Below, in pieces: positions 1 through 64,000 of a stretch of DNA of 64,000 nt (its first letter is position 1; every line of letters begins with the position of its first letter). The position numbers were made by a program, and so were the translations under genes. The notes beneath the pieces are model-generated. The model saw nothing but the letters and a program-made list of their open reading frames with translations. It was not told the DNA's origin and ran no database searches. The stretch is from Sphaerolaimus hirsutus (Eukaryota > Nematoda > Chromadorea > Monhysterida > Sphaerolaimidae). The stretch lies in assembly GCA_964036195.1 (NCBI GenBank), contig OZ038456.1, positions 7,998,001 through 8,062,000 of the forward strand, given 5' to 3'.

Positions 1-361
1 GAGTTATTCGAGGGGGGACTTAATCGAGGATATACGGTAGTTTGTGTAGCGATGGACGTTGATATGTCCAAATATACTCTACTTGGACACAATGATTACC
101 GCTGTTGGGTGTATAAAAGCGTATAAAAATACTCTTTACTATGAGTTTCGTGAAAATTGTTGATGAAATAATAACCCCCTCCTCGAATAAGCCTCCCTCG
201 AAAAACTAAATATAAACAACTATGAAATAAATACAAAAAGAATTACTGCAAATTGTAATTTCCCCAGAATGCATGTTGCTTTGTGTTAATAAAAGTCAAA
301 ACTTTTGTGTAAAGTAAAGTTAAATTTAGGTAGATTCCAAGCACTGCAAACCACTTTCAAC

Positions 362-459
362 CTTTTAAGCCTATTAGGTCCACTACAAAGGGTTTAGGTT
401 CTCCTTCTTTTCCTGGTACAGATGTTTTTTCAGTCCAGATTGATGTAGTAGCATCATAT
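362..459 (-). pseudogene. Orphan duplicate of kelch exon k13
   Basis: Identical in sequence and splice signals to 8,589-8,686, but lies beyond the kelch stop codon at 6,994 on the same strand. It is carried by the left copy of the long direct repeat. It may be unused, or part of a partial second kelch copy continuing left of the window. Confidence 0.75.
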
Positions 460-470
460 CTGCATATTTA

Positions 471-2910
471 ATTGAGGCGTCTACTTCTAAAAGTCGACAA
501 GTCCAAAATATGAAAATTTCGAGTTAGGCCCTGGAAACGTCATCTGGGGCTACTTCCGCACATTTCTTATCATTTTCCATAAAAATTTTCGACCTCACAT
601 GCCCATATGGCAAAGTGCCAAATTTGACATTTTTTGAGAAAAATGCAAAAATTTCGCGCAAGAAGTCGACAAGTCCATTCCTCCGCTTCCTTTTGTTTGG
701 GAAAAATAGCAAGAAATGTGATATGTCCACTATGGACAGTTACTTCTAAAAGTCGATAAGTGCATCAATTGCCCATAAGGCAGCCTCGGCTTCCCCGGGA
801 ACAAAAATGTTTGTTAGTGCAAGAAGTCGACAAGTCCACTTCCCTCCCAAAAACAGTTTTGCTCTGACCGAATGGAAATTTATGGAAACCCAATTTTTCA
901 CATAAAGGTTGAGAGCACGGGCTGAAAATTTGACACTTCTCTGTCAACATATGGAACTTAATGGAAAGCATGAGAGAGCCAAATTGGACACGCACCACGG
1001 GTAGGGCTCGAAACTCTATTTTTTTCAAACTCGAGTTCGAGTCGCAACCCAAAAAAATTTCCGGTCGAGTCGGCGAGTCGAGTAGAGCAAGTCTGTGAAA
1101 AGTCGAGTCGAGTCAGGCAAAAATCTCGAGTCTCGAGTCGAGTCGGATACGTTACTTTTAAACATGACGCTTGCAAATAGAATTTCAGATACTGGTTGCT
1201 CTACCAATGTTTTCACACGCACTTAATTCAGTCTAAATGCCAACAGTTCATTTTAATATCAAAATAAAGGGAAATATAAGTTTCATGTTCACTTTCTTGA
1301 TGTTGCAACAAAAAAAATTGAAAAAATCAAACCAGCCTAGTGATGGAAATACAACATCTTTTAATGATCTGGTTTTTATAATTAAAAAAAACAATGATTT
1401 TTTAGAAAAACCATTGAAAAATGCCATTTGTAAACCACCTGGTAAATTACATGTAATACCAATGCCAATTGGAAAGCAACTTGGAAAGCAACCAGGGATT
1501 TATCCAATATTTTTGAAAGGGAGTGTTTGTTTACCCTCTGTAATGGTGAATGAATCACAGCAAAAAATTGATTAGTGAAGCATGTGGTAGTGGGCTGGAT
1601 GCGCGTGAAGTGGTGGCACTTCCACATGCTTCACCAATCATGATGGTTGGTGAAGTGTGCTGAAGTGTGTGGAAGCATGTGGAAGCTTCACGCACATCCA
1701 GCCCATTTCCACGCGCTTCACAAATTCATTTTTCCTGTGAATGGTGGGGGCTCGCTTAGCGACACACAAATTTTACATACACAAATGGATTCATTACACT
1801 GGCCACTTCATAGGCACCATTGGCAATAAGAAGCTTGAGTTCAAACATCATTCAATACATACACTCCCGGAAAAATGTCTTTATCCTCCTGATCGGGAAC
1901 AAAAAAATTCAATGTCTCCCCTGCTAATGTGATACCTGTGTCGGGATATACACGGGATGAATTCTTGTAGAGTAAGGTGCCTTAATGCCACATGTCGATT
2001 TTTAGGTTTCTGGGTGCTCTGCTGCTCGTTTGGCAGCGATCCAAAGTCAAATTTCTGGTGGAAAAAAGTCTTTATCCCTTATACTAAAACGTTAAAACAA
2101 AGAAGAAAACATGGTGAAACAATGAAAAAGACGATGCTATGTAAAAAAACAATGCACTGCTCAAATATTTATCACTTTGCCAATTTGTATTCAAAATGGT
2201 ATACGCAGTGGACCTGATACTCTGCACTCGCATTGATTTCGCATCATGTTCAAAATCCTCTGCCGTCGGTTGGCAGACAAATATCGACCCGGCATGGTTC
2301 ATATTTTTGCACTTATAAACAAAACGAAATGTTGGCACCGTGCCAGCTCACGACTGCGCGCATTAAGCAAAATGTAAAAAAGCAAGAAGAAATCGCGGAA
2401 GGCACTGCTTTCACGGTTAACGATATATTGCCTATATACGCACTAGGGGGGCCATACTTCTAGTATGGGTGGTTGACATAATTACCCTCCGTATGTATGA
2501 GTTTCACCCCTCAGTGACCCATATTTTATGTTTGGTTCACCATTGAACCAAAAAAATCAAAGGGATAAAGACGTTTTTCTAGGAGTGTATGCCAATGCAA
2601 TTGATTTTATATCATGCACATGGCGTGGATATGCGTGCCTGTGTGCAAAAATTGTGAAAAATTTGTTTATAAATTGATTTCAAAATTGATATTTTTGGAC
2701 AAGATTGAAGGGGGAACCCCGACTCGAAATTTTCCAAAATTTCGAGTCGAGTCGGGCAAAAACCTCTAGTCTCGAGTCTGGGCCATATTTTTCCGCTCGA
2801 GTCGGCCGAGTCGAGTCAGAACCCAGTTTTACCCTCGAAAACTTAAAATGCGATTTACTCAAAATCACATTTTGTGGACTTGTCGACTTTTAGAAGTAGA
2901 AGCTTCAATT
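471..2910. mobile_element. Composite element with AAAAGTCGACAAGTCC ends (left duplicate)
   Basis: Left end ATTGAGGCGTCTACTTC, right end mirrors it (GTCGACTTTTAGAAGTAG then AAGCTTCAAT). It contains (CGAGT)n tracts at about 1,022-1,150 and 2,720-2,840 and the TA-flanked element. Long open frames inside are AT-rich, with no domain. Duplicate at 8,698-11,137. Confidence 0.65.
1862..2587. mobile_element. TA-flanked element (Tc1/mariner-like), left duplicate
   Basis: Inverted ends CACTCCCGGAAAAATGTC and its partner GACGTTTTTCTAGGAGTG, bordered by TA on both sides. No transposase frame. Same family as 10,089-10,814 and 35,066-36,179. Confidence 0.8.
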
Positions 2911-2924
2911 GTGAATACTTATGT

Positions 2925-3118
2925 GTAACCAGTTACAGCTGTAAACCTGTAAGCCCTGTAAACTGTAAAATGTCATTTTAAGTACCCTGCAATGTGTCAT
3001 GTGTATCCAAATCTTATGGTATCATATCCAAATCTTACGTTTTGCATCCAAATCTTGCTTGTGGACATTTTAAATCATTACACTTGACAGTGTCTTTTAC
3101 AGGGTCTGGGATGCCTCC
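2925..3118. mobile_element. Introner-family MITE (left duplicate)
   Basis: Contains GCCCTGTAAACTGTAAAATG, a TATCCAAATCTTA centre and TTTTACAGGGTCTGGGATGC. An identical copy lies at 11,152-11,345. Confidence 0.75.
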
Positions 3119-3120
3119 AG

Positions 3121-3204
3121 CGCGGAAAGTGTCATTGCACTTCTGGCTCTTGCTGCCAGCCCTGACAATTTTACATCTCTAACCAATGATTTACGTTGCA
3201 TCAA
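3121..3204 (+). CDS. Candidate exon after an introner-type MITE (left duplicate)
   Basis: Follows the MITE end GATGCCTCCAG. One frame reads ESVIALLALAASPDNFTSLT and NDLRCI to a weak donor GTGAAT. The composition looks protein-like, but no family is recognised and no partner exon was found. The minus strand is also open here. Confidence 0.25.
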
Positions 3205-3598
3205 GTGAATAAGTAAATATAAGTGAATACCTTTGCTTTTGCAACCATTGTTTAAAAAAAACTAGAATTGAATTGACCCATCCCAGACCAAGTAAAATGC
3301 CCTGCAATTGTTAAATTTGATTTGATTTTTTCACGAGTCATTTGATTGACATTTTACACAGTAATTTACAGTTTGTTTGACACTTGACATTTTACACACA
3401 GCGTGACATTTTACATTTTACAAGTCATAATGTCATTTGTCCCTTTACGTGTTAAATAAAAGTTAAGTTATCACTAAACAGAACAGACATAAACACATTT
3501 ATTTACACAACACAATAATCATCTACAAACGTGAATACTTGCTACCCAAAACTATCACGTAGTTGTATCAATGCCAACCAAAAACAAAAAAAACACAC

Positions 3599-3730
3599 CT
3601 TCTCATAAAAAACAAGCGCACAGCCATCTATCCTGGAGCCATCCTCCAGGATGTTGGTGAACGTGTGAAACGCGGGAACGTTCGGAACGTCTTTCTGCGT
3701 GCGAAAACGAACCCCGCGCGGCAGGCACAG
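3599..3730 (-). CDS. DENND5: DENND5-like exon 3 (uDENN strand block)
   Basis: Acceptor CACATACAG, donor AAG|GTGTGT, phase 0 both sides, 44 codons. Contains EDGSR and LVFYE, hallmark DENN residues. Confidence 0.88.
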
Positions 3731-4699
3731 CTGTATGTGGTTTGAGATTCGGTGTTAAAAATGACTTTTTTGTATTTATGTGGGTTAAGCGGTTTGAGTG
3801 GGAAATGAAAAATATCCAGGCTTTTTCATTATGTAGGAAGCAGATAAAGAAGGAAACTTGCTAAAAACAGAGCAGTTACATAAAGCACATAAACAGCCAA
3901 AAATAGGTAAAAATGCATTTGGAAGGTGAAAATGTACAAAAAGTCATGAAAATCAGCTATTTTGAGAGAAATTGGTGCAAAATTCCTCAAAAATCGCACC
4001 AGACAGATAGAAAGCTGACAGATTGAGGGGGGTGGTCTGGTGATAGCAGAAATTTTCTGTCTGATTGGATGGTCCATTAGGGGGCTACACCCTATCTAAC
4101 CCCCAAATCGAATCGCAAATCGATACGCCCCGCCCACTCACAGCGAGCATTTGATCGTAGAACTTAGAATCGGGTCTTCCATCTGGATACCTGCCCAAAA
4201 TGCTCGCCAAGAACGGCCGTTCCAGCGGAGGCAACAAGCGCACATCGCCGCAGTCGTTCGATGAACCTTGGATTTGTTGTTTTTGTGATTTTGATGAAAG
4301 TTTCGAGTTTGGCGCGTAGAATACGCAGAATACTGTTCGCGATCAAACAGGGCACAATTCTAGGACCTGTAAAATGTCAAATGAGATGTGATGTGTGTGT
4401 GTCTAAACTTGTGTGAAATTCTCTGGAATAGTAGAGGAAAATTTGACATTTTACAGGCCATTTTACATGACTTTTGACACTTTGCATGACACGTAGGGAC
4501 AAAAATACGCAACAATAAGCTACTACTCCCGGCAAGTTTCCAACTGGCCACTTAAAGATACCCCAAAAGTTTCACCAATCAATAAGATCTTTGAATACTC
4601 ACTTGCGAAATAAGGGGCGGTTCTCAAACCCAAAGATTCATCTAAACCGCAAATCACGAAAAAATCAACTAGCGAAGGCTCCCCGTCAGGAAGCGACAT
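3599..4699 (-). CDS. DENND5: DENND5-like (Rab6-interacting) DENN protein, first three exons
   Basis: Three exons join in frame from ATG at 4,699: SLVDFFVICGLDESLGLRTA, a polar linker, LPPLERPFLASILGRYPDGR, then LCLPRGVRFRTQKDVPNVPA and FHTFTNILEDGSRIDGCALV with FYEK. This is the N-terminal uDENN module. The FVICGLD start and the P-L-x-R-x-F...YP block before the LC-P-G strand are the DENND5A/B pattern. DENND5 proteins bind Rab6 and act as Rab39 exchange factors on Golgi and endosomal traffic. No further DENN exon was found in 1-3,598, so the gene continues left or this copy is truncated by the tandem duplication. Confidence 0.82.
3838..4080. repeat. GATAGATAGCTG/AAAATAGCTG repeat family, copy 1
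   Basis: In DENND5 intron 2. A dispersed family with GGCAAAATTTCTCAAAAATC, AGATAGATAGCTG and a poly-G/poly-C tract. Other copies: 16,540-16,900, 32,730-32,940, 49,788-49,995, 54,150-54,300, 58,250-58,450 and 63,315-63,835. Confidence 0.55.
4142..4332 (-). CDS. DENND5: DENND5-like exon 2
   Basis: Acceptor GCGAACAG (phase 1), donor GCT|GTGAGT. Encodes a Ser/Gln-rich linker and LPPLERPFLASILGRYPDGR. Its 5' edge is chosen because the frame is closed by a stop just upstream. Confidence 0.8.
4360..4512 (-). mobile_element. Introner-family MITE in DENND5 intron 1
   Basis: GGACCTGTAAAATGTC on one side and ACATTTTACAGGCC with GACACTTTGCATGAC on the other. It ends about 35-40 nt from the exon 2 acceptor, so it lies inside the intron, not exactly at the splice sites. 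Confidence 0.6.
4603..4699 (-). CDS. DENND5: DENND5-like exon 1 (start)
   Basis: ATG in AATAAAAATGTCG, 32 codons ending PYFA, donor GCAA|GTGAGT (phase 1). FVICGLD is the family N-terminal signature. Confidence 0.85.
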
Positions 4700-5029
4700 T
4701 TTTATTGATTTCTTTATTATATTCTTTTGTTACCGAAACTCCATTGTTCCGGCTGGACCCTTGTCAATGGACTTTTCTTTTTTGTTATATGGTGTAATAA
4801 CTTATGTTCTAGGAACTTATCTTCTTTATATTATTCATACTGTCAAAAGTGATCGAAAATTTTGTGCGTAAAAAACCTCCGTCTGTCTATTATGAATTTA
4901 TATTTCAGTGTCGATATTATTCGTATGTTTGTATTTTGCAATCATAATTGTAAGTGTTCACTGTTTTTTTCGTGCAGTACGAGTGTGTTCTTTAACGTTT
5001 GGATATTTAGTATCAATATTAGGATACAG

Positions 5030-5960
5030 TGCGCGTACAAATTCCTGTACGTACAATAGTGACAGCCACACATTTGACACCGTTACTCAACGCACTCGCG
5101 CCAGCCTATATCCTTGAAATGCACCCGAATTTTGACACGGCCACGCGCGTCGTTTTCCCTACACAAACTTGTGATTTTTACGAACCTTTTGAGGCCCATC
5201 ACACGCATGAAAATGGGAATTGTGCGTGGAGCGTAGATGGGGACTTCCGTTGCAAAAGTTCACAAGCGCCAAATCCAGAAAAATCGAGTTAGCTGTGGAT
5301 TCGACATCCACGTATAATTCTGCCCATTTTGGTAAAAAAATCAGTGTTATAGTCCATTTCGTTCCCGAGATACAGTGGTACCGTTTTTCAGAAAAATAAC
5401 AATTTTCATATCGAAAGTGCACATATCCATCTCAGATCCCCTATGAAAAACAGGACTTTCATTTCGTAAGTGCACATATCCATGTCGGACCGCTGGAGTT
5501 TCATTTCATAAGTGCTCATATCCAAAAAATAGTTTCATTTCCAAAAGTGCATGCGTGCTCCGAATCACTCGCGAAGAGCCGGCCAGATTTCCCATACAAA
5601 ATAAAGTTTCATTTCCAAATGTGCATACGTGAATTTCCAAATTTATTTTGCTCTATAAATTGAGTACGGGTATAAATATAGATCTGAAAATTTAGGTTTG
5701 TGTACTTCTCGAAAAGGGCTTCTCAGTGGTGTAATTGGTTTTGCCCTGCGATGCACCGTTAGGAAGTTAGTTACATTTCAAGTTCAAACTTTCAAATTTA
5801 CTCCTTATTTAGGGTGGTTTACAAAATATGACATAACTCCCAAAATATTTAGCAGCTGACAAAATTGTAGACAAATGTCCGAGATATCTGAAAAGTGCAG
5901 GGCAAGCTTTGTCGCCCAAACATGGCACTGCCGGGCCAGTGCCAAACTTTAAAATGCAAT
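5030..5960. repeat. Dispersed repeat upstream of DENND5 (inverted relative at 17,835-18,460)
   Basis: Shares GCAGGGCAAAACCA/TGGTTTTGCCCTGC, TTAGGAAGTTAGTTACATTT and the TGAAACTTTCGA/GTGCACATATCC block with 17,835-18,460 in reverse orientation; a third related piece is at 39,540-39,800. Beyond these repeats, 4,700-6,990 shows no gene. Confidence 0.6.
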
Positions 5961-6993
5961 TTTTGAAAAATCGAAAAATCTGGATATGTTAACTTTTGGA
6001 ATGAAAGTCCCCACATACGCACAGAGGGCTAAAATTGTGTGCATTCTCTGTCAAATGTAGAAATTTAACTGTCATTATTTTTTTTACTTTCAATTTTTTT
6101 TTACTAAAATTTTTACTCAATAAATCCATGAATACTCATAAATTGCATGTGATACAAAAAAATGCAAATCACATGTATCCAATGATTCCCCAAGCCAAAA
6201 ATCCTCAAAGACTAATAGCCGCTGTGACGAAATACATACCACTGCGACACATGAGCACGCGACCTAAGTACGCTCCGCGGTATGCTACGCGGCAAACCGA
6301 GAGCAAACCATTGAGCCCACACACAAACAAGGTGAGCCTGACGGAAAATATGCAATTTTCGAGGGACGTCCCGCGCGGGCATCAAAATATGTGTGTTCCC
6401 TGAAATGGCTGGTCACCTTCGATGTGGGCCAATCTCTAAATGCAAACATTTTCTATAGCTTTCATTATTAGGTATTTTCAATTTCCCCATAAAATCCATA
6501 ATTTTACATAAAAACAATGTCCATACAATCCATACATGTCCATACAATCAACAATTTCAAAAAAATAAACATTTTATTTTAAATTCACTACAAAGCTTAA
6601 CAAAAAACCACACACTTGCTGGTGCTAGCATCCTGACAAACAGAACTGAAGTGTAAAGCAAGTAAACTTTTACAAGGAAATGATAACCTATGAAGATTAT
6701 TTTCCATATGCTATGGCTCACGTGAAAAAATAAGTATAGGAAAAAAAACTAGTGAAAGTGTGTCTGCACTGCAGCAACAGCTCTTAAAGACTAAAAAACA
6801 TAAATACAATTTCAAAGTTGTCAAAAAAATCAAAACATCAGAATTCAGTAAATGAATGCTTACAGCTTTTAGAAAGAATTCTAAATACGAACATTAATTT
6901 TAGAACAAGAAAAATAACTTTCACACTTTTCTGAATAATTGTTTTCAAAGAATTTGCCATTGTCGAAGCTCTGAAAGGCGCAGGGCTCAGAGC

Positions 6994-7052
6994 TCAAGGA
7001 GAAAATCGCACAAATGAATTCTTGTATGCTGCATTGACAAGTGGAGCTTCAG
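6994..7052 (-). CDS. Kelch gene exon k15 (stop)
   Basis: Acceptor GGGACTGCTCCCAG is the other end of the MITE intron. Encodes EAPLVNAAYKNSFVRFSP and TGA at 6,994-6,996, closing the last blade. Confidence 0.85.
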
Positions 7053-10000
7053 CTGGGAGCAGTCCCAGACCCTGTAAAATGCCCTGCAAAATGTCTGATG
7101 TCTAATGTCATGCAAATTGTCTAAAGTCATGTAAAATTCCCTTGCAAAATGGTAACCGAGTTGCCATTTTGCATGGCATTTTACATGACTTTTGACATTT
7201 AACATCACATTTGAACTTTTTACAGGGCATTTTACAGGTTCTGGGACTGGCACCTGTTGTCCAGACATCACCATCAATATCATATACCAACGATATGCTT
7301 GCATTGACTGTACTACCGACCACATGCAGTTGCCCTGTATTTGTGGTTTCATGTGTTTCAATGTTTAGCCTAACTGGTGTGCAGAATATTTTTTACCATA
7401 AATCTCTGAATTTTTCATCAGACTTTCATCAGAAGGGAGGATTATTCAAAGGATTTTTTACATGAACTTTTCATGGATTTTGTTAAATCCTGATGGAACA
7501 ATAAAACATTTCGGGTTAACAACCCCTATCTAATTTTGCTGGCAAACTAATAGCCTATTGAGGTATTTTGTGTTAAATATACTTTGTACACTTTTTCAAA
7601 GTATTTGTGTACATAAAATATATTTTATAGTACTAATTCAAGATATCGCATTTCCTCGAAATACCCCCAGGGGTTTTTATTTTTAGCGTGGAAATTTTGA
7701 GAAAAGAAAAGAAAACGCTTTTAAATGCACAAAACCGGTAATAATTTGACCAAATATAGTATATAGGGACAACGTAAACATAGAACGCTAGACAAACTAG
7801 CGTACCGTATTTCCTTGAAATACCACCCCCTTGAATTACCCCCATCGAAATTTGCATCGCAGCTACACATATACTACCGTCTATCCTCGAATAAGTCCCC
7901 CGGACAGTTATTTTTTCGTCAGAAGTTTTTGAGGGGGGACTTATTCGAGGGGGGGAGTTATTCGAGGGGGGAGTTATTTTTTCGTCAGAATATTAAGTAA
8001 AATGCATGATCGATATATCGTATGAATAGGGTTGAATTCATGCAATGAAATCAATCCTAGTGAACATTACCTGCAAAAAATACATGGCTTTTAACGAAAA
8101 CGCCCATAAAAACGTCTTTTATACATAGGTGTCTTTGTCACCCATTATAGAGGAGGGAGTTATTCGAGGGGGGGGGGAGTTATTTTTCCCTCAGTCTGCT
8201 AACAGGGGGGAGTTATTCGAGGGGGTGGAGTTATTCGAGGGGGGACTTAATCGAGGATATACGGTAGTTTGTGTAGCGATGGACGTTGATATGTCCAAAT
8301 ATACTCTACTTGGACACAATGATTACCGCTGTTGGGTGTATAAAAGCGTATAAAAATACTCTTTACTATGAGTTTCGTGAAAATTGTTGATGAAATAATA
8401 ACCCCCTCCTCGAATAAGCCTCCCTCGAAAAACTAAATATAAACAACTATGAAATAAATACAAAAAGAATTACTGCAAATTGTAATTTCCCCAGAATGCA
8501 TGTTGCTTTGTGTTAATAAAAGTCAAAACTTTTGTGTAAAGTAAAGTTAAATTTAGGTAGATTCCAAGCACTGCAAACCACTTTCAACCTTTTAAGCCTA
8601 TTAGGTCCACTACAAAGGGTTTAGGTTCTCCTTCTTTTCCTGGTACAGATGTTTTTTCAGTCCAGATTGATGTAGTAGCATCATATCTGCATATTTAATT
8701 GAGGCGTCTACTTCTAAAAGTCGACAAGTCCAAAATATGAAAATTTCGAGTTAGGCCCTGGAAACGTCATCTGGGGCTACTTCCGCACATTTCTTATCAT
8801 TTTCCATAAAAATTTTCGACCTCACATGCCCATATGGCAAAGTGCCAAATTTGACATTTTTTGAGAAAAATGCAAAAATTTCGCGCAAGAAGTCGACAAG
8901 TCCATTCCTCCGCTTCCTTTTGTTTGGGAAAAATAGCAAGAAATGTGATATGTCCACTATGGACAGTTACTTCTAAAAGTCGATAAGTGCATCAATTGCC
9001 CATAAGGCAGCCTCGGCTTCCCCGGGAACAAAAATGTTTGTTAGTGCAAGAAGTCGACAAGTCCACTTCCCTCCCAAAAACAGTTTTGCTCTGACCGAAT
9101 GGAAATTTATGGAAACCCAATTTTTCACATAAAGGTTGAGAGCACGGGCTGAAAATTTGACACTTCTCTGTCAACATATGGAACTTAATGGAAAGCATGA
9201 GAGAGCCAAATTGGACACGCACCACGGGTAGGGCTCGAAACTCTATTTTTTTCAAACTCGAGTTCGAGTCGCAACCCAAAAAAATTTCCGGTCGAGTCGG
9301 CGAGTCGAGTAGAGCAAGTCTGTGAAAAGTCGAGTCGAGTCAGGCAAAAATCTCGAGTCTCGAGTCGAGTCGGATACGTTACTTTTAAACATGACGCTTG
9401 CAAATAGAATTTCAGATACTGGTTGCTCTACCAATGTTTTCACACGCACTTAATTCAGTCTAAATGCCAACAGTTCATTTTAATATCAAAATAAAGGGAA
9501 ATATAAGTTTCATGTTCACTTTCTTGATGTTGCAACAAAAAAAATTGAAAAAATCAAACCAGCCTAGTGATGGAAATACAACATCTTTTAATGATCTGGT
9601 TTTTATAATTAAAAAAAACAATGATTTTTTAGAAAAACCATTGAAAAATGCCATTTGTAAACCACCTGGTAAATTACATGTAATACCAATGCCAATTGGA
9701 AAGCAACTTGGAAAGCAACCAGGGATTTATCCAATATTTTTGAAAGGGAGTGTTTGTTTACCCTCTGTAATGGTGAATGAATCACAGCAAAAAATTGATT
9801 AGTGAAGCATGTGGTAGTGGGCTGGATGCGCGTGAAGTGGTGGCACTTCCACATGCTTCACCAATCATGATGGTTGGTGAAGTGTGCTGAAGTGTGTGGA
9901 AGCATGTGGAAGCTTCACGCACATCCAGCCCATTTCCACGCGCTTCACAAATTCATTTTTCCTGTGAATGGTGGGGGCTCGCTTAGCGACACACAAATTT

Positions 10001-13000
10001 TACATACACAAATGGATTCATTACACTGGCCACTTCATAGGCACCATTGGCAATAAGAAGCTTGAGTTCAAACATCATTCAATACATACACTCCCGGAAA
10101 AATGTCTTTATCCTCCTGATCGGGAACAAAAAAATTCAATGTCTCCCCTGCTAATGTGATACCTGTGTCGGGATATACACGGGATGAATTCTTGTAGAGT
10201 AAGGTGCCTTAATGCCACATGTCGATTTTTAGGTTTCTGGGTGCTCTGCTGCTCGTTTGGCAGCGATCCAAAGTCAAATTTCTGGTGGAAAAAAGTCTTT
10301 ATCCCTTATACTAAAACGTTAAAACAAAGAAGAAAACATGGTGAAACAATGAAAAAGACGATGCTATGTAAAAAAACAATGCACTGCTCAAATATTTATC
10401 ACTTTGCCAATTTGTATTCAAAATGGTATACGCAGTGGACCTGATACTCTGCACTCGCATTGATTTCGCATCATGTTCAAAATCCTCTGCCGTCGGTTGG
10501 CAGACAAATATCGACCCGGCATGGTTCATATTTTTGCACTTATAAACAAAACGAAATGTTGGCACCGTGCCAGCTCACGACTGCGCGCATTAAGCAAAAT
10601 GTAAAAAAGCAAGAAGAAATCGCGGAAGGCACTGCTTTCACGGTTAACGATATATTGCCTATATACGCACTAGGGGGGCCATACTTCTAGTATGGGTGGT
10701 TGACATAATTACCCTCCGTATGTATGAGTTTCACCCCTCAGTGACCCATATTTTATGTTTGGTTCACCATTGAACCAAAAAAATCAAAGGGATAAAGACG
10801 TTTTTCTAGGAGTGTATGCCAATGCAATTGATTTTATATCATGCACATGGCGTGGATATGCGTGCCTGTGTGCAAAAATTGTGAAAAATTTGTTTATAAA
10901 TTGATTTCAAAATTGATATTTTTGGACAAGATTGAAGGGGGAACCCCGACTCGAAATTTTCCAAAATTTCGAGTCGAGTCGGGCAAAAACCTCTAGTCTC
11001 GAGTCTGGGCCATATTTTTCCGCTCGAGTCGGCCGAGTCGAGTCAGAACCCAGTTTTACCCTCGAAAACTTAAAATGCGATTTACTCAAAATCACATTTT
11101 GTGGACTTGTCGACTTTTAGAAGTAGAAGCTTCAATTGTGAATACTTATTTGTAACCAGTTACAGCTGTAAACCTGTAAGCCCTGTAAACTGTAAAATGT
11201 CATTTTAAGTACCCTGCAATGTGTCATGTGTATCCAAATCTTATGGTATCATATCCAAATCTTACGTTTTGCATCCAAATCTTGCTTGTGGACATTTTAA
11301 ATCATTACACTTGACAGTGTCTTTTACAGGGTCTGGGATGCCTCCAGCGCGGAAAGTGTCATTGCACTTCTGGCTCTTGCTGCCAGCCCTGACAATTTTA
11401 CATCTCTAACCAATGATTTACGTTGCATCAAGTGAATAAGTAAATATAAGTGAATACCTTTGCTTTTGCAACCATTGTTTAAAAAAAACTAGAATTGAAT
11501 TGACCCATCCCAGACCAAGTAAAATGCCCTGCAATTGTTAAATTTGATTTGATTTTTTCACGAGTCATTTGATTGACATTTTACACAGTAATTTACAGTT
11601 TGTTTGACACTTGACATTTTACACGGTCTGGGAGCGCCCTACGGACTAGTGATGCTAAAGCACCATGGCGCTGTCGCCTGCGCTCGCGCCAACGCCAAAA
11701 GCGCAATTTTGGCGCTTACCGTATTTCTCCATTTGAACACCTTCCCGATCAAGTCCGGCCCCCTATTTTTATTTTCACCTCGCATGCCCTATCTCCGGTT
11801 GTGGGAGGAGTGGAAAGCTAATGTTTGTGGGGTATATAGGTGCAACCCCCCACTACCCCTCATGAAGAAATAGGGCAGCGGCGACTCATTATAGAGGGGG
11901 TCGCTGTATACGTGAAAAAAATTTGCGGCATTTTCTGTGTCCCGCACAGGTCCGGCCCCCAGTTTTTTTCTTATGCTACCGCTTGAAAAAGGGGCGTCAG
12001 ACGCCAATAACGCCACAGGAAAATGGCGCTAAGTGGTAATGAACTTCTCAAATGGTGCCAGTGCCATGGCGCCATTCCGTCACTAATCCCAATGCCTCAA
12101 TATTTTTTCCCTATATCAAACCTTTAATTTTAAAAGGCTTTTTCGCTTTTTTTTGTGACAAACTTTAGGTTTAGGGTGTATTATATAGGGTTTAGGGTGT
12201 TTTATAGAGGAAGGTTTAATGTTCCAAGTTGCGTAACTAACTATACCCCAAAAATGCCTCCATTTGAAAATTTAGTTTGGGTTAATTCAAAATAGAAAAT
12301 TTTGACAATTTTTGTTCCTGTTATGGTGTAATTTTGACATCATAAAGTTCAACCCAAGTAAATTTTCTAACGGAGGCGTTTTAGAGGTAAAGTTTTTTAC
12401 ACAGCTTGGAACCTTATACCCCCCTCTTAAAAACATCCTAAACCGGCGTGTGAAGTGTGTACAAAAATAAAAGCAAAACGTGCAGTTTTACATTTGCAAA
12501 GTTCATTTTCTTGTCTGCTGCTTAGGGGGTGGGTGTTTGTGGAATGTTTGGCCATGACACTGGCACCATTTCAGGTAGCCAAGCGGTGCCACGCCAGGGG
12601 ACCTATTTCCTGTGGTGTTATTGGCGCCTGACGCTTCTTTTTCAAGCTGTAGCGCAAGAAATAAACTGGGGGCCGGACCTGTGTGGGACAGTGAAAACGC
12701 TGCAAATTTTTTCACATATATGGCAACCCCCTCTAAAATGAGACACCGCTGCCCCATTTATTCATGAGGGGTAGTGGGGGCTTGCACCTATATACCCCAC
12801 AAGTATTACCTTTCCACCCCTCCCACAACCGGGGATAGGGCGTACAAAGTGAAAATAAAAAGAGGGCCGGACTTGATCGGGAAGGTGTTTATAACACCCC
12901 GGTGTTATACAATATCGGAGCAATTTTCAGCGATCTTTTTCAAAACATGTATAACACCTGGGTGTTAGGTCAAGGGGGGTGTTTTACATGGGAACTTCAT

Positions 13001-16000
13001 TAAAAAAGTAACAAACATAAACACGATGATAATAGCACTTAATTAACATTGTAAAATGACTTTTTATATTAAGATGGTAGCAATAGCACTAAATAAACAT
13101 TATATCTACCTACCGTATGACCTCGAAATTCCCCCATGGGGGTTTATTATTTCGCCAGCAAATTTTGAGGGGGGGGTTAATTCGAGGGGGGTTATTCGAG
13201 GGGGGTCTATTATTTCGCCAGAAATTTTACAAAATTTCCCGTACTCAGACGTAGAAAAACACAAGATTGTCAGAGGCGTATGAGTGTTTATAGGCATATA
13301 CTACCAGAGTTGTGAAAGTGTATTTACACTTACCTGAAATACCTGGGTAAATGGGTATTTATATTTACACTTACACTTTCATAAAATACCCATATACTTT
13401 TTTTACACTTTCCTGAGCAAAAAACGCGGGTACAGAAAGTGTATTTTTTTCTTTCAGATGGCCCTGCTTTATGCTTTTGAGAAAGCATAAAATAGGGTCA
13501 TGTAGAAAAAATAACTGCACAGTGCACACATGCAGTTATGCATTGAATGTAGAAGTTATGGAAAATGTACGAACTAGGCTTTGATCTCCAACTTTTGATC
13601 AGTACTCATGGTATTCTCAAGTTTCATCATACCTTTGTAAAAAGGACAAGATCAATGGAAATTCACCAGCTGGACACAAAGTCAACTTTTGCATTGACAT
13701 TTGCTGCGTGTTCATTCTTGCATTTAAACAGTGTGTATCACATTGCTTTATCAGTAAATTACCAACACTGAAAGTGACATTATTAGAGAACTTCATACCA
13801 CTACAGTATTTGTTACAGTCTGAAATGTTTCATAAAAGGCAGTAAAATGTGAAATAATGCATGAAAATGACAAATAAATTGATCTAAAGGTGAAAACGGT
13901 GGTGTTTTTTAATGTTCAACAGTGAGAGCTCTTTCTAAAAAATTTTTTTTACACTTACCGTATTTCTCCGTTTATAACACCCGGGGGTTATACAAGATCG
14001 GAGCAATTTTCAGTGTACTTTTTTAAAACTTGTATAACACCCGGGTGTAGGTCAATGGGGGTGCTATACATGGACAAATTTCAAACAGCAAAAAACAGCA
14101 AAATAAGTGCATAGAAATTCCGTGTTTTTTCATTGTCTAAATACAAACGTCTCTACATATTTTTTTGGTTCCCGCGTGCAACTAATTCAATGGAAAAAAA
14201 TGTGCGTGCGCGCCGTAATTACAATGAGTGGCGCCACACACAATATTTAAACCATTCAATTCGAGCCGTTTTTTGAAACCTTTTATAGCACCCCCGGGGT
14301 TCTATAAAACTATATAACACCCCGGGTGTTATGCTCGGGGGGGTGCTATAAACGGAGAAATACGGTACACTTTTTTTACACTTTCCTAGGTATTTTTAAA
14401 ATACCTTACACTTTTGGTATCCATACTCAAAATTTGGAAAGTGTATTTACACTTACACTTACACTTTCCAAAAATACCGGTATTTTAACAACTCTGTATA
14501 CTACTGTATATACACATAAACCTTTCCTTAACATCACTCAGTCATCGGTTTTAACGTGTGTTCTGCATAATACAGTTCAATTGTGGTATTTGTTGTGTAC
14601 ATGCTGTTTACACTGTATTTGGGGGGGGGGTATTTCGAGGGAAGGGTTTATTATTTCCCCAGCCCATTTTGAGGGGGGGTTAATTCGAGGGGGGGTTAAT
14701 TCAAGGGGGGATAATTCGAGGTAATACGGCATTACTTTTGTAATAAGTGGTGGAAAAGCGCAAGAAAAAATGGTCCCTGCATATTTTTTGGTTCCTTGCG
14801 CGCAGCTAATTCAAATGGAAAAATGTGCGTGCGACGGAATTATGAGTGGCGCCATGCACAATATTTGAATTTGTTTAATTCTAGCCTAGCCAATTATTAT
14901 ACAATGTTTTTTTTAAAGATAGCATAGCACCCCTGGGGTGCTATGAAATTGTGTAGCACCCCGGGTGTTATGCACGGGGGATGCTATAAACGGAGAAATA
15001 CGGTAGTGCTATCTTGCTGTGGCGTCACAAGCCACAGAACTCACAAACAGGGGTTTCGAATATCTTGGCCCTCGCGGTGGCTGGATAGATAGCAAATCGC
15101 TCCTCCGGAGGGATAGATAGCTGAAAAATTTTCTGGGGGGGGGTCGCGGGCATAGGGGATTTTCTGAGTAGCATTTTGGGGGGGGGGGGGGGGGGGTCCG
15201 CCAAAGTTCGCATGGCTATAACTTTGCAACCACTTGGCGAAATGTGACGAAAATTTTACATAATGAGATTTCAGGTCGGGGCAATATAGAAAATCGAAAT
15301 CGACGTTATACGACCCCCCTGACCCGAGATAGGGGGGGGTCTATAAAAAGACTCATTTTTCGATTTTTTTCGCTGTCGCCCCGAACACGCGAACTTTGAA
15401 TGTCAATAACTCCGTCATTTCACGGCCGATTTTGTTCATTTAACTTCTAAAATGAAGAAAAATCTTTGGAGATTCCATTTTTGAGGTCATTTTGGTGATG
15501 TACAGTTGCGGTCATATCGATTTGACCCAATTTCTGAATGCCAAATTTTGAGCAAAATTTTTTTTTTGAACATGCTATCATACACTCTTGGTCGAGAGAA
15601 ACATCATTAAAAAAAATTAAGTCGATATCTCTTTCCGATCAAAAGTTATGGCGCTTCAAACTTTTCCCTCCCATCCACATAATAACCACATGCATGCAAA
15701 TTCAAAACTCCATATCTTGGCCATTTCTCAGCCGATTTTCACTGATGAACACTTAAAATGATCAGAATAACATGTAGATATCATTTTTAGGACCAGATTA
15801 TCCGTATATTTCAGCAGATTTCCAATACAAGAAAATAATGCGAACTCTTGAATTAAATTGCCATAATGAAAATGCATACAAATAAACTGTAGATAAAAAT
15901 TATATCTACATGTTATTCCGATCATTTTAAGTGTTCATCAGTGAAAATTGGCTGAGAAATGGCCAAGATATGGAGTTTTGAATTTGCATGCATGTGGTTA

Positions 16001-19000
16001 TTATGTGGATGGGAGGGAAAAGTTTGAAGAGATATCGACTTAATTTTTTTTTTATGTTGTTTTTATCGACCAAGAGTATAAATATGATAGCATGTCCAAA
16101 AAAAAAATTGCTCAAAATTTGGCATTCAGAAATTGTGTCAAATCGATATGACCGCAACTGTACATCACCAAAATGACATCAAAAATGGAATCTCCAAAAA
16201 ATTTTCTTCATTTTAGAAGTTAAACAAACAAAATCGGCCGTGAAATGACGGAGTTATTGACATTCAAAGTTTGCGTGTTCGGGGCAACAGCGAAAAAAAA
16301 TCGAAAAATGGGTCTTTTTATAGACCCCCCCTATCTCGGGTCAGGGGGGTCGTATAAAGTCGATTTCGATTTTCAATACCGCCCCGACCTGAAACCTCAT
16401 TATGTAAAATTTTCGTCACATTTCGCCAAGTGGTTGCAAAGTTATAGCCATGCGAACTTTGGCGGACCCCCCCCCCCCCCCAAAATGCTACCCAGAAAAT
16501 CCCCTATAGTCGCGGGGCAACATATAAGTTTTATCAATGCATAGAAGGCAGAAAGGGGAAAAATCGCTTAAAACTGGTTAAAAGTAGCCAAAATAAGCTA
16601 AAAGTGGCTAAAAATAGGGTATATAAACATGTGTATAGGCAAAACCTGTGATTTTGTATGTGAAAAAGCACAAAACGGTATGGAAATTAACGCTTTTGAG
16701 CAAAAATTGGGGCAAAATTTCTCAAAAATCCATCCAGATCGGTCGGTAGCTGAGCGATTTGGGGGGGGGGGCTCAAGGGTTAGTAACCAAAAAAAATGCC
16801 GCAGGATTGGTAGATAGCCGAGCAGCCCCAGGGATAGATAGATAGCTGGCGGATTTGGGGGGGGGAGACCCACCCCCCAGCCCCCCCCCCTAGGAGACCC
16901 CTGCCCACAAACGTTTTCCGATTACTCAAAACAGAAAAACCAATTAATTGCCAATAATTTCAAACTTACTCATAAATAGTGTAACCAGCTGAAACAGCGA
17001 TTACATAAATTTTATTGTTTAATGTCACCGCTCTGGTGAAGATGCCTTCAGCTACTGGAAAGTCAGCTTCTCTTATCCATGTAGTGAGATTCTTGTCCAC
17101 TGACCAAACTTCACTGGACTGAAATTGGTAAAAGTGAAGTGAAAATAAATTCCTGGCCCAAGATTTTATTAAAAAGGCACATTTCTGCCATCGCAGCCCT
17201 GGAACTGATACCCCCCCCCCCCAACTGGTACAAAAGGTCACCAATTATGTCTTCTCATTTTGTTTGCTTTAAACTTTTTACTTGCCATTTTACTTTACAT
17301 TGTACTTCTCACTTCTCAACTAGTGTTTTACTTCTCCACTTGCAGAATTGACCACTTGTTCGCTCTATCATTGTATATACCGTATTTCCTCGAAAAACCC
17401 CCCCGGGGGGTGATTGTTTCATAGTGCTCCCGAGAGGGGGGGGGGGTTAAACGAGGGGGGGGGGTATTATTTCGCGAGAAATTTTTTGAAATGGTAGTAC
17501 AGAATCGTTGTTTGTGATGTGCGCTGGGGTAGACAAATGCATCAATAACTGACAGTCAGATTTACTGCTGTGAGTTACCGTATTTCCTCGAATTACCCCC
17601 GGGGGGTTTATTTTTTCAGAGTGAAAATTTTTAGAGAAAAACGTGAAAAATGCAAGAATAACCACCATTTATAAGTTTTTACAGCCTTATTATATAAGGA
17701 TGTAGATTGTAAAAACGATGTTCTAACGTAACACAGTAAGTGTTTAGAACGTCGGTTATGTATTTCCCGGACCACAAATACATAGTGCCCATTTTGAGGA
17801 GGGTATTTCGAGGGGGGCGGTATTTCGAGGAAATACGATATGTCATATTTTGTAAACCACCCAAAATTTGGAGTAAATTTGAAAATTTGAACTTGAAATG
17901 TAAATAACTTCCTAACGGTGCCTCGCAGGGCAAAACCAGATAATCGCAGATAACACCACTGAAAAGCCCTTTTCGAAAAGTACGCAAACCTCAATTTTCA
18001 GATCTATATTTATACCCGTACTCGATTTATAGAGCAAAATATTTTTGGAAATTCACGTATGAACTTTTGGAAATGAAACTTTATTTTGTATGTGAAATCC
18101 GGCCAGCTCTTCGCGAGCGATCCGGAGCACGCGTGCACTTTTGGAAATGAAACTATTTTTTGGACTTGTGAACTTATGAAATAAAACTCCTGTGGTCTGG
18201 GATGGATATGTGAACTTTCGACGTGAAACTTCTGTTTTTCATAGGGGATTTGAGATGGATATGTGAACTTTCGATATGAAAATTGTGATTTTTCTGAAAA
18301 TCGGTACCATTGTATCTCAGGAACGAAATGGACCATAATGCTGATTTTTTTTCTAAAATGTGAAAAACTATACGTGGAGGTCGAATCCACGCTTAACTCG
18401 ATTTTTCTGGATTTGGCGCTTGTGAACACTGGAATGGAACTCCCCATGTATAGACTCCTGTATAGGGCTCGAAACTCGATTTTTTTCAAACTCGAGTTCG
18501 AGTCGCAACCCCAAAATTTTTCCGGTCGAGTCGGCGAGTCGAGTCGGGTGAGTCAGTGAAAATTCGAGTCGAGTCAGGCAAAAATCTCGAGTCTCGAGTC
18601 GAGTCGGATGCAATACTTTTTTGCATCATTCTGTCAGAAATTTCAGGTACTGGTTTCTCTACCGATTTTCTCACACACACTTTATGAAGTCTAAATTATT
18701 TTTCAGAGTGGAAATTTTGAGGGGGGTAGTTTGAGGGGGGTTTCTTATTCCGCCAGAAATTTTCGTTAAGATTGTAGTAAAGAATGGGCCTTTACATACC
18801 CAAAACTGGTAAAAAACATGACTAAATAGGTTATATAAGGACATATCAACAACGTACATTACTACACAAATCAGGCGTGTAGCGGCGGTGCAAATTGGCC
18901 TCTATTAATACATCATGTATATTGCATACATGATGTACCTGATGATGATATTCCAGATGGGGTACTTCGAGGGGGGGGGGGGGTATTTTTTCCTCAGCTC

Positions 19001-22000
19001 AGAAACACATGGGGGTATTTCGAGGGGGTTTAATTCAAGGGGGTATTTCAAGGAAATACAGTATCATGCACATGGTGTGGAAATGTACACTTGTGCGCAA
19101 ATTTTTTGAAAAATATGTTTAAAAATTCATATCAAAACTGAAATTTTTGGACATTTTTCAATGGGAACCCCGACTCGAATTTTGCCAAAATTTCAAGTCG
19201 AGTCGGGCAAAAACCTCGAGTCTCGAGTCAGGGGCAGATTTTTCCGGTCGAGTCGGGCGAGTCGAGTCGGTACCCAATTTTACCCTCGAGTCACGAGTCG
19301 AGTCGAGTCGAGTCGAGTTCGAGCCCTACTCCTGTATACTAATATTAGTATGTAGGTAGATGGTATAAACACTGCTCTCACGTGATTCCAACATTGTTTA
19401 AACCTGTGTTCTGCACTATGCAGAACACAAACTGCAGTATTTGTCATGTAAATACGTTCTCTTTACACTCAATCTGGGGGGGGGTATTTCGAGGGGGGGG
19501 GGTTGTTTCATAGTGGTCCCAAGAGGGGGGGTCAAACGAGGGGGGGGCATTTCGAGGAAATACGGTATTATACACTACCGTGCAGAATAGTTGAGACTTT
19601 TCACACATAGAGAAACAGTAGGCTAAGGGTCCACCACACTTTTTTGCTTCCCAATTTCTTGTCCCTCGCCCAATTTTGATGCCGTTTGAGTATGTTGGGG
19701 TTTGATGCTGGGGCTACTACGAAATTTTTTTGTTTGCTCTAATAATCCCCCAGGCCCGAGATAAGAAAGGTCTATAAAAAGATGGTCAATAAATATACAA
19801 AAAAATGGGCAATTGGGATGAGTGTCTTTGAAGCTTGATAACTCAACCATTTCTGGGGTGATTTGAATCATTCAACACCTAAAATGATTGGGACAACCTG
19901 CAGATTCTATTTTTGTGGTCGGTTTAATGATGTCTAAATTCTGTATGTCAATTTGACCCAGTTTTTGAACATGAAAAATATTTTTTTTGAACATGCTATC
20001 ATATACTTTAGACAACGAGGATTCATTTAAAACCAAAATGAGTTCAATATCTTTTTCCAATCAAAAGTTATGGCACTTCAAAGTTTTCAATGGTGTTCAA
20101 ATATTCTATGCTTATTTTACTGGAATTTGCAGCTTGAAAATTTTGTTATTGAACAGTCTATAAAATACTTTAGACAGAGAGAATTTATATGACAAAAACG
20201 TTTTTTCAATATCTCTTTCCAATCAAAAGTCATAGCACTTACAAACTTCCATCTTCATTCCATATAAAATAAATGCACATTACTCATTCACAGTTGGGCC
20301 AAATTTTCTCCCTAATTGAGCAAAGACAAAACCTCAAACTTACACACCAAATAGCCCCACTCAGTAGTATGCCTACCCCCGTTTCTGAGTTGCTGGCAAT
20401 AGATGCAAAACTGCAGCAAAAATAAAAAAATGCCACATTTTCATATATGCATTGCCATATGCTGTTCATGCTTAGAATGTTTCTTGCTGCACACAGAGCT
20501 CAGCGATGCAGGCAAGCAGTTGCCATGGTGAAATTTTTGTTAAAAAATGAACATAGGAATTGGATATAGACTTTAAAGTGAGATACTGGGTGGCTACTGC
20601 CCAAAACACGAAAAGTCTCAACTATTCTGAAACATGAACAAACTGAGTTAATATGTTTGTACACTAAGAATATATGCATATTTGAACTTGAGGGGCGGTC
20701 ATCCCGGGCATGTGTAGTCAACCCCCCAGAGTACCCATGTATAGTATCCAAATGTTTTGCATATCAACCATTTCGAAATTCTGGCAACATTAATCACGCA
20801 GCGCAAAAAGTCTCAACTATTCTGCATGGTAATGTACTAGTGGTGTTATCTGACCTTCAGTCAGTTTTCATAGCATTTACACTTTTGCACTTCAATGGAA
20901 ATTCTCAAAATCAATAGAAATTCCTAAATCAGTCAATATAAATGGGATCAGTACCGCAAATAGAGAAGTAAAAAATCATTTGAGAAGTGAGAAGTAAAAT
21001 GAGAAGTGAAATGGCAAGTAAAATGGGAGAAGTGATGAAAAATGAGAAGTGAGGAGTGAAGGCTGAAGCGACAGGTAAAAGTTAAAACCAAACAAATGGC
21101 AAGTTTTAAAATACCGGATTTCCTTGAAATACCCCCAGGGGGTTTATTTTTCCGCGTGGAAATTTTGAGGGGAATTTCGAGGGGGGGGTAGGCTTTTTCG
21201 AGGGGGGTATTATTCCGTGTGATCGCGCACAAGAAGGCACCCAAGGACAATATCTATGGGATGATATTTTTTAATTTAAGTAAGTTAAAACTCACTTGGG
21301 TTGCACTGGGTACAAGGCGACCACCAAAAAAGTAGACCCTTTGATTAAAAAGTGTCCCACCATTATGGACTGGACTTCTTTCGCGCGAAACGCCAGTGAA
21401 TGGTCCCCTTGCACAGTTGAATGATTTATGTTTATGTCCACCCAAACACACAAAAAGCTATTTTAAAGTCACTTTGATATGTAATATTGATTGAATATAA
21501 CATTTATGTATCTTGACACTTCTAGAAACTTCAATACATAATACCTCATGACCAGGGTTGGCAAAATCCCAGAAAAAAATAAAAATTAAATGGAAAATTT
21601 AAGAAGAAAATAAAATAAAATTAAATGGAAAATTTCAAAATAAAAATAAAAATAGTATAAAAATTCAAATTTTTGTAAAATTATTGTAAAATTGTATACA
21701 AATTCATATTTTTGTGAAAATTGTATAAAAATTCATCTTTGTTTGTAAATTTTTTTATTGTGTTGCTTGGGGTTCAACCTGTTTATTTGTGGAACTGGGG
21801 CAGTTCCAAGCCCTATAACGTGTCAAATGTCATATGAAATGTCATGCAAAGTGTCAATTGTCATGACAAATATAAATTAAAGTGGCAACTGTCAAGCAAA
21901 TCATATCCAAATCTTATTTTTTGTATCCAAATCGTGATGTTGTTTTTGTATCAAATATTATGTGAACATTTGGATACAAAAATTTAAGATTTGGATACCA

Positions 22001-25000
22001 AAAACATAATATTTGGATACCAAAACATAAGATTTGGATACACAATTCATACTTTGCATGACATTTGTCATGACAATTGACACTTTGTTGACATTTGAGA
22101 TGTCAATTGACTCTACTTTACATTTGTCATGACAATTAACACCTTGCATGTTATTTTTCCAAATGTGCCAGCACACTAGTAGTACTTCCACTGACAATGC
22201 AAACCATTCATATCAATAATTGTAACTTAACACTTGCAACTAGCTAACAATACCTACTGCATGCAACTTCTGCAAAGTAATGGAAAAATTTGTCACACGT
22301 TTTTCACGTTTAGGTCTAAATTATAACATTTTTCCGGCCTTGCATGCAAGATTAGGATTTTTTGTAAAATTTCTGTAAATTTTTGTAAAATTTTTGTAAA
22401 ATGGGCCATTTTATTATTTTATTAACATTTTGGAATAAAATAAAATAAAATGAAACAAGAATAAAATTAAAATAAAATACTTTTTTATACAATTTTTATA
22501 CAATTTGTATACTAATGATTTTTATAAAACCAACCCTGCTCATGACATATCTGAATATAGCTAATAATATTAGGTAATATCATCAGTTGAATAAGGAAAT
22601 CCTGTGATAAACTGTAGGTTTTTATCATTGTGTTGCATTTTCAGTGGGTGCAAATATAGTAAACATTATCTGTTTTTTTACATTATCCAAAAATACTATT
22701 TTACAGACAACTCTGCTCCCTTGCAATCACACCAAGTGATGCATCATATGTGTAACATTCCTCCAATGGGACGTAGGCCTGCAAATTTTCGGTATTTACT
22801 TTTTCATAACATTGCAAACACTCCATTGAGTTCTCCATATTTCCATGATTTTCAATTTATTTTCAAAATTGCACTTGACAATTTGACATTTTCCCTAGCA
22901 ACCATGGTTTGAGTGATAGTCATTGTCAATTATTTTTGGAAAACCCGTGAATTTTTTTGAGAAAGCCTTTCACGTGCATCCATCTCACCCACTTCCCAAT
23001 TACACATGGGGTTCAAACAATATCTTGACCCTGATCCCAGATCTCTCTAACTTTCGTGATTCAGTGGTCCTGATCCTGATTCTGAGGGGCCCAATTCTCA
23101 TCACAATCATTGAAATTCTAAATATTTATTGTGGTCCTGGTCCCAATCCAAAAAATTCAAATCCCAATCCTTGGTGATAAAATTTCCCCAATCCCGATCC
23201 CAGAAAGTATGGCTAATCATGCGAAACCACTTTTTGCCTGATAAATGTGAATGGTAGCCTACAGTGTGCACTTTATGTCACTTATATGGTGTTCAAGTGT
23301 TTTAGGTGTGTTTTTGTGAAAAATTGAAAATTCGTAAGAAAAACCCTGAACTGCATAACATTTTTTCAAAAGATGATTTTGATCCGAGACCGCATGCCTA
23401 ATTCTGATCCCAACAACCAAATCCTGATTTAAAAATAATGCTGATTATCCTGCTCGCAACAATTGAAATGCAAATTCTGTTCCTGGTCCCAAGAAAATAA
23501 AAAAAGCAATCCCTATCTCAAAAATTCATAGCTGCAATCCCAATCCTAGAAAGTCGATCCCATTTGAACCCTATAAATTGCCCTGAGGTTACAGCTAAGC
23601 GTGAATTTGACGTCAAATGACGACATAAAGTTACGTCGTAAAATCAATTACATGAGTGTGGATTAGTGATGGAAAAGCGCCATGGCGCTGGCGCTAACGC
23701 AAAAGCAAAAAGCGCCATGGCGCTTCTGGCGCTTGGCGCCAAAGTCCTGGTGACTTTTCCATCACTATTATGGATGATACTACAGGTAGGTGTACAATTT
23801 TTTATGGATAATACATACATGTATCAATACTTTAATCGTATCCTTAATCTTAATGTAAAATTAGTTCCCTGACATAAAATGATGATGTAAAATGAAAAAA
23901 ATTGAATTTTTCAATTCGCTCTAGCTGTGGCTGATAACACAGTATTGGACACGATCAAGGTATTGATTCATATATTATCCATAAAAAATCGTGGACCTGT
24001 AGCATCATCCACGATCATGTAATTAATTTTACAACATAATTTTATGTGGTCATTTTATGTAAAATTCACGCTGAGCTGTAATCTTGGCTTAATAACAACA
24101 CCGCCCCGTGATGCTGGGCATCAGTCGTGGTGATTACGAAAATGAAATGAAATGAAACGGCCATTAATTTGCAGTCCACTCACACCAGTCCAATTGCTGA
24201 GGCCGCCACAAGCCATAAATGAGGTGCTGTCCAGGGCAACCACAGCTGGAGTAAATGATACAAGTGTTGGGTCAATGCTGGGCGCTGTGCGCCAGGGGGC
24301 ACTCCCAGACCCTGTAAAAAACCCTGTAAAGTGTAAAAGACCCTGTAAAATGTCATGTGTCATGTAAAAGAACCTGTAAAATGTCTTGCGTCATATAAAA
24401 GACCCTGTAAAGTGTCAAACATCATGCGAAAGACCCTGCAAAGTGTCATGTGTATCCAAATCTTATTTTGTTGTATCCAAACTTTATGTTTTTGTATCCA
24501 AATCTTATGTCAGAGTGTAAGATTCGGATACAAAAACATATGATCTGGATACTATAAAAAAAGATTTGGATACACATCAAACTTTACAGGGTCTCTTAAA
24601 GGACATTTGTAACAATGGCAAACCCTCCAGAAAAAAGTATTTAAAATTTTAAGTTATTTTTCTGAAATGACTTTTTGAATTTTCAAATTTTTCTCCAAAG
24701 CAGTTTTTGAATTTTCGAATTTAGTTTTCAAATTTTGGAATTTTCGAATTTTTGAGTAGTTTTCAAAATTTTTAGGTAGTTTTTGAATTTTTGGGGTAGT
24801 TTTCAAATTTTTTGAAATAGTTTTCGAATTTTTTGGGGAATTTTTCAAATTTTTTAAAATAGTTTTCGAATCTTTTTGAAAAGATTGTATTCAAAACTTA
24901 ATTGAACTCAGAAGTCAACGTTTTACGTTTTAATTACAGCTCAGACACACCGCAAGTCAATTGTCAATTGATGTAGAATGCTGAACTTAAGAATACATAT

Positions 25001-28000
25001 CAATGCCTTGAATAACCTAAAAAAATCTGAAAAGACTTTTCGAATCTTTTGAAAAAAATCGATTTTTATGTATTTTTTTCACCGCGTGCTCAAAAATTCA
25101 AAAAGTTTGAAAAAATTCGAAAATTCGAAAACGTTTTCAAATTTTCGAATTTTTTTTTGCCATCATTAGACATTTGACATCTTACAGGGGTTTTGCATTA
25201 CACACAGAGTTGCAAAAACGTATTTACGTTTACCCGAAATACCCGGTTATTCGGGTATTTATACTTACGTTTACGTTTACGCTTTCCAAAAATACCGTTA
25301 CGTTTTGTTACGTTTTCCTGGCACAATTACCCGGGTACCAGAGAAAACGTAAAAAAATAAGTTTACGGAACTGTATTATTTGACAATTGTAGTGTATTAT
25401 GATGAGTTAATCATGCTTATGATAAGAGGGTGCCAATTCCGCAAGTGGACAACTGAAACAATGTATAAATTATAAGTGAAAAGTAAAAACTTGAGAGGAA
25501 TGTAAATTTATGAGTGAGAAGTGAAATGAAGTCAAAAATGAAAACGTTTATAGTGTCTTCTTCTGACCTGCCATGTGTCCTTTGACTTGCCATTTCACTT
25601 GCCACTTATAAATTTACCGTTAATTTACTTTTTACTTCCCCTTCAACATTCTCCAATTAAGGAATTGGCACCATATGACGCTACACACACTAGTTGACAA
25701 CGATGCCAAATCTCAACCGGTTCCGATCCGATCCCAATTCAATATCACGATCCCATAATTGTATAAAAAATATAGGTAGGTAAAATACAGGTATGTAGGT
25801 AAACAGATGATGTCAATGAAGATCATAGGAACATACATAATGTTGTAAAAATGTTCTTTTTATATTCTGTGATAGTGGTAGCACTTAATATTAATTTTTA
25901 CGTTTACGTTTTATTTTACGTATTCCCAGGTATTTTAAAAATACCTTACGTTTTAGTATTTATACTCCAAAATTTGAAAAGGTATTTACGTTTACGTTTA
26001 CGTTTTCCAAAAATACCAGTATTTGTACAACTCTGATTACACATGACATTTACAGGGTTTTTTACACTTTACAGGGTATTTTACAGGGTCTGGGAGTTGC
26101 ACCAGGTGCCAGTTTCTGGCACCAGTGCTACAGTTCCCAGGTCAGTCTCGGATGGTAAATTTTTACAATTAGTGCCTGCAATGTTGTGTTTAGGGCAATA
26201 ATAACTTGTGTTCCACTTTTGCAGAATTTCACATCGTTGAACTCACTGTAAATGATGAAAATTTCACATCCCAGTTGAGCTACTGTACATGCTTGATACC
26301 CTGTGGATATGCCAATATAGATCTTTGTTTGTTTTGCTAGTACTCACTATTTTGTCAAAAATATTTGGAAAAATATGCATAAATGTCAAGTAAATACCAA
26401 TTTAATTCAATTCTTTTCAATTCAATTTTCAAGTATCTTCTGCTAAAATACTGGAACCACAAATTAAAACTTAAAATGGAGGATATTTAACAGTACTTTT
26501 TTTCCAGAAAACTTGCTGCAATTGTATTATTTGTTGAGTAAAAACCGACGACATACCCAAGTCTGATGGGGAAAACGTTTCTGCGTTTTCCAAAAATATT
26601 TTTGGTCAGTTTTCCAAAAAATTTCCAATGTTTCTGTGTAAAACAAACTTCTTATTTGTAAATATGACTCAAATAGATCCTGTATTCAAAATGAGTGTTA
26701 TTGGCATCATTGATCAGAATATCAACTGCCCAGAATATCAATTGCTATTATTGTGAATATAACAAGATTAATTTGCAAAAGATGGGCAGCTCAGCAGGCA
26801 TACAGATCACATTGACATATCCAGCTGGCCACCTCCCGTGATCGCCCTTATATCTGCAGTGTAACTCAGCTGAGGTTCTGATGGATTGTAACACTCTATA
26901 GCTCTGCCATATCTGTCTACAGCACAGATGAAGTCGACACCTGCAATATAATCAGTGATTGATCAGCATTTGAGGCGTCTAATTCTAAAAGTCGACAAGT
27001 CCACAAAATGCGGTTTTGATTAAATCGCATTTTAAGTTTCATTTCCAATTCCAGGTCTGTGGTGCGTGCCCAATGGGCTGTCTATAAAATTCTACTCGGA
27101 CAGAACAAAACTGTTTTGGGGAAGGAAATGGACTTGTTGACTTCTTGCACGCGACAACATTTTTGTTCCCGCTCGCGTTGCCCCTGACTGATGGGAAATT
27201 TATGGACTTGTCGACTTTTAGAAATCGGTGTCCATGATGGAGTTATCACATTTCTTGCATTTTTTCCCATAAAAAAGGCTGCTGAAGGTGGACTTGTCGA
27301 CTTTTAGCCCAAAACTAAGTGGACTTGTCGACTTCTTGCCCAATTTTTTTTGCATTTTTCCCAAAAATGTCTAATTTGGTACTTTGCCATATGGGCATGT
27401 GAGGTCAAAAAATTTATGGAAAATTTTGAAAAATGTGCGGGAGTAGCCCAGATGACGTTTCTGGGCCTAACTCAAAAGTTTCATATTTTGGACTTGTCGA
27501 CTTATAGAATTGGACGCCTCATTTGGATGTTCAATAAATGGACTGAAAGGTCAATTCATGAATGGAAGGGGCCCTGGCGACTCACTACAGGGTGGGTTGC
27601 CATATATGTCAGAAAAAATTGTGGCGATTTTACTGTTCCACCTAGGGCCGGCCCCCACTTGATTTCTTATACTATGGTTTGGAGAAAGGGCGCCAGACGC
27701 TAATTGCACCACAGGCAAAGGGCACCAATGAGTAGCATCCTTTGACACCCTGTAATGATGCTAGCGCCATTCCATCACTAATCTTGAGACCTCCCCCCCA
27801 TTGGCGGCGCAAAGTCCCAATTTGTGCTTGTGACATTCACAATCACATTGGCCACAATTTGACCTTGTGCACTTTTTACTAGGTAAACATGAGTATTTCT
27901 GCTTGTGACACCGAAAATTCCGCTTGTGACATACACAAGCGCACAAGCACTTACGCCGCCTATGCTCCCCCCTAAGCAGCAGACAAATTTTTTTTACAAA

Positions 28001-31000
28001 TTTTAAAATTCACTTTTAACTTTTATTTTTTACACACTTGACACGCTAGTTTAGGATGTTTTATAGAGGAGGGTTGAAGGTTCAAAGTTGTGTAAAAAAC
28101 CCCGAAAATGCCTCCATTAGAAAATTTACTGGGGGTGAATTTAAAGTGTAAATTTTGACATGATGATAAAAACATAAATACATGATAAAAACAAAAATTT
28201 TCGATGCAAATTTCTATTTTTTAATGAATCCACATTTACACTCATATGTTCAGTATTCAGCAAGCTCCCAAGGTTTTTGGTACACAAATTAAAAGACAAC
28301 AAATACCTTGATAAGCGGTTGGCATGGAGCTACAGTGCTCCAGGGCAGTTGCCGAGCGGATGTTCGGGGAACCGCAAGCCAGCAGTTGACACGTCCCATC
28401 CGATAACAGTTCGAATGCTGCGTGCTGTTACCCGTGAATTTGTCATTTTGAATTACCGTATATATTCGAATAACTCCCTCGCCTTGTATAATTCCGCCTT
28501 GAAAAATTCCTCCTTTTGGACGAGTGTGGAAAAAATAACCCCCTCGAATAATCCCCCTTTCCGACAAAAATTGCACGTCATTTAATACATAAAGCATATT
28601 TCATGAATCAGTTAGCAGAAAAATAATTCCCCTTAATAATACCCCCTTGAATAGCCCCCCTCTGAAAACGACCGTTGAAAAGTAATTCCCAGGGGGATTA
28701 TTCGAGTATATAAATACGGTAGTACGCTTATTTTGAAGAGAGAATGTACCTGCGCACTGCTGTGATAGAGCGTGGCACTCGACTGTACACATCATGCGAT
28801 CTGTAAGCAGGTTTTTTTCTTTTAAAAATAGGTATGATAAATGTTACTTTCACTTTTATACGCGTATGTACCCTTTTTAGTCGATTTGAGCACATATCTT
28901 GCAATTTGATCACTCCTTCCATATGACTTCAGCTCAGTTGACCGACGGCACGCGTACACTTTCCAAGGCTTGTGCATGCCATTTCCTCCATGAGATAGTT
29001 GATTTCCTGATATGGATATGTCTGTAAATGTTATTCTGTTATAATTCCACTGTTACAGTATTTCACGCAGAGTGATCTTCCAAATACCGTATTACCTCGA
29101 ATTATCCCCCCCCTTGAATTAACTCCCCCCCTCGAAATACCCCCCCCCCTAAATTTCGGCTGAGGAAATAATAACCCCCCCTCGAAATACCCCCCTAAAA
29201 TTGAGTGTAACGTGAACGAACATGACAACTACCGCAGTTTGTGATCTGTACAATGCAGAACACACGTTAAAACTGATGATTAAGTGACGTTAGGGAAGGG
29301 TTTTTGTTTATATACAGTAAAAAAATGCCTATAAACACGTATAAATCTATGTGATTGTTCGATTTTTCTACGTCTGCGTATGGGGAATTTCCGATAATTT
29401 CTGGCGAAATAATAGACCCCCCCCTCGAATAAACCCCCCCTCGAATTATTTCCCCCTCAAATTTTACTGGCCAAATAATAAACCCCCTGGGGGTATTTCG
29501 AGGTAATACGGTACATTTGCCGTAATATTTATTTTATCAACATTGCTGTACGAACATTTGGAGATCCCACGTGAAGCCGAAATCTGAGTTGACACACCAG
29601 TTGACACACTTGTGTCAACTAGTGTGCGAGCCGCCTTTATTACACCACAAAAAACACTTAAAATGTTTTTTTTTCTAGAAGAAGGGTTTGAAGGGAACGA
29701 TTTTATTACTTTACTTTTGATATTTTGCACGACATTTGTAAAATTTGTATGACTTTTTGCACATGACACTTTACAGGGTGCAGGATACTGCCGGTCCAGG
29801 CCTATTACGCACATGATGGAAGGAACCCATCACACACATATGCCCATGGAGCTGTGTGCGTGATGGGCATATGTGCGTCATGGGCATATGTGCGTCATGG
29901 GTTTCATCATGTGCGCAATGGGCGTTTTTTTATGTGCGTGATGGGTTTATGTGCGTAATACTCCAGGACTGCCACATGGACACTCAACAATAATTCTTGC
30001 AATGCAGGTGGAATCAATTGAAAGATGTAAAAAGTGAACAACTTCACCTGTACCAAGTGACTGTTCCGATACAACTCACAAGCAGAGTGGTTCAAATGAC
30101 AAACTTTTTCAATGTACCGTATTTGTTTGAATAGTTTCCCCTTGAATAATTCCCCCCCCCTCGAATGATCCCCCCTGTAAGACAAGTGAGCAAATAATAA
30201 TTCCCCCCCTCGAATAATCCCCCTTTAAAGATTTGATTCATTTTTAGACCTCATTTTTACAAAAATGTCACATTATTGTGTTTATGAGGCATATTTCATA
30301 AAATCAGTTGATGGAAACATGCTTGAAAGTTTTGACGAAATAATAATATGAATGAATAATTCCCCCTCGAATAGTTCCCCCTCAAAAATGTCTGACTAAA
30401 TAATAATCCCCCAGGGGGATTTTTCAAGCAAATACGGTATTCGTATGTGTAAAATTATTTTTTTCTCACCCCAGGGTTCTAGGAAAATGTTAAATCAAGT
30501 ACTTTTTCCCCAGAAATTGTAAAAGCAAGTACTTTTCGTCATAGGATATGTAAAAGTTTTGTGGAAAGTGTAAAAGCTACTACTTTGTACATGTGAGAGC
30601 GATTTTTACACGGGAAGACGTAACAGATGGCAATTTTGAATGAATTATTAGTTTTTTTAATAGGAAATTTATATGATTTCTGTAAGGTGTCTTTGGTTTA
30701 GCGACAAAAACATTTTCATATTTTTTGTACACACACGTGTACGTGTCAAAAGTATGCATATGGGTGAGTACAGGTACTTTTTAAAGGTATACATAAATGT
30801 ATTTACCCAGTACTCAGGTATATGTATTCTTCAAATAAATGTAAATACACTTTAACAAAAGTGCTCACAAACTACATCAATACGCCAAAGAAAGTGCCAT
30901 TATTTGGGCTTACGTACCCTATCCCCCCATGGACTTCTTACCCCCTGGGTTGATATAGCCCTCGAGGACTACTTCACCCGGAGGACTACTTCGGCCTGAC

Positions 31001-34000
31001 TTTTATAACGTGGGATGATGTAGTCCTCCATACAAAATATCTAATTACACTATTGGGGCATCTGTTGGGCCATGGGAATGTGTTTTATATTTCCTTTTAT
31101 TTATTGCGATGCAAGAACACTGCTTGCATCAGATCAAAAATATTTATTGACGCGTGGCACGCCACAATATGCACGCATCTGTTAGGCCTATTGACATCGA
31201 TTATCAGTGTGACCAGTTATGGGACTTTCGCCATATTGGATTATTGCGGGGTCAATAGCGTGTGCGGAAAAATACGTCCGCCGCCCGAATTATGTAATTC
31301 GCGTGCAGACGTATTTATAATCCGATTATCGAATGCGTGGGTGAATGCATGCAACTTCAAAACTCAATTTCTCGGCCATTTCTCAGCCGATTTTCACCAA
31401 TGAACACTTAAAATGATCAGAATCATTGGCGGCGCAAAGTCCCAATTTGTGCTTGTGACATTCACAATCACATTGGCCACAATTTGACCTTGTGCACTTT
31501 TTACTAGGTAAACATGAGTATTTCTGCTTGTGACACCAAAAATTCCGCTTGTGACATACACAAGCGCACAAGCACTTACGCCGCCTATGATCAGAATCAC
31601 ATGGAGATTGCATTTTTATGTTCAGATTATTAAGAATTTGGTAAACTCATGGTAATCATGACAGACAAATCGCCAATATACTACAGACAAAACGCGAATG
31701 CAACACAGACAAAAAGCGAATGCAACACAGACAAAACGCCAATGGATCACAGACAAAATGCTTTGACATTTTGCTGTGTTGCATTGGTGTTTTGTCTGTG
31801 TTGCATTCGCGTTTTGTCTGTGTTGCATTGATGTTTTGTCTGTGATCCATTGGGGTTTTGTCTGTGTTGAATTGGCGTTTTGTCTGTAGTGTATTGGTGA
31901 TTTGTCTGTCATGATAATATATTTATATATAATGGGTTGATATAGTCCTCATACAAAAAGGGCAAAAGGGCTGTCAGCCGATATAGTCCTCGAGGACTAT
32001 ATCATCCCCTGGGGTAAGAAGTCCATTGGGGGATAAATCCTGGTAATCCATTATTTGCCGTCATTTTGCACCAATAGTTCTTATTTTACATACAGTGTCT
32101 TTATCATAATGTACCTGTTGAGATGACAAGCTTAGAATGTGTGAGCGAGAATGTTGCCAGCCCCAGTGACAAAAGTAAAATTTTGTGGAGAAATAAGAGA
32201 GCCATTATCTCTGATAATATATTATTTCATGGATTCATAGTTTCTAAACAGTTATTTTATAATATTGACTTTTGTATATTTTAGTTTATTCTCCAAACTA
32301 ATTGTAAAATGAATTTGCCACACATCAGTAAACATCCAGCTTAACAAAAATAGCTATTTTATGGTGATTCGTTACCATAGCATGTTGTCATGGTGGACAA
32401 TAAATGAAACTTGATATGAAAGTGACATGTGCACACGCATGTTTACCTGTTTACTCTACTTTGAATGCAATGATTTATCATCGGTTCGCATTTAAATGAG
32501 TGGAGCTAGAACACTACGAACTGGGTTTTGGTGCTCCGGTGCAGAGTTGGAGTTGGTTCCGGGATGGAAAACCTAGTTGCTAAAATGTATTTACGTTTAC
32601 TCAAAAAGTACGTTTACTCGAGTACTGAGTAAATACTTTGAAAAAAGTAGCTGTATTAGCTGTTACATATACTTTTTGAAAGTACTCGAGTTCAGAATAC
32701 ATATTTCAGACAGGCTTTTAAAAGCTTTTTCAAGGCATAGATGGGAAAAAGTGGGAGATAAAGCGAAAAATAGGGGAAAAAATTGCTCAAAATAGGCACA
32801 TAACACATGCACTTGTGAATTTGAAGGTCAAAATGGTCATAAAGATATGAAAAAAAGTGATTTTGAGTGAAAATTGGGTCAATTTTTTTTGGGAAAATAC
32901 TCAAAAATATATTTCCTGGAGGGAAAAGTATTTTACTCATGTTTACTCATGAGTAAAAGTAAAAAAATTACTTTATGTTTTCCGTACTCAAGGGGTGAGT
33001 AAAAAATAAATACTTTTTGTTTACGTATACCATATTTCCTCGAAATACATACTGCAGCTTGTGTTCTGCATAGTGCAGAACACACGTTAAAACAATGTCG
33101 TAATCACGTCGTTAGAACAGTGTTTATACCATCTACGTACTTCTAAATATTATTAGTCTATTTTAATAAACTAATTTAATTTTAATTATTAGTCTATTTT
33201 AGTCTATTATTAATAAAAATTTATTAGTCTACAGGAGTCTATACATGTCAGTTATTTATGCATTTTTCTACCCCAGTGTACATCACAAACGACGATTTTG
33301 TACTAGTATTTGGAAAAATTTCTGGCGAAATAATAACCCCCCTCGAAATCCCCCCTCCTCGTTTAACCCCCCCCCCCCCCTCTCGGGCGCCAAAGGGCGC
33401 CGCGCCATGGCGCCATTGGCACTTGGCGCCCTTTTTCTGTGACGCCCCTAGCCCCTGGCGCCCACTTTCTGAAAGGCGCCATGGCGCCCTTGGCGCTTGG
33501 CGCCCTGTTTCCGTGGCGCCCTGCTTTAAAAAGTTGGCCAAAATGGCGCCAGCATGGTTTCAAGGTGAAGGCTGCGTAAATGAAAAACAAAAGCAAAAAA
33601 CCCGCATCCGTGGATAATCATCTGATCATAGATTGTCTAACGGTTCATCAGAAGCGTTTGATGGATCAGAAGCTGAAAATGATGAATCGTTGAACTTGCA
33701 AACCCGTAAATCAACAGGTTCAATTCATTGCAATTCCGTTTTCATTCACTTCAACGAAACGTTTGCGAACAGAGAACGTGAAGACATAATTTGCAGTGAA
33801 TGATTTTTTTGTCAATGCTATTTTCGTTTTTTTGACTTCTTATTTACATCCCGCGGAACGTGAGTAAGAAGTGATTGCATGCACTACAGTGATTGAGATG
33901 TATTTTTAGCAACGCAGGGTATTGTACACACTTATTCAGCCTGGCGTCCTTGGCTCATGGCGCCCTATTTTTCAAATGGCGCCATGGCACCCTTGGCGCC

Positions 34001-37000
34001 CTCTTTTCAATTTCCACACTGCATGCAGGATTTATCATTACTGTATTTCTTCTAATAGAAGAGCGCCGTTCAATTTTTTTCATCAACTTTTTTACCTGCC
34101 GTTCTATTAGAGGTGCCGTTCTATTGGAGGCTGCCGTTCTATTTTTTCACCAATTATTTCACACACTTCTCATTTCGAAATAGCGTTTTTTTAATGAAGC
34201 ATGAGCAATATTTTTATATCAGAGCATCAATTTCAGATGTAAGACCTATTTGAATGCTTCGCATGTTATCATCATCCATTTTTGATTCATTTTTGTGTTC
34301 CTTTTGGCACACTCCCAACGTAATTACTACCTGCCGTTCTATTGGAGGTGCCGTCCAATTGGAGGCTGCCATTCTATTGTTTTCGTGAGTGCAAAAATGT
34401 GCCAAAACCTGCCGCTTTTTGGAGGTGCCATTCTATTAAGGTGTGCCATTATATTAGAAGAAATACGGTGGTTGCTTTGGCATATGTATTGAATGATGTC
34501 TAATTTCAAGTTTCTTATTGCTATACAATTATACAGAATGAAACCAGTGTTGTTAAAATACTGGTATTTTTAGAAAACGTAAATGTAAACGTAAATACCT
34601 TTTCCAAAAAAAAGGATAAATACAAATACATAAGGTATTTTTTAAATAGCAAGGAATACGTATAAAAAATGTAAACGTAAAAAATAAAATATGTTGATGG
34701 CTGCTCGCCAGAAGCATCTTGTATTTTATATCTGCTGTTAAATCGTCCAAGTCAATCAAGTTCTGACTTTGTGCTGTTGACAGCCGCCCTGTCATCGTCA
34801 GAATTCATCGCCAAAACATATTTTAAATGGCAAAGTGGTCTACTTCACGTGTTTGGCATATGAACACATTGGCGGCCCACATACTAGTTGACACACATGT
34901 GTCAACCTGTCTAACTCACATTTCGGCTTCATGTGTTGCAGAGCGATCCCCAAATGCACATCGGCAGTTCAGCCGCGTCGACGCACATGCACTGAGAGCA
35001 AGGCGGTTCGTAAAATACACGAAACTATCCCTTAAAGTCACCGATATTGCAATATGACGTATTTACACTCCTGGAAAAATGTCTTTATCCCTTCGATTTT
35101 TTTTTGGTTCAATGGTGAACCAAACATTAAATATGGATCACTGAGAGGTGAAATCATACATAGGTGGGGTAATTATGTCGACACCCCACAGTAGAAATAT
35201 GGCCCACCTCCTGCGTATATAGTCAATACCGTATTTCTTCTAATAGAACAGCATACCTCCAATAGAGCAGCACCTCCAATAGAATGCCAGGTTTTGGTAC
35301 ATTTTTGCACTCACGAAAACAATAGAAAGGCAGCCTCCAATTGAACGGCACCTCCAATAGAACGGCAGGTAAGAATTATGTTGGGAGTGTGCCAAAACAC
35401 AAAAATGAATCAAAAATGGATGGTGATAACATGCAAAGCATTCAAATAGGTGTTTAATTTGAAATTGATGCTCTGATATAAAAATATTGCTGAAGCTTCA
35501 TTAAAAATAAAGCTATTTTGAAATGAGAAATGTGTGAAAAAATAGAACAGCAGCCTCCAATAGAACAGCCCTCTAATTGAACGGCAGGTAAAAATGTTCA
35601 CAAAAAAATTGAATGGCGCTCTTCTATTAGAAGAAATATGGTAAATCATTTACTGTGAATGCAGTGCCTTCCGCGATTTTTTCCTGCTTTTTTTTACATT
35701 TCGCTTAATGTGAGCAGTTGTGAGCTGGCATGGTGCCAACATTTCATTTTGTTCATAAATTCAAAAATAGGCACTATGTCGGGTCAATATTTGTCTGCCA
35801 ACCAATGGCAGACAATTTTGAAGATGATGCAAAATCAATATGAGTGCAGAGTATCATGTCACCTGGGTATACCATTTTGAACACAGTGATAAATATTCAA
35901 GCAGTGCATTGGTTTTTTCACATCACATCACAGTCTTTTTCATCATTTTACCAGGTTTTCTTCTTTGTTTGGATGTTTTAGCATAAGGGATAAAGACTTT
36001 TTTCCACCGGAAATGAGCAGCAAGGCACCCAGAAACCTAAAAATCGACATGTGGCGTAAAGGCACCTTTATCTACAAGAAGTCATCCAATGTATACCCCA
36101 ACATGGGTTGCACATTAGCAGGGGAGACATTGAATTTTTTGTTCCCGATCAGGAGGATAAAGACATTTTTCCAGGAGTGTATATCACTTCGATTTTGGCC
36201 CGGAAATCACGATTTCGTCATTTCTTGGCCGTCCGCCAATTCGTTCTTTTTTCGATTTTGTCGGGTGCATTACTCGCATAAGTCGCGCTTTTGTATAGTC
36301 AGGCGATCACTTTTTTCGCTTTTGTATAGTCGTGTTCACTGCCTACAACGGAAACCATGAGGGCAGCGACATAAAAGAAATGCACGAGCCGTACAAAAGC
36401 GCGACTTATGCGAGTAATGCGCCCGACACAATCGGAAAAAAAACGAGTTGGCCGAAGGCCAAGAATTGACGAAATCGTGATTTCCGTGCCAAAATAGTTT
36501 CGTGTATATCTTACGAACCGCCTTGCTCTCGGTGCATGTGCGTCGATGCGGATGAACTATAAAAAATCTATCGGGCCTACGCCCTACCCTACAAATCTGT
36601 AGGGAGTATTAAATCTGGCCCCTGGGGTCTTATTCAAGGATATTCGGTATATCACTTCCGCCTCCAGTTCAGACAACCACGTTAAGGTGACGCATGCAAA
36701 TTCAAAGGTCCATATCTAAACCATTTTTGAGCTGATTTACGCCAGCGAACACTTAAAATAATCGTCAAAATTTGGAGATTCCATTTCTGTTCCACGCACA
36801 GTCCAATCAGTATACAACAACAACTTTGACACAATCATTATGATTTATCACAAAGTCAATGACATATCCTTCAAACAATGCGCTCCTTGTGCACTGTCAC
36901 AGTGAAATGACGCTGGATTTTGTTGTACTGGGGGCACTCCCAGACCCTGTAATAGACCGTGTAAAGTGTAAAAGACCCTGTAAAATGTCATGTGTCATGT

Positions 37001-40000
37001 AAAAGACCATGTAAAGTGTCAAACATCATGTAAAATGCCCCATAGAGTGTCATGTGCACCCAAATATGTTTTTGTATCCAAATCTAATGTCAAAAAGTAA
37101 CATTTGGATATGATAGAATATGATTTGGATACACATTAAAAATTACAGGGTTTTTTACATGACATTTGACACTTTACCGGGTCTTTTACATGACACATAA
37201 CATTTTACAGGATCTTTTACACTTTACAGGGTCTTATGCAGGGTCTGGGATGGCACCTGGGGCCAGTCTTGCACGTCAACAAGTATGTACTTTACTCTTC
37301 ATCTTGACTAGACTCTTGACTTCGCTCTTGACTTCAACTTGACTTTTGTCCTTGTCACTTGCAAGACCGGCACCATTTGTGTATTCAAATCTTGTGTTTT
37401 CATATGCAATTAATATGTTTATGAATCCAAATCTTCCGTTGAACAAAATCTACTTTTAAACATAAGATTTGGATACACAATTAACACTCTGGGACTGCCC
37501 CTGGTGCCGGTTTCGCAAGTGACATAGTCAAGAGTCACGTGAAAAGTCAAGAGCAAAGTCAACATTCAAGTCAAGGTGAACAGTAAAGTACTAGTCAACT
37601 TGCGGGACTAGCCCCTGTTCTAACATAAATAACACAGTCATTGTGTAGTGTGAATGCGTGTTCTGCATTGCCTGGGTAACAAACCGCAGCTTTTGTCATT
37701 TACTTTCTGTTTACACTTAATTTTGGGGGGTTTCGAGGAAATACGGTAATCCTTCCAGAACATCTTAAAAATATGAATATAAATATCAAAATATTTTCTT
37801 CTTATTTATGGTGTCATTTATGCATTTTTGCTGTGTCACCACGATTCTTGCTATGCTTTTGGAAGCATGTGGAAAAAAGTCAAAAATGAACTTCGCATCC
37901 AGACTGCTTCCGTACATTCCATACATTTCACTATTATTAGCCCATTAAGATTTGCAGTGTAACAGTTTCTACTTTGCACAAAACTACCTTATCATAATGT
38001 ACCCGTTGAGATGACAAGTTTAGAGTGTGTGAGCTTGAATGTTGCCAGTGCCAGAACCAAAAGTACAAATCTTTGCAGAATTAAGATAACCATATTTCTC
38101 TGGTTAATGGATTCTTTCTTAAATGAGTACCTAGGGGCAGTCCCAAACCCTGTAAGGGAAAAGTAGAGTGTCAAATGTAAAGTCAAATGCAAACTCAAAT
38201 GCAAACTCAAGTGTCAAATGTAAAGTGTCAAATGTAAAGTAAAGTGTCAATTGTGTATCCAAATCTTTTTTGGTATCCAAATCTTATTTTTCGAAAAATC
38301 AGTTTTGGACACACAATTGACACTTTACTTTACATTTGACAGTTGACTTTGCATTTGACTTTACATTTGACACTTTACTTTACATTTGACTTTGCATTTG
38401 ACTTTACATTTGACACTTTACCTTACACGTTACAGGGCTTCGGATTGCCAACTAGTCCATCAACAGTTATTTTCAATAGAATATTGACTTTGGAATAAAT
38501 CAATTGTCCAAACTTCCATGCTATACCCGGCGGACATCACACTTAGTATGAAAACCTACCATAACCCATCTGAATATTGAACCAAAAATTATTCAGTTTT
38601 TCATCATAAAATTTTGTTTCTACTGTGGAATAATTAATAACAAAATTTATTAAAAACAATTTATTCATTAAATTATGGTAGGATTCTGCGCATACTTTGA
38701 GGTCCGCCGAGTATACACATCAGTAAACAGTTAGGTTATGAAAAATAACGTTTTATGTGCCATTCGTAACCATAGCGTGTTGTCATGGTGTGACAATGAA
38801 ACTTGTCATGAATGTGACATGTGCTCACACACGTTTAGGTACCTGTTTACCCATTTTAAATTGAATGATTTGTATTAGGGTCACATCAATGCCACTGCAG
38901 CTTTGAATATGGCTATTAGACTTTGGTTATAAATAGTTCAAACAGGATTCAGGATTAACTGTGCTGGATCGGGATTGTGTTGTTGTTTTTTTCTGTTGTT
39001 TTTTTTGGAATGGGATTGGGGTCTTGATAAAATATGAGTGTGTGCCATCCCACATCTAAACCCATCCCACATCTAAACCCACCCCACATCTAAACCCATC
39101 CCACATCTAAACCCATCCCACATCCTGGCCCAGAAATTGGATGCCTGTCATATTTGATGTGTATTCTTTGCATTTTTGGTGGATAATGGATGCAAAAAAT
39201 GTTGATGATGAAAAAGTGGTACATTAAGAGCAGAGCCACTTTCGATGACTCGGTGATTTCGCAGATCAAAGTTGTACTCAATAACACTGACTGCACTCAA
39301 TAGTTGTCAACTGTCATGTAAGTTGAGCCAAAAAAGGTAAAATGAGGCGGAAAAACAGAAAATTGAGGCGGAAAACGAAAAAAAAGTGAAAAAACTGGAA
39401 ATTGAACCGGAAAATGGAAAAAGGTGGAAAACGGAAAATGAGCCGGAAAAACGGAAATGGAAAAAAGTGGCCGGAAAACAGGAAAAACAATTTGCCTGCG
39501 GAAAACGGCAACGGAAAATGGAAATTTGACACCCTAGTGCGCGCAGAAATTCCTGTGTGTATTGGCACTGATGCAAGTGCCACTGTTACTCCGCGGACTC
39601 GTGCTAACCTACATCAAAAAACTGTACGCTAATTTTGCCCGGCGGCGCGCGTCCTTTTCCCTATACAAATTTGTGATTTTTACGAACTTTTGGAGGCCCA
39701 TCACGCGCTTGAAAATTTACGGCCCGCGCGGGCATTTACACGAAAGTGGGCGGAGTCTATCTAGAGTGGCGATGCGCATCAAAATATGTGCGCGCACTGT
39801 ACATGATGTACATCATTCCGGAGGGGGGGGTTTCGTGGGGGGGTATTATTTCCCCAGCCCATTTTGAGGGGGGTTAATTCGAGGGGGGGTTAATTCAAGG
39901 GGGGGGGATAATTCGAGGTAATACGGTATGTTATTTAGACGTTATTGGAAGTTCACATAATGTCGGCGATCCGTTGGCATACATGTATACGTATCCAAAT

Positions 40001-43000
40001 ATAGATGTTTCAAAACAAAATAAAAATTGCGAAAATGGCGGTCGGCAGACGCGCCGCACATTCTGCTACCGGAAAACGTTCAGAGAAAATTGGAACTGAC
40101 ACTATTATTCAGTTTTCCGGTGGACAACGGTGGTATGATTTACCTGAAGTGAGTTTTTCGCCATTTTTCATCGTTATTTAGCCCAATTTGCGTTTTGGCA
40201 TCGTGCCAACATTCCTTGTGATTTATCCAATTTGCTTTTTTAGGTGGACGGTGGCAAATCTGATGAAAATACGCGGGATGGATCTGCCGACAGTTTTCTC
40301 GCTGAGGCTAGCGCTTTGTTGCAGAAGGAAATGCAGTGTGTGTTGCTTTATTTGACCGTTTGTAGTAGTTTTTTGCGGCTCATTTCCGCAGTATGGTAGA
40401 TTATACTGGATGTTATATGCTACACGGCTTACGATTACATGGCACGTCGGAAATAGAAACTTGATATTAAAAAACGTCGCAAAACAAATGAAAACAAACA
40501 CCAATGACAATTTATGTGAAATTGTGTGCAAAAAATGCTGAAAATTTCGGCTGCAATTTAAAGAAACCCGGCTTTTATGCATGCGTTAAAAAACGATTTC
40601 GAGTCTTTTGTTTAAAAAAACCCGACTTCGATGCTTGCATTTGTTTGAAAAAAACGCGCTCTTTTTTTCAAAAAACCCCTTAAAAACCACCATCCAAACC
40701 CCAACACCCACCCACCCCACAGCCTACCTCTCCAGTACGCCCAGCTCAAACTGGCTAGCCACAGCCGCCAGCGAAGGGACCCGACCCGATCGACAAGCTG
40801 CCGCAATGGTACAGGTGCAAGAGCGACCCGTGCATGTCGGACTGGCCATGCTCAGAAGGATGGTCGATTCTATGGGCGGCGGGGCTAAGACTAATAGGAG
40901 GGACGCTTTTACCAGCCTTGGTGGGTTATTGGGTTGGAAATGGGATCGGATTGGGATATTTTGGGTTGGGTTTAGGTATACCCGGCGGTTATCACACTTA
41001 GTATGGAAACCTACTATAACCCATCTGAATAATGAACCAAAATTGTTATCAGGTTTTATCATAATATTTCGTTTTTACTATGGAATAATTACGAAATTTG
41101 TCAGAAGATTTAATTCATCAAATTATGGCACGGTTCTGCACATACTTTTCGGTTCGGGGTGGGAAAAAGATCCAAAGTCTTTCTACAAAGAGTAAATGTG
41201 TGCCAAAAGTAAAGTGAAGTCCGGAATGATATAAAAGTTTCATATAATGCATTGTCATGTATAGGGTTGGCACTTGATTTTTTTAAACTGATTTTTTTTT
41301 AAATCTGATTTAAAAAAAATATTACAGGGTGGAAACTGATTTTAATTTAAAAAATCAAAATGAAAAATTTCTGGTAGACTTGCACTAGGTATTTTGCAAT
41401 TTTTTTTGCGCGCAAGAGTGCAATTTCCAATACACACAAGGACGTACGCAGGGGGGGGGGGGCGGGGGGGGGGCGGCCGCCCCCCCCCCGTTCCCGGGCC
41501 GGACATAAAAATTTGCCAGTTATGGCACTTTTCTAAAGCAATTTTGAAGGCACTTTCAAAAAATTTTGCGCGCAAGCGCGCAAATCACCATCCCATTGTT
41601 AAATTGGATTTTCAGGAGCCTGAAAAGCATTAAAAGTGTCCAACATGTGTCTTAGTCCTATATATAGGTCTAAATCGGTACCAATAGAGTATACGTTGGC
41701 GCCAGCGCCAACGCCAATACTGCCATGGCGCTGGCGCCTACAAATGGCGCCAGTTCGATGGCTCCATTCCTCTCCTATAGGGCCAAATTTTAGGGGGGGG
41801 GGCGCCGCCCCCCCCCCGTTTGCCGGGCTCCGTAAACAATCCGCCCCCCCGCTCAAAAATCCTGCGTACGTCCCTGAATACACATCACCATTGGTGGTGT
41901 TTTCATGGGTTTTGGGGCATTTCTAGTGTAAAAGATTGCATTTATTCATGATACAGTGTAATAATAAGCCATGATATGCTAGTGTAGTATATAATATCCA
42001 GCCGTTATACTCCCACATACTTCTACAGTGTTTAGCATCACTGGCAATGTATTAGCCTTCTCTTACAACCTTATTTAAGCACTATTCCATGCTGAACTTT
42101 ACTTGAAGTCACGAAACATTTGACAAAAGGCAATATACGTAATAAGTCGACATAAAATGGATATTTTTGAAAGAAATCACTGCTTATAATGCTATCCCTT
42201 GACTCCACAGTCAAAATATGACCACAATAGACATAAGAATACATTGTCTTACACTTAACATACACATATTTTTTCTCTATACCCCCATTTTGGGCGATTT
42301 TAGTAAAAAATCTGATTTTAATAAAAAAAAATCAATTAAAAAAAATTGATTTAAAAAAAATCAAGGCGTTTAAAAAAATTGATTTTTTTCCAACCATAGT
42401 CATGTATACCCAATATCTGTGCAAACATAGGATCGCATTTTAAATAGCGATTTGCAGAAAAAAAGAATTTTGATAAATTTTTTATACTATTTCCATAACA
42501 CGGCTGACAGTGATTATTATTTTCAGACACCCTGAAGGATATTTTCTTGACGTATCTATTGCCGCCAGATAGAAAGTTGATCAAATTTACCGAGGTGCGT
42601 TTTCCAATTTTCGAAACTAATTAAAAACAAAAATATTCAACTAATTTATTGCATCAAACATGTTTTCAGAGACCAATGGAATCCTTGGAAAAGCTCAAAC
42701 GAAAGGAAAGAAATACCAAATTAATTTTGTGGTATTTTGAGTATCAGTTAAAGAATGTTTATCGTGATTTTGTTGCCGCTTTGGAGGTAAAGATTTGTAA
42801 TTTCCCGATTCCCGATTTGCCCTCTTAATTTTAACCACTGATTTTTTTACTGTCAAATCACGGTTTTTAAGATCTGCTTGATTTTTTCTCCAAAAAAGAA
42901 TACCTGAAAATTTTTGATGCCCGCAAATTTTTTTCCAAGGTTTCTGAATAAAAAAACAACGTTTAATAACATCGAAACAGAAACAAATCGTTGTTTTTTT

Positions 43001-46000
43001 ATTAAAAAACGGGGTCGTAAAAAACGTTTTTTCGTCCTAATATTTCTACACTCAATATTTCCAAAAAAAATCCAGAAACTTTCACACGACACAATCGAAG
43101 CGAATCGTCTGAAATGCGTCCGTGCAATGTGCGATTTGCTCACTGAAAATCCCGGTGCCACTCCCAGATACTGTAAAATGCCTTGTAAATGTCAAATCTC
43201 ATGCGAAGTGTCTGAAGTCATGTAAAATGTCATGCTAGGGTTGGGGAAAAACGTTTTTTTTAACTCGATGTTTTAAAAAAAACGTTTTTTTAAACGTTTT
43301 TTAAAATAAAAAACGTTTTTTAAAGCTCCCAGATATGACCTAGTGTCAACATATATATGTAGGTATATCAGTCAGTGGCAATACTCTGTGATGTTAAATA
43401 TGACCATATAATGGCTGTGGAGCCATGTGATAGCATTATAAGTGGTGATTTGTGTCAAAAATATCCATTTTTTGTCGACATGTCCGTATATCGCCATATA
43501 GTCAAATGTTCGGTGACTTCAGGTCAAGTTTGAAACAGAATAGTGATCAAATAAGGTTATTAAAGGAGGTTGTTACATTGGGAGTGAAGTTACACACTGT
43601 GGAGGTACATGGAAGCACATTACCTGAATATTATATAATACAGCAACATATGACGGCTTATTAACCCACGGTAGCACCTAGAAATGGATGCTTTGATACT
43701 AAAAATGCCACAAAACCAATGAAAACTACCACCAATGTCAATTTGTGTGTGAAATTGCGCGAAAATTTTGCAAAATACCTAAATAAAAAACGTTTTAAAA
43801 AACATCGGCCAACCTTATGTCATGCAGTGTCAAAAGTCATGTAAAATTTATGTAAATCATTAGTATGACAAGAAAATTTCACATTTTTCGGGGGAGATTT
43901 TACATGACTTCCAACACGTTGCGTTACACTTTACAGGGCATTTTACAGTTTCTGGTAGTTCCCCCAGAACAGGAAGGGCCCCTTTTAAATGCGATCGTAA
44001 ACAAATTGGGCGATTCCAGTACGAAATTGGCTAGCCAAGTGTGCAATGCGATGACGAGAGTTTTGCAAAAACATCCAAATATGCGACCGGTGTTTGTGAA
44101 TAAATTGGAAGAGTTGATTTATCGGTACGTTAAAGTGACATTGCACTTTGTGAAGTGCCACGTGAAGTGACAAATTTCGACAAGTTTGGGAAATCGGGCA
44201 CCATAAAGTATCAAATTGCCTGCAAATTTGTACAATGTAAAATGTCAAGTTCATTGATAAAATAGTTTCATTTTTTATTCTAATTGACATTTCACCTGGC
44301 AATTGTCACTTAACTTTACATGCTGTGGGACTGCCCTTAAGGTAATCGAAGACTTTCACTTTGTTTACAGTTTGCCAAGTTGTTTTTGAAATTTCTTCTG
44401 AAATTTGTCACTTGATAGGACCGAAACTTCGTAAGACGTCAGTAAAAGCTATATAAACGTGTTTCACAAACGTTGCAGGTCAAACGTTCCGCGCAGTGCT
44501 CAATTTTACGCGTGTCATTTTCTATCGCAAATCATGTTGAAAGTGGGTGAGGCTGATTTGGCGCTTAAAATGCTGGCCATTTATTTGGACTTGTTTCGGT
44601 ACGTCTGTTGATAGCGAAGCACATTGAAAAATGGGTGATTTTGAGAAAATGTAACAAAAGTATTAATATGATGACTAAAATATGATTAAAGCTCCTTAGG
44701 AAGATTTAGAAAGTATACAAATAACCATTCATTTTTATATTTTCCTGGTATTTTCAATTATCTCTCTAAAAATAAGATCTCTGGAAAAACCTGGAAAATA
44801 TAAATAGAAAAAATCTTATTTTTTATATTTTATGATATTTAACAAAATACCGGTATATAAATCTTCGAGAAAAAATTCAATGTTACTCGCGAAATAAAGA
44901 AGCAAATGCCACACTAAAATCAACCTTGACATTCAGGGTGCTAATTCAACGAAACGAGACTGAATCGAAACTTGTTGGGATTTTGCTCGCCGGTGCAGCA
45001 AGGGCGTACCCCTATGCCAAAAGTATGTTCAACATAATAATATTACCGTATTGCTGTGAAGCCCCCCCCACCTTGAATAAGTCCCCTGTATGGGGGTCGG
45101 TTGGGGGGTACCTCCCTTTCCCAAAAGCTCTAGCTACCGGATTTCCTCGAAATACCCTCCAGGGTAGTATTCTTTCAGAGTGAGAATTTTGAGGGGGGGG
45201 GGGGGGTAAATGCAACAATAAGCACCATGTATAAGAGTCTACCGTATTTACTCGAAATACCCCCCCCCTCGAAATACCCCCCTCAAAATGGACACTGAAT
45301 TTGTGGACCGGGAAATGCATAACAGACGTTAAAAACACTTACTGTGTTACGTTAGAACATCGTTTATATACTCCGGTTACTTTACACCTTGCACGCGTGG
45401 TTCCCGCTGGAAGTGTGCCAACGATGGTTAACGCGTGCGAGTTTCATAAAAAGATGACAAAAATAATTGTTGTTATACTGTTATTCATTAATATATTCAC
45501 ATCGATGAATTTTTTCCATCTTTTTACGGAAATCGCATGATTTGATAATCATTGGCACGCTTCCAACACGAGACATAAATCAGTGCGAGGGCAGAGTATC
45601 ATGTACGCCGAGTATACCATCTTATATAAGGCTGTAAAAATTATAAATGGTGGTTATTGTTGCATTTTTCACGTTTTTCTCTCAAAATTTTCACTCTGAA
45701 AAAATAAACCCCTGGGGGTAATTCGAGGAAATACGGTATATACTTATAAATATAAGTATGTAGATGGTATCAACCATGTTATAACGTAACAAAGTGATTG
45801 TTTTTAACGTCTATGTGAACGTTTTCACTCAAACCGTTTTCTACTTCTCCACTCGCATCATTAACCCCTTTACCCCTCCCAGACCACCCCTCTGCGAGCG
45901 ACAATCTAGAAAAACAACTCGATTCCCTGTACAAAGTGGCCGCCACCTGTGAAAGTTTGTCAACTGCGGTGCACACTTTGCAACTTTTGTACAGGATGCA

Positions 46001-49000
46001 AGTGGATTCGCCCAGCGACCGGTTTTATATGACTGTTTATAGGTTGGGGGGGGGATTAATTGAATTTTTGTGATTGAATCGAGAAAAAACTCGTGCTAGT
46101 TATGTTGCCGGAATCGTGGTTTTTGGACCTTTTAAAATTGAAGGGATATATGGAAGGGAAGGGAATTACTGCAAGATGTTTTCTGGGAAAAGCTCGATAT
46201 TTATAAAAAATGTAAATACCTATACTCGGCGTACATGATACTCTGCCGTCGCACTGATTTATGTCTCGTGTTGGAAGCGTGCCCATGATTGTTAAGTCAT
46301 GCGATTTCCGTAAAAAGATGGAAAAAATTAATCGATGTGAATATGTTAATGAATAACATTATAACAACAATCAATTTTGTCATCTTTTTATGAAACTCGC
46401 ACACGCTAACCATCGTTGGCACACTTCCAGCGGGAACCACGCGTGCAGGGTGTAAAGTAACCGGAGTATACCTAGCTTGATAAAATTTTGATCAACCCTC
46501 GCGGCGTGGGTCACATATACAGTCACAGAAGTCTCGAATCCAAGTAAACCGGGTGACAGTCACCTTGTCAAGTAAAGTGTCAAATATCATACAAGTTTGT
46601 CAATTGTCATGAAAAATGTTAAAAGTTCATAAGTAAAACCTTTTCTTATATCTATTAACCGTTTACATGACAAGTGACACTTTGCTTTGCACTTTACAGG
46701 CGACGGTACTGTTCCAGTGCACCCCGAAAATTTTGCTCACCCTTTTCACCCCAAAATTTGTCCGTTTTTATCCGCAGGACATTATCAGACGACCGGCTCG
46801 AATCTAGCAGCAAAACTGCCGCATTTTTGTCGATTTTATCCAAATGCGTAAAATCAGACCCGGTGGACAGTCGCGTGCAAAGTTTCATCAAACGATCTTT
46901 GGTTTGCGCCGCCAGGTGCCACTTCCGCAAGTGGGAAAGTGACGGGAAAAGTGCTCAGTGGTAAGTAAGGTTGATAAGTTAGCTGTCGGTAAAGTAAAGT
47001 AAGTTTAGGGCGGTATTTAAACACCTTCCCGATCAAGTCCGGCCCCGATCATTTTTTATTTTACTTATGACGTCCTATCTCCAGTTCTAGGACGCGCCAG
47101 AAGCTGAAACGTGGGGTAGCTATTGGCGCAACCCCCCTCTACTTCGCTTGAATTGGAGGGGTCGCGGCGACTCCCTACAGGGTGGGTCACCCTAAGTGCA
47201 CAAAATTTTCGTGACTTTTTTAGTGTCCCACACAGCTCTGGCCCCCACTGATTTCTTGCACTGCGGGTGCCGTACCTCCAGCTGTGGGAGGGATATAGAT
47301 CTAAAATTTTGGGGATGTGTCGCCAACACCCCTCCCCTACTTTACACTGGCCAGGCGGTTTTTGGCAACTCACCACAGTGTGGGGTGCAGCAATCAAAAT
47401 TTATCAAAACATTACTGTCCCACACAGGTCCAGCACCCAATTGAATTTTAAAAAATAAGCACTTTTATGAATTGAAAAAATGACATCATTGCAGGAACAA
47501 AACTAAGTAAAATTACAATTTTAAATTTACCCCAAGCAAATTTTTTTATGAAGGCTTTTTGTAGCTAAGGTTTTTTACACAACCTAAAACCCTTAACCCT
47601 CCTGTATAAAATATTGTAAACCAACAGTTCATGTGTCTAATAAAAAAGTTGTAAAAAGTGATTTTTTGTCAGCCACTTTAGGGGATTGGTTCATGTGGTG
47701 GGCAGTTTTCGGTGTGATAAGATATTTATAGAGGATATTTAATGCTTATTTGACATTATCAATCACTTTAGTGTTAAAACAACACAAAAGTGTTTATTTT
47801 TTAAAATTTGATTGGCTGCTGGACCTGTGTGGGACAGTAATGATTTGATAAATTTTGAATGCTGCCCCCACACTGTGGTGAGTTGCCAAAAACCGCCTGG
47901 CCAGTTTATAGTAGGGGATGGGCGTTGGCGACACATCCCCAAAATTGTAGATTTTTACCCCTCCCACAGCTGGAGGTACGGCACCCGCAGTGCAAAAAAT
48001 CAGTGGGGGCCGGACCAGTGTGGGACACTAAAAAGCCACGAAAGTTTTTGCACTATGGGTGACCCACCCTGTAGGTGGTCGCCGCGACCCCTCCAATTCA
48101 TGCGAAGTAGAGGGGGGTTGCGCCAATATCTACCCCAAGTTTCAGCTTCTGGCGCGTCCTAGAACTGGAGATAGGACGTCAGAAGTAAAATAAAAAATGG
48201 GGGGCCGGACTTGATCGGGAAGGTGTTTATATCGTGTCGAATATCGACTATTTTTCTTATCGAGTAATCGACTATTTTCAAATCGAAAAATATCGAATAT
48301 CAGCCCTAAAATCAAGTGACACAAACATTATCACGTGGCTCACCACTTAGCACTTCTTTCTCCACTTTTCCACTTTTGGAATGGCCTCCAGATGCCAAAG
48401 CGGCATGGCTGCGGGACTGATAAAAGTCGTCCACGAATGGGTACTCGATAGGCCGCATTTGTTGAATTTCACTCAACACAAGGTCGGTTTTGGGCGAATT
48501 TTAAACCACTGAAAAAAAGTCTTCGGTCTACAGAAGTCATACTGTTCCAGTTGCGGTTGGGACGATAAATCATTTCGAATATCAATAACTTTCATTTGAA
48601 TATCCATATCGAAAAATTTTAAAGATATCGGATGTCGACCATTTTTCCTATTGATTATTGAATATCGATATAGAGGTCCATATCGATATCGAATTTCCTT
48701 TTTCAGAAGAAAATATTGTATATCGATATCACAAAGTCGTATCATCCAAACCGTAGTTCCAGCCCTACGTTTTTGCCGTACCTTTATGTATTTTCGCAGC
48801 ATTTCAACGAAGACATCCCTCAGAGCAAAAATGGATCCATATCAAACGATATCAAACCTTCCAATAGTGAACTCAGCAAATCTTACAATTCTGATAGTGA
48901 TCAAGATGAAAAGTATGTAGATGCACCTGATGAAGAGATTGACGAAAAATCTGATGTAAAAAATGTTGAAAAAAGTGACAAGAAAAGTGCGGAAAAAAGT

Positions 49001-52000
49001 GGCGCTAAGAAAGCGTATTGGATGCACAGGGAGAACCTAAAGAAGAGTGCGTATTTTTGAGTTTTTTTTTTTCCAAATTTTATTTGTTATTGTTTTTATT
49101 CCATATCTCTCCCCAATTTCTGGGGCCACTCCCAGACCCTGTAGAATGCAATGTAACGTGTCAAACTTAATGTCAAATACCCAGTAAAATTGCTCATCTT
49201 GTTGTAAATGTAAAGTCATGTAAAACATGAAGACATGTAAAAATTTTACAGCATTTTACACGTTTTGCATTGTACATGACGTTTTACAGGGTTTGGGAGT
49301 AACCTAAAAACCGAAAAAAACTACGGGTATCCAATTTCCAAAACACAGGTTCCAAACACCCAGCCCAGTCACAGGAATATGACCCGTGCCAGAGAAATCC
49401 ACTTTTTGCAAACGGCCATAAAACACCAGTCTACGAGTTATTGGCACTGTGCCAACACTACCACCCCAGCGTGCGGTTGTATGCTACGAATTTGTTACAG
49501 GTTATTGGATACACTTTTTGTAAGCCGTGTTATTAGTGTTTTGCCGAAATTACAGTAAATTTAAAAACTTAAAGGTTAATCCCTTTGACGGTACTCGAGT
49601 TTACCAGAATTAAGTGTCCGTCAACGTCAACTGTTGATATTGATAAAAAATGATTAATTTTTGTAAACTCAAATGCGTAAAAAGCTGATGTCTGTGTTTT
49701 CCAAAAAAACTCGTGTGTGTATACAAAATCGAAAAATTATTCCATAAGTTTCCCGAATTTTAAAATGTCTAATTTGATGATAGGGGAAAATTCGCTGAAA
49801 ACAGATTAAAAATAATGTCATAGCCAAAAATAGCTGAAAAAAGGGCATTAAACAGGGTAAAATAGCTATTTTGAGTGAAAATCATGGCAAAATTTCCCAA
49901 AATACCTAGGTAGATAGCTGGCCAAGTTGGGGGGGGGGTCAGTTGCCGGAATAGTTGCCAAAATTTAGCCAAAAATAACAAACGTTTGTGGGGGGGGGTG
50001 AGGGCAACCCCCAACCCAACGGGTACCCCATTATTGTTGTATTTTCCAGATGTCGCACCCCGAAGAGAGCGGCGACCCATTGGTCGATTTCAGCACCATG
50101 CGCTTCCTGGATCGTTTCGTTTACCGTAATCCGAAAAACGTGGCGGCGCAAAAGAAACGACGCAAGAAAAGCGGCGAAAATGATGACGCCAATGTGGAGG
50201 AAAGTGGGAAGTCGGGCCCGAAAATTGTTTCTCGCAAGGAAAAGTTGCGTCAGAGAACTGGGGTTAGGAGGTAAGTGTGTACGGGAGGATGCTGGAGGCT
50301 GGCCAGGACCCTGTAAAATGTTTAATATCATGCAGTGTCAAAAGTAAAATGCCATGCAAATGTCATGACCATTTCAAATAACTGGCAAAATAAAAGGAAA
50401 TTAGACTTTTGACAGGGCATTTTACATGACTTTTGACACTTTACACGACATTTGAAACTTTACAGGGTCTGGGAATTCTCGCGGTTTTTCCCCCACATTT
50501 TTCAATCATTATGCTACACCCTTTTCAGTCTGCCAGTGACATCATTGGACTATCTCCAAAAATCAACTGATCAAATTCCCGTGGAAGAAAGATTTGTTCA
50601 CCGCTTTCTCTCAACTGTGGGGCGACCTCGCGTGCAAAAAGTGCCAAAAGAAAGTGACGAATTAAGTGACAATGAAAGTGTGAATAGTGCGGAATTTGAC
50701 GCCATTGTAGGTGGGTTTCATTTTGAGTGGAGGCTGTTTTTTGTCGTTGTTTTTTAAATATTATTTTCTTGCTTATTTTCGTGTTTTTTTACATTTTCAG
50801 ACAAGATGGAGCCGGGTGCTGCGAATGACAAATTTGATCTGGACTTTGCTGACGCTCTGGACAAAGGTTGGCGCGTCTCTTAACGCTGACAAGAAATGCA
50901 GGGGTCTCCACTCTCCCATGAGCGGAGCCCCCCCCCCAAAAAAAAACCCGCCCAAGATAGCTATATTTTCGTGCAGTTTTAGCGGTTTTTCGCACATTTT
51001 CCATTCTACACTCTGAAAAGTCTATTTATGTTTTGAGAGGCCAAGCTCCGCCAATTTTTTCAACATCTAGATGTGCTACCTATTCAGCCCCCGCGAGGGT
51101 CAAAATACTGGCAACCCCTGAAGAAATGTATCAATAATAGTCCACTACGCCATTCCATTGTGATCTTATACATCTACCTACATTTAGATATCCCTGTAAA
51201 GTTTCAAGTGTAATCTAAAATGCGACAAAAAAATTCAAATGGCGTGCAAAATATCGTTTCAGTTACGAATCTCTTACCCTTTTTATCTCAATTGACGTTA
51301 TACATTACATTTAACACTTTACTTCACACTTTATTGGGTGCGTGACTGCCCCAGTGGGATTAACTTTCTAAATCCGTGGAATTTCGCAACAACAAAAAAA
51401 CAACAACCAAAAACAGGCGTAAAAGCGTCAGCCGTCCGGGGCAAACGAAAACGGAGGCGCCACCAATCGGAATCTGACTCTTCTGAAGGAGAGTTTGCCG
51501 CCGATGTCGATGCCGAGCTCGCTGAAACCGTTGACGGTGGACATGTTGGACAGTTGGATGATGTCCCAGAGGTAATGCAATCTTGGGTTCGCGTTGATTT
51601 GAGATGATAATTGGAAATTTTTGGTTGAAATTTGTTGCCACGTGCTTGCATATAAGTCCCCGGGGTAGATTTTTTGCACCCTGTGCCCGTGGTCATGTAG
51701 ACCCGCTGGCGATGTAAACCCGGCGGGCATGTAGACGGTACGGTAAATTTTGTATCTACGGTAAACGATACGATAAGGCAAATCTTCAATTTTGCGGTTA
51801 ACGATACGGTATGGTAATTCTTCAATTTTGTAGTAAAGGGACGTAACGGTAAATCGTCAATTTGTTGTATGCGGTACGGTATGGTGAATTTTCAATTTTG
51901 CGGTAAACAGTTTTGGTAAACGGTACGGTGCAGTAAATCTTTTAAATTCCGGGTATATTGTGGTACAAAGAGTTCTGCCTACAATCCATAAGTGGTGAGA

Positions 52001-55000
52001 GTTATTAGAGGGTAATTTAGTCAGGAATTCGCCTGAATTTTATAAGTCATTCGCATTTTTTCAGCTTACGGATATGATGGGCATTGGTAAATCGAGAAAA
52101 GTCAAGTATCAAAAGTATTTGAGCAAACAGGATGGAGAAAGTGTGGATTGGCGGAAAAAGAAATTCCGCTCGAAAAAAGGAAAATTCGCCAAGGCCAAGT
52201 GATCATCTGCGAACGATTGTTGAGTTTTCTTTTTGTTTTTTATTTGATGTCGATTCTGCAAGTTCACCAGTCAATAACCCTCGATATCGATATTCAATAT
52301 GGAAAATGGTCGATAACCTATAAGAAAAGATTGTCCATATTCAATGTTTATTTTTTTCATCAAAATTTTCAATATCGATATTCAATGTGATATATCGTCC
52401 TTACCTACTGAACCCAGGCGGCAGTTACCCTGTAAAGTGCATAATTTCATGTAAAATGTCATACATGTGTGTCGAATGTGTTGAAAGAGATCAAAAATTC
52501 AGTAATAAAACTTGATGTAGGTGATTGACATTTTTCACGATAATTATTTGATACTTGGGCTCGGGTTCGGGACTGCCCCCTGATAACTAATTGTTTAAAA
52601 CCATTTTAATTACGTGACAATAAACGGGAACCTTTATCAATAATCACAAGTCTTACTTGTGCATGTCTACAGATGCTTAAACTACTATCATACAAAATTA
52701 GAAACACTTCACATGTATTATAATTCGAGTGTCTTTTTGCTAAAAATGGATATTTTTTGGCAGAGATCACCACTTATAATGCTACCCCATGGCTAAACAG
52801 CAATTTCACAGCTATATATACAAAACAAAACATTGCCACTTGTCTGATATATGCATGTAGACTCATAACCGAGAAGTGGGAGCTTTTGAAAAACATTCTA
52901 AAAAACCTTTTTAACAGTTTTTCAAATAAACAACTGTCTTTGAAAAAACGTTTTTTTCATCCCTACATTAGACCCAACAGTTGTTGTATATTTATCTACA
53001 TCAAAGTTTCATAGTATTCCTGTTATCCACTACAAAGTAGTGTGTGGTATTTGTGTGTGGAGCCAAAAATCAAAAGCTGAATGGTAAACAAATTCAGTTA
53101 GGTACTGAAAAATTAATTCAGAAGTGTGCACGCTGTGCCAGCAGAGAAATAAATCTGAAAAAGTTTATCTCTAGTGGAGATATTGTCATTCTGTTCTGTC
53201 ACATTCAATTCAGCTCAACACAGAAAGCATCAATTTCCAGCTCAATTAATCACTGCAATTGCTGCCGGAAACAATGCAGTGTGTGCTAGTAATTTGTTGT
53301 CAGCCATAGCTGTCCATTCGTTTGTGCCAATGTTATACTCCTCAACAGGCAACTGGGGCAGTCCCAGACTCTGCAAAATACCCTGTAAAATGTCAAATGC
53401 CATGCAAAGTGTCTAAAGGCATGGAAAATGCCCTGTATTTTTTTCAAATACCATGCAGTGTCTAAAGTTAACTGCATTTGCTATTTTACAGGGCATTTTA
53501 CATGTCTTTTAACACTTTGCATGACATTTTACATTTCTTTAGACACTTTGCATGACATTTGACATTTGAAATTTTACAGGGCATTTTACAAGGTCTGGGC
53601 TGACACCTGGCCACCATCACTGGTTGTGGGATATCCCCACCTGCCACCAAGCAAGTAGATAGTATCTGATCAAGGGCGGGTAATAACTGAATAAACTCAA
53701 GTCACTTTACAATGTACGATGTGTTGACAAATGCCATATTTATTCTAATAGAAGGGCACCCCTGTGTGTACGTTGTCCATGACCTTTTTAATCGCCGTTC
53801 TATTTCTTGCCATTTTTCAGCCAATTTTTTAATGCTTAACCAAGGTTTTCAAACTGTTAATTCACAGCTTCATCAAGTGCCTGTTCAGATAATAATTCTT
53901 AGGATTAATTCATGTAAACATCTTAAAATAGCACCAAATCAATGGACCAAAGCCACTAAATAACAGTGTCCACTGAAATTTTATGCAACTAACATAATTT
54001 CAGCAGTTTTTGACACTTTTATTGGAACATGCCTTCAATTAGAACAAATACTGTACCCAAACAAATATTTACAGTATGGAATGGGTGTGGAATTGAGGTG
54101 GATTACAACTTACCCCCACCCCCAAACCACCAGGTATTTATCCCATGAAAAATTATTTGGTTACTATCCCCTGAACCAGCCAGAAAATCAACCAACTATC
54201 TAACAAAATATTTGGGAAATTTTACCCAAATTTTTGCACAAAATCACTATTTTTCACACCTTTTTATCAATTTTCAAACAGCCATCATATAAACCAGCCA
54301 CCTACCATCAATAGCAACCATAGCTCCTTGAATGCGTTCTCGTGGGTGAGTTGCAATTACGTTCCAATCATCTGCTGTGGGATCATACCTGTGTTGTTGT
54401 GGAGAATTTTTTGTCAGTGGTATTTTAAATGTGACATTTGACAATTATTATTTACCAGTATTATTATTATTATTATTATTATTATAATACTGGTAAATAA
54501 TAATCATTATTATGTAGTTTCAACAACTGTGCCATGGGCAGGGTTGGCAAAATCTCAGGAAAAAAAAATAAATAAAAAAATTGAAAATTTAAGAATAAAA
54601 GTTCAAGTCCCTCAACAACTCCCAACTGTACCCATTTTGGAACATAAATACTACAGACATAGGCATTACACTTGCATCACATTTACAGGAAACACTTATA
54701 TGATCACATATCACATCACAACTCATTTTCAGTAATGGAAAAATTTGTTACTTCTTCTGGTTTTCATGTTTAGGTCTAATGATAACAATTTTCTTGCCTT
54801 GTATGCCAGATTCTGTTTTTTTTTGTAAAAATTTTGTACAATTTTTGTAAAATGGTGTCATTTAATTTTATTCACGACTTTTAGGAATAAAAAAAATGAA
54901 ATGAAACAAGAATAATATTGAAATAAAATACATTTTTATAAAAATTTATACAATTTGTATACAGATAATGTTTATAAAACCAACCCTGACCATGGGCATG

Positions 55001-58000
55001 AATATATCATATTAATAACTTTATTGGTCTGTCGGGAAAGTTCGTGCCGTTTCAGGATCGTCGCCCATTGGATCGTCCTGGACGATCAGTGGGCATTCAG
55101 CCGGCGTATATAAGCTGGAATTTATCCAAGCATAAATTTTTACCACAAAATTGATTACGTAAAAGTCGATGCAGTGCTGATTTATCTCTCAATAATGTTC
55201 AAAACTCAACGTGCACGATCCAGCGTTTCCGTGGTTTTCGATTTTTCGATGAAATTTCAATGTAAAATCGGCTGGAAACATAAAGTAGGAGATATGTATA
55301 TCATCCACTTTTATGTAATCAATTTCGCGGTAAACTTTTATTTTTGAATTTTACGTTGAGCAGTAATTCCAGCTTATAACAACCGACTCAAAACTCACAA
55401 TCCCCGACCATCCAAGGGAAGACGGAACGAACTTTCCCGACAGCCCAATACTTATTGGACTGCAAATTATGCATGCAAAATTACTTATGTCTTACTCAAT
55501 AACATTTGAGCCGAGTATAAATTATATACTTAATGTTTAGGTTTACTTTGAAAAAAGTTCTGTACTTTCAACAACTCTGGACTAAGTCGATGATTTAGGC
55601 ATCGTTGTATACTCGGCGGACAACACACTTAGTATGGAAACCTACCATAACCCATCTGAATAATAAACCAAAAATTGTACAGTTTTTCATCATAATATTT
55701 CGTTTTTACTATGGAATAATTAATTACGAAATTAATCACAAGATTTTATTCACTCAATTATGGTATGATTCTGCACATACTTTGCGGTCCGCCGAGTATA
55801 ATGTAAAATACTTTTTTACTCATACTGATAAGCTCATGTGAGTAAATTACCGTATTACCTCGAAATACCCCCATGGGGGTTTATTATTTCGCCAGCAAAA
55901 TTTGAGGGGGGGGGTTTATTCGAGGGGGGGGGTCTTATTATTTCGTCAGAAATTTTCGTAAGGATCATAGTAAATAGTAGGCATTTACATGCCCAAAACA
56001 GGTAATACATGTGTCCAAACAAGATATATTTGGACATAAAAACGTAGATTAGCTACACAAACATGTCCATGTGTAGCTGCAATACAGATAAACAGTAATA
56101 TACATCATGTACATTGCATACATGACGTATTTATTATGTACATGACGTACATCATTCCGAAGGGGGGGGGGTTATTATTTCCCCAGCCGATTTTGAGGGG
56201 GGGGGGTTAATTCGAGGGGGGGGGGGTTAATTCAAGGGGGGAGATAATTCGAGGTAATACGGTACGTCGTTTGCCTGGAAAAAGTAAAATCAAGTACTTT
56301 TTCCACAGAAAATTTAAAGCGGGGGTACTTTTCTTCAAAGAGAATTTACGTAAAAGTGGATACTTTTTTCATGGAAAATCTAAAAGCTACATTTGTTCAC
56401 GTGTGGATTGTGAAAGCAAATTTTACACTGGAAGACATAATAGATGCCGTTTAGTGATTATTTAGTATTTTATATGTAAATGATATGATTTCTGCAAGAT
56501 AAATAACATCATTGCATTGCATCATAAAATTGGACATAACATACATTTTCTGTACACGTGTACTTTTCAAAAGTATGTGTACACGTGAGTATTGGCACTT
56601 TTTTAAAGTATATGTATTCACAAAGTACTCGAGTATATGTATTTTTTGAGTAAATGTAAATACATCCTAACAACTGTGGATTTATGGTGAATATTCGCAC
56701 CTGCGGCACCAGGAGGCATATGGTTTGAGTTCACCGTAATCACGCCCTGAACAATAATATATGTAGCCGCCAACGACCGCCGCCCCACCATTCATGTTTT
56801 GCGTGGGCAGCGATTTAACGGTGCTCCATGATTTCATGTGCTCATCAGTCGTCGCTACTTGAGCTGAAGTTGAATTTCAGTTAATTGCACAGAAGTTCAG
56901 CCATATTTTCAACCTACCTTATTTCCTCGAAATACCCCCAGGGGGGGTGATTGTTTCATAGTGAAATTTTGAGTGGGGTTAAACGAGGGGTGGAGGTATT
57001 TCGAGGGGGGGCTTATTATTTCGCCATAAATTTTTTGAACTTTCAGTACTAATTTGTTGTAGGTAACGCAGACAGATGTGGAAAAATGCATCAAAAACCA
57101 CTATGTATGAGCCTCTATTGACTTGTATAAGTACTTATGTAGTTGGTATAAACAATGTTCTAACGTAACACAGACATTGTTTTTAACGTATGTTCTGCAT
57201 TGCCCGGATCACAAACCGCAGCTTTAGTCATGTTTCCTTTTACATACAATTGGGGGGGGGGGTATTTCGGGGGGTGGGTGATTATTTCAAAGTGTCCATT
57301 TTGAGGAGGGGGGGGTATTTCGAGGAAATACGGTATGTATTTAATACATATATAGAAAATGCACGCAGAGGTTTAGTAGGGGTGGGGGTGGGGGTTAAAG
57401 TCGGCTGACATTTCACCCTACAAAATCGGAGAGTTAGAATTCGCTCGCGAATAGAGCGAACACAAAACTTGGGTCCCACCCGGACGCTCGGAATTGAAAA
57501 CGAAAAAATATATTAAAAGTGAAATGGACGCTTCGCCGTGTCCGTGCGTGCACGCCGCCCGTTTCAACGTTGTCCGTTGGAAGCGAAAAAATTTGACTGT
57601 TTTAATGACCCTTTTACCGTTTTTGTTAATTTTTCATTCGTTGGCTCTGTTCCAATGGAAGAGTCCCCATATGATAACTTGGCAGCCGGCCAAAATTGCG
57701 AAATCCGCTATAAATGTAAATATAAAAGGCTAACGCTAACTATATAACATGTATAAAAACAAAAATAGCGATTATAAAGGTGGAAATTGGCAAAGTGGAG
57801 CAACTTTGAACGATTTTTGGCCAACTTTGACTTTTCACTCGCGTTTGTATAATACGCAACTGGAAACTGGGATAAGAGCCATGTTTTCATACGTGACCTG
57901 ATCCATTCCAATCATAAAAATATTGCGTCAAAATGATGACGACATGCACTCTCCACTGGAGAGACTGACGCAAATGTTTGTAGGGCGATATGTCTGCCGA

Positions 58001-61000
58001 CTTTATCTATCTATCCCAGAGGCTGCCCAGCTATCTATCTATCATGGGGCCAGTCCACTTTCGCAAGTGGTAGAGTAAAAAGGAAAGCTCTACTCTTCAT
58101 TTCCCACTTTACTCTTTACTGTTTACTCTACTCTTTAATTTTCCATTGTGGAACCAGCACCAGGGTGTAGTCCAGAAGGGTAGAGTAAAAAGTAAAAGTA
58201 GAGTATAGTTTTCATTTTTACTCTACCACTTGCAAAACTGGCCCCTGCAGGCATTTTTTTTGGCTACCTACTATCCCCTGATACCCACTCCCAATCATCC
58301 AGCTATCTACCTATCTAGAGTGATTTTTGAGAAATTTTGCCCAAATTTTCACTTAAAATCACTAATTTTAATACCTTATATAGTTTTTCACCTCCAAAAT
58401 CACCATTTCACATTTTTCATTGCCTCTTTTCATGTATGTTGTGTGCTATTTATGCTAATACAGCAATTTTTCGCCTACCGTATTACCTCGAAATACCCCC
58501 TTATTATTTCGCCAGCTAAATTTGAGGGGATTATTCGAGCGGGGGGGGGGGCTTATTCGAGGGGGGGGGGGTCTATTATTTCGCCAGAAATTTTCGGAGA
58601 TTACCCATACTCAGACGTAGAAAAATCAAACGATTACATAGATGTATGTGTGTTTATAGGCATATTTACATAACTGTATATACACATAAACCCTGGCCCT
58701 CACGTCACTCAATCATCAGTTTTAACGTGTGTTCTGCATTGTACAGATGACAAACTGCGGTATTTGTCATGTACGTTCTCTTGACACTCAATTTTAGGGG
58801 GGGGGGTATTTCGAGGGGGGGGGTAATTCGAGGTAATGCGGTATTTTGAGTGATTTTACCCATCTCTTTATTCTATTCCTTAGAAGGTATATGGAACCTT
58901 CAATATATCGATAGGTAAATGAACCCCCTCGACCCCCCGACAAAATGCTTTTTCAGCTATTTATCCTCCAGAGATGCGTTTTACTATCTATATTTACAGA
59001 CGATGGATGATTGGAGAGATTTTGGGAACTATCTTTATGTTGTAACCACTCCCGATGCAGTCACTTTAAGGCAATAAATACTGAAATCAAAGGAACTATT
59101 CAAAGTACACATAAACATCAACAAAGTATCAATGACTTCCAACAATATGAACCCAGTGGGGGTCCTATCTACAGAACCCCTGAATGCATGTATGAAGTGT
59201 GCACAAAACCGTTTCTGCAGAAAATAATCTAAATATTTTTTCTGAAAACTTAATTGAGGCGTCTAATTCTAAAAGTCGACAAGTCCACAAAATGTGATTT
59301 CGAGTAAATCGCATTTTAAGTTTCCGAGCCAATTCCAGGCCCGTGGTGCATGTCCAATTTGGCTCTCTCATGCTTTTCATAAAGTTCCATATGTTGACAA
59401 TAAAGTGTCAAATTTTCAGCCCCTAATCTCAACGTATATGTGAAAAATTGGGTGTCCATAAAATTCCATTCGGTCAGAGCAAAACTGTTTTTGGGAGGGA
59501 AATGGACTTGTCGCCTTCTTGCACGCGAGAACAGTTTTGTTCCCGGGGAAGCCGAGGCTGCCTTATGGGAAAATTATGCACTTGTCGCCTTTTAGAAATC
59601 GGTGCCCATAGTGGACTTATCACATTTCTTGGGTTTTTTCCCATCAAGAAAAGAATCGGAAGATGGACTTGTCGCCTTTTAGCCCAAAACTAAGTGGACA
59701 TGACGACTTCTTGCCCAAAATTTTTGCATTTTTCCCCAAAAATGTCGAATTTGGCACTTTGCCATATGGGCATGTGAGGTCAAAAAATTTATGGAAAATG
59801 ATGAAAAATGTGCAGAAGTAGCCCCAGATGACGTTTCCGGGCCTAACTCGAAATTTTCATATTTTGGACTTGTCGACTTTTAGAATTGGACGCCTCAATT
59901 GTATTTTCTTTTTGAGAGGTTTTAGCATTGAGACTTTTTGAGACCATTGAGCTAATTTTATAATTATATCTACCGGGACTGAGTGGTCGGGACCGGGACT
60001 GGCTTTTTCGATTTGTCGGGACCGGGACCGGGTCTGGGGTGTCGGGACCGGGACCGGGTCTGGGTTGTCGGGACCGGGACCGGGACTGAGGTGTCGGGAC
60101 CGGGACCGGGACTGAGGTGTCGGGACCGGGACCGGGACCGCCCCAGTCCCGACTTTTTTCCGAACCATGTACCGGGACCACGGTCCCGTTTGAACTCTAA
60201 TGGCAACTTCACTTGGCAACCAATAAACAACTAGAGAACTAACACAGGTCGAAATCGCCATTGTACCCTCCGATATAGTAGAAAATGTCATTCAGTTCAA
60301 CACTGCTCCCTGAACACCTATGGCTTTCCGTATTAGCAAGAAAATGCCTGACATAATCCTCCTGCAGGCGGCCTATCCCAGGCACATAAACATAACATGT
60401 GGATGGCAAAATGCCATCTACTTTGCCACCACAGATATAGATTCTATTCTTGTAGGTGATTCCAAGTGCACATATTCTGGCATCCTAAATAAATACAGAA
60501 ATATATCAAGCATGCATAAATACTTAGGACTGAAGATGCATTGATAAATATTTACTTTACTGCTTTAAAATATTTTTTACTTTATACTCTACTGTCAGCA
60601 CACCTTCCAAAATCTTTAAAATTTTCCATATTCCATCTGAATAAGTGGACAGACATAAAGTTTATTTCTCATCAGATCCCATTGCTCCCAACTTGGTTTA
60701 ATTTGTTGCACACCTTTCATATACCGTATTTCCTCCAAATACCCCCCTTGAATTAACCCCCTCTCGAAATACCCCCAGGTTTTTTGGGCTGAGGACAACA
60801 AACCCCTGAAATTTATGTACATTATGTATGCAATGTACATGATGTATCTATTGGTGCCAGTTTCCATCGCATATACACATAGGTATTTATATGTCAATTT
60901 GTGTACAGATGTACATGTACATATTTACGTCTATACCGTAAATGCTCTATTAGTACGACCCCCCTCCAATAGAGTGACCCCTCCAATAGTGCAACCCCCT

Positions 61001-62162: not shown

Positions 62163-62349
62163 CTTACTCAATTGTACGAACTAGTTTAAATTGTTTCAAA
62201 TTTGGATGTTTGAAGCAGTAGGAAACAATGTTATAAAACCCATTAGCACAAAAATCACCTGGTTGCTAACAGTGCGCTGCTGGCTGAATTTTTTTTGGAA
62301 AATAAACTGCATTCCTTTGTTTTGTTACTATATTTTTATACAGTGGTAT

Positions 62350-62573
62350 AAGGCCCACACACGCTAGTTGACATCGCAAATTCGTGTCAACTCAATGTCA
62401 ACTAAAAAACACTAAAAAATCTTTAAAGGCATGAGACTTAACAGAAACAATGAAAATTAAGTATCAAAATGTAAAATTTACTATGCTCTATCAGATAGTA
62501 AAGTTGAAATCACGTAATTCACTCAAATTTAGTTGACACGAGTTCAGTTGACATCCAGCGTGTGTGGGGCCAT
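62350..62573. mobile_element. GGCCCACACACGCTAGTTGAC short MITE
   Basis: Left GGCCCACACACGCTAGTTGA, right TTGACATCCAGCGTGTGTGG then GGCC. Same family as 61,775-61,935; TAAGTCATGA-type flanks not resolved. Confidence 0.7.
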
Positions 62574-62847
62574 AATAGCAGTGCAATAAAATATTTACGT
62601 GTTATCATGCTGTCTACACAATTTGCCAGGCTAATGGTGGGGTGACAGACAGGTGGGCTTGTGGTAAACAGTATGGTACTGTAAACTTTTTATTATGCAG
62701 TAATTCATATGGTATGTTATGGCACCCAAAGTGGTCGAAATACACTGGGTGCCGGACTTGATGCAGACATAGAAAAGCTCAAAAAAAATTTCTAGCCTGT
62801 ACAGCGACCCATACTTAGGCGGGTCCCCACGCCCCTGCGTTGGTATA

Positions 62848-63295
62848 TACTGTATTTCTTCTAATAGAACGGCGCCGTACCATTTTTTTCGTCAACTTTT
62901 TTACTTGCCATTCTATTGGAGGTGCCATTCTATTATAGCGTTCTATTTATTTCATCAAACTTTTTCATACAAGTTTCATTTGAACTTTGAAGTTTTGATC
63001 AGACATGAGCGACATTTTAATATCAGATCATCAATTCAAACAAAACCAAATGTGAAAACTCCCCCTAAATCATAGTTCTGTACACCTGGATGTTCTAACC
63101 ACTAATTTCTCATATATTTTTGTGTTTTGGCACTCTTACAACGTAATTTCTACCTGCCGTTCTATTGGAGGTGCCGTTCTATTGGAGGCTGCCATTCTAT
63201 TCTTTTTGTGGGTGTAGAAAAGTGCCAAAACCTGCTATTCTATCGGAGGTGCCGTTCTATTGGAGGTATGCCGTTCTATTAGAAGAAATACGGTA
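62848..63295. mobile_element. TACTGTATTTCTTCTAATAG-type MITE
   Basis: Ends ACTGTATTTCTTCTAATAGA and TATTAGAAGAAATACGGTA. Full-length, with the same interior words as 34,039-34,469. Confidence 0.78.
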
Positions 63296-63314
63296 GTAGG
63301 GGCAGGGGTATCTT

Positions 63315-63835
63315 GAATTTTGACCCCCTGAGTGGTTGGATAGATAGCAAATCGCTCCTCCGGAGGGATAGATAGCTGAAAAATTTTCTGGGAGGCCGGG
63401 GTTGGGCCATGTGGGGGCTTTGGGGGGGGGGGGTTGTGGTGGTTCAATATATAGGCTTTTTCGGGGCATAGAAGGAAGAAAAGGGAGAAAAATCGCTAAA
63501 AGAAGGTGTAAAATAGCTCAAAATGGGTATACAAGAGCATATAGTACTTAAAATAGCTGAAAATAGGCAGTTAGACACATGAACTAGTTATTGTGGAGGT
63601 GAAAATCTATATATAGGTATGAAAAATAGCAATTTGGACAAAAATTGGGGTATAGTTTCTGAAACATCGCTCCAGATAGGTAGATAGCTGGGCGATTTGG
63701 GGTGGGGGTTAGGGGGAAGTACCGTAAAATTTTGCCTCCAGAATAGATAGATAGCTGAGCAGCCTCCGGGATAGATAGATAGCTATGGGCGGTTTGGGGG
63801 GGGTGTAACCACCCCCACCCCCCCCATTCGAGACC
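63315..63835. repeat. GATAGATAGCTG repeat family, copy at right end
   Basis: GCATAGAAGGAAGAAAAGG, AAAATAGCTGAAAATAGGC and two GATAGATAGATAGCT tracts with poly-G. The last 160 bases of the window hold nothing recognised. Confidence 0.55.
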
Positions 63836-64000
63836 CCTGAGTAGGGGTGTGTGTGGGCTACATTCCCCAAAAATTTCATCTCTTCACTCCCACCAAAAGC
63901 GGTGATACGTCATCAATAGTAACTGCGAAAAATGACTGGACTTGTATTGAACTTGAATTGAATGCAGTTTAGTACAAAAATAGCTGAAGATAGCAATAAC

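Follow-up and report, generated by a model that had tools for sequence, protein, structure and literature searches.

The window, by which we mean the whole 64,000-nucleotide stretch of DNA analysed here, carries on its minus strand the last two exons of a putative kelch gene, separated by an inferred intron of 201 bp (Table 1). This intron starts with GTGCCAGTCCCAGA and ends with TCTGGGACTGCTCCCAG, and once it is left out the exons of 81 and 59 bp read QLHVVGSTVNASISLVYDIDGDVWTT^AEAPLVNAAYKNSFVRFSP (carets mark exon boundaries) in one frame to the stop, just as an earlier note on this DNA had claimed. The same note held that the intron is a MITE from splice site to splice site and that the element brings its own splice sites. 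An inverted-repeat MITE indeed fills positions 7056-7253 and provides the GT of the donor. However, since the target duplication is a CNG triplet on many copies (see below), the element proper is confined to 7056-7253, and positions 7053-7055 are the right copy of the duplicated target CAG, from which the acceptor AG is derived. The element contains two nested pairs of arms that are 91% (7060-7094 with 7215-7249) and 83% complementary (7101-7140 with 7175-7214). Folded as RNA, the intron strand forms a single hairpin of -105.6 kcal/mol (shuffle mean -44.8, z -14.3), and an equally good fold was obtained for 0 of 200 shuffled sequences. Window positions 1-3397 and 8228-11624 constitute a near-identical tandem duplication with an offset of 8227 bp and one mismatch ahead of position 3398; it doubles the last two exons together with the 201-bp intron, the second copy (L002) lying just beyond the window edge. 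Stretches rich in TCGAGGGGGG / CCCCCTCGAAT recur in the window at 7860-8250, 13130-13210, 17380-17470 and 19000-19560.

The assignment of the host to the kelch genes, also proposed earlier, agrees with kelch-like repeats upstream on the same strand, whereas the joined peptide of the last two exons has no match in Pfam even at an E value of 1. Two of three upstream stretches yield Pfam kelch matches, which lie below the curated cut-offs, and PDB kelch proteins are matched by one upstream stretch. It is assumed here that the last exons and these upstream stretches form one gene. A second intron of the same type and family (53353-53606), consisting of a 251-bp copy plus CAG and hence longer than the copy at 7056-7253, splits a kelch-like repeat. 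The stretches on its two sides join as SDTIYLLGGRWGYPTTSDGGQ^LPVEEYNIGTNEWTAMADNK. The joined peptide matches Kelch_6 over residues 2-39 across the join (E 0.006, weak and below the Pfam cut-off), KLHL3 in PDB (2e-7) and a designed kelch protein in PDB (E 3.2e-14 summed over six repeats, none of them significant singly and with one gap beside the join). Further copies of the family in the window, at 49123-49303, 50295-50481 and 36931-37500, are older and degraded; by eye, the first two look non-exonic.

Table 1. Features of the window, loci at which protein matches reach across the junction, and U2AF1-like loci. Target copies are given as left/right.
Feature	Position	Strand	Sequence or target copies	Remarks
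Inferred intron	7053..7253	-	GTGCCAGTCCC...GGGACTGCTCCCAG, 201 bp	From sequence and joined frame
Mobile element proper	7056..7253	-	Terminal inverted repeats GTGCCAGTCCCAGA / TCTGGGACTGCTCC	198 bp
Left copy of target-site duplication	7254..7256	-	CAG	Equals last 3 exon bases
Right copy of target-site duplication	7053..7055	-	CAG	Gives acceptor AG
Motif within terminal repeat	7072..7079	-	TTTTACAG	Its AG is 19 nt ahead of intron end
Upstream exon	7254..7334	-	3' end ..GTCTGGACAACAG	81 bp; preceding acceptor TACAG judged by eye
Last exon	6994..7052	-	Stop TGA	59 bp
Second introner-type intron, same family	53353..53606	-	CAG^GTGTCAGCCCAGACC...GGGACTGCCC CAG^TTGCC	254 bp
L003, UQCRC1/MPP-beta			CTG/CAG	Pfam/PDB match spans join
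L008, opsin-like			CAG/CAG	E 1.6e-4; junction close to match end; weak
L015, orexin-receptor-like			CTG/CTG	Match spans join
L016, Patched/NPC1L1-like			CTG/CTG	Match spans join
L020, C2H2 fingers				Match passes join by few residues
L025, C2H2 fingers			Right copy CGG	Match passes join by few residues
L026, EGF			CAG/CAG	Match spans join
L030, calpain			CTG/CTG	E 1.7e-4; match spans join
L037, Oscp1			CTG/CTG	Match spans join
L057, E1 dehydrogenase			CTG/CTG	E 3.2e-5; match spans join
L058, xanthine/uracil permease			CTG/CTG	Match spans join
L068, DUF4715			CAG/CAG	E 0.004; spans join; weak
L071, ATRX	C1:11095850-11096374		CGG/CGG	Match spans join
L074, AMP-binding			CTG/CAG	Match spans join
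L129, cyclin Y			CTG/CAG	Match spans join
L133, CNOT9	C1:10595725-10596202		CTG/CTG	Match spans join
U2AF1-like locus	C14:3032343-3037998 (+ C720)			Search with human U2AF1
U2AF1-like locus	C16:15183258-15191469			Search with human U2AF1

The element belongs to a large family. Its 26-base end, with up to two mismatches, has 7,367 matches (3751 + 3616) in the 348-Mb genome and 0 in the reversed control. Two base differences separate the element's ends, so that each copy can give up to two matches, which corresponds to roughly 3,700 to 7,400 copies. Aligned to the whole genome, the MITE of the earlier note thus proved to be a dispersed high-copy family. Of 40 places scored in the first genome search, one was the query, one a 100% copy at a distance of 8227 bp, and the remaining 38 had 84-88% identity on the better strand. 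GTGCCARTCCCAGACCCTGTAAAATG and CATTTTACAGGGTCTGGGACTGCYCC mark the two opposite ends of the copies, many of which have the same three bases on either flank. These flanks were compared in 86 copies with a recognisable right end, taken from 90 that were fetched among the first 100 exact places listed. The left/right pairs were CAG/CAG (31), CTG/CTG (19), CTG/CAG (9), CAG/CTG (4), CGG/CGG (3), CCG/CCG (1) and other combinations (19); identical CAG or CTG triplets were present on both sides in 50 copies, and either CAG or CTG stood at each end in 63. Read from these flanks, the target duplication is CNG, mostly CWG, and the two hallmarks of a transposon, terminal inverted repeats and a target duplication, are both present. 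A terminal AG is lacking in 50 of 97 unique sampled copies, a set in which up to 18 copies had been selected on account of a left CTG (L121-L140 being the ones selected in this way). The unbiased part of the sample stems from two contigs of the one assembly, and the 97 unique copies are a small sample of the thousands in the genome. Selection of copies required an exact 26-base end, which favours young ones.

Copies that interrupt exons were sought with a codon model seeded from human codon usage and then self-trained on sampled loci; a first model, trained on two ORFs, was discarded. Coding sequence was called across the junction for 22 of the 97 unique copies. The same call was made at none of 2000 positions drawn at random from the window and at 5 of 360 positions lying 600-1000 bp off in longer loci; this second control used 60 loci over 3 kb (L001-L018, L020-L060 and L141) and was wider than the test set. 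Scaled to the range of copy numbers, 22 of 97 extrapolates to exon-interrupting copies in numbers from several hundred to above one thousand. The GT end lay on the sense strand in 19 of the 22 (binomial p 4e-4) and on the antisense strand in three; for coding copies with non-AG ends, the figures were nine and one. When the frames of the left and the right exon were chosen independently, exact excision, that is removal of the element plus one target copy, was in phase for 25 of 29 sense copies (p 6e-9, against an expectation of one third), including 14 of 16 non-AG sense copies; three of four antisense copies were also in phase. L069, L114, L117 and L122 were out of phase. Since the codon model was partly trained on the tested loci, more weight is given to homology.

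In 17 genes the joined exons give a match to a known protein that runs over the junction, always with the GT end in sense; three of these matches are weak (L008, L068 and the kelch repeat). In these 17 exact-join matches the copies coincide to the base with inferred introns of unrelated coding genes (Table 1). Sixteen of 37 sense peptides sent to Pfam were matched at E values up to 0.01, 13 of them across the junction (L068 weakly), while the domains in L007, L067 and L104 stop short of it; 21 had no match. There was likewise no Pfam match for any of 13 antisense peptides, a smaller set than the sense one, in which antisense frames of L016, L020, L047, L060, L067 and L088 stand beside the sense frames sent for these same loci. 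Peptides were picked by codon score and not at random, and four kelch-related ones were counted apart. The introner reading put forward in the earlier note is thus supported: MITE copies with the same ends coincide with predicted introns in many unrelated genes, with exact restoration of the frame and a strong bias to the sense strand. Copies with CAG on both sides should splice best, yet in this non-random peptide sample they account for fewer junction-crossing matches (L026, the weak L008 and L068, and the kelch repeat) than copies with CTG on both sides (seven).

This last class leads to what was unexpected about the family: CTG or CGG targets predict introns that end in TG or GG, and yet exact removal restores CNOT9 and ATRX. 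The joined CNOT9 exons encode 101 amino acids that align to the human protein without a gap (E 1.3e-51); both halves lie at the same locus, and no second CNOT9 copy was found in the genome search. The join reads GCCCTG^GTGCCA...CCCCCTG^GTGAAA and so gives a GT-TG intron, and shifting the boundary did not produce a GT-AG pair. Joined ATRX likewise gives a gapless match (E 5.8e-42), and there is no second close match in the genome, where the identity of other SNF2-type matches does not exceed 57%.

That copies with CTG, CGG or CCG right ends are instead spliced at an AG elsewhere, either at the internal TTTTACAG so that 19 nt stay behind or in the next exon, appears unlikely to us but deserves serious weighing. 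An internal AG does lie near the end in the copies examined: of 118 unique copies, all classes included, 77 have the last one at a spacing of 19 nt, and in eight named non-AG loci the distance is 19 nt in seven and 9 nt in the eighth. As far as the accessible part of one study goes, human TG acceptors function only beside an AG within 28 nt, a distance also kept at the named non-AG loci (Szafranski et al., 2007; PMC2374985). Splicing at the internal AG would, however, leave a 19-nt remainder and shift the frame in CNOT9, and the same remainder breaks the frame where exact removal keeps it in 14 of 16 non-AG copies. AGs in the next exon of CNOT9 would delete residues that align gaplessly to human. 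The AG of TTTTACAG is paired in the predicted hairpin.

Another reading is that the MITE sits unspliced in exons and that the copies are gene-breaking insertions, either young polymorphisms or marks of dead genes. The family is abundant, and a heterozygous insertion can reside in an essential gene; because the assembly represents one individual, such a case is conceivable at any single locus. As a general account this reading is improbable. It does not fit the preponderance of sense copies (19 of 22 by the codon model; 17 of 17 by homology, though fewer antisense peptides were sent) or the apparent lack of a second intact CNOT9 or ATRX copy in the genome. Nor are the insertions obviously recent: copies differ from the consensus by a median of 8%, and those with CTG/CTG are as diverged (median 0.080, 26 copies) as those with CAG/CAG (0.075, 24 copies; p 0.77), so that recent insertion does not by itself account for the former.

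Sense bias and exon enrichment might also arise at the insertion step, through a preference for GC-rich, transcribed targets in fixed orientation, and not from splicing. Many flanks are indeed GC-rich, and a preference for GC and genes is described for introners elsewhere in the part of that survey at our disposal (PMC9860276). We regard this as very improbable, because it would explain neither the survival of copies in conserved genes without a second copy nor the excess of CAG at right ends. The CAG:CTG ratio amounts to 736:482 at right and 581:518 at left ends (chi-square p 2.4e-4, end counts not being fully independent). In addition, CTG/CAG copies are more diverged than CTG/CTG copies (median 0.106 versus 0.080, 9 versus 26 copies, p 0.009). 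Among unique copies CTG/CAG outnumbers CAG/CTG by 11 to 4, which falls short of significance (p 0.06) and includes CTG/CAG copies from the set picked for a left CTG. The right-end excess and the greater divergence of CTG/CAG copies together suggest a later move to AG; UQCRC1, cyclin Y and the AMP-binding gene carry such mixed pairs. It is scarcely credible that the MITE merely filled older introns whose remainder was later lost, since repeated filling to the base would be needed to bring the same element, with its 3-bp duplication, flush with exon edges in many unrelated genes.

We therefore return to the introner reading, according to which positions 7053-7253 are very probably a spliceosomal intron that arose when a non-autonomous DNA transposon inserted here. 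The MITE enters a CNG target of 3 bp, in most cases CAG or CTG, which it duplicates, as the flanks of many copies show. The GTG at the start of the element then stands directly behind the left target copy, so that the two make up the donor CNG^GTGCC, and the right target copy ends the intron, a CAG providing an ordinary ..CCCCAG^ acceptor as at 7053; both can be read directly in the sequence. The element and one target copy would finally be spliced out and the mRNA would regain its old sequence; for this step we infer splicing from the exact restoration of frame and protein in many genes. Copies in CTG or CGG targets may be spliced at exactly the corresponding position, their introns ending in TG or GG. 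First recognition could occur via the AG of TTTTACAG 19 nt upstream, the hairpin could bring the parts together and favour the element end in the second step, and some right copies may mutate from CTG to CAG over time. We consider this extension of the mechanism to non-AG ends moderately likely. The evidence also leans, slightly less firmly, towards the full picture in which the transposon created hundreds of introns or more, a large share of them with the target triplet (CTG, CGG or CCG) as their 3' end and removed exactly as GT-TG, GT-GG or GT-CG introns with the help of an AG beacon 19 nt upstream, the hairpin and possibly a diverged second U2AF1, and some maturing to AG.

The kind of host can be derived from its genes. 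COX1 on a mitochondrial contig of 14,754 bp, read at positions that we take to be conserved, uses AGA for serine, AAA for lysine and ATA for methionine, which fits genetic code 5 but neither the tunicate nor the vertebrate code. This code and the presence of neuropeptide-type receptor, EGF and LDL-receptor domains point to a bilaterian that is not a tunicate or a vertebrate, and on this evidence the introner family is that of a bilaterian animal belonging to neither group. The genome has two U2AF1-like loci, one on C14 with a near copy on the small contig C720 and one on C16 (Table 1). The C16 locus is more diverged, its RRM piece being 45% identical to human U2AF1 compared with 67% for the other. 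Assignment of the C16 locus to ZRSR2 was rejected, since its pieces are closer to human U2AF1 than to human ZRSR2. A diverged U2AF1 copy recognises non-canonical ends in Fritillaria, and extra U2AF1 genes occur elsewhere too, including a mammalian one, according to the portion of the report consulted (PMC13326754). A diverged second U2AF1 is a possible helper of non-AG splicing here and serves as a lead only, since such extra genes occur elsewhere.

A Harbinger-type transposase family of high copy number, with 163 matches to PF13359 (DDE_Tnp_4) genome-wide, is a conceivable source of mobility. Most of the matches among those listed contain four TGA triplets within the match, which probably reflects an intron inside it. 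An autonomous element would be bounded by GTGCCAGTCCC and GGGGCAGTCCC; no terminal repeats of the MITE were seen at the transposase of L141, the single 4.6-kb copy that was read, so that the link with Harbinger/NuwaI is drawn from the target duplication. The NuwaI group of PHIS/Harbinger elements, as characterized in the available part of its description, makes a 3-bp CWG target duplication and occurs mainly in animals (PMC4482050). The duplication and the animal host are shared with our MITE, whereas CGG and CCG targets occur in addition here. A NuwaI or PHIS partner would comprise a DDE_Tnp_4 transposase plus a Myb protein with the same terminal repeats. An 80-nt fold-back with 98% complementarity lies at L141:3822-3985 near the transposase copy.

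Introners of DNA-transposon type were reportedly described by Huff and colleagues in 2016. A broad survey, to judge from the sections accessible to us, found families of 5 to more than 2,000 copies each; within animals and land plants together it records introners for just two groups, the copepods and one other group of animals (Gozashti et al., 2022; PMC9860276). In the family of its Fig. 2C, which has 4-bp duplications and no inverted repeats, the donor comes from the element and the acceptor from the target duplication (PMC9860276). The family studied here resembles those introners in being a non-autonomous DNA transposon, in the sources of donor and acceptor, and in leaving the mRNA length unchanged as most families there do; it differs by its animal host, by the occurrence of both AG and non-AG right ends and, from the Fig. 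2C family, by a 3-bp CNG target and inverted repeats. Introner elements of the dinoflagellate Amoebophrya, as far as covered by the excerpts used, likewise have hairpins, short direct repeats over exon edges and many non-canonical ends; they are confirmed by RNA and have many motifs, in contrast to the single family of this study, in which the start is fixed as GT and the end is CNG (PMC7789003).

For human TG-AG tandem acceptors the passages available interpret the pair as two steps, in which the AG is recognised early and the TG is selected later, and report sole, non-tandem TG acceptors to be absent (PMC2374985). Human TG lies within 28 nt of the AG and is always an alternative site; the AG is 19 nt away here and TG would have to be the main site. 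Fritillaria borealis, on the strength of the same partial source as above, is an animal with many non-AG 3' ends and a second diverged U2AF1, as is the case here; this tunicate has AT and AC ends as well as divergent U2AF1/U2AF2 paralogues, in contrast to TG and GG ends in our family (PMC13326754). DNA-transposon introners with a target-derived splice site are thus already known. The combination found here is a variant; no CNG-target introner ending in TG was reported among the papers listed in our search of the literature on introners and non-canonical introns.

Introners are strong evidence for the origin of introns in bulk, and animal cases are few. The family described in this work seems to hold several stages within one genome: copies with non-AG ends, copies whose end has improved to CAG, and complete GT-AG introns. 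It would make the path from a transposon to a working intron testable, and with it the idea that the AG rule may be satisfied by an AG away from the intron end, and it provides conserved, identified genes in which candidate TG and GG acceptors occur naturally.
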